From a virus, in the IMG/VR virus record IMGVR_UViG_3300028766_000014, positions 1 to 42,743 of that record: DNA of 42,743 nucleotides; one strand, written 5' to 3'. Every line of letters begins with the position of its first letter. The stretch's first letter is position 1. The notes below the pieces were generated by a model that was not told the origin of the DNA, ran no database searches, and saw nothing but the letters and a program-made list of their open reading frames with translations. Below are positions 1 through 42,743 of this stretch, in pieces. The translations under genes and the position numbers were made by a program.

Positions 1-1
1 T

Positions 2-130
2 CGGGCCGCCGCTGATGCCGCCGCCGCCGCCGCTGATGCCGCCGCTGATGCCGCCGTTCGGGCCGCCGCTGATGCCCACAAAGTAAAGCAAGAAGAAATC
101 TTTGTGCTCTATCTCCAGGATGAGGTTTAG
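2..130 (+). CDS. C-terminal end of an Ala/Asp-repeat protein (5' truncated)
   Basis: The reading frame enters from outside the window and stops at TAG 128-130, two bases before the next gene. The first 25 codons are an Ala-Ala-Ala-Asp low-complexity run made from repeated GCCGCCGCTGAT units. A normal-looking tail follows, ending in FVLYLQDEV. I prefer this frame because its stop abuts the next start. Two other frames are also open across the repeat: a Pro/Leu/Met-rich one on this strand and a Gly-rich one on the opposite strand. Function unknown. Confidence 0.5.
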   Translation, partial: RAAADAAAAAADAAADAAVRAAADAHKVKQEEIFVLYLQDEV

Positions 131-132
131 CC

Positions 133-1191
133 ATGCAAACAATCGTAAGAATTAAGTTCGGCAGTCATCTTTACGGCACTAGTACGCCTGAGTCAGATAC
201 TGACTATATGTCAGTCCATCTTCCATCTGCGCGTGAGATTTTACTGCAGCAAGTAGCAGATTCACTCGGTAATGATCGAAAGAACGCACGCGGCCAAAAG
301 AACGCACCTACTGACACTGATGACGAGAGCTACAGTCTGCAGCGTTACTTGCAGCTTCTTGCCGAGGGCCAGACTGTCGCGCTTGACATGCTATTCGCCC
401 CGTCTCTCGAGCTCGCTTCGCCACTGTGGCGCACTATCCAAGCTAACAAAGACAAGCTCATCACTAAGAAGAGCGCGGCGTTCGTCGGCTACTGTCGTAC
501 TCAAGCCAATAAATACGGTATCAAAGGTTCACGTGTCGCAGCAGCTCGTGCGGCAATGGAGTTCTTTGAGCACGCTGTAAGGCAGTCATTTACGCCTAGT
601 ACAGACCAAGTACTGCGCTACGCGGAGTCTTTGAAAGTGCTTTGTACTGATGAGCACACTAAGATAGTCGAGCAGAACACATACTTCCCAGATGGTAGTG
701 GCAAAGAAGAGCGGTTCTTCGAGTGCTGCAACCGTAAAGTGCCATTCAAGGCTTCCATCAAGACTGCTTACGAGATGTACAAGCACGTCTTTGACGAGTA
801 TGGAGCGCGGGCACTTGCCGCTGAGAAAGGCGAGGGAGTCGACTGGAAAGCACTAAGTCATGCCGTACGTGTAGGCCATGAGGCCCTAGAACTTCTGCAG
901 ACTGGCCTGATTACTTTCCCACTGCCTAATGCTGCAGACGTTCTTCACATCAAACAGGGCAAGGTAGTCTACCCTGTTGTAGCGCAGATGATAGAAGACT
1001 TACTTGTACGGGTAGAGGCAGCAGAGAAGATTAGCGTGCTGCGCACTGAACCTGATTGGGAGTGGATCAATGGGCTAGTAGCCTGGGAATACGGGACGCT
1101 AGCACATGACTGGGTGGCGGAACGCGTGCGCATAGCTGCTGGGCGCTCAGTGACAGTCGCGGATAGACTGGCGTTAAAAGGAAGACTATGA
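133..1191 (+). CDS. RlaP-like predicted nucleotidyltransferase (Pol beta superfamily)
   Basis: 352-aa protein. Its N-terminus has the Pol-beta nucleotidyltransferase signature GSHLYGTSTPESDTDY (residues 10-25), with the helix-turn Gly-Ser and the metal-binding Asp pair D22/D24. This matches the family of predicted nucleotidyltransferases (Pfam PF10127 type) named RlaP because members accompany RtcB RNA ligases in RNA-repair gene sets. The rest is helical. The start ATG follows a CAGGATGAGG ribosome site. An RtcB gene lies in the same window, which supports a joint role in RNA end repair or nucleotide addition. The actual substrate is inferred, not shown. Family assignment is fairly sure; biochemical role is not. 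Confidence 0.8.
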   Translation: MQTIVRIKFGSHLYGTSTPESDTDYMSVHLPSAREILLQQVADSLGNDRKNARGQKNAPTDTDDESYSLQRYLQLLAEGQTVALDMLFAPSLELASPLWRTIQANKDKLITKKSAAFVGYCRTQANKYGIKGSRVAAARAAMEFFEHAVRQSFTPSTDQVLRYAESLKVLCTDEHTKIVEQNTYFPDGSGKEERFFECCNRKVPFKASIKTAYEMYKHVFDEYGARALAAEKGEGVDWKALSHAVRVGHEALELLQTGLITFPLPNAADVLHIKQGKVVYPVVAQMIEDLLVRVEAAEKISVLRTEPDWEWINGLVAWEYGTLAHDWVAERVRIAAGRSVTVADRLALKGRL

Positions 1192-1217
1192 ACTAATCGA
1201 CGCCGCAGAAGAGACTA

Positions 1218-1499
1218 TTGCAGCTCTTGAGCAGTTGGAAGCCGTTCTCCGCCAAGTGCTGCTTCGATACTCCACAGCCACACACTGTGTGTCTAGGCGT
1301 AGGAGTAGTAACTGCTGTACAGCAGGACTCTAGCTTTGTGTTTGAGAACGCGAGCACACACCAAGTAACTTTCGTCCAAGAGCCTTTACCGCAGTTTGTC
1401 ACTTGGCAAGGTATGATGGCCGAAGTGACTTTGCATTTTGACGAGGGAACTCACAACCCGTCGCGTAGAAGCGCGGCGTGTGATAACAGGAGGCAGTAA
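1218..1499 (+). CDS. Unknown protein, gene start unclear (possible frameshifted gene 1188-1499)
   Basis: From about codon 15 this frame reads like real protein (GVGVVTAVQQDSSFVFENAS, then HQVTFVQEPLP), and it ends at TAA 1497-1499. The only in-frame starts are TTG codons (1218 taken). However, an ATG with a good AAGGAAG site sits at 1188, overlapping the stop of the previous gene, and it hits a stop after two codons. A second frame just after that ATG (1193-1260) gives a natural helix (LIDAAEETIAALEQLEAVL). Two compensating single-base shifts would join all of this into one gene, so it may be decayed or contain sequence errors. Function unknown. Confidence 0.45.
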   Translation: MQLLSSWKPFSAKCCFDTPQPHTVCLGVGVVTAVQQDSSFVFENASTHQVTFVQEPLPQFVTWQGMMAEVTLHFDEGTHNPSRRSAACDNRRQ

Positions 1500-1592
1500 A
1501 TAAATGCCAGACGTCGTCGTGTACTAAGAGCCAAACGTGAGCGGCGTATAGTTCAACGAGTGCTGAAGATTGTGGTTAAAGAGTCAGCATGA
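1500..1592 (+). CDS. Very basic 30-aa peptide, apparent ATA start
   Basis: A strong AGGAGG site at 1488-1493 stands 6 bases before ATA-AAT, opening a 30-codon frame that ends at TGA 1590-1592 inside the start of the next gene. The peptide (N-A-R-R-R-R-V-L-R after the first residue) aligns with the starts of the two neighbouring peptides MNSRQRRKLRR and MNSHQRRKLRR, supporting ATA as first codon. An ATG at 1504 in another frame gives only 7 codons. Arg-rich; RNA or DNA binding is possible but not shown. Confidence 0.5.
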   Translation: MNARRRRVLRAKRERRIVQRVLKIVVKESA

Positions 1593-1708
1593 ACTCCCGT
1601 CAAAGACGTAAGTTGCGGCGGTACCAAGATCGTGTGATGACTGGGTGGACGAAATTCTTAGATAAAGAGTTCGCGCTCTTCAGGGCAATTCAATACAAGG
1701 AGCTATAA
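1589..1708 (+). CDS. Small basic protein, MNSRQRR family (39 aa)
   Basis: ATG overlaps the previous stop (ATGA). The N-terminus MNSRQRRKLRRYQ is almost repeated in the gene at 1908, so these are paralogues. The C-terminal half is amphipathic (WTKFLDKEFALFRAI). Function unknown. Confidence 0.6.
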   Translation: MNSRQRRKLRRYQDRVMTGWTKFLDKEFALFRAIQYKEL

Positions 1709-1710
1709 CG

Positions 1711-1911
1711 ATGTTCAAGATTGTGAACACAGACAACTTTGGGAGTGACTATCCTGATGAGTCATTTATTCCACTGGCATTTTGGAAGAGAGAAAGCGCT
1801 CAGCGTGTAGCAGATGTCATTAATGCAGAGCTTTGTAACGATGAGAATGCTCCACGGTTTTGGAAAGTAGAACCAGCTGAGTACAGGCTCCAGCCGGGGT
1901 TTGAGCCATGA
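1711..1911 (+). CDS. Unknown small protein (66 aa)
   Basis: The start follows an AAGGAGCTATAACG ribosome site. The protein is acidic and aromatic-rich with no recognised motif; WKRESAQRVADVINAEL predicts a helix and the C-terminal part a strand pair. It lies between two members of the MNSxQRR peptide family. Function unknown. Confidence 0.65.
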   Translation: MFKIVNTDNFGSDYPDESFIPLAFWKRESAQRVADVINAELCNDENAPRFWKVEPAEYRLQPGFEP

Positions 1912-1982
1912 ACTCCCATCAACGACGTAAACTGCGACGTTATCAAGTCAATCAAGGGAGCCACCTAAATGATCGGCAATGA
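1908..1982 (+). CDS. Small basic peptide, MNSxQRR family (24 aa)
   Basis: ATG overlaps the upstream TGA. The N-terminus MNSHQRRKLRRYQ matches 1589-1708, but the peptide then ends after 24 residues inside the next gene. It looks like a shortened duplicate. The ribosome site of the next gene (AAGGGAG) is embedded in it, so translation may couple the two. Confidence 0.5.
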   Translation: MNSHQRRKLRRYQVNQGSHLNDRQ

Positions 1983-2178
1983 CTTTGTTACGACCATCGC
2001 GCTGAAGAGCAAGCGCTGCTCAGAATGTGGAGCAGCAATACCCAAAGGATCTGAGTACAAAGAGTCGCGGCACAAAAAGACTGGCAAGGTGACTAAAGTG
2101 CTTTGCATGAATGAGGACTGCCGACTGACATTTGACGACCGCATTTGGCAGGAGTTTGCGAGGAGGAATAGACATTGA
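1969..2178 (+). CDS. Small zinc-ribbon-like protein (69 aa)
   Basis: Two cysteine pairs, CSEC (about residue 17) and CMNEDC (about 47-52), separated by a basic stretch, have the layout of a small zinc ribbon. The C-terminus is FDDRIWQEFARRNRH. The next gene starts in a TTGA overlap. It is one of many small Cys-rich proteins in the first 7 kb. Partner unknown. Confidence 0.65.
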   Translation: MIGNDFVTTIALKSKRCSECGAAIPKGSEYKESRHKKTGKVTKVLCMNEDCRLTFDDRIWQEFARRNRH

Positions 2179-2429
2179 GAACCTTGATACTAGTTGATCG
2201 GCCAAGAGAGATACCCAGTTATATGGAGCCAGAAGACCGCTACAGCATGTCTACGCGTTTAGCTACTAGGCCCAATGGAGACGTGCTACAGTTCATGCTC
2301 ATTGAGAAGGGCGATGCATGGTTACAGCGCTTATGTGGGCAGATATTCGATACTGTGGAAGGATTGGAGCGCTTGACGCCAGAGCAGCGTGATCTCGTCA
2401 AGTTAACGATGAGGAGGATAGATGCGTAA
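2175..2429 (+). CDS. Unknown protein with TTG start (84 aa)
   Basis: TTG 2175 overlaps the previous stop as TTGA and is preceded by GAGGAGGAATAG, a strong ribosome site. The N-terminus predicts a strand (LILVDRP) followed by a charged segment; the C-terminus is helical (LTPEQRDLVKLTMRRI). No recognised family. Confidence 0.6.
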   Translation: MRTLILVDRPREIPSYMEPEDRYSMSTRLATRPNGDVLQFMLIEKGDAWLQRLCGQIFDTVEGLERLTPEQRDLVKLTMRRIDA

Positions 2430-2646
2430 GTTGCTAGTAGTATTGTGCGTAGTAGCACTACAGTACATAGGTATTGACGAGGTCAAACCGGCCTTGCCAC
2501 CTGTCGTGTACACAGCTCCAGTGGCTACTAAGGAGTCAGTAAGACCAGCGCTATCTGCACCAGTTTACGTAACTATGCTGCCAAGCACTAAGCAGCCAGA
2601 ACGTTCTGCATTAGAGCCACGCTTACGGAAGAGATCCGTACGATGA
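2422..2646 (+). CDS. Predicted exported protein with Pro/Ala-rich repeats (74 aa)
   Basis: An N-terminal signal-like segment (MRKLLVVLCVVALQYI) precedes about three loose copies of a unit containing VKPAL, VRPAL or RSALEP separated by about 20 residues. A longer relative with the same layout is at 10818. Export to the envelope is inferred from the N-terminus. Function unknown. Confidence 0.6.
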   Translation: MRKLLVVLCVVALQYIGIDEVKPALPPVVYTAPVATKESVRPALSAPVYVTMLPSTKQPERSALEPRLRKRSVR

Positions 2647-2984
2647 AAGTAGTCAATCGCGCTGACTTTCTAAAGCTGCCAGAAAGCACAGTTTATGCCA
2701 AAGGCAAGCCATGGTACTTTAATGACATCAATGTGAAGCATGATACGACTACTTCTGGTAATGACTGGTGGTTCATGGACTTCTGTTGGCCTGATACCGA
2801 GAAAGGCGACTTGGAGTCTTGTACGAACGTGTTGGAAGACTCGTTGAATAACGGCACGAGCTTTCCAATGATCAATGCAGTATGCCGCAATGGTATACAT
2901 GACTCAGAGGACCTGTTTCTCATATTCGAGAAGCCTGACTTGGACCGGCTTATTGCTGTGTTCCAGAAAGCGAAGGAGCTATGA
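2643..2984 (+). CDS. Unknown protein (113 aa)
   Basis: ATGA overlap at both ends places it firmly in the operon. It is rich in Trp and Asp (NDWWFMDFCWPD near the middle) and ends in a helix (DLDRLIAVFQKAKEL). I recognise no family. Confidence 0.65.
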   Translation: MKVVNRADFLKLPESTVYAKGKPWYFNDINVKHDTTTSGNDWWFMDFCWPDTEKGDLESCTNVLEDSLNNGTSFPMINAVCRNGIHDSEDLFLIFEKPDLDRLIAVFQKAKEL

Positions 2985-3421
2985 CATTCAAAGAGTGGTG
3001 GCAGCGCCATGAAAAAGTATGCAGTACGTCTATCAAAGCTACTGCAGAGCAAGCTTACAAAGCAGGCGCTGATAATCGTTATCCAACAGCCGCGGCATAT
3101 GAGGCAGTTTGCGCTGCGCTCCATCGTAGAGAAGATGAGCTGCAAGCATTAAGAGTAGAACCAAAGTTCACAGCTCAGCAAGTACTCAGTATTATGGCCG
3201 ACTGCCTAAAGAAGCCTGGTAATGTTCTAGATAACTTCGAGCAAGCTTTGCAGCCAAAGACTCCTGAAGACAGCGTAAAAGTTGTTTCGGGGTGTCATCC
3301 GAATGAATTTGCTTGGGTAGTCGAAAAGAACGGGGTAGAAATATCGTGGTTTACAGACAAACACATTGCAGAAACTTTACGAATTGGCTTAATCGCGCAG
3401 TTGAAAGAGGCGAAGAAATGA
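2981..3421 (+). CDS. Unknown protein with FTxxQV helical domain (146 aa)
   Basis: A central segment (YEAVCAALHRREDEL followed by FTAQQVLSIMADCL) resembles the next gene (WTAACRALDRKNDEM followed by FTVEQVRVAISNTL), so the two share a domain. The C-terminal part has beta character (EFAWVVEKNGVEISWF). Start ATG overlaps the previous stop. Function unknown. Confidence 0.65.
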   Translation: MTFKEWWQRHEKVCSTSIKATAEQAYKAGADNRYPTAAAYEAVCAALHRREDELQALRVEPKFTAQQVLSIMADCLKKPGNVLDNFEQALQPKTPEDSVKVVSGCHPNEFAWVVEKNGVEISWFTDKHIAETLRIGLIAQLKEAKK

Positions 3422-3951
3422 GCGAAATACTAAATGCAGAAGAATGGCTCTGTAAAGAGTGTAATACGGTGTTCCCCGGTCCACCGCAGGCGGGCGTATA
3501 TTGCATAATCTGCCCGAAGTGTGGAGGTGTTACTGGGCCCCGTGACCGCATTGAATACGAGCTGAACTTGGCTGCATTGACGGACAAGCTGCGTCAAGCT
3601 ACCGAAGAAAATAGAAAACTCGCCGAGCGTCCAACTATTGACGCTTGGACTGCAGCATGTAGAGCGCTCGACCGTAAGAACGACGAAATGAAAACGCGGT
3701 TTACAGTAGAGCAAGTTCGGGTGGCTATATCAAATACACTGTGTGCACACAAGTTCTTGCACGACTTAACCATACTTGGTATTGAGAAGCTGTGCAATGC
3801 TGTTTGTGCTAAACTGGCAAAAGAGCAGTACACTACTCGGCCCAATACAGTGCTTGGTGGCACAGACATTTTGCTCGACGGTGAGCTGATCGCCACACTC
3901 AGCCCGAAGTGCAAAGTAACACCAGAGGAGTTTATTAGGAGAGTAAAGTGA
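3418..3951 (+). CDS. Zinc-ribbon protein with FTxEQV helical domain (177 aa)
   Basis: I chose ATG 3418 because it overlaps the upstream stop as ATGA. The N-terminus has a zinc ribbon (CKEC, then CIICPKC). A coiled helix follows, then the FTVEQVRVAISNTL domain shared with 2981-3421 and, more distantly, with proteins at 9664 and 13089. The C-terminus has a strand-rich tail (DILLDGELIATLSP). Role unknown. Confidence 0.65.
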   Translation: MSEILNAEEWLCKECNTVFPGPPQAGVYCIICPKCGGVTGPRDRIEYELNLAALTDKLRQATEENRKLAERPTIDAWTAACRALDRKNDEMKTRFTVEQVRVAISNTLCAHKFLHDLTILGIEKLCNAVCAKLAKEQYTTRPNTVLGGTDILLDGELIATLSPKCKVTPEEFIRRVK

Positions 3952-4094
3952 CTTGTTTTGATGAAGATCCTAAGGACGAAAAGCCTTCAGGTCCATGTCC
4001 TATACCAAGCTGTGAAGGTAGTGTAACGTTCAACGAAGAAGAGCAGGTATGGGAGTGTGATACTTGTGAGTTCTTTATCCCAAAGGAGGATTAG
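3948..4094 (+). CDS. 48-aa zinc-ribbon protein (GTG start)
   Basis: GTG overlaps the previous stop (GTGA). The two Cys pairs CPIPSC and CDTC are spaced about 20 residues apart as in a zinc ribbon, between acidic ends. Its placement continues the coupled operon. Function unknown. Confidence 0.55.
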   Translation: MTCFDEDPKDEKPSGPCPIPSCEGSVTFNEEEQVWECDTCEFFIPKED

Positions 4095-4096
4095 GC

Positions 4097-4327
4097 GTGA
4101 AGTGCACAGCAGTAGGACTTGTCACGACTGAAGATGGTGTGCAAAGTGTTGCGTGCCAGCTAAACCAAGGCCATGGTGAGTGTCACCAAAGCGGTAGTAT
4201 TGAGGGGCTTGTGCACTGGACACCACCTGCATGCCCAATACAGGGCATACGAACAGTCTGTGATGGAACGCAGCCAAGCAATATGCAACAGTGTGCAAAG
4301 CACTGGAAGCTGAACAATTGCGCATGA
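4097..4327 (+). CDS. Cys/His-rich small protein (76 aa, GTG start)
   Basis: GTG 4097 follows AAAGGAGG. It contains a C-x-L-N-x-G-H type motif (CQLNQGHGECH) like the C..GHxGxH motifs in the protein at 7124, plus later cysteines, so it may bind zinc. Function unknown. Confidence 0.6.
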   Translation: MKCTAVGLVTTEDGVQSVACQLNQGHGECHQSGSIEGLVHWTPPACPIQGIRTVCDGTQPSNMQQCAKHWKLNNCA

Positions 4328-4461
4328 CTGCCGCAAGTATAGCACTAGACCTTCTTCCCGAAGTGCTCTATCGTCAGCGGATGTTCCAAGTATTTAAGGA
4401 CGCGAGTTTTATGGTAGAGATACTCAACGAGACTAAAAGGAAGATGGAGGATGCGAGATGA
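4324..4461 (+). CDS. 45-aa helical protein
   Basis: ATGA overlaps at both its start and its end. The protein is predicted mostly helical (FKDASFMVEILNETKRKMED). No family recognised; reality is supported by the perfect coupling pattern. Confidence 0.55.
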   Translation: MTAASIALDLLPEVLYRQRMFQVFKDASFMVEILNETKRKMEDAR

Positions 4462-4715
4462 CCTGGGAATCTTCTGGAACACTTATCGGCAGTCGAAGAG
4501 GCAACGCTTATGGCGATGTAGAAATAATCAGTGAAGCGGCGAGTCCAGCTTGTGCAGATCTCATTTGTCGGGCGCATAATCGTGAGATTGAAGAACTTCT
4601 AAAGCCTCGTCCTGAAGAAGGCGTTCCATATGTGCCAGCAAGGCCGTTTTTTAGGCCATATGCTTATAGAGCAGATCTCAGATCCAGTTCGACAGACGAC
4701 AGGAGACATAGATGA
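4458..4715 (+). CDS. Unknown protein (85 aa)
   Basis: ATG overlaps the previous stop and its own stop overlaps the next start. The N-terminal half is Gly/Ser-rich, the middle helical (ADLICRAHNREIEELLKP), and the C-terminus basic and aromatic (ARPFFRPYAYRADLR). Function unknown. Confidence 0.55.
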   Translation: MTWESSGTLIGSRRGNAYGDVEIISEAASPACADLICRAHNREIEELLKPRPEEGVPYVPARPFFRPYAYRADLRSSSTDDRRHR

Positions 4716-4954
4716 GACATGACTGTATAGTAGCCAAGTTCAAAGTTGGCGACAGAGTCCACTTCCCGTATGGTCGCAAGATTGGAACTATTACGCATGT
4801 CGAAGCACAAGTTATAGACCATCAAGATGGTCACTGTAAAGTGTTTATCCAGTTCTTGTACCGTATTACAAGCTATGAATGTGGAGAGAATCAGGTGAAG
4901 AAGGTGCGCCCAAGCTTTAGGAAGCCTCCATACAAGCCGAGCTACGCATTATGA
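4712..4954 (+). CDS. SH3/KOW-like small protein (80 aa)
   Basis: The segment FKVGDRVHFPYGRKIGTITH is the typical opening of small SH3-like beta barrels that bind nucleic acid or protein. Strands continue to the basic C-terminus (VKKVRPSFRKPPYKPSY). ATGA coupling on both sides. Assignment is by motif look only. Confidence 0.55.
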   Translation: MRHDCIVAKFKVGDRVHFPYGRKIGTITHVEAQVIDHQDGHCKVFIQFLYRITSYECGENQVKKVRPSFRKPPYKPSYAL

Positions 4955-5040
4955 ATCATGACCGCGCGGCCCTTGGGTGTATAATTGGACTAGTGGCGTT
5001 TTTCGTATTCTGCTTCCTAAAATTGTTTGGAGTGGACTAG
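4951..5040 (+). CDS. 29-aa single-pass membrane peptide
   Basis: ATG overlaps the upstream stop. After a short charged N-terminus, one hydrophobic helix (LGCIIGLVAFFVFCFLKLF) fills the peptide. It is a plausible inner-membrane microprotein. Confidence 0.5.
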   Translation: MNHDRAALGCIIGLVAFFVFCFLKLFGVD

Positions 5041-5041
5041 C

Positions 5042-5239
5042 GTGCACAATGACAACATAGGCGGCTTCACTAAAGCCAGAGAGATAAAGTGCCCGGCATG
5101 TGGACGTACATCAAGCGCAGAACTTTGGCGCGATGTAGACGTGCCTTGCGAAGTATGCGACGATCACGCAGGAACAGAGTGCCCGGTTTGTAAGTACTCA
5201 TTTGACTGTGTATGGGACCTAGAAAGGTTTGAGCAATGA
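5042..5239 (+). CDS. Double CxxC zinc-ribbon protein (65 aa)
   Basis: GTG 5042 is taken as start because it lies just after the upstream TAG; a TTG at 5027 is the alternative. Three pairs, CPAC, CEVC and CPVC, give a rubredoxin or zinc-ribbon look. Next gene starts in an ATGA overlap. Function unknown. Confidence 0.6.
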   Translation: MHNDNIGGFTKAREIKCPACGRTSSAELWRDVDVPCEVCDDHAGTECPVCKYSFDCVWDLERFEQ

Positions 5240-5445
5240 CACTAAGTATCTTGTGGACCTGCGTGATTGTAGCGGCCATTCTCGGTTTTATAATTGGCTC
5301 AATGCTAGGTCGTGTATCAAGACGTGAGCGTTATGCACTTGAGGCAATGCGAGTGCTGTTAGCGCGACCAGATGGGCACGATCTTAACGTGCCTATGATT
5401 GCATTTGAAATAGCTCGCAACATGATGCAGGAGGAGCTGAAGTGA
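5236..5445 (+). CDS. Small membrane protein (69 aa)
   Basis: The N-terminal helix ILWTCVIVAAILGFIIGSML spans the membrane. A basic stretch (GRVSRRERY) follows, then a soluble helical tail, so the tail is probably cytoplasmic. Coupled at both ends (ATGA, GTGA). Confidence 0.6.
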   Translation: MTLSILWTCVIVAAILGFIIGSMLGRVSRRERYALEAMRVLLARPDGHDLNVPMIAFEIARNMMQEELK

Positions 5446-5708
5446 AGAAGTGCTTTAGACTTGAAGTAAGTTGTGGTGAGCAGTTCTACTATGCGGCCAA
5501 AACAGCTGAACAAGCTTTGAAAGCATACGCAGATGACTATCCAGGTGAAGCTGCGCTTGCTTATGAGATGTCAGAAGCTGAGATGCTAGTGGGTAAGGTT
5601 AGCGTAAAAGATACCGACCAAGAGCTTGATGGTACTGTCACAACACTCAAAGCATTATTTGATGCGGCAGGTACTGGCACAACACTGCTCTGCTCTACTG
5701 CATTCTAA
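5442..5708 (+). CDS. Unknown acidic protein (88 aa, GTG start)
   Basis: GTGA overlap with the previous gene. The N-terminus CFRLEVSCGEQFYYAAKTAE suggests a strand-turn-helix; the rest is helical and acidic. No family recognised. Confidence 0.6.
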   Translation: MKKCFRLEVSCGEQFYYAAKTAEQALKAYADDYPGEAALAYEMSEAEMLVGKVSVKDTDQELDGTVTTLKALFDAAGTGTTLLCSTAF

Positions 5709-5719
5709 GGAGAACGACC

Positions 5720-6139
5720 ATGCCCAAAAAATTGCGTTTTCGTAAGCTCGACGGAAAGTTCAGCCATGATGGTACTTGCATAGTCAACACAGTAAGCGGC
5801 GAGGCTATTCCTGCTGATGAGCCGATCTTCATTTTACGTGGCAGAGATACGAGAGCACTAGCGGCCCTTGTGTCGTACAAGTATGACTGCGTAGTGACGG
5901 GGTGTAATCAGCTGCACCTTGACGGAATTGAGCAGGCTGTTCGTAAGTTTAAGTGGTTTAAAGAGCAGTCTCCTGAGCGAATGAAGCAGCCCGGCGTGAC
6001 GCGGCACCTGCGGTTAGAAGAAGTCTCCGATCCAACTTGTGAGCATGCACACCCAGCTCGCCGTCGATTGGCTGAAGGTGCAGGCAGCCCAGTGGTGACA
6101 TACTGTGCAGATTGTGGGGTAATGCTTGATGCGAGTTGA
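5720..6139 (+). CDS. Unknown protein with C-terminal Cys pair (139 aa)
   Basis: Start ATG follows AAGGAGAACGACC. The N-terminal half (AIPADEPIFILRGRD, LHLDGIEQAVRKFKWF) looks like a compact alpha/beta fold common in phage small proteins. The C-terminal part has C-x-H (CEHAH) and CADC, a possible zinc site. Function unknown. Confidence 0.65.
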   Translation: MPKKLRFRKLDGKFSHDGTCIVNTVSGEAIPADEPIFILRGRDTRALAALVSYKYDCVVTGCNQLHLDGIEQAVRKFKWFKEQSPERMKQPGVTRHLRLEEVSDPTCEHAHPARRRLAEGAGSPVVTYCADCGVMLDAS

Positions 6140-6293
6140 TTTTGAACTGTCGCATATTAGGCATAATCTAGTATCATCTGCGGCATTTGTTGTTGCCGCC
6201 TTTGTCAAATACGGTGATGCTGACTGCGCAGCTGGTGCGGCTAGAAGCTTAGCCCATAGAGTGTTCGAGTGGGTACCGGAGTTACGAGGATGA
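6129..6293 (+). CDS. 54-aa protein, tandem paralogue of next gene
   Basis: ATG overlaps the end of the previous gene by 11 bases. The C-terminal half GAARSLAHRVFEWVPELRG aligns with AANNAASLAHTILKWAPEVR in the next gene, showing a tandem duplication. Helical; role unknown. Confidence 0.55.
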   Translation: MRVDFELSHIRHNLVSSAAFVVAAFVKYGDADCAAGAARSLAHRVFEWVPELRG

Positions 6294-6472
6294 CCACTGA
6301 CATAGTGTTGAACATTAAGCTAGACGAGCTGCAGTGGATGTACGTGGAGTTTGCCTCTGGAGCCATTAAGAAAAACATTCAAGAAGGCGATGCAATTAAG
6401 GCTGCTAATAACGCGGCCAGTTTGGCTCATACTATTCTGAAATGGGCCCCGGAGGTGCGTTATGCGGATTAA
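6290..6472 (+). CDS. 60-aa protein, tandem paralogue of previous gene
   Basis: ATG 6290 is chosen for its ATGA overlap. A strand (IVLNIKLDELQWMYVEF) precedes the shared helical motif SLAHTILKWAPEVR. Function unknown. Confidence 0.6.
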   Translation: MTTDIVLNIKLDELQWMYVEFASGAIKKNIQEGDAIKAANNAASLAHTILKWAPEVRYAD

Positions 6473-6623
6473 TTGGACCCGCGCGATCTGCGCAGCTTTC
6501 TTCTTTGTAGAGCTTGGTAACTACTTCGGGTGGGACCATGTAGCAGATAAGTCAGCCGAAGAAGTCATTGCTACTGGAATCTATTTTCTTTTGATTAGCC
6601 TATCAGTGGAGCTAGAGAAGTGA
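6462..6623 (+). CDS. Small membrane protein with two hydrophobic helices (53 aa)
   Basis: The hydrophobic stretches TRAICAAFFFVELGNYFGW and VIATGIYFLLISLSVEL are separated by an acidic loop (DHVADKSAEE). Ends in a GTGA overlap with the next gene. Probably an inner-membrane hairpin. Confidence 0.55.
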   Translation: MRINWTRAICAAFFFVELGNYFGWDHVADKSAEEVIATGIYFLLISLSVELEK

Positions 6624-6826
6624 AACGCACCCCACTCGGCAAGCAAGTTCATGATAAGCAGAGCCTGACGATAGATGTGCTAGGGCGCAAGCCCGCCGTT
6701 ACTAAGCAGCTCTTTGACCGCCACCAGCCCATTGCAGGAGTACGAGGCGCATCGTGCACAAAGGGCAAGCACACCACGTGCTTTAAACTGAGTTGTAGCT
6801 GTGAGTGTCATGGAGGCGCTTTATGA
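6620..6826 (+). CDS. Basic protein with Cys/His cluster (68 aa, GTG start)
   Basis: GTGA overlap. The C-terminus carries CTKGKHTTCFKLSCSCECH, a dense Cys/His cluster similar in layout to the C-terminus of the next gene (CRASRHTACHG, then CTCSC). Probably a zinc knuckle. Role unknown. Confidence 0.55.
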   Translation: MKRTPLGKQVHDKQSLTIDVLGRKPAVTKQLFDRHQPIAGVRGASCTKGKHTTCFKLSCSCECHGGAL

Positions 6827-7137
6827 ATGGTAGTGCTAATGCAGAGCGCTGGCCGTGCCCTACTTGTGGTGCTGCAGTAGGAGAGCACTGCGTACATGCA
6901 CATGGTTCTTATTATGTTTGGGCACATCCAGCACGGTTGCTTGTGCAAGATAAGAATCTAGGGTGTAAGCTTCTAAAGTTGCTGGACGAAAAAGCCCGTC
7001 CTGGCTGGCGGCCTTCATCACATTGTAGAGCCAGCCGCCACACGGCATGCCACGGGCTTACCGCGCGTAACCACGGTCTTCCCGGACTGCCTTGCACCTG
7101 CTCATGCTACAAGGAGAAACGAAATGAAACAAGCTGA
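6823..7137 (+). CDS. Two-module zinc-binding phage protein (104 aa)
   Basis: ATG 6823 gives an ATGA overlap. The N-terminal module CPTCGAAVGEHCVHAHG, with a later HPAR, matches the common phage zinc-binding pattern CPxC-x-x2-GxxC...H..R. A C-terminal Cys/His cluster (CRASRHTACHG, CTCSC) resembles the previous gene, so the two share a knuckle. A shorter copy of the first module is at 9518. Confidence 0.65.
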   Translation: MNGSANAERWPCPTCGAAVGEHCVHAHGSYYVWAHPARLLVQDKNLGCKLLKLLDEKARPGWRPSSHCRASRHTACHGLTARNHGLPGLPCTCSCYKEKRNETS

Positions 7138-8023
7138 AGAGATTCTGAATCGTTGGCGGACTACACGGAATGTCACAGAGAGCGGCGCACTATTCACTGC
7201 GGTAGAAGAGCTCCGGAAGGTATTTAATGCCGGGCAGCAATGCATTGAGATGTATCAGCATCCATTCGCGCAGATAGCGCACTCACGGTGTAAACTCGAC
7301 GCGGGCCATGAAGGTATGCACAACTCCGGGACGTATAGGTGGCTTAATATGCCACACCCAGCCGCTGTTGAGATGCCCGAGATGTGCTCCAGTAAGGCAG
7401 CGGATGGCGCGACTGCCTGTGACTACACAAAAGGTCACACTGGCCCACATCGCAATGTACAAGCCTACAAAGAGTGGAAAGGGAGTACAGTGATGGCAGA
7501 AGAATTCTTGCGAGTGAGGGATCTTAAAGAAGTAGCCAAGCTGCGCAGCGCCATCAACGGCGCGGTGTTGGAGAACGACCGGCTGCGCGAAGAGCTACAT
7601 CGGATTGATGAAGTGCTTACGAAGACTACGAACATGAGTCGTATGGACGCCATCAATGAACTAGTGATGGAGCTTACTGAAGTGAAGCACGCGCTGGGCA
7701 GGTTCGCCATTGAACCGGCTTCGCAAGGCGTGGCTATGGTGGTGGGTCGTGTCAACGCGTTGGAGGCTGAGCTGGCCAAGCGCCCACCGGCTGTGGAGCC
7801 AATCCCGCTGGAAGAATTGGAGTACATGGCGACCACGGTGCGCAGCTTCTATGAGACGCACGGCTGCCGGGCCGCGTGGATGCAAGAAAAAATGGCAGAG
7901 GCACTGGAAGACGGTGGCAAGCTGCTGCGCCTGTTCAACGACGTGGAGCTGACCAAGCGTCTTCTGTCTGTGGCGGGCACGCCGTTGTCAGTCCTTATGA
8001 CGCTACAGACGGAGGACAAATGA
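7124..8023 (+). CDS. Cys/His N-terminus plus long coiled-coil protein (299 aa)
   Basis: Start follows AAGGAGAAACGAA. Two motifs of form C..(G/K)GHxGxH (CKLDAGHEGMH and CDYTKGHTGPH) at about residues 56-67 and 98-109 suggest repeated zinc sites. Residues 120-200 are coiled coil. The DNA visibly becomes richer in G+C part way through this gene (about 7480 onward), as if a second segment were joined here. Function unknown. Confidence 0.65.
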   Translation: MKQAEEILNRWRTTRNVTESGALFTAVEELRKVFNAGQQCIEMYQHPFAQIAHSRCKLDAGHEGMHNSGTYRWLNMPHPAAVEMPEMCSSKAADGATACDYTKGHTGPHRNVQAYKEWKGSTVMAEEFLRVRDLKEVAKLRSAINGAVLENDRLREELHRIDEVLTKTTNMSRMDAINELVMELTEVKHALGRFAIEPASQGVAMVVGRVNALEAELAKRPPAVEPIPLEELEYMATTVRSFYETHGCRAAWMQEKMAEALEDGGKLLRLFNDVELTKRLLSVAGTPLSVLMTLQTEDK

Positions 8024-9237
8024 ACATAACCATCAAGTGCAGTAAGTGCGGTACTGAGAACGAAATCACCAGTGCCCTAGCGGCTCCCATGGTGGAGGCC
8101 GTCAGGGCAGAGATGCAGGCCGAGATCACGGAGGCCAATGCGGCGAAGGAAGAAGCTTTTCAGCTCATAGAGCGCCGGGTACATGATTTGGACTCTGACG
8201 TAGCGGCCAAAGTAGCTTCTGCTAAAACGGAGATCGAGCGCAAGGCCCGTACGGATGCTAAAGCCGCTATGGAAGCCGACTTTGCCGCTGAGCAAGACCA
8301 CGCGGTACGCGCACAGCAGGAGGCGGAGGAACTACGCGCTAAGCTCACCGTCGCCCAAGCCGCGCAAGCTGAGGCGCTGAAAAAGGAACGCCTGCTGGCG
8401 GACCGCGAGCGTGAGTTGGAGCTAACAGTGCAGCGGGGCATAGGCGACGGCATAGAGCTAGCCCGCTGCCAAGCACAGCAGGCAGCCGAAGACGCCCAGC
8501 GGCTTAAACTGCTGGAGCGAGACACAGTGATTGAAGGACTGCAGAAGAAGATAGCTGAACTGGCGCAGCGTGCAGAGCAGGGCAGCCAGCAACTACAGGG
8601 CGAAGTGCAGGAGCTAGACATTGAGCAGGCGCTGCGTGCCAAGTTCCCACAGGACACAGTGACCGAGGTTGGCAAGGGCGTAAATGGAGCAGACGTCGTG
8701 CATCATGTATTTGCACCTGACGGCAGTGAATGCGGGCTGATCTTGATAGAGTCCAAGCGAACGAAAACTTTCAGCGCACCGTGGCTTGCAAAGCTGCGGC
8801 AGGACGGACGTGCCTCACACGCTGACATTTTGGTGCTGGTCACCACAGCACTGCCCAAAGAGATCAGCACGTTTGACGAAGTGGATGGGGTGTGGGTCAC
8901 TTCGCCGGAGTACGCTCTGCCATTGATGGCCATACTGCGTGAGGCTTTGCTTCGCGTTCACGCGGCCAAGCTGGTCCAAGAGGGCGTGGCTACTAAGTCC
9001 GAAGTCTGCTACGCGTACCTGACTGGGCCACGATTCAAGCAGCGTGTGGAGGCGGTTGTAGAGGCCTTCAAGACGCTGGGCGATGAGCTGGACAAGGAGA
9101 GGCGTAGTATGACGAAGCAGTGGGCCAAGCGCGCCGAACTGCACGAGCGGGCGCTGCTAGGCACCGCTGGGTTGGTGGGCGACCTGCAGGGCATGAGCGC
9201 AGCGCTGCCCGCTGTGGCCGGACTGGAGTTGGAGTAG
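8020..9237 (+). CDS. DUF2130-family nuclease-like protein (405 aa)
   Basis: ATG 8020 overlaps the previous stop. The layout matches DUF2130 (PF09903): an N-terminal CxxC pair (C7, C10), a long coiled coil (residues about 25-190), then a restriction-endonuclease-like core with LILIESKRTKTFSAPWLAKL near residue 243, followed by ADILVLVTTALPKEI and DGVWVTSPEYALPLMA. The Glu-x-Lys pair is the likely catalytic E-x-K. Family members are predicted PD-(D/E)XK nucleases of unknown target. In this phage it could cut host or rival DNA or act in recombination; that is inference. Family call is firm. Confidence 0.85.
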   Translation: MNITIKCSKCGTENEITSALAAPMVEAVRAEMQAEITEANAAKEEAFQLIERRVHDLDSDVAAKVASAKTEIERKARTDAKAAMEADFAAEQDHAVRAQQEAEELRAKLTVAQAAQAEALKKERLLADRERELELTVQRGIGDGIELARCQAQQAAEDAQRLKLLERDTVIEGLQKKIAELAQRAEQGSQQLQGEVQELDIEQALRAKFPQDTVTEVGKGVNGADVVHHVFAPDGSECGLILIESKRTKTFSAPWLAKLRQDGRASHADILVLVTTALPKEISTFDEVDGVWVTSPEYALPLMAILREALLRVHAAKLVQEGVATKSEVCYAYLTGPRFKQRVEAVVEAFKTLGDELDKERRSMTKQWAKRAELHERALLGTAGLVGDLQGMSAALPAVAGLELE

Positions 9238-9521
9238 TGGAGTACCACCCCAGTAACGTCAACCAGACTAGGGACGACTTTCTAACCAGACCTTTAGAAG
9301 TCACTGACTTGCGACTGTGGGACAACAAAACGTCTGCGGACATTCTTGCAGACGTCAACATACTGCTAACTGGCACGTGGACCGCCGAGTCTGAGTGGAT
9401 GCCGGGCAGCGTGCTGATTCCCATGTCCACGTACACACTGCTGTGGGGATGTCCAGTTGTTAGGCTGCTGCTGCGCAAGCGTCGTACACGGCGGCCTAAA
9501 CGGTTCACGAGGAAAGCATGA
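9237..9521 (+). CDS. Unknown protein with very basic tail (94 aa)
   Basis: GTG 9237 shares a base with the previous stop (TAGTG). The N-terminal half is acidic; the C-terminus is strongly basic (LLLRKRRTRRPKRFTRKA), suggesting nucleic-acid contact. Start is uncertain because an internal ATG near 9400 would give only the basic end. Confidence 0.5.
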   Translation: MEYHPSNVNQTRDDFLTRPLEVTDLRLWDNKTSADILADVNILLTGTWTAESEWMPGSVLIPMSTYTLLWGCPVVRLLLRKRRTRRPKRFTRKA

Positions 9522-9667
9522 AACCTCACAAGCACTGCCCACGCTGTCCACGGTACGGCGCTATGCCGGGCCACAACTGCTTAGGAAGTAACGCCCAGAC
9601 GCTGCAAGCGCCGCACCACGAGCGAACGTTCAAAGGAACATACCAACCCAAGAGGATGATACGATGA
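9518..9667 (+). CDS. 49-aa zinc-binding peptide
   Basis: ATGA overlaps lie at both ends. HCPRCPRYGAMPGHNC followed by HHER has the same C-x2-C, GxxC, H..R pattern as the N-terminal module of 6823-7137, so it is a minimal version of that zinc finger. Confidence 0.6.
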   Translation: MKPHKHCPRCPRYGAMPGHNCLGSNAQTLQAPHHERTFKGTYQPKRMIR

Positions 9668-9891
9668 TCACAATTGAGCAGGCGGACGCGGTTGTGTACA
9701 AGGCGCTCTGTGAGCACTACTGGAGTGGCGTTGTGCCCATACCGGATGGTTTCAAGCAGATTCGGCAGTGCGTGCGGGATGAGCTGCGGCGGCTGTCAAA
9801 CGCGTCCGGAGAAGATCTAAGTAACCGCGTGCGCGATTTGGAGACCACCATTCTGACTCACGTGGCACTGCCGCTACCATCGGCGCGCTGA
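9664..9891 (+). CDS. Small protein with EQ/HYW helical domain (75 aa)
   Basis: The segment TIEQADAVVYKALCEHYW with a following DGFKQIRQCV resembles the C-terminal domain of 13089-13967 (TREQVDEAILKTFREHYW, EEFRRHVSDL) and more loosely 2981 and 3418. It appears to be a stand-alone copy of a domain this phage uses several times. Function unknown. Confidence 0.6.
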   Translation: MITIEQADAVVYKALCEHYWSGVVPIPDGFKQIRQCVRDELRRLSNASGEDLSNRVRDLETTILTHVALPLPSAR

Positions 9892-10421
9892 GGGCAGAGA
9901 AAGCCTGCAGTCACAGTCAATGGGCCCAGTGCCTGGACGGCACTATGGAGTGCAGCCTGTGCAAACAGCGGATGTACCCCGACGAGCCACGCGGCGCCCT
10001 GTATAACGGTGTGCCCATGACTACCATCTGTAATTCTAACAAGTGGCACGCACTGTGCGGCGACTTGGGCTTGACTGACGACCCCAGTATCACCAGTGTG
10101 GCCGACGTGCATATCAAGCTGAACGAGAAACAGGAGCAGTACGCTGCTGAAAAGACCGCCGGGCTGCAGCGGGACTTGACGGCCGCACGACGTATCAGTA
10201 TCATCAATGCCCAAGCCCGTGAGATAGTCAATCTACGGCAGGAGAGTTGGGCCTTGCAGGGCCGCAATGAGCGTCAGGAGGCCGACATCTGGCGGATGCT
10301 TAAAACCATTGAGGAACTGAAGACAGAGGCCGGTGAACCCCGCGTGATCGTGTTCAAGGACCCACGCAACCGCCCGCTCAGAGAATTGGCAGACATGGTG
10401 AGGGGGGCCGTACAGAAATGA
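9888..10421 (+). CDS. Zinc-finger plus coiled-coil protein, probable CTG start (177 aa)
   Basis: The frame is open from 9825 with no ATG, GTG or TTG until ATG 9945, yet the stretch before 9945 encodes a good zinc motif (ACSHSQWAQC, then CSLC). CTG 9888 overlaps the upstream stop as CTGA, matching the ATGA and GTGA style of its neighbours, so I take it as the start; ATG 9945 (158 aa) is the alternative. The rest is coiled coil (residues about 75-150). No clear ribosome site, so coupling is needed. Confidence 0.55.
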   Translation: MRAEKACSHSQWAQCLDGTMECSLCKQRMYPDEPRGALYNGVPMTTICNSNKWHALCGDLGLTDDPSITSVADVHIKLNEKQEQYAAEKTAGLQRDLTAARRISIINAQAREIVNLRQESWALQGRNERQEADIWRMLKTIEELKTEAGEPRVIVFKDPRNRPLRELADMVRGAVQK

Positions 10422-10606
10422 ACCTCAAGGCAGTGCGGCTATGGAACGACACTTGCATGGCAATGGTGGACCACTGCAGCGACATTGGCCTAGCACCGCA
10501 AGGTGAGGGCGAGGACACCGAGGCGCTGGCCGGGTTGGAGCTGGCTAAGCGAGTGCTGAAGCTGGAAGCAGAGCTGGCACAGCTACTGAAGGAGAAGGAC
10601 AGATGA
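10418..10606 (+). CDS. Small coiled-coil protein (62 aa)
   Basis: ATGA overlaps lie at both ends. The C-terminal helix LAKRVLKLEAELAQLLKEKD is a heptad coiled coil. Function unknown. Confidence 0.6.
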   Translation: MNLKAVRLWNDTCMAMVDHCSDIGLAPQGEGEDTEALAGLELAKRVLKLEAELAQLLKEKDR

Positions 10607-10731
10607 ACTTCATACGCCTGACGCTGTCTGCTTTGCGGATACAAGTGTGCCGCCCGTCGTGGACTAGCGAGCGCTGTGTGGACGCGGCGTTTGAGAGGCG
10701 CATAGAAAAGCTGCGCGCGCGGAGGAAATAG
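10603..10731 (+). CDS. 42-aa protein, paralogue of 14281-14427
   Basis: ATG overlaps the previous stop. WTSERCVDAAFERR matches WSSTRCVDAVELRR in the gene at 14281; both follow a hydrophobic or helical N-terminus and end basic. This is one of several domain pairs linking the 9.6-10.7 kb and 13.1-14.4 kb blocks. Confidence 0.55.
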   Translation: MNFIRLTLSALRIQVCRPSWTSERCVDAAFERRIEKLRARRK

Positions 10732-10740
10732 TGTACAATT

Positions 10741-10821
10741 ATGCCTGCGTGGCTCACAATTGGAATGCGACTACCGCGCCGTACCCATGGTGCGGTAGGA
10801 AGCGAAAGGAACACACAATGA
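10741..10821 (+). CDS. Possible 26-aa leader peptide
   Basis: ATG 10741 lies just after a TACAAT box (10734-10739) and runs to a TGA that overlaps the next start as ATGA. The peptide has no recognisable features, so it is supported only by the coupling pattern. It may be a leader for the exported protein at 10818, or chance. Confidence 0.25.
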   Translation: MPAWLTIGMRLPRRTHGAVGSERNTQ

Positions 10822-11111
10822 GAATCATCATCCTAACAGTGCTGGCACTGGCCAGCATCGCCGCCGTAGCACAGGACGTGGAAGACGTCAAACCCGCCTT
10901 GCAGCCTTTGGCCGTACAACAGGCGCGCACACCCACCACTGAGATCCACGCCGCTCTTCTGCAGCCGTTCACCATTCAGCAGGTTGGCATGGCACCCAGT
11001 GAAGTCCGTGCGGCGCTACAACCGTGGACCGCCCAGCAGCCAACCGTTACAGAAGCCGAAGTGCGCGGCGCCCTAGAGCCTTGGCTGCGTGTACGCGTAC
11101 CACGGAAGTAG
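10818..11111 (+). CDS. Predicted exported repeat protein (97 aa)
   Basis: A clear signal peptide (IIILTVLALASIAAVAQ, likely cleaved after Ala-Gln) is followed by four units of about 20 residues ending in PAL.P, AALLQP, AALQPW and GALEPW. Start ATG follows GAAAGGAACACACA. It is a longer paralogue of 2422-2646. Envelope location is predicted; function unknown. Confidence 0.65.
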   Translation: MRIIILTVLALASIAAVAQDVEDVKPALQPLAVQQARTPTTEIHAALLQPFTIQQVGMAPSEVRAALQPWTAQQPTVTEAEVRGALEPWLRVRVPRK

Positions 11112-11114
11112 ACC

Positions 11115-11372
11115 ATGGACAGCATACGAGCCACACTGGAAGCGGCGCGCGTCAAGTTTGCGGCGCCGTACGCCTACGATGTAAGCCAGCTTCTGTACGA
11201 CGCCATCAAAGCATGGCTGCCCACCGCCACGAAGTCTTTGGAGCACAGCCTCGCCACGGTGACGCTGCACATGGACCCTAAACTGCAGGGCGGTGAGTTC
11301 CGGGCTTGCACATGCACCGCCAAGGAACTGGAAACAGAAGCCGCTAGTATAGCAGAACCAGCAAAGGAGTAG
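11115..11372 (+). CDS. Unknown protein (85 aa)
   Basis: Starts four bases after the previous stop. Mostly helical (VSQLLYDAIKAWLPTATKSL), with a late CTC motif. No recognised family. Confidence 0.55.
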   Translation: MDSIRATLEAARVKFAAPYAYDVSQLLYDAIKAWLPTATKSLEHSLATVTLHMDPKLQGGEFRACTCTAKELETEAASIAEPAKE

Positions 11373-11377
11373 TTGAA

Positions 11378-11755
11378 ATGGCAGAATTCAAGGATTTGGT
11401 GGGAGTAACACTCGCGTCCATAGTGGGCGGTGAAGTGGGAAGCGATCGGATCACCTTTGAGGCTCAAGATGGTCGCACTTGGTGCATGTACCACAGCCAG
11501 GATTGCTGCGAAGTAGTTCAGGTTGAGGATATAGCTGGTGATCTGAATGATTTGATTGGAGTGCCAATTACGCAGGCAGAGGAGTCCAGTAATTCAGAAG
11601 ACCGGAAGCAAGGAGAATCCATGGTGGGTGAGGAGTCATTCACATGGACCTTCTACCGTATAGCTACGGCCAAAGGACTAGTGGTTATCCGTTGGCTTGG
11701 AGAATCCAACGGATACTATTCTGAAAGTGTGGACTTTAAGTCGGTGCATGGATGA
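11378..11755 (+). CDS. DUF7448-like phage protein (125 aa)
   Basis: The pattern LVGVTLASIVG, then ITFEAQDGRTWCMYHSQDCC and VEDIAGDLNDLIGVPITQAEE, is the hallmark of a widespread small phage beta-protein family (DUF7448). Start follows AAAGGAG at suitable spacing. The family has no established function. Confidence is in the family, not the role. Confidence 0.75.
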   Translation: MAEFKDLVGVTLASIVGGEVGSDRITFEAQDGRTWCMYHSQDCCEVVQVEDIAGDLNDLIGVPITQAEESSNSEDRKQGESMVGEESFTWTFYRIATAKGLVVIRWLGESNGYYSESVDFKSVHG

Positions 11756-11918
11756 CCCCTACGCCGTTCTGCTCGTGCGCATGACAGACACCGACACCAC
11801 CATCCGCAAGCGGTTCCATCAGCTTGCCGAACACCAACACCCGGACCGTGACGGGGCCAACGGCAAGCCCGGCCCGCAGTGGTTCGCCATCGCACAGGAA
11901 AGGATTAAGAAGGCGTGA
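11748..11918 (+). CDS. Short J-domain protein (56 aa)
   Basis: DPYAVLLV, then IRKRFHQLAEHQHPDRDG, carries the DnaJ helix II/III arrangement with the essential H31-P32-D33 triad that stimulates Hsp70 (DnaK). The protein ends soon after helix III, much shorter than DnaJ. A longer relative with a Cys-rich tail is at 20687. It may redirect host DnaK. ATG 11748 overlaps the previous gene by 8 bases. Confidence 0.7.
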   Translation: MDDPYAVLLVRMTDTDTTIRKRFHQLAEHQHPDRDGANGKPGPQWFAIAQERIKKA

Positions 11919-12268
11919 TTAACCAAGCAGCCGCCCGTCAGTGGGCAGAGGACACATTCGGCATGATGTGCATGGACAAGCATGAGCGGGCCATGCGGTT
12001 CTTGGAGGAGGCGTTTGAGGCGGCACAGGCGGCGGGTGTTACCGACAAAGACGCCGTGTGCCTGTGGCGCGTGGTGTACGACAAGCCTGTGGGCGAGTTG
12101 GCGCAGGAGATCGGCGGCGCTCTGCTGACGCTGGCCCTGCTGTCTGAAGGCGCTGGGCTGGACATGGAATGGGCTGGCGACACTGAGTTCCTGCGTGCGC
12201 GCACCATGCCGCGCGACTACATAAAGGCCCGCCACGCGGTAAAAGTGGCTGCCGGGGTGGCCCGGTAG
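11915..12268 (+). CDS. MazG-like NTP pyrophosphohydrolase-fold protein (117 aa)
   Basis: GTGA overlap. RFLEEAFEAAQAAG (E31-E32-x2-E35) and GELAQEIGGALLTLALL match the MazG/dUTPase-like all-alpha NTPase fold common in phages. The second metal site has Gly-Gly where classic MazG has an Asp, as in many phage members, so activity is uncertain. Last gene before a promoter at 12279, so probably an operon end. Confidence 0.7.
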   Translation: MINQAAARQWAEDTFGMMCMDKHERAMRFLEEAFEAAQAAGVTDKDAVCLWRVVYDKPVGELAQEIGGALLTLALLSEGAGLDMEWAGDTEFLRARTMPRDYIKARHAVKVAAGVAR

Positions 12269-12275
12269 GCAAACT

Positions 12276-12284
12276 TGCTATAAT
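12276..12284 (+). promoter_or_regulatory. Extended -10 promoter
   Basis: TGCTATAAT: a perfect TATAAT (12279-12284) with the TGn extension, in the 48-base gap before the hexapeptide gene. No good -35. A ribosome site AAGGAGATG follows at 12300. Confidence 0.6.
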
Positions 12285-12316
12285 GGTGTAGCAGCACTAC
12301 AAGGAGATGTGCACAA

Positions 12317-12955
12317 ATGAAAATTGAAGAGATCTACGCAATCCCAGTAGATGGAGACGGATGGCGAATTCTGCCAAACGGACACAGACTGAAACTCTCC
12401 CACAACGTTTCCGCACCCTATGGAATCAACGAGGCCAGGATCGGCGACGGGGCCAGCATCGGCGACGGGGCCAGGATCGGCAACGGGGCCAGCATCGGCA
12501 ACGGGGCCAGCATCGGCAACGGGGCCAGCATCGGCAACTGGGCCAGTATCGGCGACGAGGCCATCATCGGCAGCGGGGCCAGCATCGGCGACGAGGCCAT
12601 CATCGGCAGCGGGGCCAGCATCGGCGCCTGGGCCAGCATCGGCAACTGGGCCAGCATCGGCGACGAGGCCATCGTCGGCAGCGGGGCCAGCATCGGCAAC
12701 GGGGCCAGCATACCGGTAGACGTGGAATTGAAATTCACACCGCTTGCCGTGCAAGGCACGCGCCATCTTGTAACCAACTGCGCGCCGGGTCAAATTAGTA
12801 TCGGGTGCCAGTTCTTTACCTTTGCTGAGTTTCTTGCCGCCAGCCCAGAGCAGCGCGCTGCGTACCAGACTGCAGCGGGATACACTCCCACCCAATGCGC
12901 AGAATATATCAAAATCGTGGAGTTTGTAATAGCAAATGGTAGTCAGCTGATCTAA
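12317..12955 (+). CDS. Hexapeptide-repeat (left-handed beta-helix) protein (212 aa)
   Basis: Residues about 42-132 are 15 perfect or near-perfect hexapeptides of form I-G-(D/N/S/A)-(G/E/W)-A-(S/I), the left-handed beta-helix signature. The N-terminal 40 residues form a cap, and the C-terminal 80 residues include CQFFTFAEFLA and YTPTQCAEYIKIVEFV, resembling the tail of a phage hexapeptide family. Own promoter and ribosome site. Such proteins may be trimeric; no catalytic domain is visible. The repetitive DNA keeps other frames open on both strands. Confidence 0.8.
   Translation: MKIEEIYAIPVDGDGWRILPNGHRLKLSHNVSAPYGINEARIGDGASIGDGARIGNGASIGNGASIGNGASIGNWASIGDEAIIGSGASIGDEAIIGSGASIGAWASIGNWASIGDEAIVGSGASIGNGASIPVDVELKFTPLAVQGTRHLVTNCAPGQISIGCQFFTFAEFLAASPEQRAAYQTAAGYTPTQCAEYIKIVEFVIANGSQLI
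12440..12712 (+). repeat. Tandem 18-nt repeat array (15 units)
   Basis: Units of 18 bases such as ATCGGCAACGGGGCCAGC encode the hexapeptides. Variation sits mostly in codons 3, 4 and 6 of each unit. Copy number could change by slippage without breaking the frame. Confidence 0.85.
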
Positions 12956-12982
12956 GGAGTCTACCATGATCACAGGGATGCT

Positions 12983-13096
12983 GTGATAAGCTTACTGAGC
13001 CCGGAAAGGCGTTTGATTGGTATGCTTTCTGGACGTGAGCTACTACTACACACGGAGTACGGGCCGTACGTACACAGGAGAATGAAACATGACTGA
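12983..13096 (+). CDS. Possible 37-aa protein coupled to a six-codon leader
   Basis: A strong AAGGAG site precedes ATG 12966, which encodes only six residues (MITGML). GTG 12983 overlaps that stop as GTGA and opens a 37-aa frame (ISLLSPERRLIGMLSGREL) that runs into the next gene. Either a leader couples translation, or one base is missing and the two parts are one gene. Low confidence. Confidence 0.35.
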   Translation: MISLLSPERRLIGMLSGRELLLHTEYGPYVHRRMKHD

Positions 13097-13967
13097 ATTG
13101 ACAGTGGACGAGCTACATGTTAGAGTACAAGACCTCGAGATGGTCTACAAAAGTCATCAGGAGCACTTGGCGGACGACGCGAAAGTCATAGACAGTCTCC
13201 GGCAGAAGGTAAAAGCTCTCGAACGCCAGGTGGCAAATGAGAAACACATCAATGATGTGCTATCTAGGCAGTATGCTAAAAAGTCTGAAGAAGTACAGCA
13301 TATTGCAGCAATTATGCCCTGCACTGTTGTGCAGCCATACAGGGAACTAGTAGAAAATGTTAAGGCGCTTATAAACTCACATGAAGAGCTCCGCCAAACT
13401 GCAGTAGAGGCCATAGCTGAGCGCGACATGTGGAAGAACTACGCCTTCGATGGCGACTGCGGCGGCGGTAGTGATGGCAGTGTTCTACCCTATCCAGAGC
13501 GCTCAATGCCTAATAGACGGAAGACAGCTATTGAGAGAGGCTTTGAGAAGATTGAGAAACTGCAAGCTAAGCTAGACCATGCAAATGCGCACAATGAGTT
13601 TCTCACTAGCAGCCTTCAAGCTACAAAGGCAAAGCTGAGCATAGCCGATGGCGTGCTTAACTGGCCGCCAGCCGGCAAGGCAGGCCTGACAGCTACGCGT
13701 GAACAAGTGGACGAGGCTATTTTGAAGACGTTTCGTGAGCATTACTGGCGTGGCGCAGTCGGGACCTTTGAAGAATTTCGGCGGCACGTAAGCGACTTGC
13801 TATTCCCGCCTGCTGTCCCGGTAGACGATGAGGACGTCGCCATTACAGGCAATGGGTTTGATACTGTGATTCTGGTGGACCACAAAGAATTTTGCCGTAC
13901 TCATAGTACGGACAATGCTGTAGAGATTCGTAATGCGCTCAAGGCTGTGAGAAAGGCAAAGAAGTGA
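13089..13967 (+). CDS. Coiled-coil protein with EQV/HYW domain (292 aa)
   Basis: Start follows AGGAGAATGAAAC. Residues 5-70 and about 150-185 are coiled coil, separated by a Gly/Ser linker (CGGGSDGS). The domain at about 200-240 (TREQVDEAILKTFREHYW) is shared with 9664-9891. The C-terminus is acidic then basic. Possibly a scaffold; function unknown. Confidence 0.65.
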   Translation: MTELTVDELHVRVQDLEMVYKSHQEHLADDAKVIDSLRQKVKALERQVANEKHINDVLSRQYAKKSEEVQHIAAIMPCTVVQPYRELVENVKALINSHEELRQTAVEAIAERDMWKNYAFDGDCGGGSDGSVLPYPERSMPNRRKTAIERGFEKIEKLQAKLDHANAHNEFLTSSLQATKAKLSIADGVLNWPPAGKAGLTATREQVDEAILKTFREHYWRGAVGTFEEFRRHVSDLLFPPAVPVDDEDVAITGNGFDTVILVDHKEFCRTHSTDNAVEIRNALKAVRKAKK

Positions 13968-14284
13968 TTCCAGATGATCTGAAAGCTATTTACGCACAGT
14001 CTCAGTTAGACACCAGTATTGGGCAGCTCAATTTAGTGGGAGAGCTTATTGAGCGCGTAGGGAAGGCCGAGCAGTGTCTAGCTACGCAGAACGCAAAACT
14101 TGCTGCAGTTACGCAGTGGCTAAAAGATAACCAACAGGACGTGTTTAGGCGTGGGATTTGGGACGTTATTGTCAAAGCAGAGAATTCTGTAAAGAAGCAA
14201 AGACGCCAGACGGAGCATTGCTGCGCACAAGTGACCGATTGTGACTGCATTTGGCGTGAACCCGAGTTAGGGATGCCACGATGA
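13964..14284 (+). CDS. Helical protein with C-terminal Cys cluster (106 aa)
   Basis: GTGA overlap. A long helical body (LVGELIERVGKAEQCLATQN) ends with HCCAQVTDCDC, a possible metal site. Coupled to the next gene by ATGA. Function unknown. Confidence 0.6.
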   Translation: MIPDDLKAIYAQSQLDTSIGQLNLVGELIERVGKAEQCLATQNAKLAAVTQWLKDNQQDVFRRGIWDVIVKAENSVKKQRRQTEHCCAQVTDCDCIWREPELGMPR

Positions 14285-14427
14285 CATTTCTTATAATGAC
14301 CTTGGCAGCTGTGTGGGAGCAGATTAAGCACCCATGGTGGTCATCTACTCGCTGTGTAGATGCGGTAGAGTTGCGGCGTGTGTACCGGATGATGCCACCA
14401 AAGAAGGAGCGTACAAAGTGCGATTGA
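14281..14427 (+). CDS. 48-aa protein, paralogue of 10603-10731
   Basis: ATGA overlap. A hydrophobic N-terminus (FLIMTLAAVWEQI) is followed by WWSSTRCVDAVELRR, matching the gene at 10603, and a basic tail. Last gene before the rtcB promoter. Confidence 0.6.
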   Translation: MTFLIMTLAAVWEQIKHPWWSSTRCVDAVELRRVYRMMPPKKERTKCD

Positions 14428-14449
14428 TGGCTTTGCAGTCGTGATGAGG

Positions 14450-14455
14450 TATAAT
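14450..14455 (+). promoter_or_regulatory. -10 box giving a likely leaderless rtcB transcript
   Basis: TATAAT ends 7 bases before the GTG of rtcB, so transcription should start at or next to the first codon. No ribosome site lies between. The only -35-like match is a weak TTGATG at 14425. Confidence 0.6.
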
Positions 14456-14462
14456 TAAGCTC

Positions 14463-15650
14463 GTGAACATTCTAAGTGAAAAGGTAGTTGCCTTTGGCGA
14501 GCATGATGAGAACACTCGCCAGCAGATTCTCACAGCGGCGCAGGACAAGCGTGTAGTTCGCGCTGCACTTATGCCTGATGGGCACTACGGCTACAATGTG
14601 CCCATCGGAGGAGTGCTCGCCTACAAAGACGCTATCAGTCCTTCTGGAGTTGGGTTTGATATTGCCTGCGGCAATAAGGCAGTACGGCTTGATGTGCACG
14701 GGTTCGAAACACGCCCGCATATTGCTGCCATTATGGATGAGGTATTCAAGGTCATCAGCTTTGGTGTAGGCCGCAAGAATAATGAGAAAGTTGATGCGGC
14801 GGTGCTGGACAAGAGCGGCCTGGGGTGGTATCTCGAGTCTACAAAGCCACTTTATGACAAAGCAGCTGCGCAACTTGGAACAGTGGGCTCAGGCAATCAT
14901 TATGTGGATATATTCACCGATGAAGCTGACCGTGTTTGGATCGGTGTACACTTTGGCTCGCGTGGATTTGGGCATGGTATTGCCACTTGGTTTCTGAAAG
15001 CTGCAGGTGCAAGTCAAGATATGGCCGCAGCACCATGCGTACTCGACATCAACAGCGATCTTGGCCAGCAGTACATTCATGCTATGAGTCTTGCTGGGCA
15101 GTATGCCTATGCTGGGCGTGATTGGGTGTGTGAACGTGTGGCCAAGATTATTGGCGGTAAAGTACTAGAGAGTATCCACAACCACCACAACTATGCATGG
15201 CTTGAAGAGCACAATGGCGAAGACTTGTGGGTCGTGCGCAAGGGTGCCACACCGGCATATCCTGGGCAGAAGTGCTTTGTTGGTGGATCACTTGGTGAGC
15301 AGTCTGTGATACTTGCGGGCATTGAAAGCACGGAGTCTAGCCTGACGCTCAGTTCGACTGTCCATGGTGCGGGCCGGGCAATGGGCCGCAAAGAGGCCAC
15401 TGGTACGTTCGACCGTAAGACCGGAGAATGTAAGCGTCCTGGCAAGGTTACCCAAGAGATGCTGCAAGGCTGGGTAGACCGCTCAGGCATTGAGTTGCGG
15501 GGAGCAGGCCTGGACGAGAGCACTGACTGCTATAAGCGGCTCGACAGTGTACTAGGCTACGTGTCCAACCAAGTGCGTATTTTGCATAGACTGACTCCCA
15601 TTGGTGTGGCCATGGCTGGAAAAGACACTTTTGACCCGTACAAGGACTGA
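14463..15650 (+). CDS. rtcB: RtcB-type RNA ligase (395 aa)
   Basis: It joins RNA 2',3'-cyclic phosphate or 3'-phosphate ends to 5'-OH ends through a GMP-linked histidine. The RtcB motifs are present in order: SGVGFDIACG with the metal-binding D66 and C69, GSGNHY (N145, H146), H163 in GVHFGSRG, the HNHHNYA metal site near 239-242, GATPA near 261, GSLGEQSVI, and STVHGAGRAMGR with the GMP-accepting H301. Length is normal for short bacterial RtcB. GTG start sits directly behind a promoter with no ribosome site. With the RlaP-like protein and a phage tRNA, the likely job is mending tRNAs cut by host anticodon nucleases. Confidence 0.93.
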   Translation: MNILSEKVVAFGEHDENTRQQILTAAQDKRVVRAALMPDGHYGYNVPIGGVLAYKDAISPSGVGFDIACGNKAVRLDVHGFETRPHIAAIMDEVFKVISFGVGRKNNEKVDAAVLDKSGLGWYLESTKPLYDKAAAQLGTVGSGNHYVDIFTDEADRVWIGVHFGSRGFGHGIATWFLKAAGASQDMAAAPCVLDINSDLGQQYIHAMSLAGQYAYAGRDWVCERVAKIIGGKVLESIHNHHNYAWLEEHNGEDLWVVRKGATPAYPGQKCFVGGSLGEQSVILAGIESTESSLTLSSTVHGAGRAMGRKEATGTFDRKTGECKRPGKVTQEMLQGWVDRSGIELRGAGLDESTDCYKRLDSVLGYVSNQVRILHRLTPIGVAMAGKDTFDPYKD

Positions 15651-15661
15651 TGTGGTACAAT
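15631..15661 (+). promoter_or_regulatory. Probable promoter at the end of rtcB
   Basis: TTGACC (15631-15636) and TACAAT (15656-15661) with a 19-base spacer, just before the ribosome site TAAGGAC of the next gene. Spacer is long, so moderate support. Confidence 0.4.
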
Positions 15662-15679
15662 TAGATGTATAAGGACACT

Positions 15680-17242
15680 ATGAAATCCAAAATCTGCAGT
15701 ACACAGCATGATGTAGACTACTCGGCATTGCTTAGCAGTGTCGTAGAGCACTTCAACACTGTCACTCGTAACCAAGCCAATCTTTTCACTACTGATATTG
15801 ACGGAGACAAGCTCTGGCTCTACTACCTGAACAACTTAGACGAAGACATTCGTCAGCAGCATAACTGCCATTGCTGTAAGAGTTTCATTACTCGTTATGG
15901 TGGGCTGGTTGTTATCAATGAAGATGGCACCACTACATCAGCACTGTGGCCAAAGAATGAGACTCTCAGCATCTATGCAGATGCTTTCTGCGGGTTGAGA
16001 CTTGTGGCTGAGCAGGCCAAAGTGACTGGGGTGTTCTACGGTAAGACTCCAGTGCTTGGTACGCCGCAGACTGGTACATGGTCGCATATTGCAGTTACTG
16101 CCAGCAGGTTCCAGAATATGGACCGCTTGCTTATGGCTAGTCAGCACATGGCCGCTACTGTGCAGTCTTACCAAACTGTGCTAAGCACATTGTTCGACAA
16201 GGCCGGTAGCAAAGAGAACCTCGACCAGATGATCCGTGTGTTTGAAGCCGCAGCCTTACCGCGCTCAGAGAAGTTCATCGAGCCCATTAAGTGGCTTCGT
16301 AAATTGCATGATCGCCCTAAAGGTAAACTAGGTGCTAATGTCCTATGGCGTGAAATGGCAGCTGTACCTGAAGGCTTCTTGCACCCGCGCGCCTCTGTTG
16401 TTTGGCCGTTGTTGGAGACACTACAAGCGGGCGGAGACTTTGAGGATATCAAGCGGCAGTTCATCAAAATGGCAGATCCGCTCCATTATCAACGTCCACA
16501 AGCAGCACCTACAGCTGGCAACATCAAGCAAGCTGAAGAAGTGATCGCCAAACTTGGCATTGCAAAGAGCCTAGAGCGCCGGTTCGCGCGCCTGGAAGAC
16601 CTTACTACGAAGGTTTGGTTGCCAAAGGTTTCGGAAGCCCATGTGGAGGATCCTGGCTCCGTCTTTGGGCATCTTAAAGCTAGGGGCGCCACGCAGAAGA
16701 GCCTTCCGCTAGACCTGCCGGCTAAGACCATGACTTGGGAGAAGTTCGTCGACCGCATATTGCCTACAGTGCAGAAGCTGGAGTTCTATGCACCTAACCG
16801 TGGCAACTACTGCGCATTGCTAACGGCGGTGCATGCTGATGCGCCCAATATCATGAAGTGGAGTAATCCTGTATCGTGGTACGTCTACCACCCTAGAAGC
16901 TTCGCGCGGGACTGGGGCTTGTCCTCTATGCTCTGGAAGCAGGTGACAGCCGTAGTAGACACTCCCAACAAGTGGGACGGAAAAGACTACCTTGCAGAAG
17001 GCATAGTGCTTGTGCTTAAGAACTGTGTAGACCGGCGAAGTGGACAAGGAAATGCATTGTTTCCAGAAAATCTGCGAGGTGATTTGTACAGTGTACGCTC
17101 GACCATCGAAGCGTACAGCAGAAGCGCTGAGATACAAGGCCGCGAAGAAGCCACAGCCTGTGGTTACATGATCCGTAAAGAGTCTTGCAGTATCGGGCTG
17201 CGTGCTGACGGGCAAGTCTACGTGGTGGACAGATGGGAGTAG
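15680..17242 (+). CDS. Large conserved-looking phage protein of unknown function (520 aa)
   Basis: I prefer ATG 15680, which follows TAAGGAC, over ATG 15665, which sits almost on the promoter. The N-terminus has a Cys/His cluster (HNCHCCKSF, about residues 56-64), then a domain with FYGKTPVLGTPQTGTWSH. A long helical middle follows and a C-terminal domain ends SIGLRADGQVYVVDRW. I do not recognise a named family. It is soluble and well-formed, with no signal peptide. Its position between rtcB and the NAD+ cassette suggests the same accessory programme. Confidence 0.7.
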   Translation: MKSKICSTQHDVDYSALLSSVVEHFNTVTRNQANLFTTDIDGDKLWLYYLNNLDEDIRQQHNCHCCKSFITRYGGLVVINEDGTTTSALWPKNETLSIYADAFCGLRLVAEQAKVTGVFYGKTPVLGTPQTGTWSHIAVTASRFQNMDRLLMASQHMAATVQSYQTVLSTLFDKAGSKENLDQMIRVFEAAALPRSEKFIEPIKWLRKLHDRPKGKLGANVLWREMAAVPEGFLHPRASVVWPLLETLQAGGDFEDIKRQFIKMADPLHYQRPQAAPTAGNIKQAEEVIAKLGIAKSLERRFARLEDLTTKVWLPKVSEAHVEDPGSVFGHLKARGATQKSLPLDLPAKTMTWEKFVDRILPTVQKLEFYAPNRGNYCALLTAVHADAPNIMKWSNPVSWYVYHPRSFARDWGLSSMLWKQVTAVVDTPNKWDGKDYLAEGIVLVLKNCVDRRSGQGNALFPENLRGDLYSVRSTIEAYSRSAEIQGREEATACGYMIRKESCSIGLRADGQVYVVDRWE

Positions 17243-17373
17243 TTGCTGAAGTTCTCATTGGCGTCTTTTGTCTACTGAGCCTAGGAGCGTTGTTTCTAGG
17301 CCCAGTAAAAGTAGACTGGCATAGTATGGACAAGGATCCTGAAATGAATCCTGGATTGGACGATGATGATTAA
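17233..17373 (+). CDS. 46-aa single-pass membrane protein
   Basis: ATG overlaps the end of the previous gene by 10 bases. One hydrophobic helix (VVAEVLIGVFCLLSLGALFL) is followed by an acidic tail ending in four Asp. It overlaps the next start. Function unknown. Confidence 0.55.
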   Translation: MGVVAEVLIGVFCLLSLGALFLGPVKVDWHSMDKDPEMNPGLDDDD

Positions 17374-18187
17374 GATCTATAATGACGATTTCAAGCTAAG
17401 TCGGTTTAAGTTCTCTGGCGGCGAGTTGCAAGTGCGCGTAGCCGTGGAGGGCCTAGCGCTCGCTCCAGGCAGCGTAACCCTCAGTGCTGACCTGCACAGC
17501 TCTGACGATATTATGGAGCTTATTCTCACAGTAGACGCTCTACGCCGGGAGCTGCCCGCAGGAACTCCTTTTCATCTTGTTTGCCCGTACTTGCCTTACG
17601 CACGGCAGGATAGAGTATGCGCACCAGGCGAGGCACTGAGCGTCAGTGTGATGACTGATCTCATCAATCTCTGCGGGTTCCACTCTGTCAAGCTATGGGA
17701 TGTGCATAGCGACGTCAGCCTCGCATTGCTGCGGCGCGTCATTAATGTGCACCAGAAGGACTTTGTCAGCTTAGTGCACTGGGACCCGGGAACTATTTTG
17801 GTAGCTCCTGACGCCGGAGCGCGTAAGAAGACGGCCGAAGTAGCGAAGCTTCTGGGACTACAGATGATCACCGCCGATAAGACTCGCAGCGTAGAGACAG
17901 GCGCCATTACAAGCACTGTGGTGCATTTTGATGGCATACCAGTAGAAGAACTGGCCAAGAAGGACTTTCTCATTGTGGACGATATCTGTGACGGCGGCCG
18001 GACGTTCATCGAGCTAGCAAAAGTGCTGCGTCCATGGACTACTGGCAAGATTTACCTGTATGTCACGCACGGCATTTTCAGCAATGGGCTGGACGTATTC
18101 AATAGCTTGATTGATGGTGTGTATACGGCCAATCCGTTCCCAAAAGTGGACCTCAATCACAAACTGCTGACGGTGGTGTCTGCATGA
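17363..18187 (+). CDS. PRPP-synthetase-like diphosphokinase (possible Adps of an NAD+ reconstitution pathway) (274 aa)
   Basis: Ribose-phosphate pyrophosphokinase fold: CPYLPYARQDR (74-84) with the ATP-site Arg-Gln-Asp, the metal His in WDVHSD (112-117), APDAGARKK (148-156), the catalytic-loop residues ADKTR (171-175), and the phosphoribosyl loop VDDICDGGRTF (205-215). At 274 aa it is shorter than cellular Prs (about 315). In phages such genes next to a nicotinamide transferase can be ADP-ribose pyrophosphokinases (Adps, NARP1); plain PRPP synthesis is the alternative. The partner lies two genes on, in a fully overlapping trio. Confidence 0.85.
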   Translation: MMIKIYNDDFKLSRFKFSGGELQVRVAVEGLALAPGSVTLSADLHSSDDIMELILTVDALRRELPAGTPFHLVCPYLPYARQDRVCAPGEALSVSVMTDLINLCGFHSVKLWDVHSDVSLALLRRVINVHQKDFVSLVHWDPGTILVAPDAGARKKTAEVAKLLGLQMITADKTRSVETGAITSTVVHFDGIPVEELAKKDFLIVDDICDGGRTFIELAKVLRPWTTGKIYLYVTHGIFSNGLDVFNSLIDGVYTANPFPKVDLNHKLLTVVSA

Positions 18188-18603
18188 ATGACCCTTACCT
18201 GTATCAAGAACTGTGTTTTAACCGCTTGCTAGCTGAGTATCGCCTGCATAAGCGGCTGATCGTGGCGGTAGACTTTGACGATACCGTGTTTGACTTTCAC
18301 AAGGCTGGATACCAGTATGAAGCCGTACTGCGGTTGCTGCGTCGTTGCACGGCCCTGGGTTTCTACATCACGCTCTTTACTTGCAGTGACCCATCAGAGT
18401 ATGCCAGGCAAATAGCCTACTTGCTTGATTATGGCGTGCTGGTGACGAGCGTGAATGAGAACCCAGTCCAACTGCCATTTGGCAATCATGGCAAGCCGTA
18501 CTACAACATTCTGTTGGATGACCGCGCTGGATTGTGCGCCGCCTATCAAACCCTGGAGAGCGTAGCGACCCAGGCCGAAGCAGACAAGGAGCACGTCGAA
18601 TGA
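18184..18603 (+). CDS. HAD-superfamily phosphatase-like protein (139 aa)
   Basis: AVDFDDTVFDF (about 29-39) supplies the nucleophile Asp and the second Asp of HAD motif I. TLFTCSD is motif II, and ILLDDRAG near residue 110 is motif IV with its Asp pair. The small cap and 139-aa length fit a compact HAD phosphatase. ATGA overlaps on both sides bind it between the kinase and the nicotinamide transferase, so it probably acts on a phosphorylated intermediate or by-product of that pathway; this is inferred from position. Confidence 0.8.
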   Translation: MNDPYLYQELCFNRLLAEYRLHKRLIVAVDFDDTVFDFHKAGYQYEAVLRLLRRCTALGFYITLFTCSDPSEYARQIAYLLDYGVLVTSVNENPVQLPFGNHGKPYYNILLDDRAGLCAAYQTLESVATQAEADKEHVE

Positions 18604-20075
18604 ACATCTTTATGCCGCATGCAAAAGACTTCTACAAGAGTGGGCACGTCTTTCAGTATCCTAAAGGAACAGAGTACGTTTACAGCAATTGGACCTGCCG
18701 CAGTGATAAGTGGGCCAGCGTACTACCGGACTTCGCGCATAAGGTGGTGTTCTTCGGCTTGCAGGGAGTTTGTCAGTGGATGCTGATCGACGATTGGAAC
18801 ACTAGCTTCTTCAGCCAGCCACTTAAGGAAGTAGTAAACAAGTATCGACGTCGTATGGATAAAGCTCTTGGCACTGGCCGAGTGACCGTAGACCATATCG
18901 CCGCGCTTCACGTCTTGGGCTATTTACCTGCGCGCATCAAGGCATTGCCGGAGGGTAGCCGGGTAGATACCCGTGTGCCAATGTGGACAATCGTCAATAC
19001 TTTGCCCGAGTTCTTTTGGGTCACCAACTTCTTGGAGACCCAGCTGAGTGCTGAGCTCTGGTTGCCGCTAACCAGTGCTACTACGGCGTACGAATATCGG
19101 CGCTTGTTTGATAAGTACGCCGAGCTTACCGGGGCCGTCAAGGCATTTGTGCCGTGGCAGGGACACGACTTCAGTATGCGTGGTATGACTGGTATCACTA
19201 GCGCGACACAGTCTGGTGCCGCACATTTGCTCAGTTTCACAGGCACAGATACTATCACTGCCATTGACTACTTGGAAGACTACTACCACGGAGAGGCGAC
19301 ATTCGTAGGCGGCAGTGTACCTGCCACAGAGCACTCAGTAATGTGCATGGGAGGCGCGGCAGACGAGTTGGAGACATACCGACGGCTCATTACTGAGGTC
19401 TATCCAGATGGTGTAGTCAGCATCGTCAGTGATACATGGGACTTTTGGCGCGTGCTTACTATCACGCTTAGAAAGCTAAAGGCGGAGATACTGGAGCGTG
19501 ACGGCAAAGTGGTTATCAGACCAGATTCAGGTGACCCAGTCAAGATTATCTGTGGTGATCAAGATGCAAAGCCAGGCACACCAGAGTACAAAGGCGCTGT
19601 ACAATGTCTCTGGGAGATTTTTGGCGGTACAGTAACCCACAAGTGCTACGATACACTGGACTCTCACATTGGGCTGATCTACGGCGACAGTATAAGTCTT
19701 GAACGTGCTCAGGAGATTCTCGCGCGTTTAGAGGCGAAGGGTTTTTCTAGTGATAATATCGTATTCGGTATTGGAAGCTACACTTACCAACATGTAACGC
19801 GCGATACGTTCGGAACGGCTATCAAAGCGACCTGGGGCGCAGTGAACGGAGAACCACGTGAGTTGTTCAAAGATCCTAAGACTGACAATGGTGTAAAGAA
19901 GTCTTTGTGCGGCCTCATTCGTGTAGAATATGAGGATGGACACTATATGGCATATGACCGTCAGGCTCCAGACCAAGAGCAGGGCGGCCTGCTAGAGCCG
20001 GTATTTGAAGACGGCCTACTAGTTAGAAGCCAGTCTTTGCAGGAGATTCGTATGAGGCTACATAGTGCTGGGTAA
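18600..20075 (+). CDS. nadV: Nicotinamide phosphoribosyltransferase family (NadV/NAMPT; possible Namat) (491 aa)
   Basis: Full-length NAMPT-like enzyme. Landmarks are GHDFSMRGM (188-196), SGAAHLLSFTGTDT (205-218), GGSVPATEHS with the catalytic His245 (the equivalent of human NAMPT His247), SDTWDFW (278-284) and RPDSGDP (307-313). It joins nicotinamide to a pyrophosphorylated ribose: PRPP gives NMN (classic), or ADP-ribose pyrophosphate gives NAD+ directly (Namat of NARP1). No NMN adenylyltransferase is seen in the window, which favours the second reading. ATG 18600 overlaps the HAD stop. Confidence 0.92.
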   Translation: MNIFMPHAKDFYKSGHVFQYPKGTEYVYSNWTCRSDKWASVLPDFAHKVVFFGLQGVCQWMLIDDWNTSFFSQPLKEVVNKYRRRMDKALGTGRVTVDHIAALHVLGYLPARIKALPEGSRVDTRVPMWTIVNTLPEFFWVTNFLETQLSAELWLPLTSATTAYEYRRLFDKYAELTGAVKAFVPWQGHDFSMRGMTGITSATQSGAAHLLSFTGTDTITAIDYLEDYYHGEATFVGGSVPATEHSVMCMGGAADELETYRRLITEVYPDGVVSIVSDTWDFWRVLTITLRKLKAEILERDGKVVIRPDSGDPVKIICGDQDAKPGTPEYKGAVQCLWEIFGGTVTHKCYDTLDSHIGLIYGDSISLERAQEILARLEAKGFSSDNIVFGIGSYTYQHVTRDTFGTAIKATWGAVNGEPRELFKDPKTDNGVKKSLCGLIRVEYEDGHYMAYDRQAPDQEQGGLLEPVFEDGLLVRSQSLQEIRMRLHSAG

Positions 20076-20100
20076 TGAAGTTCCTTGCGCTACGCGCGCA

Positions 20101-20271
20101 GTGACCATAGTAGAGATGACGCCGTGTGCTGAGGCTGAACTGCGTCCGGCTAAATCTCATCGGATGCTTTGCGATGCTCACGCTAGCAAGTTAGTAGAAG
20201 AAGATGGCGACTGGGTGCGCGGGCAAAAGCTACCACTTACTACAACCATACTTTGTCAGTGGGGAAGGTGA
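20101..20271 (+). CDS. Small Cys/His protein (56 aa, GTG start)
   Basis: The frame is open from 20065, but protein-like sequence begins near GTG 20101 (TIVEMTPCAEAELRP, then CDAHASKL). That GTG overlaps the stop of a nine-codon frame starting at ATG 20075 (MKFLALRAQ), which itself overlaps the nadV stop, so a leader may couple the two. Function unknown. Confidence 0.5.
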   Translation: MTIVEMTPCAEAELRPAKSHRMLCDAHASKLVEEDGDWVRGQKLPLTTTILCQWGR

Positions 20272-20272
20272 T

Positions 20273-20518
20273 ATGATCACGCAGCAAGTAGAGTGTGATA
20301 TTTGTAAAGCTTTAAAGAAAGAAGTAAACCACTGGTATGTAGTGTGCCCTGTTGGTTCTAGTGTCCGATTACATACATGGAGCTCGGCGGATACTATGGG
20401 ACTGCTGCGAAAGCCTCGTGTAATACACTGCTGTGGCCAGGCGTGTTTGCACAAAGCGTTAGATCAGTGGGTAAACAGGAAAGCGGAGGTAGTAGATGTT
20501 TTTGAAGAAAAAGCGTAG
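20273..20518 (+). CDS. Zinc-finger-like small protein (81 aa)
   Basis: Start ATG follows GGGGAAGGTGAT. CDIC (about 8-11) and HCCGQACLHK (about 53-62) form a likely zinc site resembling a common small phage protein pattern. Function unknown. Confidence 0.6.
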   Translation: MITQQVECDICKALKKEVNHWYVVCPVGSSVRLHTWSSADTMGLLRKPRVIHCCGQACLHKALDQWVNRKAEVVDVFEEKA

Positions 20519-20687
20519 TATGCGCATTTACACAATCAGTTTTACAGACAGCAATGACGCAGTTAATCATGCTGCCGAAGATGTCATGCTAGGTAAAGAG
20601 TGGACACTTTTACTAGTCGGTAAGAGAACAGTAGCTGCTATACGCACAGATACAATCGATACAGTTCTTTCGGAGCCTGTTGACTAA
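20496..20687 (+). CDS. Unknown protein (63 aa)
   Basis: ATG 20496 is chosen for the strong GCGGAGGTAGTAG site. The basic N-terminus (LKKKRSMR) is followed by an alpha/beta body (EWTLLLVGKRTVAAIRTDTI). Function unknown. Confidence 0.55.
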   Translation: MFLKKKRSMRIYTISFTDSNDAVNHAAEDVMLGKEWTLLLVGKRTVAAIRTDTIDTVLSEPVD

Positions 20688-21007
20688 TGACACCCTATGC
20701 AGTTATGCTTGTAAAGCCGAATGATGGAGATGTGGCTATTAGAAAACGGTTTCAGATGCAGAGTAAGAAGCAGCATCCAGATCGTGACGGGGCTAATGGC
20801 CAACCAGGGTCGGAGTGGTTTAGTTTGGCAGCAGCTTATAGCCAGATAAAAACAGAAGGTCTACGTACTGCTTGGGCCGCCAAGAACAACCTACTAAGTA
20901 GGCTATGCAAGCCGTGCAGTGGTCTTGGTGTGCGTGGAACACGCATTGGTGGTGGCAAGATTATAGTCTGCGATAAGTGTAACGGCGAAGGGCGGTTAGT
21001 AAAGTGA
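20687..21007 (+). CDS. DnaJ-like protein with Cys-rich tail (106 aa)
   Basis: A J domain (TPYAVMLV, IRKRFQMQSKKQHPDRDG with H30-P31-D32) is followed by CKPCSGLG and CDKCNGEG, the two halves of a single DnaJ CxxCxGxG zinc module. This is a miniature DnaJ lacking the substrate-binding domains. It shares the unusual QHPDRDGANGxPG stretch with 11748-11918. Probably recruits host DnaK; target unknown. Confidence 0.8.
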   Translation: MTPYAVMLVKPNDGDVAIRKRFQMQSKKQHPDRDGANGQPGSEWFSLAAAYSQIKTEGLRTAWAAKNNLLSRLCKPCSGLGVRGTRIGGGKIIVCDKCNGEGRLVK

Positions 21008-21174
21008 CGGGCGTGGATAGTGCCATAAGCAGGTTTGAGACTAGGCTTGAAGCTCTGCTAGACGAGCTAAACGAGATTGAGAAGCGAATCTTTTTGGTAG
21101 CAGCTAAGCGGTCATTCGATGCAATTTACGAGCAGTACAATGCGGATGTGATGGCGAAGCCAATTGGTGTATAA
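21004..21174 (+). CDS. Helical protein (56 aa, GTG start)
   Basis: GTGA overlap. Almost entirely helical (RFETRLEALLDELNEIEKRI). Its last codons contain the -10 box of the next transcription unit. Function unknown. Confidence 0.55.
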   Translation: MTGVDSAISRFETRLEALLDELNEIEKRIFLVAAKRSFDAIYEQYNADVMAKPIGV

Positions 21175-21175
21175 T
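21170..21175 (+). promoter_or_regulatory. -10 box
   Basis: TATAAT preceded by GG-TG, followed within 8 bases by the ribosome site TAAGGAGG and ATG 21196. No convincing -35. Confidence 0.45.
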
Positions 21176-21195
21176 AGACATAAGGAGGCTTGTCA

Positions 21196-21702
21196 ATGGC
21201 CGCCAAAAAGAAGAGTGAGGCTCTAGCACCAGAAAGAGCTTCAGATGTGGTCTACAAACCAAACACAGTTCTATGCTGGGAATCATTTTTTCAGTGCCAG
21301 CGTCACCCAATGCTGCGGTCACAATTGCTTACGGCGCTTATGGCTGGCACACCTCTCAGCCTAGAGTGGCTGCCTACACCAATGCTGCTTGATGTTGTGC
21401 TAGTCTGTACTGCTGCGCGTAATCACTGCGATGCAGAAATCATTGATGATTATCGTGGGCTGCTTGACAAAGTGAATGAGCTATGGAGCCAGCCTAATTG
21501 GAGCTGCAAAGTATTTAGCAGTATTCACGGCAGTAGAGCTAATAGCATACTGCAAGGGTCGGCAGAGTTTACTTGCACAGAAGAGCTCTATATACCTGCG
21601 ATGGTAGACTGGTACTTGACGCATGAGCCACCACAGTATCTAGCTGTAGAGTTTGAGACCGATGCGCAGGAAAAAGCGTGGCGGAAGAAGTATAAAAAGT
21701 AG
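21196..21702 (+). CDS. Unknown protein (168 aa)
   Basis: Start chosen for TAAGGAGG 8 bases upstream. A Lys/Ala N-terminus precedes a helical body (MLRSQLLTALMAGTPLSLEW, DVVLVCTAARNHCDAEI) and a Lys-rich tail. Soluble; first gene of a unit leading to the DNA ligase. No family recognised. Confidence 0.6.
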   Translation: MAAKKKSEALAPERASDVVYKPNTVLCWESFFQCQRHPMLRSQLLTALMAGTPLSLEWLPTPMLLDVVLVCTAARNHCDAEIIDDYRGLLDKVNELWSQPNWSCKVFSSIHGSRANSILQGSAEFTCTEELYIPAMVDWYLTHEPPQYLAVEFETDAQEKAWRKKYKK

Positions 21703-21720
21703 CTCCAAAGGAGAGTTTAC

Positions 21721-21981
21721 GTGTTTACATCCATGAATTGCCTGTCTAAGAAGCAGTTACGCCTGGCCGTCCAGCAAGGCATGCCCATCATTGCTTACTC
21801 GCCCGTTATGACTATGCCGGCAGTAACTGGCCGAGTGCGCGTAGAAGGCCCTTGGCCCGGTACGCACGTGCCTGTGGAAGAGATTCGCGGCAAGCATGGG
21901 CGTATGAAGCCGCGTGAGATCGTCAAGCCTTGGCACGCTGACGTTATAGTATGCGACATGGCAATTGTGGAGGTGTGCTGA
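21721..21981 (+). CDS. Unknown protein (86 aa, GTG start)
   Basis: GTG follows AAAGGAGAGTTTAC. Beta-rich with GPWPGTHVPVEEIRGKHGRM in the middle and WHADVIVCDMAIVEV at the end. Function unknown. Confidence 0.6.
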   Translation: MFTSMNCLSKKQLRLAVQQGMPIIAYSPVMTMPAVTGRVRVEGPWPGTHVPVEEIRGKHGRMKPREIVKPWHADVIVCDMAIVEVC

Positions 21982-22139
21982 TGCCACAGATTATCGTGCA
22001 GCTTTTGGTGAGCACAAATGTGCCAGCACTAGTAGACTCTGACGACAAGATGTGGCTAGATACGGCGTATAAGTCTCTTGAGATGGCAAAGTCAGACTGG
22101 CCATTAGAAACGTATCGTGTGGTGGAGGTGAAGGAGTGA
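21981..22139 (+). CDS. Unknown protein (52 aa)
   Basis: ATG 21981 shares a base with the previous stop (TGATG). Strand-helix-strand pattern (IIVQLLVSTN, WLDTAYKSLEMAK, YRVVEVKE). Coupled to the ligase by GTGA. Confidence 0.55.
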   Translation: MPQIIVQLLVSTNVPALVDSDDKMWLDTAYKSLEMAKSDWPLETYRVVEVKE

Positions 22140-23065
22140 GTTTACTTTGGCTTCCTTTGTTGGCGGCTAGCTTGCCCATGAAAGACGGAGACTTTGACTA
22201 TTCCTTAGTACCGTTTCCAGTTTACGCAAGCCCCAAGATCGACGGGTTTCGTGCCATGGGGCAGAACAACACTTTGATGAGTCGTGGCGGCCTTGCGCTA
22301 CGCAATGCGCAGTTGCAAGCTCGTGTACGGACAATTCACTTTGAAGGCCTAGATATTGAGTTGACTGATGGTCCAGCAAATGGTGTAGATGTGTTTAATC
22401 GCACTAGTCATATTGTGAATAACGCAAAGGCTGATGCAAGCAATATTTTTTTGAATGTATTTGACCGGGCGGCATATCGTAGTGTAGACTTCCGACAGCG
22501 ATACGAAGACCTGCTAGACGGCTATAGTAGCAAAAAGGCTATGAAAGCAGGTGTGCGCATTGTTGAGCAGACACTTGTCGATAACATAGCGCAGCTGAAA
22601 GAGTACGAGACAGCTCGTTTAGCCGAGTGCTATGAAGGGACAATGCTACGTCGTGCAGACCAAGGGCCTTACCCACAGAAGACCGGTAAAGTGAATCGGT
22701 CTACGCTCAGAGAGTTTAACTTAATACGCATGAAGCGGTTTGAATACGAGTTTGCTACACTGACTGCTGTGCATCCATTAGAGCACAATATTAATGAAGA
22801 GCGTACTGCTACAGGCAAGCGTAGCACTAAGAAGTCAGGGCGTGTAGTAGATGCTGGCGGTTTGAAAGGCAGTGCTACACTGCGTGACGTAAAGACTGGT
22901 GTAGAGTTCAATACTACAATTGGTCGAGCTGCATTGCGTGCTTGGGCTGGTTGGGCCGATGAAAAGAAGTGGAAGGGCATTAAAGTCCGCTATAAGTATC
23001 AAGTCTGTGGCACAGTTGACAAACCACGAATTAATACTGCAGACTTGAAGGAGCTACTGCCATGA
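22136..23065 (+). CDS. ATP-dependent DNA ligase (309 aa)
   Basis: Seals DNA nicks using ATP. Motif I YASPKIDGFRAM carries the AMP-accepting Lys (about residue 33). EGLDIEL is motif III, YEGTMLRRADQGPY motif IV, and LIRMKRFEYE near residue 200 the motif V region. The C-terminal 90 residues form the OB-fold part. Size fits compact T7-like phage ligases. GTG start in GTGA overlap. Acts with the DNA polymerase and helicase downstream. Confidence 0.88.
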   Translation: MSLLWLPLLAASLPMKDGDFDYSLVPFPVYASPKIDGFRAMGQNNTLMSRGGLALRNAQLQARVRTIHFEGLDIELTDGPANGVDVFNRTSHIVNNAKADASNIFLNVFDRAAYRSVDFRQRYEDLLDGYSSKKAMKAGVRIVEQTLVDNIAQLKEYETARLAECYEGTMLRRADQGPYPQKTGKVNRSTLREFNLIRMKRFEYEFATLTAVHPLEHNINEERTATGKRSTKKSGRVVDAGGLKGSATLRDVKTGVEFNTTIGRAALRAWAGWADEKKWKGIKVRYKYQVCGTVDKPRINTADLKELLP

Positions 23066-23328
23066 GAATGTGCAGGTTTATGGTCGAGGTTCTGGTTCCA
23101 GAAAGCGAAGATACTTTTGACGAATCAGCTACTTTGGAAAAGGCTATCGAGTTCGGAATTGAGCAACAGGCACTATATATTAATGCTGCGCACATTGATG
23201 CTTTAGTACTGAGTTGCAAAGTAGTTGATCTAGATATGCAAGAAGTGAAGCGATTAAAGAAACTTGATATTGAGCACCGAAAGTATGGCTGTGATGATTC
23301 TAAGTGTGGCGTGAAAGGCTGTCTATGA
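23062..23328 (+). CDS. Unknown protein with terminal Cys motif (88 aa)
   Basis: ATG overlaps the ligase stop. The N-terminal half is a strand-helix region (RFMVEVLVPESED, LEKAIEFGIEQQALYI). The C-terminus has CDDSKCGVKGC, possibly metal-binding. The similar strand VEVEVPYGDD in the next gene suggests relatedness. Confidence 0.6.
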   Translation: MRMCRFMVEVLVPESEDTFDESATLEKAIEFGIEQQALYINAAHIDALVLSCKVVDLDMQEVKRLKKLDIEHRKYGCDDSKCGVKGCL

Positions 23329-23546
23329 AAGTTCTGCGTATCAGCATTGAAGTGGAAGTTCCTTATGGCGATGATCTGCCACTAATTCGCAGCCTGAACG
23401 AAACTGTAAAAGCTTGTCTCACTAGTAATCTTCCGACTTTTGTACCTAGGCAGCACCAGATATGGGAGAGCATTAGTCCTAACAATCACATTGGAGTTGT
23501 GACAGAATGGCCACCAAGAAGTGCTGCAAGTGTAGAAAAGTCTTAG
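23325..23546 (+). CDS. Unknown protein (73 aa)
   Basis: ATG 23325 gives an ATGA overlap. The N-terminus LRISIEVEVPYGDDLPLIRS resembles RFMVEVLVPESED of the previous gene. Its 3' end is overlapped by the Cys-rich gene below. Confidence 0.55.
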   Translation: MKVLRISIEVEVPYGDDLPLIRSLNETVKACLTSNLPTFVPRQHQIWESISPNNHIGVVTEWPPRSAASVEKS

Positions 23547-23656
23547 AAACTGCTGTAGTATGCCGCAGTTGTGGGCACCTTGTTTGTGGGTGTAAAGTCT
23601 GCAGAGATTGCGCCCACGAACGATGTGTGAGCGCTACTTGTACTAAGAAGAGGTGA
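23507..23656 (+). CDS. 49-aa cysteine-rich RING-like zinc protein
   Basis: Eleven cysteines and two histidines in 49 residues: KKCCKCRK, CRSCGHLVCGC, CRDCAHERC. The spacing C-x2-C, C-x2-C-x-H, C-x2-C resembles cross-brace RING or double zinc-ribbon folds. It overlaps the preceding gene by 40 bases in another frame. Function unknown; a protein-protein adaptor is possible. Confidence 0.6.
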   Translation: MATKKCCKCRKVLETAVVCRSCGHLVCGCKVCRDCAHERCVSATCTKKR

Positions 23657-23659
23657 ACT

Positions 23660-23920
23660 ATGATCATTCGATGGAAGATGGTCGGAGCTACAGAGTACGT
23701 AGCTGTGTGGCAAGCGAAGTCCTTGTCGGTTCGATATACTGTCGAAGCAAAATGGCGCGTGTATGTTGATGAAGAGCGAGTCAAGGGCACATGGTTCACG
23801 CCACAGTCAGCTATGGAAGCTGTGGACGTTGCAGCTTGCAAGGTCATCAAGGTACTGGGCAGGTCAGTACAGGCGACACAGCGCGCTTACGCAATGAGAA
23901 GGGTGGTATCCAATGCCTAA
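23660..23920 (+). CDS. Unknown protein (86 aa)
   Basis: Start follows AAGAGGTGAACT. Beta-rich N-terminal half (IIRWKMVGATEYVAVWQAKS) and helical C-terminal half (SAMEAVDVAACKVIKVL). No family recognised. Confidence 0.6.
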   Translation: MIIRWKMVGATEYVAVWQAKSLSVRYTVEAKWRVYVDEERVKGTWFTPQSAMEAVDVAACKVIKVLGRSVQATQRAYAMRRVVSNA

Positions 23921-24140
23921 GATCGCGGCAAGTATTCACATCACTATAGATGATGTAGGTACAATCGCAACGTCGATTGATGGGTCTCAGATGCTGGTGG
24001 CGGGGCTTATACGCTGGCTAGATACTTATGATCGCATGCTAGTCACACGGCAGATCGACATGGAGCAAGTACAGAATACAGTGGCCACAGACGGATGCGT
24101 GACAGCTCACTACAGAGAGGCTGACAGTGCCTCCAACTAA
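23913..24140 (+). CDS. Unknown protein (75 aa)
   Basis: Overlaps both neighbours by 8-14 bases. ASIHITIDDVGTIATSI suggests a beta hairpin, followed by a helix with LVAGLIRWLDTYDRM. Function unknown. Confidence 0.55.
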   Translation: MPKIAASIHITIDDVGTIATSIDGSQMLVAGLIRWLDTYDRMLVTRQIDMEQVQNTVATDGCVTAHYREADSASN

Positions 24141-24636
24141 ATCTGGGCCTAGTGTTGATATGCTTGCAGAGTATCAGGCTGCTGCTAAGGCTCTAGCGCC
24201 TGCAGTTAAACGGCTAGAAAAGGCTTTGAAGAACTTGGATCCTTCAAAGATTCCAATTGGTGCCGTGTCAGATACTTTGTACGCATTACGCGCAGCGGCA
24301 AAGCTGCCTAAGTTGCTTAATGATCCATTTGAGGATATCTTTGTGCCTGCGATTAAAGCTCTTGAAGACTACTTTATTGAGACACTTAAAGTGGGCGAGT
24401 CAAGTGGTGTGCAGGGGCATCTGAGTCGTGTGCAGGTTACAGACAGTACTGTGCCTGTTGTGTCCGACTGGCCAAAGTTCTATGCATATATCAAAAAGAA
24501 CAGCGCATTTGAGCTGCTCAATCGTGCAGTCAACAAGGCGGCCGTAAGTGAACGCTGGGAGCAAAAGAAACAGATTCCTGGCGTTAGTGCATTTAAAGCA
24601 AAAAAAGTCAGCTGCACAAAGTTAGGAGGTAAGTGA
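24127..24636 (+). CDS. Unknown protein upstream of replication genes (169 aa, GTG start)
   Basis: GTG follows GAGAGGCTGACA. Helical throughout; a C-terminal block (DWPKFYAYIKKNSAFELLNR, then a basic end) looks like a module seen in phage replication regions, but I cannot name it. Coupled to the next gene by GTGA. Confidence 0.6.
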   Translation: MPPTKSGPSVDMLAEYQAAAKALAPAVKRLEKALKNLDPSKIPIGAVSDTLYALRAAAKLPKLLNDPFEDIFVPAIKALEDYFIETLKVGESSGVQGHLSRVQVTDSTVPVVSDWPKFYAYIKKNSAFELLNRAVNKAAVSERWEQKKQIPGVSAFKAKKVSCTKLGGK

Positions 24637-25157
24637 TAGGCTACTATGTGGCAGGTTGTCTCGGCGTGATAGTAGGCCTTTTGTTTGTCATTTCTATGCT
24701 TGCAGTCGACAAGTCTAAGCTGCTAGGAGAGCTAGAGGAGGAGCGTAAGTGCTACCAGGCCGCACGTTGGTTGGCACAGTATAACTACGCCTATATGGCA
24801 GCTGTGCGTAATGTAGCTGCACGTGATCTCCATTTAACTTACAATGCATTAACCTGTATGGTAGATGACGATCTGCGAAGACATGCTTACTATGGGATGG
24901 CCGGACAGGTAATACCATTGATGTATGTACCCAAGGAACTACGAGGCGCAGCTGCTGCGTTCAATAGGCGTGTGTTTGCCAATTGGCCTGCTCGGTATAC
25001 AGAGAAAGTAGACCGTGGTGAGACTGTTGAGCAGGCACGTATCCGTCAGCTGCAGGATGCAGTAGTACTATTGCGAAAGGCAGACTTACCACGCCGTGTG
25101 CGCGATGAGCTCGAAAAAGTTTTAGGGCCTCTGAAAAACGATACACCGCACATTTGA
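24633..25157 (+). CDS. Membrane-anchored protein (174 aa)
   Basis: GTGA overlap. A single N-terminal hydrophobic helix (YYVAGCLGVIVGLLFVISML) is followed by a soluble helical domain. The C-terminal part RIRQLQDAVVLLRKADLP is a common amphipathic pattern in phage unknowns. Function unknown. Confidence 0.6.
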   Translation: MIGYYVAGCLGVIVGLLFVISMLAVDKSKLLGELEEERKCYQAARWLAQYNYAYMAAVRNVAARDLHLTYNALTCMVDDDLRRHAYYGMAGQVIPLMYVPKELRGAAAAFNRRVFANWPARYTEKVDRGETVEQARIRQLQDAVVLLRKADLPRRVRDELEKVLGPLKNDTPHI

Positions 25158-25209
25158 TAAAGTGCGACAATACTGACTAGTAGAACAAACCGCTAAGGAG
25201 AAACAGCAA

Positions 25210-26034
25210 ATGGCAGTAGCTAAGAAAACAGCAAGCAAGACGACTACCACCACCATCGTGCCATGGAGCGAGCGATTCGCAAAGCATGCACAAGCAGCAA
25301 AGGAGCAGGAAAAGGGCGTAGGTGGATTCGGTCAGCGCGTAAAGTTTGGACCAGGTGTCATGACAGTGGCAGGCGGGTCTTTGCCCGGTGGAAAGCTCGA
25401 GTGTGTGGTAATTGGATCATGCGCAGCTAATGCTCTGTACGAGGGTGCGTATGACCCAGATGCACCTGAGACACCTGTGTGCTATGCGTTCAATGTGCTA
25501 ACGGAGGATATGGCTCCGCACGAAGATGCTCCACAGAAGCAAGCCGGCAATTGTGCAGAGTGTGAGCAGAACCAGTTTGGTAGCGCAGCTACTGGCAAAG
25601 GCAAAGCCTGTGCTAACACGCGCCTTTTGGGTCTGCTCACATCAAAAGACTGTGAGGATGCAGCAGCTATTAGTACAGTAGAGCTTGCTGTTGCGCGTAT
25701 CAGTCCTACCAACCTGAAGGCTTGGGCTGGATATGTGCGCGCAGTTGCTGATGAGCATGGTCGTCCACCGTGGGGCGTAGTGACAGAGATCAGCTCACAC
25801 CCCGATCCTAAGACACAGATTCGTCTCGAGTTCAGGATGGTAGAACTGATTGACGACGGCGATACTCTTGAGGCACTTGAGAAGCGGGCAGGCGATAAGG
25901 TGCAGGAAGTTCTGCAGCAGCCGTACACAGCGCTGCCTGAGCGGCCTGCTAAGCCTGCAAAGGCTGTTAAGCCCGCAATCAAGGGTGTGAAGACGACAGT
26001 CGCAAAGTCGTCGAAGTTTGCAGTGAAGCGGTAG
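25210..26034 (+). CDS. Conserved-looking protein before the DNA polymerase, possible DNA-binding protein (274 aa)
   Basis: Start follows TAAGGAGAAACAGCAA. Middle domain with PGVMTVAGGSLPGGKLECVV, a Cys pair NCAECEQNQFGSA and GKGKACANTR, a motif combination I associate with phage proteins near replication genes. Ends in a Lys/Ala/Pro-rich basic tail (AKPAKAVKPAIKGVKTTVAK). Position directly before the polymerase and the basic tail make a single-stranded-DNA-binding role plausible, but this is inference. A strong terminator follows. Confidence 0.6.
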   Translation: MAVAKKTASKTTTTTIVPWSERFAKHAQAAKEQEKGVGGFGQRVKFGPGVMTVAGGSLPGGKLECVVIGSCAANALYEGAYDPDAPETPVCYAFNVLTEDMAPHEDAPQKQAGNCAECEQNQFGSAATGKGKACANTRLLGLLTSKDCEDAAAISTVELAVARISPTNLKAWAGYVRAVADEHGRPPWGVVTEISSHPDPKTQIRLEFRMVELIDDGDTLEALEKRAGDKVQEVLQQPYTALPERPAKPAKAVKPAIKGVKTTVAKSSKFAVKR

Positions 26035-26041
26035 TAGTTAC

Positions 26042-26080
26042 AGGGCGTGCTTTGAAATAGGCACGCCCTAAGTTTATTTT
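26042..26080 (+). terminator. Intrinsic terminator before DNA polymerase
   Basis: Nine-base perfect stem AGGGCGTGC / GCACGCCCT (26042-26050 and 26061-26069), 10-base loop, then a T-rich run AAGTTTATTTT. It may lower polymerase expression relative to the upstream gene, since no promoter is visible between. Confidence 0.8.
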
Positions 26081-26093
26081 AAGAGGGCAATGC

Positions 26094-28007
26094 ATGGCGA
26101 CGAAAGTACCTCCAGTTATTGTTGCAGATTTTGAAACACATGGGATAGAGGCACGGCCTAAGTATCCGCCAAAACCGGTTAGCCTAGCACTAAAGTGGCC
26201 AGATCAGCGCGAGTACAGGCTAATGGCTTGGGGCCATGGAGATGGCTCGAAGGCTGCTGGCAATAACTGCACAGAGAAGGAGGCACGGGGAGAGTATAAG
26301 AAAGCACGCGATAGCCGATATCGTATGCTCTTCCAAAATGGTTCATTTGACCAGGATGTCGCCGAGACTCACTGGGAAATTCCGCTATTGCCCTGGGAGC
26401 GCTACGATGAGACTATGTATTTGGCGTTCCTCAACAATCCACACTCGCCTACTTTAGCTTTAAAGCCTTTGTGTGAATTGCTGTTAGGTATACCACCTGA
26501 AGAACAAGATTCTATGTACGCGTGGATTATTGAAAATGTATCAGAGGCAAAGAAAAAGCCGAGCACAGCTGGTGCATACATTAGTCAATGTCCTTACCAG
26601 ATTGTTAAGCCTTATCATAAAGGCGATCTGACGCGCACTCTGGCATTGTTCAATTATCTTTATCCACGTGTAATCGATGCAGGTATGTCTGAGGCATATG
26701 ATGTAGAGCGCCAACTGATGCCTGTGCTGCTAGAGAATGCGCGCATAGGTATGCGAGTGGATGTTGAAGGCCTTGGGCGTGATCTGCCAGTTATGAAGGC
26801 TGGTATTGAGAAGGCCGATGTTTGGCTGCGCAAGCGGCTAGGCGATATAAACTTCAATAGCGACCGTCAACTAGCTGATGCTCTGCTAAGTAAAGGCGTA
26901 GTTAGCGAATTATCAAGGACGCCTAAAGGCCAGTTATCTGTCAGTAAGAAGTCACTTACTGTTGATAAGTTCATTGACAAACGTGTGTGGCAAGTAATGT
27001 CTTACCGCAGTAAAATGAGTACTTGCGTTAGTATGTTTGCCGAAGCTTGGCTAGAGCTGGCCGACAGTAATAACTATCTGCATCCACAATGGATGCAGGT
27101 TCGTAGTCCCAAAGGTGGAGCTGATGATACTAACGGAGCACGCTCAGGCAGGATTATTTGCACAAGACCTAATTTCTTAAATGTTAGTAAGTCGTTCTCA
27201 AAGGATATATCAGCAGGCTATTCGCACCCAAGTTTTTTGAAGGCAATGGAACTGCCTAAGATGCGCACTTACTGTTTGCCAGATAAAGGTCAGACTTGGA
27301 TTAAGCGTGACTTTTCTAGCCAGGAGATTAGACTAGTAGCACACGCTGAGGATGGGCCTATGATGCAGGCCTTTCTGGATAATCCAAAGCATGATATCCA
27401 TGAGATAGCACGAGTGGAAATTGAGCGAGCACTCATAAATGCAGGATTGCGAGATAGCTTTGATCGCGACACTGCAAAGACTGTAGTATTTGGCAGGATT
27501 TACGGCATGGGCGTTAGTGGCCTGATGATAGCGCTAAGGCTAGCTGATAATGAGCGGGCAGTTGCTAAAATTATTCAACGTGCAATTAATGATGCACTGC
27601 CAACACTGAAAGCACTTGATGATGCTATGAAGGCTCTCTTTAAAGCGGGTCAGCCTATTAGAACAATCGGGGGCCGCATATACTACTGTGAACCGCCTAC
27701 ATATAATGCAAAGTTTGGGCGCGATATGCACTATGAGTTTCGCGCTCTAAATTACTATGCACAGTCAAGTGGAGCTGACGTTATGAAGCGTACACTTGTA
27801 AAGTACAATGCACATCCTAAGCGGCATGGCAGACTTACAACATCTGTGTATGATGAGGTCGACGCATCTTGCCCTGCAAAAGCGCAGAAAGAGGAGATGG
27901 CAGTACTGAACGACTGTATGCTGAATAGTGTTCAATGCGATGTGCCATTACTGTCAGAGGGAGCTACTGGGCCTAACTGGGGCGCACTAGTTAAGTGGGT
28001 AGATTGA
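26094..28007 (+). CDS. Family A DNA polymerase with 3'-5' exonuclease (637 aa)
   Basis: Replicative Pol I-like enzyme. Exonuclease motifs: VADFETHG (D-x-E near residue 11), LFQNGSFDQD near 82, and YHKGDLTRTL near 176. Polymerase motifs: A at KRDFSSQEIRL with D406, B at RDTAKTVVFGRIYGMG (R458, K462), C at VYDEVD with D587/E588. Motif C has Tyr where His is usual (HDE). No 5'-3' nuclease domain and no intein. The size fits compact phage polymerases. Terminator upstream; homing endonuclease gene overlaps its stop (TGATG). Confidence 0.93.
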   Translation: MATKVPPVIVADFETHGIEARPKYPPKPVSLALKWPDQREYRLMAWGHGDGSKAAGNNCTEKEARGEYKKARDSRYRMLFQNGSFDQDVAETHWEIPLLPWERYDETMYLAFLNNPHSPTLALKPLCELLLGIPPEEQDSMYAWIIENVSEAKKKPSTAGAYISQCPYQIVKPYHKGDLTRTLALFNYLYPRVIDAGMSEAYDVERQLMPVLLENARIGMRVDVEGLGRDLPVMKAGIEKADVWLRKRLGDINFNSDRQLADALLSKGVVSELSRTPKGQLSVSKKSLTVDKFIDKRVWQVMSYRSKMSTCVSMFAEAWLELADSNNYLHPQWMQVRSPKGGADDTNGARSGRIICTRPNFLNVSKSFSKDISAGYSHPSFLKAMELPKMRTYCLPDKGQTWIKRDFSSQEIRLVAHAEDGPMMQAFLDNPKHDIHEIARVEIERALINAGLRDSFDRDTAKTVVFGRIYGMGVSGLMIALRLADNERAVAKIIQRAINDALPTLKALDDAMKALFKAGQPIRTIGGRIYYCEPPTYNAKFGRDMHYEFRALNYYAQSSGADVMKRTLVKYNAHPKRHGRLTTSVYDEVDASCPAKAQKEEMAVLNDCMLNSVQCDVPLLSEGATGPNWGALVKWVD

Positions 28008-28694
28008 TGAAACCTTTGTACGTATACTGGTTACGCGCACCAATGCTTGATAATCAAATAGTGTATGTGGGATGTGGGGATAACCCAGAAGCGCGCAGAA
28101 AGGCTGCTCAGCGGCGTTACCATATGCAACTAACTATGGTGCACTCTGAAGCTTACACTGACTACACCGAGGCAGGAGCGCATGAGACTTTAGAGATTGG
28201 TAAGCATTGGTCAACTGTATTTAACATAGTGCGTAAATCAGCTATCTCGGTAAAGTTTGCTGAACGCAGTGTAAAGATTAGGGTATCACTTACTGGTATT
28301 GTGAGAAGCTCTGAAACTCGGGCGAAGATAAGTGCTTTTAGAACAGGTCAGTCTAATGGGCCACATTCTATGGAAGCCCGTAAAAAGATTGGCGATGGAA
28401 ATCGAGGCAAAGTAGTTACAGAAGCAACTCGTGAACTAATACGCCGGGCAACTACTGGTAAAAAAACAATCGGCAGAGACTATTGCGAAACGCACGGCTA
28501 AGACAACTGACCAGAGAAGAACTGAGGAACAGCGTAAGTGGCTTTCCAAGGCTATGACAGGCAAATCGTGGTCGCCAGCTATGATTGCGGCAAAGGCTAG
28601 GCAGTATGAACGACACAAGCTTAATCAGTCCGGCTACGGCCATCCGTGGCGCGTAAAGAATCTTAGTAAGGAGATACAGGAGGCAATTGGATGA
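28007..28694 (+). pseudogene. GIY-YIG homing endonuclease with NUMOD3 repeats, broken by a frameshift
   Basis: The first frame (28007-28501, 164 aa) has a GIY-YIG-like start (LYVYWLR, then IVYVGCG with PEARRKAAQRR) and a NUMOD3 DNA-binding motif (SSETRAKISAFRTG, HSMEARKKIGDGN). At a run of seven A (about 28450-28456) the next NUMOD3 repeat leaves frame: removing one A continues as KKQSAETIAKRT, then a basic domain up to TGA 28692-28694. So the full product needs a +1 shift; otherwise it is truncated. Position right after the polymerase gene is typical for free-standing homing endonucleases. Confidence 0.75.
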
Positions 28695-28882
28695 CCGACA
28701 AGCCACCAAGATACCGCTTTGGTAATGTTGATGGAGCTATGAAGAATGGCACTGCTGTATCAATTGGCTTCGACAGTGCAGACCAAGTAACTATTGAGTT
28801 TAACTATACCGACCAGCAAGACGGCCAGCTTTACCACGTCTATGCTAGAGGACACCGTACCAAGATCAATAAGGAGACATAG
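28691..28882 (+). CDS. Unknown protein (63 aa)
   Basis: ATG overlaps the stop of the shifted endonuclease frame as ATGA, which argues that frame is or was translated. Beta-rich (AVSIGFDSADQVTIEFNYTD). Function unknown. Confidence 0.6.
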   Translation: MTDKPPRYRFGNVDGAMKNGTAVSIGFDSADQVTIEFNYTDQQDGQLYHVYARGHRTKINKET

Positions 28883-29623
28883 TTGGCGATCACATCAGGA
28901 ATCAGAAAGACCTACGCACAGCTCAAGAGCTGGAGCTACAGTACTTACACGCAATATCTTGGATGCCCGTATTCTGTGTGCCTTGAAAAGATACAGAAGG
29001 TTCGAGTAGTAGAACCAGAGAATCCACACTTTGTCAAAGGCAACAGAGTCCACGGTTCTGCCGAGCAGTATATCAGCGCGCCTGGACGGGCGCCTGGAGC
29101 ACTTGAGCCTGAGTTGACGAAACTCAAACCATTGCTCACTCGTCTGCGCAAAGCAAAGGCGCGCGTAGAGCAGGAGTGGGCATTTGATAAGCTGTACAAT
29201 CCAGTCGCATGGTTCTCGCCACAGGCATGGCTGCGTGTTAAGACCGATGTGTGTGCTGATACACTTGCGCCGCCCGCCGTAGAGATCGTTGATTGGAAGA
29301 CTGGCCGTCCGCATGATGAGCATAGACAGCAACGTAGTCTCTATGCACTTGGTGGTTTGCAGCTAGTCCAGCTAGGTGCACTAGCAGGTGGCAGTAAAGA
29401 TACAACACTGACTGCGCAGCATGTCTACGTCGATTGGCCTGACTCCACAGCTACCGAGTCTTACGCCATGAAGCACCTGCCGGCATTGAAGCGTGAATGG
29501 GCGGCGCGTATCAAGCCGATGATGGAGGATACACGCTTTCTGGTTAAGCCTGGATCTGCATGCCGCTGGTGCAAGTTCAATGCCAAGAACGGCCTTGGAG
29601 GCCCGTGCCAAGATGGACGTTAA
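28883..29623 (+). CDS. Cas4/RecB-like PD-(D/E)XK nuclease (246 aa, TTG start)
   Basis: TTG follows AAGGAGACATAG. Early YSTYTQYLGCPYSVC supplies C28/C33; VKTDVCADT and VEIVDWKTG give the catalytic D and D-x-K; QRSLYALGGLQL is the Q-x3-Y helix. C-terminal C227, C230 and C242 complete a probable iron-sulfur cluster as in Cas4 and AddB-type nucleases. Likely a DNA end-processing exonuclease in replication or recombination. No cas1/cas2 or CRISPR nearby. Confidence 0.85.
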   Translation: MAITSGIRKTYAQLKSWSYSTYTQYLGCPYSVCLEKIQKVRVVEPENPHFVKGNRVHGSAEQYISAPGRAPGALEPELTKLKPLLTRLRKAKARVEQEWAFDKLYNPVAWFSPQAWLRVKTDVCADTLAPPAVEIVDWKTGRPHDEHRQQRSLYALGGLQLVQLGALAGGSKDTTLTAQHVYVDWPDSTATESYAMKHLPALKREWAARIKPMMEDTRFLVKPGSACRWCKFNAKNGLGGPCQDGR

Positions 29624-29783
29624 GCCTGTAACTGAAAAAGAGTTACGCAGCTGTCATGTACGAGGAGCTTTAGGTGTCTGCCTAGAGCTCCAGCTGCCAA
29701 TTGAGACTGTAACTATGGTCTGTGCAGCATTGAAGATTACACAAGAAGAACTGCAAGAGGTGATCAATGGCAAGAAAGCTTAA
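29613..29783 (+). CDS. Unknown helical protein (56 aa)
   Basis: ATG 29613 is chosen; it overlaps the nuclease end. The C-terminal half (ETVTMVCAALKITQEELQEV) reads like a helix-turn-helix-type segment, as in a small DNA-binding domain, though weakly. Confidence 0.5.
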   Translation: MDVKPVTEKELRSCHVRGALGVCLELQLPIETVTMVCAALKITQEELQEVINGKKA

Positions 29784-30060
29784 GATTGTAAAAGAGACCG
29801 ACCGTGATGTAGAGTTGCGCAACAAGGTCCGGGTTCTACTCGAGGAAGTTTGCTTTGAGCATGGGCCCCAGTATGATGTCAGTGTCAAGACGCTTAAACC
29901 TGGGCATGTGCGATGCTGCTTTAGAGACACCACAGGCCACTATATGTACATAGAGCTACGTGAGGCAGTGCTGAGTCGGCCTAAACAAATTGCGCAGGCA
30001 GTCAACAGAGAGTGGAGTAGGTGGTTCTTTGGCGAGGCGCGAAACTGTCCTAGAAGCTAG
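29767..30060 (+). CDS. Unknown protein (97 aa)
   Basis: Overlaps neighbours on both sides. Charged N-terminus, central strand region (YDVSVKTLKPGHVRCCFRD), helical C-terminus (IAQAVNREWSRWFFGEA). Function unknown. Confidence 0.6.
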   Translation: MARKLKIVKETDRDVELRNKVRVLLEEVCFEHGPQYDVSVKTLKPGHVRCCFRDTTGHYMYIELREAVLSRPKQIAQAVNREWSRWFFGEARNCPRS

Positions 30061-30400
30061 AGCTTGCAAGTGGGCCCGCTTGAAAGGCTGTGTAGTAGCT
30101 AAGATGACGGAGTGTGACGGCGTCCCGGACAGAGTCTTCTTTGTGCCGGGTGGCCGTCCAATTGTCATTGAGTTTAAACGGAAGGGCGAGGTGCCTGAGG
30201 GTCTTCAGCACTGGTACCTTGACAAGCTTCGTGAGCTCGGCTACTACGCTCGTTGGTGCGATACATGGGAAGGCTTCTTGGAGATAGTCAATGGATTTAG
30301 TTCCAAAGTCAGTAGCACTAAAAATGGAAGAAAGCAAACGGACGGCAAAGGCTTGGACACCGTGGCCATACCAAGAGCGCGCTCTAAAGGCCTTGCTTGA
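30029..30400 (+). CDS. VRR-NUC domain nuclease (123 aa)
   Basis: VRR-NUC fold: EARACKWARLKGCVV, then DGVPDRVFFVPGGRP with the catalytic Asp, and VIEFKRKGEVP with E-x-K, then QHWYLDKLRELGYYARWC. These stand-alone nucleases resemble Holliday-junction or flap enzymes and often sit beside SNF2 helicases in phages, as here. TTG 30029 is the likely start (TTG 29990 is possible). The 3' end overlaps the helicase by 110 bases. Confidence 0.8.
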   Translation: MARRETVLEARACKWARLKGCVVAKMTECDGVPDRVFFVPGGRPIVIEFKRKGEVPEGLQHWYLDKLRELGYYARWCDTWEGFLEIVNGFSSKVSSTKNGRKQTDGKGLDTVAIPRARSKGLA

Positions 30401-31799
30401 GAACGGCCAGTATGGCCTGTTACTTCAGCCCGGACTTGGGAAAACGTCTGTAACATTGGCTGCAGTAAAGATTCTACTCGCTAAGAAACTAGTTAAGCGT
30501 GTCTTGGTTATAGCACCATTGCGACCTGCCTACGAGGTGTGGCCAGTAGAGGTTGCTGATTGGAAAGACTTCAATGCTTTTGGTGTGGCGCTATTGCACG
30601 GGCTTGCCAAGGACAAAGTCCTGCGCAGCTTACAGCTAGAGCATCAGGTTGTGATTATCAACCCAGAAGGGCTAAATTGGCTGTTCAAAGACAAAAAGCG
30701 GGCGAAGCTTCTAGGCGCCGACATGCTTGTTATCGATGAGTCAAGCCTGTTTAAGTCTGGCACTTCAGTCCGCTTCAGAAGACTGCGGTCTGTGCTTGGC
30801 CAGTTCAAGCGCCGAGTTATTTTGACTGGATCGCCGCGGCCTAAGAACTATGAAGACCTATGGGCGCAAGTCTACTTGCTCGATCAAGGTGCCTCTTTGG
30901 GCAACTACATCACGCACTATCGCAATCAGTACTTCTTTCCAACAGGATTTCAAATGCGCGAGTGGTCGCTGCTGCCGGGCGCAGATGAGACGATCAACAA
31001 AAAGATTGCGCCGCTTGTTCTGCGAATGGACGCGGAAGACTATCTCAAGTTGCCGAAGCTGACTGATCAGACCCACTTTATTGAGCTGCCGCCTAAAGCA
31101 CGTGAGCTTTATGAACAAGTAGAGTCGGGGCTTATGAGCACTTTGTTCACTGCTCCTATGGTGAACAGTACAGCCGCGCGAAGTCGCTGTGCACAGATAG
31201 CTAACGGCTCAGTGTACTTAGACCCTACTGATCCGGACGACATTGAGTCTTGGAAGTCGTCTAGACGTCCAGTTCAGGTTGTACACACAGCAAAGGTAGA
31301 AGCTTTAATGGAGCTTGTGGGCGAGCTTCAAGGCGAACCACTTCTTTGCTCTATTGGGTACCATCATGATGTAACAGCTATTCGTGTGGCGGCTGGCAAG
31401 GACACACCTTGTATCAATGGAGCTACTACGCGAACACAGCTGTCAGACTATATCACGCGATGGAACAAAGGATTGCTTCCATTGCTGATGATTCATCCAG
31501 CTGCGGCCGGCCATGGCCTGAATATGCAAAAGTGTAATGGGCGACACATTGCCATATTTGACCTGCCAGACAACTATGATACCTACTTTCAGATGTTTCA
31601 GAGAGTCTGGCGTCAAGGCAATAAGGCTGACTTCTGTATCCGGCACCATTTCGTGGTCCGGAATACAGTAGACGTAGCTAAACTACGCAATCTCAGAAAG
31701 AAGGGTGACGGCCAGAAGGCTTTTCTCGATGCAATGAAGCAATATGCAGAGGAAAAAGGCCTGAAAATAAATGCGCCAAAGCCTAGAAAAGCGGTATAA
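30291..31799 (+). CDS. SNF2/superfamily 2 DNA helicase (502 aa)
   Basis: ATP-driven DNA translocase. Walker A QPGLGKTSVTL (46-56), motif Ia VIAPLRPAYEVW, Walker B VIDESS (147-152, DESS instead of DEAH), motif III LTGSPRPKNYEDLW, motif V AAGHGLNMQ and motif VI FQRVWRQGN near residue 440. Matches phage SNF2-like helicases encoded with VRR-NUC. Probably works with the adjacent nucleases and the polymerase in replication fork or recombination processing. Confidence 0.9.
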   Translation: MDLVPKSVALKMEESKRTAKAWTPWPYQERALKALLENGQYGLLLQPGLGKTSVTLAAVKILLAKKLVKRVLVIAPLRPAYEVWPVEVADWKDFNAFGVALLHGLAKDKVLRSLQLEHQVVIINPEGLNWLFKDKKRAKLLGADMLVIDESSLFKSGTSVRFRRLRSVLGQFKRRVILTGSPRPKNYEDLWAQVYLLDQGASLGNYITHYRNQYFFPTGFQMREWSLLPGADETINKKIAPLVLRMDAEDYLKLPKLTDQTHFIELPPKARELYEQVESGLMSTLFTAPMVNSTAARSRCAQIANGSVYLDPTDPDDIESWKSSRRPVQVVHTAKVEALMELVGELQGEPLLCSIGYHHDVTAIRVAAGKDTPCINGATTRTQLSDYITRWNKGLLPLLMIHPAAAGHGLNMQKCNGRHIAIFDLPDNYDTYFQMFQRVWRQGNKADFCIRHHFVVRNTVDVAKLRNLRKKGDGQKAFLDAMKQYAEEKGLKINAPKPRKAV

Positions 31800-31800
31800 T
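31795..31800 (+). promoter_or_regulatory. -10 box after helicase
   Basis: GGTATAAT at the helicase stop codon, followed by a small hairpin (AGCGC...GCGCT, 31808-31828) and the ribosome site AAAGGGG before ATG 31833. Confidence 0.5.
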
Positions 31801-31832
31801 CATTTCAGCGCACTGGAAAGGGGCGCTAGAAA

Positions 31833-32144
31833 ATGAAGAGAATTGAACAAGGTACTTTGTTTCCAGCTGACGGTTCACCTGCCAAGATAGTCACTCCAGC
31901 AGATGGAAAAAAGTTTTCACTCGATGAGCTTCAGAAGTTTGTTGGTGGGTATATTGAATCCATTGTCTGCGTGAAGCCTTACGTCCGCGCTTTTGTCAAT
32001 GAGGAGGGCGCTATCAAAGGCGATTTGCAAGATAACCCACATACCTGGTCAGTACTAAATCGCAAGGTGTACGCCTTAAACGGCTACGCAGAAGGCTTTC
32101 GTGTATCAGGCGACATCATTGCAGTACAGCTGGTGCAAGCATGA
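31833..32144 (+). CDS. DUF3846-like protein (103 aa)
   Basis: VTPADGKKFSLDELQKFVGG, then VRAFVNEEGAIKG and RVSGDIIAVQLV fit the DUF3846 pattern, a family common in phages and plasmids with no known function. Own promoter. Coupled to the next gene by ATGA. Confidence 0.7.
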   Translation: MKRIEQGTLFPADGSPAKIVTPADGKKFSLDELQKFVGGYIESIVCVKPYVRAFVNEEGAIKGDLQDNPHTWSVLNRKVYALNGYAEGFRVSGDIIAVQLVQA

Positions 32145-32434
32145 CCAACAAAGCCACAGAGTACCTAAGCATACCGGAGGGCGACCGCAATGTCGCCCTC
32201 CCAATGACGCTTGCAGAAGCTGATGCCAAGGCCAAGGAGCTGTACGGACCGAAAGCTTATGCCTTTGATCGGTTATCACTGCTACCGGGCCTTTTAGACG
32301 CTAAGCCACTGCATACCTACATTGATGAAATAGGGCGGTACTACATCGGTGTAGGTGAGGCTCTGTACGGCAACGGCGCCACATGGAAAGAAGCATTCGC
32401 GGCGGCTGCAAAGATGGCAGAGGCGAGGCTATGA
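32141..32434 (+). CDS. Unknown phage protein (97 aa)
   Basis: ATG overlaps the previous stop. Middle YIDEIGRYYIGVGEALYGNG and a final helix (ATWKEAFAAAAKMAEARL) look like a typical small phage fold. Function unknown. Confidence 0.6.
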   Translation: MTNKATEYLSIPEGDRNVALPMTLAEADAKAKELYGPKAYAFDRLSLLPGLLDAKPLHTYIDEIGRYYIGVGEALYGNGATWKEAFAAAAKMAEARL

Positions 32435-32517
32435 CCCACCTTATTGATGTCTTACTTGGAGCAGTAGTGGGCATGGCTGCTATGCTTTATTTGCAGCGGC
32501 CTGGAGGTGGCCGGTGA
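32431..32517 (+). CDS. 28-aa membrane peptide
   Basis: Overlaps both neighbours by 4 bases. One hydrophobic helix (LIDVLLGAVVGMAAMLYL) and a Gly/Arg tail that encodes the next ribosome site (CTGGAGGTGG). Confidence 0.5.
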   Translation: MTHLIDVLLGAVVGMAAMLYLQRPGGGR

Positions 32518-32720
32518 CTGACTTGCAGAAGGGTAGTACGTGTGAGTACACGGACTTGGGCGGCCAGACATGGGTTGGCACAGTTGAGTCTGTAGGCCGT
32601 AAGTACTGCGAAGTACCCCGCTGCGCAGACAACAGAGTGGAGCGTATGCTTCTGACTTCTGTGCGAGAGTTCACGTACTCTATCTTTCATGCTCGTGATT
32701 TTCTCAGAGGCGGACGATGA
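32514..32720 (+). CDS. Unknown small beta protein (68 aa, GTG start)
   Basis: GTGA overlap. KGSTCEYTDLGGQTWVGTVE resembles a small SH3-like barrel; the C-terminus is basic. Function unknown. Confidence 0.55.
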   Translation: MTDLQKGSTCEYTDLGGQTWVGTVESVGRKYCEVPRCADNRVERMLLTSVREFTYSIFHARDFLRGGR

Positions 32721-32815
32721 TTCAAATCTGTGTTTATGTCTTTGTGGCCCTGGCTTTGGTACGCCAGATCTGTGTTGCTGTTTACGTCATGCGCGGGAAA
32801 GGCGGCTTGAAATGA
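32717..32815 (+). CDS. 32-aa membrane peptide
   Basis: Overlaps both neighbours by 4 bases. A hydrophobic stretch (IQICVYVFVALALVRQICVA) then a basic tail; predicted inner-membrane microprotein. Confidence 0.5.
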   Translation: MIQICVYVFVALALVRQICVAVYVMRGKGGLK

Positions 32816-33105
32816 AGATCATCAAGATCTACGAGCCGTCGCCATTTCACAACACAAGAGCACTGAATATGCGTCAGCTTCTCAACCCTATCTTCTTTTC
32901 AGTAGACTGCCGGCACCCAGACCAGAAGCGACAGCGCTCCTCAAGACGTAGGACGCGAGCGCTACATAATGCGCGTAATTTGAAGGCACAGCAGCTTACT
33001 TGGGTTCCAGACCTACCGACGACTGATGCTTGGGAGAAGTGGTTTGCGGCCCGTGGCTGGACTAGAATGGCTAGCGTACTGGGGAGGACTTTCGATGAGT
33101 ACTAA
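32812..33105 (+). CDS. Basic unknown protein (97 aa)
   Basis: ATG 32812 is chosen for ATGA coupling. The middle is highly basic (QKRQRSSRRRTRALHNARN); the C-terminus is WEKWFAARGWTRMASVLG. Possible nucleic-acid binder. Function unknown. Confidence 0.55.
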   Translation: MKIIKIYEPSPFHNTRALNMRQLLNPIFFSVDCRHPDQKRQRSSRRRTRALHNARNLKAQQLTWVPDLPTTDAWEKWFAARGWTRMASVLGRTFDEY

Positions 33106-33223
33106 GAGTCCCACTGGGCGGCTCAAGGGTATTAACGAGTCTGAACTGCAAAGTACTTCACTGTCTGTCGAGCACAGTGTTTGCGCGCATAAGTACTGGG
33201 CGACTGCAGACTTTCAATGCTAG
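33095..33223 (+). CDS. 42-aa protein
   Basis: Start follows GGGGAGGACTTTCG. Short polar peptide (INESELQSTSLSVEHS) with no motif; overlaps the next start. Confidence 0.45.
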   Translation: MSTKSPTGRLKGINESELQSTSLSVEHSVCAHKYWATADFQC

Positions 33224-33414
33224 AACAACGCATACTAGCTGGTCCATTAGCAGCACAGGAGCCAAAGAAAGCTTCATTTCCTTATCGCTTTGGGTCAGCT
33301 AGTCTCATTGCAGCTTGTTCAGTAGAAGCACGCAGTGAGGACCGTATTCACCGGCTTCTTCTTGAGCTAGGTTATATCTACGACGTGAACACAGGAGAGT
33401 ATCATGAAGCCTGA
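33217..33414 (+). CDS. Unknown protein (65 aa)
   Basis: Overlaps both neighbours. Helical C-terminal half (EDRIHRLLLELGYIYDV). Function unknown. Confidence 0.5.
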   Translation: MLEQRILAGPLAAQEPKKASFPYRFGSASLIAACSVEARSEDRIHRLLLELGYIYDVNTGEYHEA

Positions 33415-33571
33415 AGATCTTACCAAGAAGCAGATGAAAGCATTGTTCAAAGCTCTGCACATGCTGGATATCGTCAACTTGTACGCCACGGGTGATCGGT
33501 TACGTAGAGCCTTTGGTGTAGAGCTGGAAGTAGTGAAGGCGCACAAGAAAGACGGGCTGGGCGATGACTGA
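33404..33571 (+). CDS. Helical protein (55 aa)
   Basis: Start follows AGGAGAGTATC. KKQMKALFKALHMLDIVNLY and RLRRAFGVELEVV suggest two helices, basic overall. Function unknown. Confidence 0.55.
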   Translation: MKPEDLTKKQMKALFKALHMLDIVNLYATGDRLRRAFGVELEVVKAHKKDGLGDD

Positions 33572-33740
33572 GCTTAGTGAAGAGCAGCTTAGCAGAATGC
33601 GGCGGAATTTGCGTTTAATGGCTGAGTATGCAGCATGGTTTGCCATGAATGCACGTGCACCACAGCCCACTACAAAGGTTGAGCAAGGGCACATAGGGTG
33701 CAAGAAGTCAAACTTACTGCCGCGTAAGGAGCAGCCATGA
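33564..33740 (+). CDS. Unknown protein (58 aa)
   Basis: Overlaps the previous gene by 8 bases and the next by 4. Helical N-terminus (SEEQLSRMRRNLRLMAEYAA), then a polar tail whose codons include the next ribosome site TAAGGAG. Confidence 0.5.
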   Translation: MTELSEEQLSRMRRNLRLMAEYAAWFAMNARAPQPTTKVEQGHIGCKKSNLLPRKEQP

Positions 33741-34423
33741 CGACTGATCTACGCCTGTTCGGTCACCTGTTTGGTGTAGGCAAAGAAGAAGCGGATATGC
33801 TCAGTCGTCTGGCGGGGCCATGTCCTGCGCTCCACCAGCCTACAGCGCCTTTCATGGGCGGAGCAGCAGAGGCATTCCAAGCGCTCAATCGGCGGGGCAG
33901 AGAATCACTTGCCAAGATAGAAGTACTGACTGCCACCACTGTGAAGCTCCCTAAAGACAAACGGCGGGGCAAGCTCGATACCTGGCAGACTATTCATGAG
34001 TTCATCTATGCTGGCAATGCGCGCTTTACTTTGCTCAGTTTGAAGACTGGCCAGCGCTACACGTACAAGGTGCAGGTCAAGAAAGCCGACTTGGTACTGC
34101 ATCCTGAAGATCCGGTGTACTTTGTCAACTTACTACGTGGTCCAGACAATACTGCAGACTATGCCTATATGGGAGTAACAAGACGCAATGGGCAGTTCAA
34201 TCGTACTAGTGCAAGCAAAGTAAGTGACCTTGCACAGAGCTATAAGTCTTGGGTTTGGTTCTTAGAGCGAATGCGATCAGAGCGCGCTGACGTACTTGGC
34301 GCCTTAGTAGAGTTTTGGCACGAGGGCCGGTGCTGCTGCTGTGGCAGAGTGCTAACTGTCCCAAGCTCAGTGCTAAGCGGCTATGGCGAAGTTTGTAGAA
34401 AGGCACGAAATACAGGTGCCTAA
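33737..34423 (+). CDS. Protein with C-terminal DUF6011 zinc motif (228 aa)
   Basis: ATGA overlap. Residues about 60-170 form a domain with ARFTLLSLKTGQRYTYKV and YMGVTRRNGQF, and the C-terminus HEGRCCCCGRVLTVPSSVLSGYGEVC matches DUF6011 (CGRxLxxPxSxxxGxGxxC), a small zinc-binding motif frequent in phage and actinobacterial proteins. Function unknown. Confidence 0.7.
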   Translation: MTTDLRLFGHLFGVGKEEADMLSRLAGPCPALHQPTAPFMGGAAEAFQALNRRGRESLAKIEVLTATTVKLPKDKRRGKLDTWQTIHEFIYAGNARFTLLSLKTGQRYTYKVQVKKADLVLHPEDPVYFVNLLRGPDNTADYAYMGVTRRNGQFNRTSASKVSDLAQSYKSWVWFLERMRSERADVLGALVEFWHEGRCCCCGRVLTVPSSVLSGYGEVCRKARNTGA

Positions 34424-34435
34424 CTGCAGTATAAT
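34401..34435 (+). promoter_or_regulatory. Inverted repeat plus -10 box, leaderless promoter
   Basis: A 6-bp inverted repeat AGGCAC/GTGCCT (34401-34421) is followed by TATAAT (34430-34435), which ends 6 bases before ATG 34442. Transcription should begin at the ATG, with no ribosome site present. The inverted repeat covers the expected -35 position and could be an operator. Confidence 0.55.
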
Positions 34436-34441
34436 TAATCT

Positions 34442-34771
34442 ATGCGAATGTGGATGATTGACCCAAAGATCCTGTGTCGTAAGCACCTGCTAGGTGAGCA
34501 CGTTGAAATACATATGCTTGTCGGTAGCCTGCAGCGAAAGCGCTCCATAGCCGGCTTCTTAAACCAAGGTATTCTCGAGCCTCAAAACGCGCTTAAGCGC
34601 CATGCTGCTTTAGTTGCCGAGATGCAATTGCGTGGCTACAAGCATGCTTCGAAGCTCCAGGACGTCCCACATGGAGCTCCTAGTGGCCATGTTGACCAGG
34701 TAAGCTCACTTACTGCTCTGCTGGCGCGCTGTGAGGCTTGTTCTACGCGCTATAATGATCTTAGGAGCTAA
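34442..34771 (+). CDS. Pyrimidine-dimer DNA glycosylase, T4 DenV-like (109 aa)
   Basis: UV-damage repair enzyme that cuts the glycosyl bond 5' of a thymine dimer. The N-terminus MRMWMIDPKILCRKHLLGEH then VEIHMLV aligns with the endonuclease V core (QHLMAEYRELPRVF in T4); Glu22 matches the catalytic Glu23 of T4. The block ALKRHAALVAEMQLRGYKH also fits. At 109 aa it is somewhat shorter than T4 DenV (138). Probably expressed from a leaderless mRNA. Confidence 0.8.
   Translation: MRMWMIDPKILCRKHLLGEHVEIHMLVGSLQRKRSIAGFLNQGILEPQNALKRHAALVAEMQLRGYKHASKLQDVPHGAPSGHVDQVSSLTALLARCEACSTRYNDLRS
34751..34756 (+). promoter_or_regulatory. -10 box upstream of 34776 and the tRNA
   Basis: TATAAT inside the end of the glycosylase gene, 20 bases before ATG 34776 with TTAGGAGC between. 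No clear -35. It would drive the small gene and the tRNA. Confidence 0.4.
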
Positions 34772-34775
34772 TTGT

Positions 34776-35021
34776 ATGCGAACCTTTGAAGTTGAAGACG
34801 CTGTAGTACCAATGCTTGCACTTGCAGTAGCTATGGCTGTTCATGAACGACGGCTTGTTGCAATGGAGAATGTTGATTCTTCTAGTCTAGCTTCTCAGCA
34901 GGTTCGCAGAGAGATTGCTCAGTTAGAGGACTTTCTCTCGAAGCTGAATGCGCCATTACCGGCTTTGCACACCTTATTGGCGCAAGAAGAGCAACGGGCC
35001 GTTAGCTCAATTGGTCAGTAG
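34776..35021 (+). CDS. Small helical protein whose 3' end lies in the tRNA gene (81 aa)
   Basis: Start follows TTAGGAGC. Helical, acidic (VVPMLALAVAMAVHERRL, REIAQLEDFLSKL). The last eight codons and the TAG stop are formed by the first 26 bases of the downstream tRNA gene, so tRNA processing would cut off the stop codon of this mRNA. Function unknown. Confidence 0.6.
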   Translation: MRTFEVEDAVVPMLALAVAMAVHERRLVAMENVDSSSLASQQVRREIAQLEDFLSKLNAPLPALHTLLAQEEQRAVSSIGQ

Positions 35022-35073
35022 CACACGACTCATAATCGTTAGGCTGCAGGTTCAAGTCCTGCACGGCCCACCA
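34996..35073 (+). tRNA. tRNA with CAU anticodon (Ile2 more likely than Met), CCA encoded
   Basis: The acceptor stem GGGCCGT (34996-35002) pairs perfectly with ACGGCCC (35063-35069). TTCAAGT is the T loop with a 5-bp GCAGG/CCTGC stem, and the anticodon loop is CTCATAA. Discriminator A is followed by encoded CCA. C4-G69 and C5-G68 in the acceptor stem are features of tRNA-Ile2 (CAU read as k2C by TilS) and are not found in E. coli elongator tRNA-Met; the general look also follows E. coli ileX. The D arm has one extra T (CAGTAGC instead of CAGAGC) and the top anticodon-stem pair is C-T. Confidence 0.88.
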
Positions 35074-35153
35074 AGTTTAGTACTTTCATGGATGCATTAA
35101 TATGGCGATCCAGCAACCTAAACCCTAACCGTAGCAAGGAGACTTAAACTACC

Positions 35154-35423
35154 ATGGCTAAAATCAATATCGTCCTCAGTCCGAAGCAGCTCGCCAATCT
35201 CGTCACTGCTTTGCAGGGCGCACCCAAGCAAAGCAAGACTGTCGAAGTACTCACGGCGAAGTTCACGGCTGTAGAAGTGCCTGAAAATGCGAAGAAAGTT
35301 ACACTGACAATCAGTGGCGCAGAGGCACAGAACACAGTCAAGGCTCTCGGAACACTGCCCAAGCAGACTGCTACTGTGATCGCGCTCTTCGGCAAGATCA
35401 GCGCCGCCCTGGGTGCCGAGTAG
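35154..35423 (+). CDS. Unknown protein (89 aa)
   Basis: Start follows CAAGGAGACTTAAACTACC. Ala/Lys/Val/Thr-rich, with alternating strands (TVEVLTAKFTAVEVPENAKK, VTLTISGAEAQ) and a final helix. Could be a small beta-structured protein; no family recognised. First of a series of short, individually promoted genes. Confidence 0.65.
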   Translation: MAKINIVLSPKQLANLVTALQGAPKQSKTVEVLTAKFTAVEVPENAKKVTLTISGAEAQNTVKALGTLPKQTATVIALFGKISAALGAE

Positions 35424-35444
35424 CACTTGTAATTTAGTGTATTA

Positions 35445-35471
35445 TGGTCCATTCACTCCGTGGATGGACCA
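35445..35471 (+). terminator. 8-bp hairpin between units
   Basis: TGGTCCAT/ATGGACCA with an 11-base loop, followed by CATTTGTGTG rather than a solid T run. Weak terminator or processing hairpin. Confidence 0.4.
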
Positions 35472-35479
35472 CATTTGTG

Positions 35480-35488
35480 TGTTATAAT
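35480..35488 (+). promoter_or_regulatory. Extended -10 promoter
   Basis: TGTTATAAT: TGn plus perfect TATAAT (35483-35488), just upstream of an SD hairpin leader. Confidence 0.6.
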
Positions 35489-35493
35489 ATGCT

Positions 35494-35521
35494 CAGTAGT
35501 TTGAAAGGACTGCTGACTATG
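35494..35521 (+). promoter_or_regulatory. Leader hairpin with the ribosome site in its loop (copy 1)
   Basis: CAGTAG (35494-35499) pairs with CTGCTG (35510-35515, one G-U), leaving TTTGAAAGGA in the loop, then ACT-ATG. Similar leaders are at 35941 and 37695. Confidence 0.5.
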
Positions 35522-35836
35522 AAAAACCTGGATCCTGTAGAGCGGCTTCGGAAAGACTTTGCTCGCATCCTGGACGCGATAAGTACGTTGCACGGCGTTC
35601 ACACTCCAGCGCAAAAGAACCGACGCATTTCCCCCAATGATTCGCGTCAAGTAAAACTTCTGGTGCGCAAAAACCCTCACAAACCGAAGACAAAAGCTTG
35701 GGCAGCATTTGAGATTCTGAAGCATTGTCGTACTGCACGCGACTATGTGCGTACTGTGCACAAGACTGCAGGCGACAAAGTAATTATGGGCTACCTCAAC
35801 TGGGCCGTTAATCGTGGGTACGCACGACTCATGTGA
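35519..35836 (+). CDS. Unknown protein, paralogue of 35964-36335 (105 aa)
   Basis: ATG 35519 follows AAAGGACTGCTGACT. The C-terminal half (NPHKPKTKAWAAFEILKHCR, then MGYLNWAVNRGYARL) is repeated in the next gene, the N-terminus less so. Basic and helical, possibly DNA-binding. Monocistronic: promoter before and strong hairpin after. Confidence 0.65.
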   Translation: MKNLDPVERLRKDFARILDAISTLHGVHTPAQKNRRISPNDSRQVKLLVRKNPHKPKTKAWAAFEILKHCRTARDYVRTVHKTAGDKVIMGYLNWAVNRGYARLM

Positions 35837-35840
35837 GTGC

Positions 35841-35877
35841 TTATTGGGCCGTATGTGCTTTGCGTACGGCCCAATAA
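35841..35877 (+). terminator. 13-bp perfect inverted repeat
   Basis: TTATTGGGCCGTA and TACGGCCCAATAA separated by 11 bases, directly after the stop of the preceding gene. A-rich on the 5' outer side but no T run after, so either a terminator of unusual form or an RNA-stabilising hairpin. Confidence 0.6.
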
Positions 35878-35940
35878 ATACGACGTCAGTGAGCAAAAGT
35901 GAACGCACTTGAAAGACCACTCCGGTAGACAATGTAACTA

Positions 35941-35966
35941 GCGGTCTAAGGAGCCGCCACTCAATG
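35941..35966 (+). promoter_or_regulatory. Leader hairpin with the ribosome site in its loop (copy 2)
   Basis: GCGG (35941-35944) and CCGC (35954-35957) flank TCTAAGGAG; the sequence CCGCCACTCA then leads into ATG 35964. Matches 37695-37723 closely. Confidence 0.5.
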
Positions 35967-36335
35967 CCAAATATTCTTGCGAAGATCGGATCGAAGTCAG
36001 TACTTCCGCCGTACATGCGCATCAAGGTACTACCAGCTACAAAGGCTTCGTTCAGTAGGCGTGCAAATAACCCGCCACAAATATTGCTCAACCGTCGTGC
36101 AGACGATATGCAGGCTCATCGTGTGTCTGTTTGTGATACTCGTAATGCGCGTCTTCTGACTCAGACCAATCCACACAGAGCGCACACTAAGTCTTGGGTA
36201 GCTTTCGAAATCCTGCGTCAATGCAGGACCGTGAAAGAATATGTAAAGTCGGTTCGTGCTGTGACAAGTGACAAGTCGACTATGGGCTACCTCAATTGGG
36301 CTGTGAATCACCAATATGCCAAGTTGACTGCTTAG
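35964..36335 (+). CDS. Unknown protein, paralogue of 35519-35836 (123 aa)
   Basis: NPHRAHTKSWVAFEILRQCR and MGYLNWAVNHQYAKLT align with the preceding gene over about 55 residues. The N-terminus is different and very basic (KASFSRRANNPPQ). Probably the same kind of DNA- or protein-binding role. Own leader and downstream hairpin. Confidence 0.65.
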   Translation: MPNILAKIGSKSVLPPYMRIKVLPATKASFSRRANNPPQILLNRRADDMQAHRVSVCDTRNARLLTQTNPHRAHTKSWVAFEILRQCRTVKEYVKSVRAVTSDKSTMGYLNWAVNHQYAKLTA

Positions 36336-36349
36336 GCAGCAAGTAAAGC

Positions 36350-36390
36350 GCGCCGGCTATCAAGTTTGCCGGCGCCTAAAATAAACTTTA
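36350..36390 (+). terminator. GC-rich hairpin
   Basis: GCGCCGGC (36350-36357) and GCCGGCGC (36368-36375), 10-base loop, followed by CTAAAATAAACTTTA. The tail is A/T-rich but not a clean T run. Confidence 0.55.
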
Positions 36391-36416
36391 AAAATGTAGT
36401 ATTTCCACTGTATAAT
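36387..36416 (+). promoter_or_regulatory. Promoter
   Basis: TTTAAA (36387-36392) and TATAAT (36411-36416), 18-base spacer. Drives the two small genes that follow. Confidence 0.5.
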
Positions 36417-36437
36417 TATTGAAGTGAGGAAATTTAC

Positions 36438-36569
36438 ATGACTGGACACCAGCTCTTCTGGCTGTGCGCTCTCGTAATTCAGACGATTCCCTTGGCAGTA
36501 TTCCCGCATGTATTTGCATGGTGGAGAGAATTTGCCGCTGAGAACTTTGTTCAGGAGCGTGACAAATGA
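36438..36569 (+). CDS. 43-aa membrane protein
   Basis: Start follows AGTGAGGAAATTTAC. Hydrophobic N-terminal two-thirds (LFWLCALVIQTIPLAVFPHV), charged C-terminus (WWREFAAENFVQERDK). Coupled to the next gene by ATGA. Confidence 0.55.
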   Translation: MTGHQLFWLCALVIQTIPLAVFPHVFAWWREFAAENFVQERDK

Positions 36570-36766
36570 ACTACGGAATCTTGATTGCGATCAGTAAATC
36601 TGGTTTTCAGATCGTGGGCGCTGTGGACACCTTGAACGAGGCGCATGAGTTAGCCGGCGAGTATGTCAGGTTTGGGCCAGACAGTGGCTACCTTGCGCCT
36701 GAGTATTTCGAAGTCCATAGTCGTGGGCAATATGGTGGGTACACCATTGTGCAACGCCTGAAATAG
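36566..36766 (+). CDS. Unknown protein (66 aa)
   Basis: Strand-helix-strand pattern (NYGILIAISKSGFQIVG, TLNEAHELAGEYVRF, YFEVHSRGQYGGYTIV). Its stop codon is part of a 33-base repeat also found after 37104-37433. Function unknown. Confidence 0.6.
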   Translation: MNYGILIAISKSGFQIVGAVDTLNEAHELAGEYVRFGPDSGYLAPEYFEVHSRGQYGGYTIVQRLK

Positions 36767-36827
36767 TCTGAATTTTGTCGTTGCAAACTCTAGTTTCTGT
36801 AGTATGATTTCAGGAGCACAGACAATG
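36761..36827 (+). promoter_or_regulatory. Repeated promoter/leader cassette, copy A
   Basis: A 33-base block (36761-36793), identical to 37428-37460, contains -35 TTGCAA (36781-36786). -10 TATGAT (36803-36808) follows after 16 bases, then the shared leader AGGAGCACAGACAATG. Confidence 0.7.
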
Positions 36828-37055
36828 ACTGAATGCGAGTTTCACACCACTTTCTACGGCCCGCGTAATACGCCCAATCGTGAAAAGCTGTGCAAGCATC
36901 TTGGAATTACTGGCTTTGCTGGTTTGAGTTTGAAGCGCATGGGCTGGACCGGTTTTGTCAATGCTCTTGGCGACTACCACGGGCTTGATGTGCGCAATTT
37001 TAGCTGCCAAGCAACCTTTATGGATGCCATCGCAGAAAAAATAAAACTGCTATAA
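36825..37055 (+). CDS. Unknown protein (76 aa)
   Basis: ATG 36825 is chosen because the ribosome site AGGAGCACAGACA is shared with two following genes. Helical, basic; includes LCKHLGITGFAGLSLKRMGW. Single-gene unit. Function unknown. Confidence 0.6.
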   Translation: MTECEFHTTFYGPRNTPNREKLCKHLGITGFAGLSLKRMGWTGFVNALGDYHGLDVRNFSCQATFMDAIAEKIKLL

Positions 37056-37065
37056 AGCGCAGAAT

Positions 37066-37106
37066 CTGCAGTATGATTATTTCAGTGCAGAGGAGCACAG
37101 ACAATG
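37066..37106 (+). promoter_or_regulatory. Repeated promoter/leader cassette, copy B
   Basis: CTGCAGTATGATTATTTCAG (37066-37085) and the following TGCAGAGGAGCACAGACAATG nearly repeat copy C. The -10 is TATGAT (37072-37077). CTGCA/TGCAG can form a 5-bp hairpin just before the ribosome site. No TTGCAA -35 here. Confidence 0.6.
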
Positions 37107-37433
37107 ATTGCCAAAATCGAGTGGAAAGTGGCCGAAGCGCCTACCGGAAAGTATCGTTCATTTCAGCGCCGTGGATGGCCCACTGGCACCATCAATGGTT
37201 GTGCTGCTGTGTCGCTCTATGCTGACAATGACTACTCAAAGCAGGCCGCAGAAGGCGGCTCGGTCATTACTGTGTGCGTGGCTGACTGGACTGTCGGTCA
37301 GACTGCTGAAGGTAAGGCTAAGTATGGCGCATTTACATGGCGCACACTGAAGGCACGCGCAGCCACCCTGAAGGAGGCTAAAGATCTTGCGGTACGCTTC
37401 CACGCAGCTCATCCAGAGTACACCTCAAAATAG
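37104..37433 (+). CDS. Unknown beta-rich protein (109 aa)
   Basis: APTGKYRSFQRRGWPTGTIN, then AAVSLYADNDY and ITVCVADWTV suggest a small beta fold with a C-terminal helix (TLKEAKDLAVRFHAAHP). The pattern recalls unnamed small phage proteins. Single-gene unit with cassette B before it and cassette C at its stop. Confidence 0.6.
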   Translation: MIAKIEWKVAEAPTGKYRSFQRRGWPTGTINGCAAVSLYADNDYSKQAAEGGSVITVCVADWTVGQTAEGKAKYGAFTWRTLKARAATLKEAKDLAVRFHAAHPEYTSK

Positions 37434-37504
37434 TCTGAATTTTGTCGTTGCAAACTCTAGAAACTGCAGTATGGTTATTTCAATGCAGAGGAGCACAGAC
37501 AATG
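37428..37504 (+). promoter_or_regulatory. Repeated promoter/leader cassette, copy C
   Basis: A 33-base block identical to copy A (37428-37460) with TTGCAA at 37448-37453, then 16 bases to TATGGT (37470-37475), then the copy-B-like segment CTGCAGTATGGTTATTTCAA and leader AGGAGCACAGACAATG. Copy C thus combines the left half of A with the right half of B. Confidence 0.7.
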
Positions 37505-37669
37505 ATTTTTACCTGGGCTGATGTTGAAGATTTTCTTACGTATAGGCCTTGGATTTTGGCTCATGTGCGAGCTATTTATGGCGAGTACGTACTAATTTGT
37601 GGCGGCGCAGTAGCGACTGATGATGCTACAGTTGCTATGCGCATGTTGTATGATGCCGCTGGAATTTAG
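37502..37669 (+). CDS. Unknown protein (55 aa)
   Basis: ATG 37502 is chosen from the shared leader. Helical (ADVEDFLTYRPWILAHVRAI), then a strand (YVLICGGAVA). Function unknown. Confidence 0.55.
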   Translation: MIFTWADVEDFLTYRPWILAHVRAIYGEYVLICGGAVATDDATVAMRMLYDAAGI

Positions 37670-37694
37670 CAATTACGTAGTGCAATTGATTGTA

Positions 37695-37723
37695 GCGGCT
37701 CAGAAAGGACCGCCACTCACATG
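37695..37723 (+). promoter_or_regulatory. Leader hairpin with the ribosome site in its loop (copy 3)
   Basis: GCGG (37695-37698) and CCGC (37710-37713) flank CTCAGAAAGGA; CCGCCACTCAC then leads into ATG 37721, as at 35941-35966. Confidence 0.5.
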
Positions 37724-39595
37724 ACCAAAGCAAAGGCCACGACGACAGCGCCTCTCAAAGGCAAGACGAAGGCCGCCTCCAAGGCTGTCAAAGCAGCTCC
37801 AGTGAAGAAGGCCACAGCGGTTCCAGTGAAGAAACCTGTGCCGGCCAAGAAGACCGCTCCCAAGACTGTACCGGCTAAGAAGGCTACAGTCTCCCCAATG
37901 TCGGCTAAAAAATCACCGTCTAAGGCCGCCAAGAAGACCAGCGAAAAGACGTCGGCCGCGCCCAAGGGTGCTGCTTTGACAGCGCCAGTGGCGAAGGCCA
38001 TGCCTACAGCAGCCGACGCCTGTGTGGCTGCTATTCTTGCCTCTGGTTTTGCCCTGCAGCGCAGTGACACTGTCGACAAAGTGGCCGCGTATGGTTATGG
38101 TGACGCAAATGGTCGAGCTGTTCTGCTGACTGTGAAGACTGATGGTGATACTACTTGGACACTTGTAGCTGCAGATGGAGGCAGTAGATGCGGTGGCAAG
38201 GACGCTGAAACACTGAAAGTTGCCCTTGAGCGCCGTGCACCAAAAGCAGAGGCGCCCCCGCCTTTGCCCCATGTGATTCGTGCTATTGAGCAGCTGCGAG
38301 TGGCTACCAAGGGCACATATGCAGCGCATGAACTGCGTGGTGACGATAATTACCCTGTACGTCTGCGGATCCTTAAAAGTGCTCTCAAAACTGACAAGGT
38401 TCTGGTCGAGCAGAGTGGCATCAATGCAGTTGTTAAGACACTATATGGGCTGCTTGATGTGCCGCCGGCTTCGATTGCTGCGCAGCGTACATGGTTTGCA
38501 GCGGCCTGCACCAAGGTTCTTGCGGCATCGCGCAAGGCTGATCGTGAGCACGACAAGGCTGAGAAAGCTCTCATTGAGAAAGAATTACGCCGTACAGTTT
38601 TTGAGCGTATGGTCCCTGGAACTATTTTGCCGCCGCCAACAAAGCACTTGGGCAAGAAAGCCCAGGCCGAGAAGGACGCTGCCGATAAGCTGGCAATTTA
38701 CCAGGAAGCTCAGATTGCTGCTATGTGTCCTGAGAGGCCAGCGGAGCAGGTCGCGAAACCCAAGAAATCTACTGAAAAGGAGGACTACCAGGCCGACCTT
38801 GCAGTCATCGATGACGGGTCAGAAGAGCGTGCAGGTGCTCCCCTAGCGGGTTCTACGGCCTACCGTGCAGAGGACATCTGGCTTATGGAGCACACGATGA
38901 CTGGTCTGGTGCTGCTAAAGCTCGAAAAAAGTAACTCGCAGGGCGCCATTTGTGTGTATAATAATGGTAATAGAGTTGCTTGTGGCGTTGTGCCAATCGA
39001 GACACTCTTAAAGTTCAAGCGGATAGAGGATGTGGACATTCTTGAGTCCGTTCGCCAATTATTGAAGCCGGCTATTCCCGGCGTGATAATCACCCCCGTG
39101 GCAGAACGCCACTTAAACGCAGTCTTGCACTGTAAGGAGCTAGCAGCCATGACCTTTGCCAAGAAGTCTTCCGCCAAGAAGTCCACCGATGTTGTTGAAA
39201 CCGCCAAGACCAAGAAGTTTGCCGCACCTGAAAAGGCGTCCAAGAAGCCCATCGTCGCCAAGAAGCCTGTTGTTGTCGAGACTGAAGCAACTGCAAAGCC
39301 TTCCAAGGCCAAGAAGGCCGCGAAGGAAACCGCTGAGCCCTCCGCTCGTAAGAGCTCTTTGTTCCGCCTGAAGAACGACTCAAAGGCCACCTGGAGTGCG
39401 TTCAAGGGCCAGAAGGCTGAGCTTGTGCAGGCTTTCATTGACCTCAGTGCAGTGGGCGCAAAAGCTGCCGGCGTGACGCGTGGCGCTTTGATCGATGCTC
39501 TGCCGAACATCGGGCCAAAAAACATAAGCTTTTATTTGAGCACCTGGCAGTCCGGGGACGCCCCGATCGTCGAGAAGTTGGCAGCTGCAGAGTAA
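37721..39595 (+). CDS. Large protein with histone-H1-like Lys/Ala/Pro tails (624 aa)
   Basis: Residues 1-90 are a Lys/Ala/Pro tail with repeated PVKK, PAKK and SAKK motifs. Then come a small alpha/beta domain (about 95-160), a helical middle (about 185-350), a second folded part (EDIWLMEHTMTGLVLLKLEK), a second Lys-rich tail (about 477-560) and a C-terminal helical domain (SKATWSAFKGQKAELVQAFI, TRGALIDALPNIGPKNISFY). H1-like tails usually bind DNA nonspecifically, so DNA or nucleoid binding is likely. An internal start at 39149 may make a separate short form. Terminator follows. Confidence 0.65.
   Translation: MTKAKATTTAPLKGKTKAASKAVKAAPVKKATAVPVKKPVPAKKTAPKTVPAKKATVSPMSAKKSPSKAAKKTSEKTSAAPKGAALTAPVAKAMPTAADACVAAILASGFALQRSDTVDKVAAYGYGDANGRAVLLTVKTDGDTTWTLVAADGGSRCGGKDAETLKVALERRAPKAEAPPPLPHVIRAIEQLRVATKGTYAAHELRGDDNYPVRLRILKSALKTDKVLVEQSGINAVVKTLYGLLDVPPASIAAQRTWFAAACTKVLAASRKADREHDKAEKALIEKELRRTVFERMVPGTILPPPTKHLGKKAQAEKDAADKLAIYQEAQIAAMCPERPAEQVAKPKKSTEKEDYQADLAVIDDGSEERAGAPLAGSTAYRAEDIWLMEHTMTGLVLLKLEKSNSQGAICVYNNGNRVACGVVPIETLLKFKRIEDVDILESVRQLLKPAIPGVIITPVAERHLNAVLHCKELAAMTFAKKSSAKKSTDVVETAKTKKFAAPEKASKKPIVAKKPVVVETEATAKPSKAKKAAKETAEPSARKSSLFRLKNDSKATWSAFKGQKAELVQAFIDLSAVGAKAAGVTRGALIDALPNIGPKNISFYLSTWQSGDAPIVEKLAAAE
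39149..39595 (+). CDS. Possible internal-start short form (148 aa)
   Basis: TAAGGAG stands 8 bases before an in-frame ATG at 39149, inside the long gene. The resulting protein MTFAKKSSAKKSTD... has one H1-like tail plus the C-terminal helical domain and would be a complete small DNA-binding protein. The site is as good as those of true genes nearby. Nested product is inferred. Confidence 0.45.
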   Translation: MTFAKKSSAKKSTDVVETAKTKKFAAPEKASKKPIVAKKPVVVETEATAKPSKAKKAAKETAEPSARKSSLFRLKNDSKATWSAFKGQKAELVQAFIDLSAVGAKAAGVTRGALIDALPNIGPKNISFYLSTWQSGDAPIVEKLAAAE

Positions 39596-39618
39596 GCAAC
39601 TACACAATTTGTTTTAAG

Positions 39619-39648
39619 ATGACCCACAGACCATCGTGGGTCATTTCT
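39619..39648 (+). terminator. Intrinsic terminator
   Basis: ATGACCCAC (39619-39627) and GTGGGTCAT (39636-39644), 8-base loop, followed by TTTCT. Preceded by a GTTTTAAG stretch. Confidence 0.7.
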
Positions 39649-39681
39649 ACGCCTCTAAAACCAAACAATACGAAGGAGCTT

Positions 39682-40470
39682 ATGGAGTTTATTCAACCAC
39701 AGGTATTCCATGTTGCGCAGACCACACTTGATCCTGGCGGGCTTCACGACTATCTTACTGCTGTAGGTGTGCCAACTTGGACCAGCGATGCCCCGAGTCA
39801 TGCTGAGGCGCTTCAAGAGGTTATGGGGCGAACTTGCTACAATTCTTTCAAGGTCGGTCTCAATCCTAATGTGACACGTATTAGGGAAGGTAACTCCACT
39901 TATTTAAAGAGTATCGTAGAGTCAGGGCACGGCTCAGTGCTCGAGCATGCGTGTGACTCTTGGATGCTGTTCAATATTAGTCGTGTTGTTACACACCAAA
40001 TTGTTCGGGCCCGCGCTGGTACTAGTTTCAGCCAAGCCAGTGGCCACTACATCCGGGTTGACGGCATTAAGAGCTGGTTCCCACAAGTACTAGAAGACCA
40101 TCCACGACGTGCTGAATTGTTTGACTTCTATCGTACGCGATTTAAGAGCCTCGAGCAGGCCCAGATTGAGCTAGCCCAGCTTCTTGATGTGGACAATCAG
40201 CCATTCAAGATGAAGAAGAAACTAACGACCGCAATGCGCAGGTTAGTTCCTGACGGCATCGCCACGGTTCTTGGCTTTACAGTTAATCACCGCCAGCTTC
40301 GCTTTATGATCGAGCAACGTACATCAGCAGCCAACGATGAAGAAATCAGAATTGTGTTTTTTAAGATCTTCGAGCAAGCTATAAAACTTTACCCTAATAT
40401 GATGTTTGATGCTGATGTAACTATAGTCGAAGGCCTTGAAGAAGTCACATTTGCCAATAAGAAAATCTGA
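39682..40470 (+). CDS. thyX: Flavin-dependent thymidylate synthase ThyX, unusual signature (262 aa)
   Basis: Makes dTMP from dUMP using FAD and methylene-tetrahydrofolate. ATG 39682 is chosen for CGAAGGAGCTT. Typical blocks: SGHGSVLEHACDSWMLFNIS, VVTHQIVRARAGTSFSQAS, and C-terminal NHRQLRFMIEQRTS. The classic ThyX motif R-H-R-x7-S is altered to R109-A-R111 with eight residues before Ser120, and the next Arg-Tyr is His-Tyr. The protein may still be active, but the change is notable. Heads a nucleotide gene cluster. Confidence 0.85.
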   Translation: MEFIQPQVFHVAQTTLDPGGLHDYLTAVGVPTWTSDAPSHAEALQEVMGRTCYNSFKVGLNPNVTRIREGNSTYLKSIVESGHGSVLEHACDSWMLFNISRVVTHQIVRARAGTSFSQASGHYIRVDGIKSWFPQVLEDHPRRAELFDFYRTRFKSLEQAQIELAQLLDVDNQPFKMKKKLTTAMRRLVPDGIATVLGFTVNHRQLRFMIEQRTSAANDEEIRIVFFKIFEQAIKLYPNMMFDADVTIVEGLEEVTFANKKI

Positions 40471-40506
40471 TGCGTGGCAAGAAAGATTAAAACCCAAAGG
40501 AGAAAC

Positions 40507-40824
40507 ATGGCAACGAAAAAATCTAGCGTACCTACAGCAGATACAATTGACAGTATACTGAAGGCTCGGCAAACAACCCATGGAACCTTTGCTGTACATG
40601 CGGCCATTGCACAGGCACTTAAGCATGCTATGCGCTTTGATAGTGAAGACCAATTACGTGAGTCTTGGCTGGCGCTTGATGACGACATGGCCGAGGCGCT
40701 AGAAATGAACCAGCATAAAGTAGCGCGGATCTTAGCAGGTGACCCAACCGTGATCGATCATTGGGACGATATCTGTGGGTATTCTAAGCTTGTGGCTGAC
40801 CGCCTAAGAAAGGCTGCAAAATGA
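40507..40824 (+). CDS. DUF6378-like phage protein (105 aa)
   Basis: ATG 40507 follows AAAGGAGAAAC. TIDSILKARQTTHGTFAVHA, then WLALDDDMAEALEMNQHKVA and ARILAGDPTVIDHWDDICGY match the common DUF6378 pattern. Such proteins sit in phage metabolism regions; function unknown. Coupled to the next gene by ATGA. Confidence 0.75.
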   Translation: MATKKSSVPTADTIDSILKARQTTHGTFAVHAAIAQALKHAMRFDSEDQLRESWLALDDDMAEALEMNQHKVARILAGDPTVIDHWDDICGYSKLVADRLRKAAK

Positions 40825-40913
40825 TAGTAGCAAGGGTTTTAATTCTACTGATGGCATGGGCTATTCTGTTTGCAATTTGCCTACGTCATGCACTGAAGGC
40901 ATCCCATGAGTAG
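40821..40913 (+). CDS. 30-aa membrane peptide
   Basis: ATG overlaps the previous stop. One hydrophobic helix (IVARVLILLMAWAILFAICL) plus a short polar tail; overlaps the deaminase start. Confidence 0.5.
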   Translation: MIVARVLILLMAWAILFAICLRHALKASHE

Positions 40914-41370
40914 ACCCTCTCTCGATGAATACTGGCTCTCGATGCTGCCCCTAGTAGCGTCGAGAGCCACTTGCCCGCGACGATCTGTCGGTGCCATTCT
41001 GATTGACAAAGATGGACGGCTAGTCTCAACTGGTTACAATGGAACTGCATCAGGACTGCCGCACTGCTCTAACACACCGTGCCCTGGTTCGCCGGCTATT
41101 GGAGGCACGCGGGATGAGTGCCAGGCCCTTCATGCGGAGTCCAATGCTCTTATGCAGGCGTTCGGCAGTCGAAGAGCTCCGTGGACTCTCTACTGTGGCC
41201 TGACGCCTTGTTTTGCGTGTTCTAAGTTGCTACTTGCGGCCGGAGTACGTGAGGTGGTAGCAGCAGAAGCGTATGCCCATGATGACAGAGGCCCGAAGCT
41301 TTTAAATAAGGCCGGCGTCCTCGTGTGGGTATGGCGAAACGATGAACGAACGCCTTGGAGTACTGCATGA
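40906..41370 (+). CDS. dCMP deaminase (154 aa)
   Basis: Converts dCMP to dUMP, the substrate of ThyX. Zinc-site motifs: HAE at 76-78 and TPCFACSK with C102/C105. Extra Cys/His near C54 and C59 fit dCMP rather than cytidine deaminases. The N-terminus PSLDEYWLSMLPLVASRATC is typical. Coupled to the methyltransferase by ATGA. Confidence 0.88.
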   Translation: MSRPSLDEYWLSMLPLVASRATCPRRSVGAILIDKDGRLVSTGYNGTASGLPHCSNTPCPGSPAIGGTRDECQALHAESNALMQAFGSRRAPWTLYCGLTPCFACSKLLLAAGVREVVAAEAYAHDDRGPKLLNKAGVLVWVWRNDERTPWSTA

Positions 41371-41999
41371 GACATCTGAAGGAAGATGTTAGAACGGCTC
41401 TTCAGAAGCTGCCTACTGGCCAATACAAAACACTGTATGCCGATCCACCTTGGAAGTGGATGAAAGGTGGAACTAAGCGCTATACACCTACACAAGGCGC
41501 CAATGTCGGGCGTGAATTTTCTGCAGTTGGCGATACTCCATATGGCGGTCTAAGCACGAAGGAGCTGGTTACACTTGGCGATCAGGTCAAACGTGTGGTT
41601 GCACCAAATGCACATCTTTACCTGTGGACTGTGAACAAGACTGTACCAGATGCCGTAGAGATTATTGCAGCCTGGGGTTTTAGGTGGGTAACCATGATTA
41701 CATGGGATAAGGGTCGGCCTGGTATAGCCAAGTATTTCCAAGGTATCACAGAGCACTGTGTATTTGCAGTTCGCGGAGGTCTGCCGTATAAATTCGTCGA
41801 TGGTAAGATGGCGCAGGGTCGGACTTTAATCTCAGAAAGAATGACAGCCCACTCACGCAAACCGGCCGCAATGCGCGAGATGATTGAGCGAGTGTCTTAC
41901 CCGCCTTATCTAGAACTGTTCGGAAGGACGGTTCCCAAAACATGGGATGCAGTAGGTTTGCAACTCGGTGAAGATATGAAGGAGATTCCAAAAAGATGA
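41367..41999 (+). CDS. MT-A70 family adenine methyltransferase (210 aa)
   Basis: Transfers a methyl group from S-adenosylmethionine to adenine N6. Catalytic DPPW at 26-29, then YGGLSTKELVTLGDQVKRVV, LYLWTVNK, and C-terminal HSRKPAAMREMIERVSYPPY, LELFGRTVPKTWDAVG. This is the standard phage MT-A70 layout; it probably protects phage DNA from restriction. No partner endonuclease is visible next to it. Confidence 0.9.
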   Translation: MRHLKEDVRTALQKLPTGQYKTLYADPPWKWMKGGTKRYTPTQGANVGREFSAVGDTPYGGLSTKELVTLGDQVKRVVAPNAHLYLWTVNKTVPDAVEIIAAWGFRWVTMITWDKGRPGIAKYFQGITEHCVFAVRGGLPYKFVDGKMAQGRTLISERMTAHSRKPAAMREMIERVSYPPYLELFGRTVPKTWDAVGLQLGEDMKEIPKR

Positions 42000-42574
42000 C
42001 CTGTAAACAGATGGTGGCCGAATTCCATAAGTTGAACGGTTCAGTAATCAACGGCTTCAACAATGGCCCTGAAGTGGCTGTTCTTCGCACTAGGTTGATC
42101 CTAGAGGAGTTCGCAGAGACGTACGCGGCACTGCATGAGAACAATGTCGTGGAGGCTGCTGATGGACTTGCAGACTTGCTTTATGTAGTTGTAGGTACAG
42201 CAGTTTCATATGGCGTGCCATGCCCTGATGCCTTTGAAGATCCGCAGGGCCAGCCGGCGCTAGAATTTGAGCGCAATGACATTGTGCGCTTTGCTCGGCT
42301 GATGCTACCGCGGCTCCAACGGACTTACTTAGCAATTACTCTAACACCTGCATACTGCGGGGCAGCTTTGACTGACTTAGCGGCTGAAATTTGTGCCACT
42401 GGCTCTAGGACATGGGGCTTCCCAATGAAAGAGCTTTTTGCTGAGGTGCATCGCAGTAATATGACTAAGACATTTGCGTCTAATACATCAGGTGGCAAGT
42501 ATGGCGCAGTCAGTCCCAAGGGTCCTGGATACACGCCACCGGATATTATTGGCGTATTGACAGCAGCGGCCTAG
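41996..42574 (+). CDS. MazG/PRA-PH-like nucleotide pyrophosphohydrolase (192 aa)
   Basis: LILEEFAETYAAL (E37-E38-x2-E41) and VEAADGLADLLYVVVG (E53, D56, D60) are the MazG-fold metal sites, all present here. The C-terminal part FAEVHRSNMTKTF with GPGYTPPDI matches phage and HisE-like pyrophosphohydrolases. Probably hydrolyses dNTPs or unwanted nucleotides. Coupled to the MT-A70 gene. Confidence 0.85.
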   Translation: MTCKQMVAEFHKLNGSVINGFNNGPEVAVLRTRLILEEFAETYAALHENNVVEAADGLADLLYVVVGTAVSYGVPCPDAFEDPQGQPALEFERNDIVRFARLMLPRLQRTYLAITLTPAYCGAALTDLAAEICATGSRTWGFPMKELFAEVHRSNMTKTFASNTSGGKYGAVSPKGPGYTPPDIIGVLTAAA

Positions 42575-42702
42575 TGCAGGCACCAATACTTATTCGTCCA
42601 GTAGTGCCCAAGGACGATAATGCACGTAAGGCTGGGTGCTCTTGCAATTATCGTAGCTCACAACGAAGTAGCCAACATCATACAAAAATGTCTGCTGTAT
42701 AG
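42574..42702 (+). CDS. 42-aa basic peptide (GTG start)
   Basis: GTG shares a base with the previous stop (TAGTG). Basic and polar with a single CSC; no ribosome site of its own, so it depends on coupling. Low confidence. Confidence 0.35.
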   Translation: MQAPILIRPVVPKDDNARKAGCSCNYRSSQRSSQHHTKMSAV

Positions 42703-42726
42703 CAAATAAAATAAGCCCCGTTGCTC

Positions 42727-42743
42727 AAGCCTGCTATAGGCTT
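42727..42743 (+). terminator. Probable terminator hairpin at window edge
   Basis: AAGCCT/AGGCTT with a 5-base loop ends exactly at the last base, so a following T run cannot be seen. Sits 25 bases after the last stop codon. Confidence 0.4.

Follow-up and report, generated by a model that had tools for sequence, protein, structure and literature searches.

A packed array of small genes with many zinc-knuckle candidates in a phage related to PW916 and AXL_3

Organisation and gene content of the array

The window, by which we mean the whole stretch of 42,743 nucleotides of viral DNA that was analysed, carries between positions 1969 and 7137 an array of 21 small open reading frames (ORFs), all of them on the same (+) strand and tiled end to end. 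Neighbouring genes overlap at 18 of the 21 junctions between 1969 and 8023, by 1-4 nt in 14 cases and by 8-14 nt in four, and the other three junctions have gaps of 1-11 nt; none has a gap of more than 15 nt, whereas from 8020 onward such gaps are present at 32 of 72 junctions (Fisher 4e-5). Two members, g16 (6126) and g20 (6823), were absent from the set of the initial gene caller and were added by hand. The initial annotation had described the genes as nearly all translationally coupled; this is correct as a description of the anatomy, and coupling itself we infer from the overlaps only. In view of the tiling and the overlaps, we rejected chance ORFs as an account of the array. Promoter-like sites amounted to seven, compared to 11.9 expected, and no excess of promoters or terminators was present.

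The first gene, g1 (1969-2178, 69 aa), is a C4-type zinc candidate (CSEC...CMNEDC) with a weak match to Zn_Ribbon_1 below the cut-off (E 0.049). It is followed by g2 (2175-2429, 84 aa), the TTG start of which overlaps the g1 stop, and by g3 (2422-2646, 74 aa), whose hydrophobic N-terminus (KD17 1.97) suggests an anchored or secreted protein; by eye, secretion may be the better description, and a faint similarity to 10731-11111 is not significant (E 0.24). The product of g4 (2643-2984, 113 aa) matches phrog_11827, a family of unknown function, over nearly its full length and with no notable difference (E 3.3e-10). Cellulophaga phage phi17:1 harbours a distant relative of g4 (E 2e-8), as does, at a weak level, Pseudomonas phage Noxifer (E 0.03); viral contigs yielded no relatives when queried with g4 or with g20. 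No clear relative was found for g5 (2981-3421, 146 aa), g10 (4458-4715, 85 aa) and g11 (4712-4954, 80 aa), and none at all for g2, g9 (4324-4461, 45 aa) and g14 (5442-5708, 88 aa). A zinc ribbon, CxxC...CxxCxxC, forms the N-terminus of g6 (3418-3951, 177 aa), the middle part of which is faintly and not significantly similar to g5, and the 48-aa zinc ribbon g7 (3948-4094) has a 41% relative in the close phage G010. Seven Cys and four His residues and a CQLNQGHGECH element are present in g8 (4097-4327, 76 aa). The microprotein g11b (4951-5040, 29 aa) has one hydrophobic span (KD17 2.81), as has g13 (5236-5445, 69 aa) at its N-terminus (KD17 2.65). Between these two lies g12 (5042-5239, 65 aa) with three CxxC pairs and weak zinc-finger matches of low specificity. 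Downstream of g15 (5720-6139, 139 aa), g16 (6126-6293, 55 aa, TTG start) and g17 (6290-6472, 60 aa) are tandem paralogs (phmmer E 1e-4); the hydrophobic, membrane-like g18 (6462-6623, 53 aa, KD17 2.01) follows, and g19 (6620-6826, 68 aa) and g20 (6823-7137, 104 aa) complete the array. Beyond it and on the same strand are g21 (7124-8023, 299 aa), with two C...GHxGxH elements, one detected by pattern and one by eye, and g22 (8020-9237, 405 aa), which combines an N-terminal CxxC with DUF2130 (PF09903) and has relatives in the close phages.

Zinc knuckles, membrane proteins and two recurrent motifs

Zinc binding by the array proteins is predicted from motifs, a zinc candidate being a protein with at least two C-x2-4-[CH] knuckles. 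Seven of the 21 array genes qualify (1969, 3418, 3948, 5042, 5720, 6620 and 6823), and g8, which has one knuckle by this rule, is a plausible eighth candidate by eye. The figure of about ten Cys/His-rich proteins in the initial annotation is reached only when g21 and g22, outside 1969-7137, are added. The four membrane microproteins that it mentions are present as membrane-like proteins (2422, 4951, 5236 and 6462), although without enrichment (4/21 versus 10/78, p=0.34). Zinc candidates make up 2 of the 59 other small genes of the window (Fisher p=9e-4 against the array, a region chosen post hoc), and a permutation test on the best run of 21 genes gave P=0.017. Shuffling the residues within each protein still yielded a mean of 3.6 candidates per 21 (P=0.011), and looser knuckle rules weakened the contrast to 9/21 versus 6/59 (p=0.0023) or 9/21 versus 9/59 (p=0.013). 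In other phage loci, counted without the virus of the window itself, 198 of 1697 small genes are zinc candidates; among the 39 loci with at least 21 small genes, some of which are copies of one virus, three including the present array reach at least seven candidates per 21 small genes. The close phages likewise carry small zinc proteins. The density of predicted zinc knuckles in the array is thus high and not unique, and we see no indication that the genes form a dedicated zinc-based system.

The knuckle of g19, C-x4-H-x2-C-x4-C-x-C-x-C-H, is echoed with a longer spacer at the C-terminus of g20. In its general form, C-x(3-5)-H-x2-C...CxCxC, it recurs with two spacer forms in 7 of 34392 ORFs, as compared to 0-1 in five shuffles. 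Relatives of g19 were found in the close phages G008, G010 and G011 and feature an Arg-rich stretch ahead of the knuckle; the knuckle ligands are conserved across the four phages and most other positions differ. We rejected the idea of a phage-wide g19 family, as viral contigs (searched with one pattern) and 47 records gave just the same three relatives, and a search of 50,697 phage records gave none. A match of A3 in G023 (E 0.001) was weak and was left out of the relatives, and the matches of A2 and A3 in their own members arise by construction. Judged from sequence, the CxxxxHxxC...CxCxCH knuckle is a lineage-specific and novel, if small, piece. In g20 it is an addition to PF24623 (Phage_zn_bind_8), a phage zinc finger domain to which Pfam ascribes putative DNA binding. 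In the 110-aa reading that starts at 6805, the match spans residues 12-45 and scores 32.7 bits (gathering score 24). AlphaFold2 modelled g20 (6823-7134) from a 3-row alignment with a mean pLDDT of 41. Among solved structures, no relatives were found for g20 and only weak matches for g12.

A second motif, IPxDEPxFILRxRD, characterises a domain at about residues 13-91 of g15, upstream of a zinc-like C-terminal tail (CEHAH...CADC). Of the 43 loci with this domain, 36 are viral and 7 are bacterial; removal of identical sequences left an alignment of 40 rows plus g15 (41 distinct sequences). Family libraries, run on some of the members, gave no credible match, nothing was found in the literature for four peptide words of the domain, and the structure predicted for g15 (5720-6136) has a mean pLDDT of 41. 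This small domain, spread over viral and bacterial loci, is, like the g19 knuckle, a novel piece, and it is a useful by-product of the analysis.

Relatives of the array and of its phage

Among named phages, the polymerase of the window is closest to those of Pseudoxanthomonas phage PW916 and Stenotrophomonas phage AXL_3 (38-39% identity by tblastn), and kinship to the Mesyanzhinovviridae (PW916) and to Axeltriavirus (AXL_3) is shown by the polymerase and by the shared order of the replication module. As in AXL_3, ligase, polymerase, exonuclease and helicase are followed later by thymidylate synthase and dCMP deaminase; the gene at 28883 matches annotated exonucleases of both phages. No capsid, portal or terminase gene was identified in the window.

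The array block lies ahead of ligase, polymerase and helicase, and its proteins could be helpers in the replication and recombination of the phage DNA or in transcription, that is, zinc-knuckle nucleic-acid binders that would act on phage DNA or RNA polymerase. Besides this position, the putative DNA-binding domain of g20 and the Arg-rich stretch of the g19 relatives point in this direction. Unlike core replication genes, however, the array genes have few relatives in the four close phages (G008-G011), 2/20 compared to 18/33 for genes of the replication region (p=0.0013; counts exclude g11b and the ORF at 1218), although gene size explains much of this, and we regard helper functions as an unlikely account of the array as a whole. 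When proteins of up to 180 aa are compared, the values are 2/20 in the array and 9/23 elsewhere (p=0.039), and for proteins of up to 120 aa they are 2/17 and 4/17 (p=0.66). The low share of relatives is mostly an effect of gene size, since relatives are scarce for the small genes of this phage in general, and a special turnover of this stretch, which we had considered, vanishes on comparison with equally small genes. Three records with a 99.8-100% identical polymerase gave no match to 1100-9300.

The scarcity of relatives would also fit an array of mostly transient ORFs with little function that are gained and lost via recombination at short repeats. The tandem paralogs g16 and g17 and a near-repeat at 1588/1907 with a truncated copy are in line with such events, as are the low codon scores of some genes: 14-26% of minus-strand ORFs score as high as 2175, 4097, 4458, 6126, 6620 and 6823, which a scarcity of Cys codons among the training genes may explain. 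The tiling with short overlaps argues against transience, however, as do the stretches resembling ribosome sites that by eye precede many of the starts and the conservation of the knuckle ligands in four phages within mostly divergent surroundings. We therefore consider this alternative improbable.

Host takeover and the most probable nature of the array

Library searches do not support an assignment of most array genes to known families. In PHROGs, searched with every array gene except 4951 and 6126 (19/21), g4 gave the single clear match and 6805-7137 a marginal one (E 9.5e-4) to a family of unknown function. Pfam (15/21) gave one match above the cut-off, the zinc finger domain of g20, and nothing exceeded the cut-offs of NCBIfam (8/21) or of PADLOC (6/21), which covers defence proteins and not anti-defence proteins. 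The initial annotation had proposed the array as a place for host-takeover and anti-defence factors. The type of region is reasonable for such genes, since it is packed, single-stranded in orientation, poorly conserved and located in one block with the replication genes; on the other hand, no array gene scanned in PHROGs, Pfam or NCBIfam, none of them an anti-defence-specific library, resembles a known inhibitor. For the array, such a role is hypothetical.

We recognised counter-defence candidates at only one place in the window: positions 17363-20075, 10 kb from the array and on the same strand, carry a NARP1-like NAD+ rebuilding pair. The Namat candidate (18600) shows the selectivity-clamp helix signature GSX-phi-X-phi-X-phi-TRD as GSYTYQHVTRD from residue 392. 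Position 7 of the clamp helix is one of two adenine-touching positions and is usually Tyr or Phe; here it is His. One small gene away (18184-18603), 17363-18187 encodes a PRPP-synthetase-like protein, which may be Adps or an ordinary PRPP synthetase. The pair is a candidate for a putative NARP1 that would form NAD+ from ADP-ribose and nicotinamide.

A dedicated counter-defence island, in which most array genes would inhibit host immune systems and be expressed first after injection, would agree with the position and packing of the array and with the presence of the NARP1-like pair further along the strand. A precedent from another phage is Gp11 of PhiNM1, a small early membrane protein reported to inhibit host growth (PMC11237401). 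Zinc knuckles are common among phage small proteins anyway, however, and the missing resemblance to known inhibitors also speaks, weakly, against an island, which we likewise hold to be improbable. We are still more doubtful of a modular counter-host cassette of renewable small effectors, in which knuckles would have been added repeatedly to small binding domains: alone (g19 type), to a zinc finger (g20), to the widespread DEPxFILRxRD domain (g15), which would then represent a family of effectors or regulators, so far overlooked, across phages, and to larger proteins (g6, g21 and g22).

The array is an ordinary region, and packed runs of tiny genes are a common type of phage region. We consider it fairly probable, and slightly less so since the length control, that the array is a run of small accessory genes of an ordinary kind, located in the left, probably early, gene block of a phage related to PW916 and AXL_3. 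The genes of this accessory run would be expressed together from a single upstream promoter, and zinc knuckles would enable proteins of 50-100 residues to fold without a large core. Most of the products would act singly, each as a small protein that binds nucleic acid or protein of the host or of the phage. They would be dispensable and of benefit on certain hosts, and some may be takeover or counter-defence factors. The array offers a well-bounded screening set of about twenty small genes, and if several of its proteins hit host defences, zinc-knuckle microproteins would be a general format for such inhibitors.

PW916 and AXL_3 have genomes of 47-48 kb, whereas two relatives of the window are records of 100 and 105 kb, and the nucleotidyltransferase, RtcB and NARP1-like pair of the window had no tblastn match in 26.8 kb of PW916 and 34 kb of AXL_3. 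Runs of tiny genes in early or accessory regions of phages are likewise confined to one strand, overlapping, mostly of unknown function and poorly conserved between relatives, and similar small-gene runs are annotated near the relatives of g4 and g15. Compared to other such runs, the present array, with seven zinc-knuckle proteins among 21 in 5.2 kb, stands at the high end, although it is not unique in this.

Gene packing and composition of the array

The region at 1969-7137 had been described in the initial annotation as a dense run of tiny genes encoding about ten Cys/His-rich proteins and four membrane microproteins. The density is borne out by the 21 small genes that we counted within 1969-7137. 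Adjacent genes overlap by 1-4 nt at 14 of the 21 junctions (that with the gene ending at 8023 included) and by 8-14 nt at another 4, while the other 3 leave gaps of 1-11 nt; in the rest of the window gaps of more than 15 nt are found at 32 of 72 junctions. At least two C-x2-4-[CH] knuckles are present in 7/21 array genes versus 2/59 other small genes of the window (Fisher test, 9e-4). Permutation of the best run gave P = 0.017 for this enrichment, and residue shuffles of the array proteins yielded a mean of 3.6 of 21 with knuckles (P = 0.011). The base rate in other phage loci, taken with a Cys-neutral gene caller, is 198 of 1697 small genes, at which the binomial chance of at least 7/21 is 0.008 for a single preselected run. 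The window was one of 39 loci containing 21 or more small genes, a set in which a virus is sometimes represented more than once. Three of them have 7 or more knuckle genes in a run of 21: the window (7), the close relative G011, which equals it (7), and the locus L031, which surpasses it (8); the latter two runs cover 9 and 15 kb, that of the window 5.2 kb. The 'about ten' zinc proteins thus become 7-8 candidates inside this range. The four hydrophobic proteins are likewise there, but they do not represent an enrichment (4/21 versus 10/78, p = 0.34).

Families and domains of the array proteins

Family scans of the array genes returned few matches (19/21 genes scanned against PHROGs, 15/21 against Pfam, 8/21 against NCBIfam and 6/21 with PADLOC). 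The gene g4 (2643-2984) belongs to phrog_11827; distant and weak relatives of it occur in Cellulophaga phage phi17:1 and Pseudomonas phage Noxifer, respectively. The genes g16 (6126-6293) and g17 (6290-6472) are tandem paralogs (E 1e-4), and g20 (6823-7137) contains PF24623, a zinc finger domain of phages that putatively binds DNA. Among the distinct ORFs of the fetched loci, 7/34392 carry the motif C-x(3-5)-H-x2-C-x(2-30)-C-x-C-x-C, versus 0-1 in five shuffles. Its short form occurs in g19 (6620-6826) and in one protein apiece of the close relatives G008, G010 and G011; the long form, which has an NHG element, occurs at the C-terminus of g20 and in one protein apiece of G008 and G011. The predicted metal ligands are conserved while most other residues vary, and the final His is replaced by Tyr in g20. 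Outside these phages the knuckle was found neither in viral contigs (searched with one pattern) nor, bar one weak extra match, in 47 phage records, and g19 gave no match among 50,697 phage records.

Residues 13-91 of g15 (5720-6139) share 47% identity with cyanobacterial phage proteins (3 records), which likewise sit amid small genes. A profile scan, bounded by the patterns used, places this domain in at least 36 viral and at least 7 bacterial loci, a few of which are copies of one another; the bacterial ones may be prophages. Its core is IPxDEPxFILRxRD (41 distinct sequences, g15 included). Pfam gave only weak noise for the 12 members scanned, NCBIfam no credible match for 8 and PHROGs none for 4. 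In addition to the domain, g15 has a zinc-like C-terminal tail. A Cys-rich part is also seen in one further member, L161, here at the head of the ORF that carries the domain; the choice of start codon may have produced it artificially.

Two flanking features were also noted. A 41-nt near-repeat (83%) at 1588-1628 and 1907-1947 encodes MNS(R/H)QRRKLRRYQ, the second copy within a shorter ORF, and possibly reflects a local duplication around the gene at 1711-1911; the 66-aa product of this gene has a 46% relative in L046, a phage further removed. At 8020-9237 the phage encodes a DUF2130 protein with an N-terminal CxxC, whose relatives are 55-59% identical in the loci G004 and G005, with one more in G010.

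Conservation and presumed role of the array

By tblastn against the four close relatives (G008-G011), only 2/20 array genes, g7 (3948-4094) and g19, have relatives, compared with 9/22 listed genes of 7124-22135 and 18/33 of 22136-42574. Much of this scarcity is due to gene size: for proteins of up to 120 aa the counts are 2/17, 4/9 and 4/17, respectively. The size-matched test of the array versus the replication part revealed no difference (p = 0.66). Judged from these sequence searches, the array is therefore poorly conserved in line with the small genes of this phage generally, and a special hot spot is unsupported. G010 (39 kb) and G011 (38 kb) are fragments, so that a gene missing there does not prove loss.

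On sequence grounds, the array is best read as an ordinary accessory run, whose genes would act singly on molecules of the host or of the phage. An anti-defence role, as initially proposed, is plausible from where the array lies. Gp11 of PhiNM1, described as a small early membrane protein that acts on the host (PMC11237401), offers a precedent, and extensive horizontal gene transfer is reported for the family Mesyanzhinovviridae (PMC11946847). For g15 and g20, AlphaFold2 produced models of too low quality for use.

A NARP1-like pair and the affiliation of the phage

If one seeks counter-defence in this phage, the firmest lead lies at 17363-20075, where three genes are consecutive: one resembling PRPP synthetase (17363-18187; candidate Adps), one encoding 139 aa and one resembling Namat (18600-20075). 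The first and third probably constitute a NARP1 NAD+ reconstitution pair. The 18600-20075 protein scores 557 bits against chains 9w5x/9w5w, reported as Namat structures of phage SpbetaL1 (PMC12774641), 448 bits against 9ke8 and about 207 bits or below against the other Nampt chains listed. Its GSYTYQHVTRD, starting at residue 392, agrees with the Namat signature given in that publication apart from His at position 7.

The window, a virus record of 42,743 bases, holds 97/97 genes of the first gene call on the plus strand. Other features include a short GC-rich tandem repeat at its extreme left end (5-73), which may be a coding repeat or have arisen artificially at the contig end; a phrog_388 nucleotidyltransferase (133-1191), kin to NrdC.11 proteins of T4-like phages, with a 58% relative in G009; an RtcB-type RNA ligase gene (14463-15650) with a 59% relative in G010; and a sole tRNA gene, tRNA-Met (CAT), at 34996-35073. 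Among the best 80 of 107 polymerase relatives in viral contigs, three are 99.8-100% identical, eight 59-74% and the remainder 34-45%. Two members of the group of eight come from records 100 and 105 kb long, so the window is probably a piece of a larger phage genome. The named phages whose polymerases come closest to that of the window (26094-28007) are Pseudoxanthomonas phage PW916 (38.8%) and Stenotrophomonas phage AXL_3 (38.1%), and the exonuclease-like gene (28883-29623) matches annotated exonucleases of both. With AXL_3 the window also shares the gene order ligase, polymerase, exonuclease-like gene, helicase.
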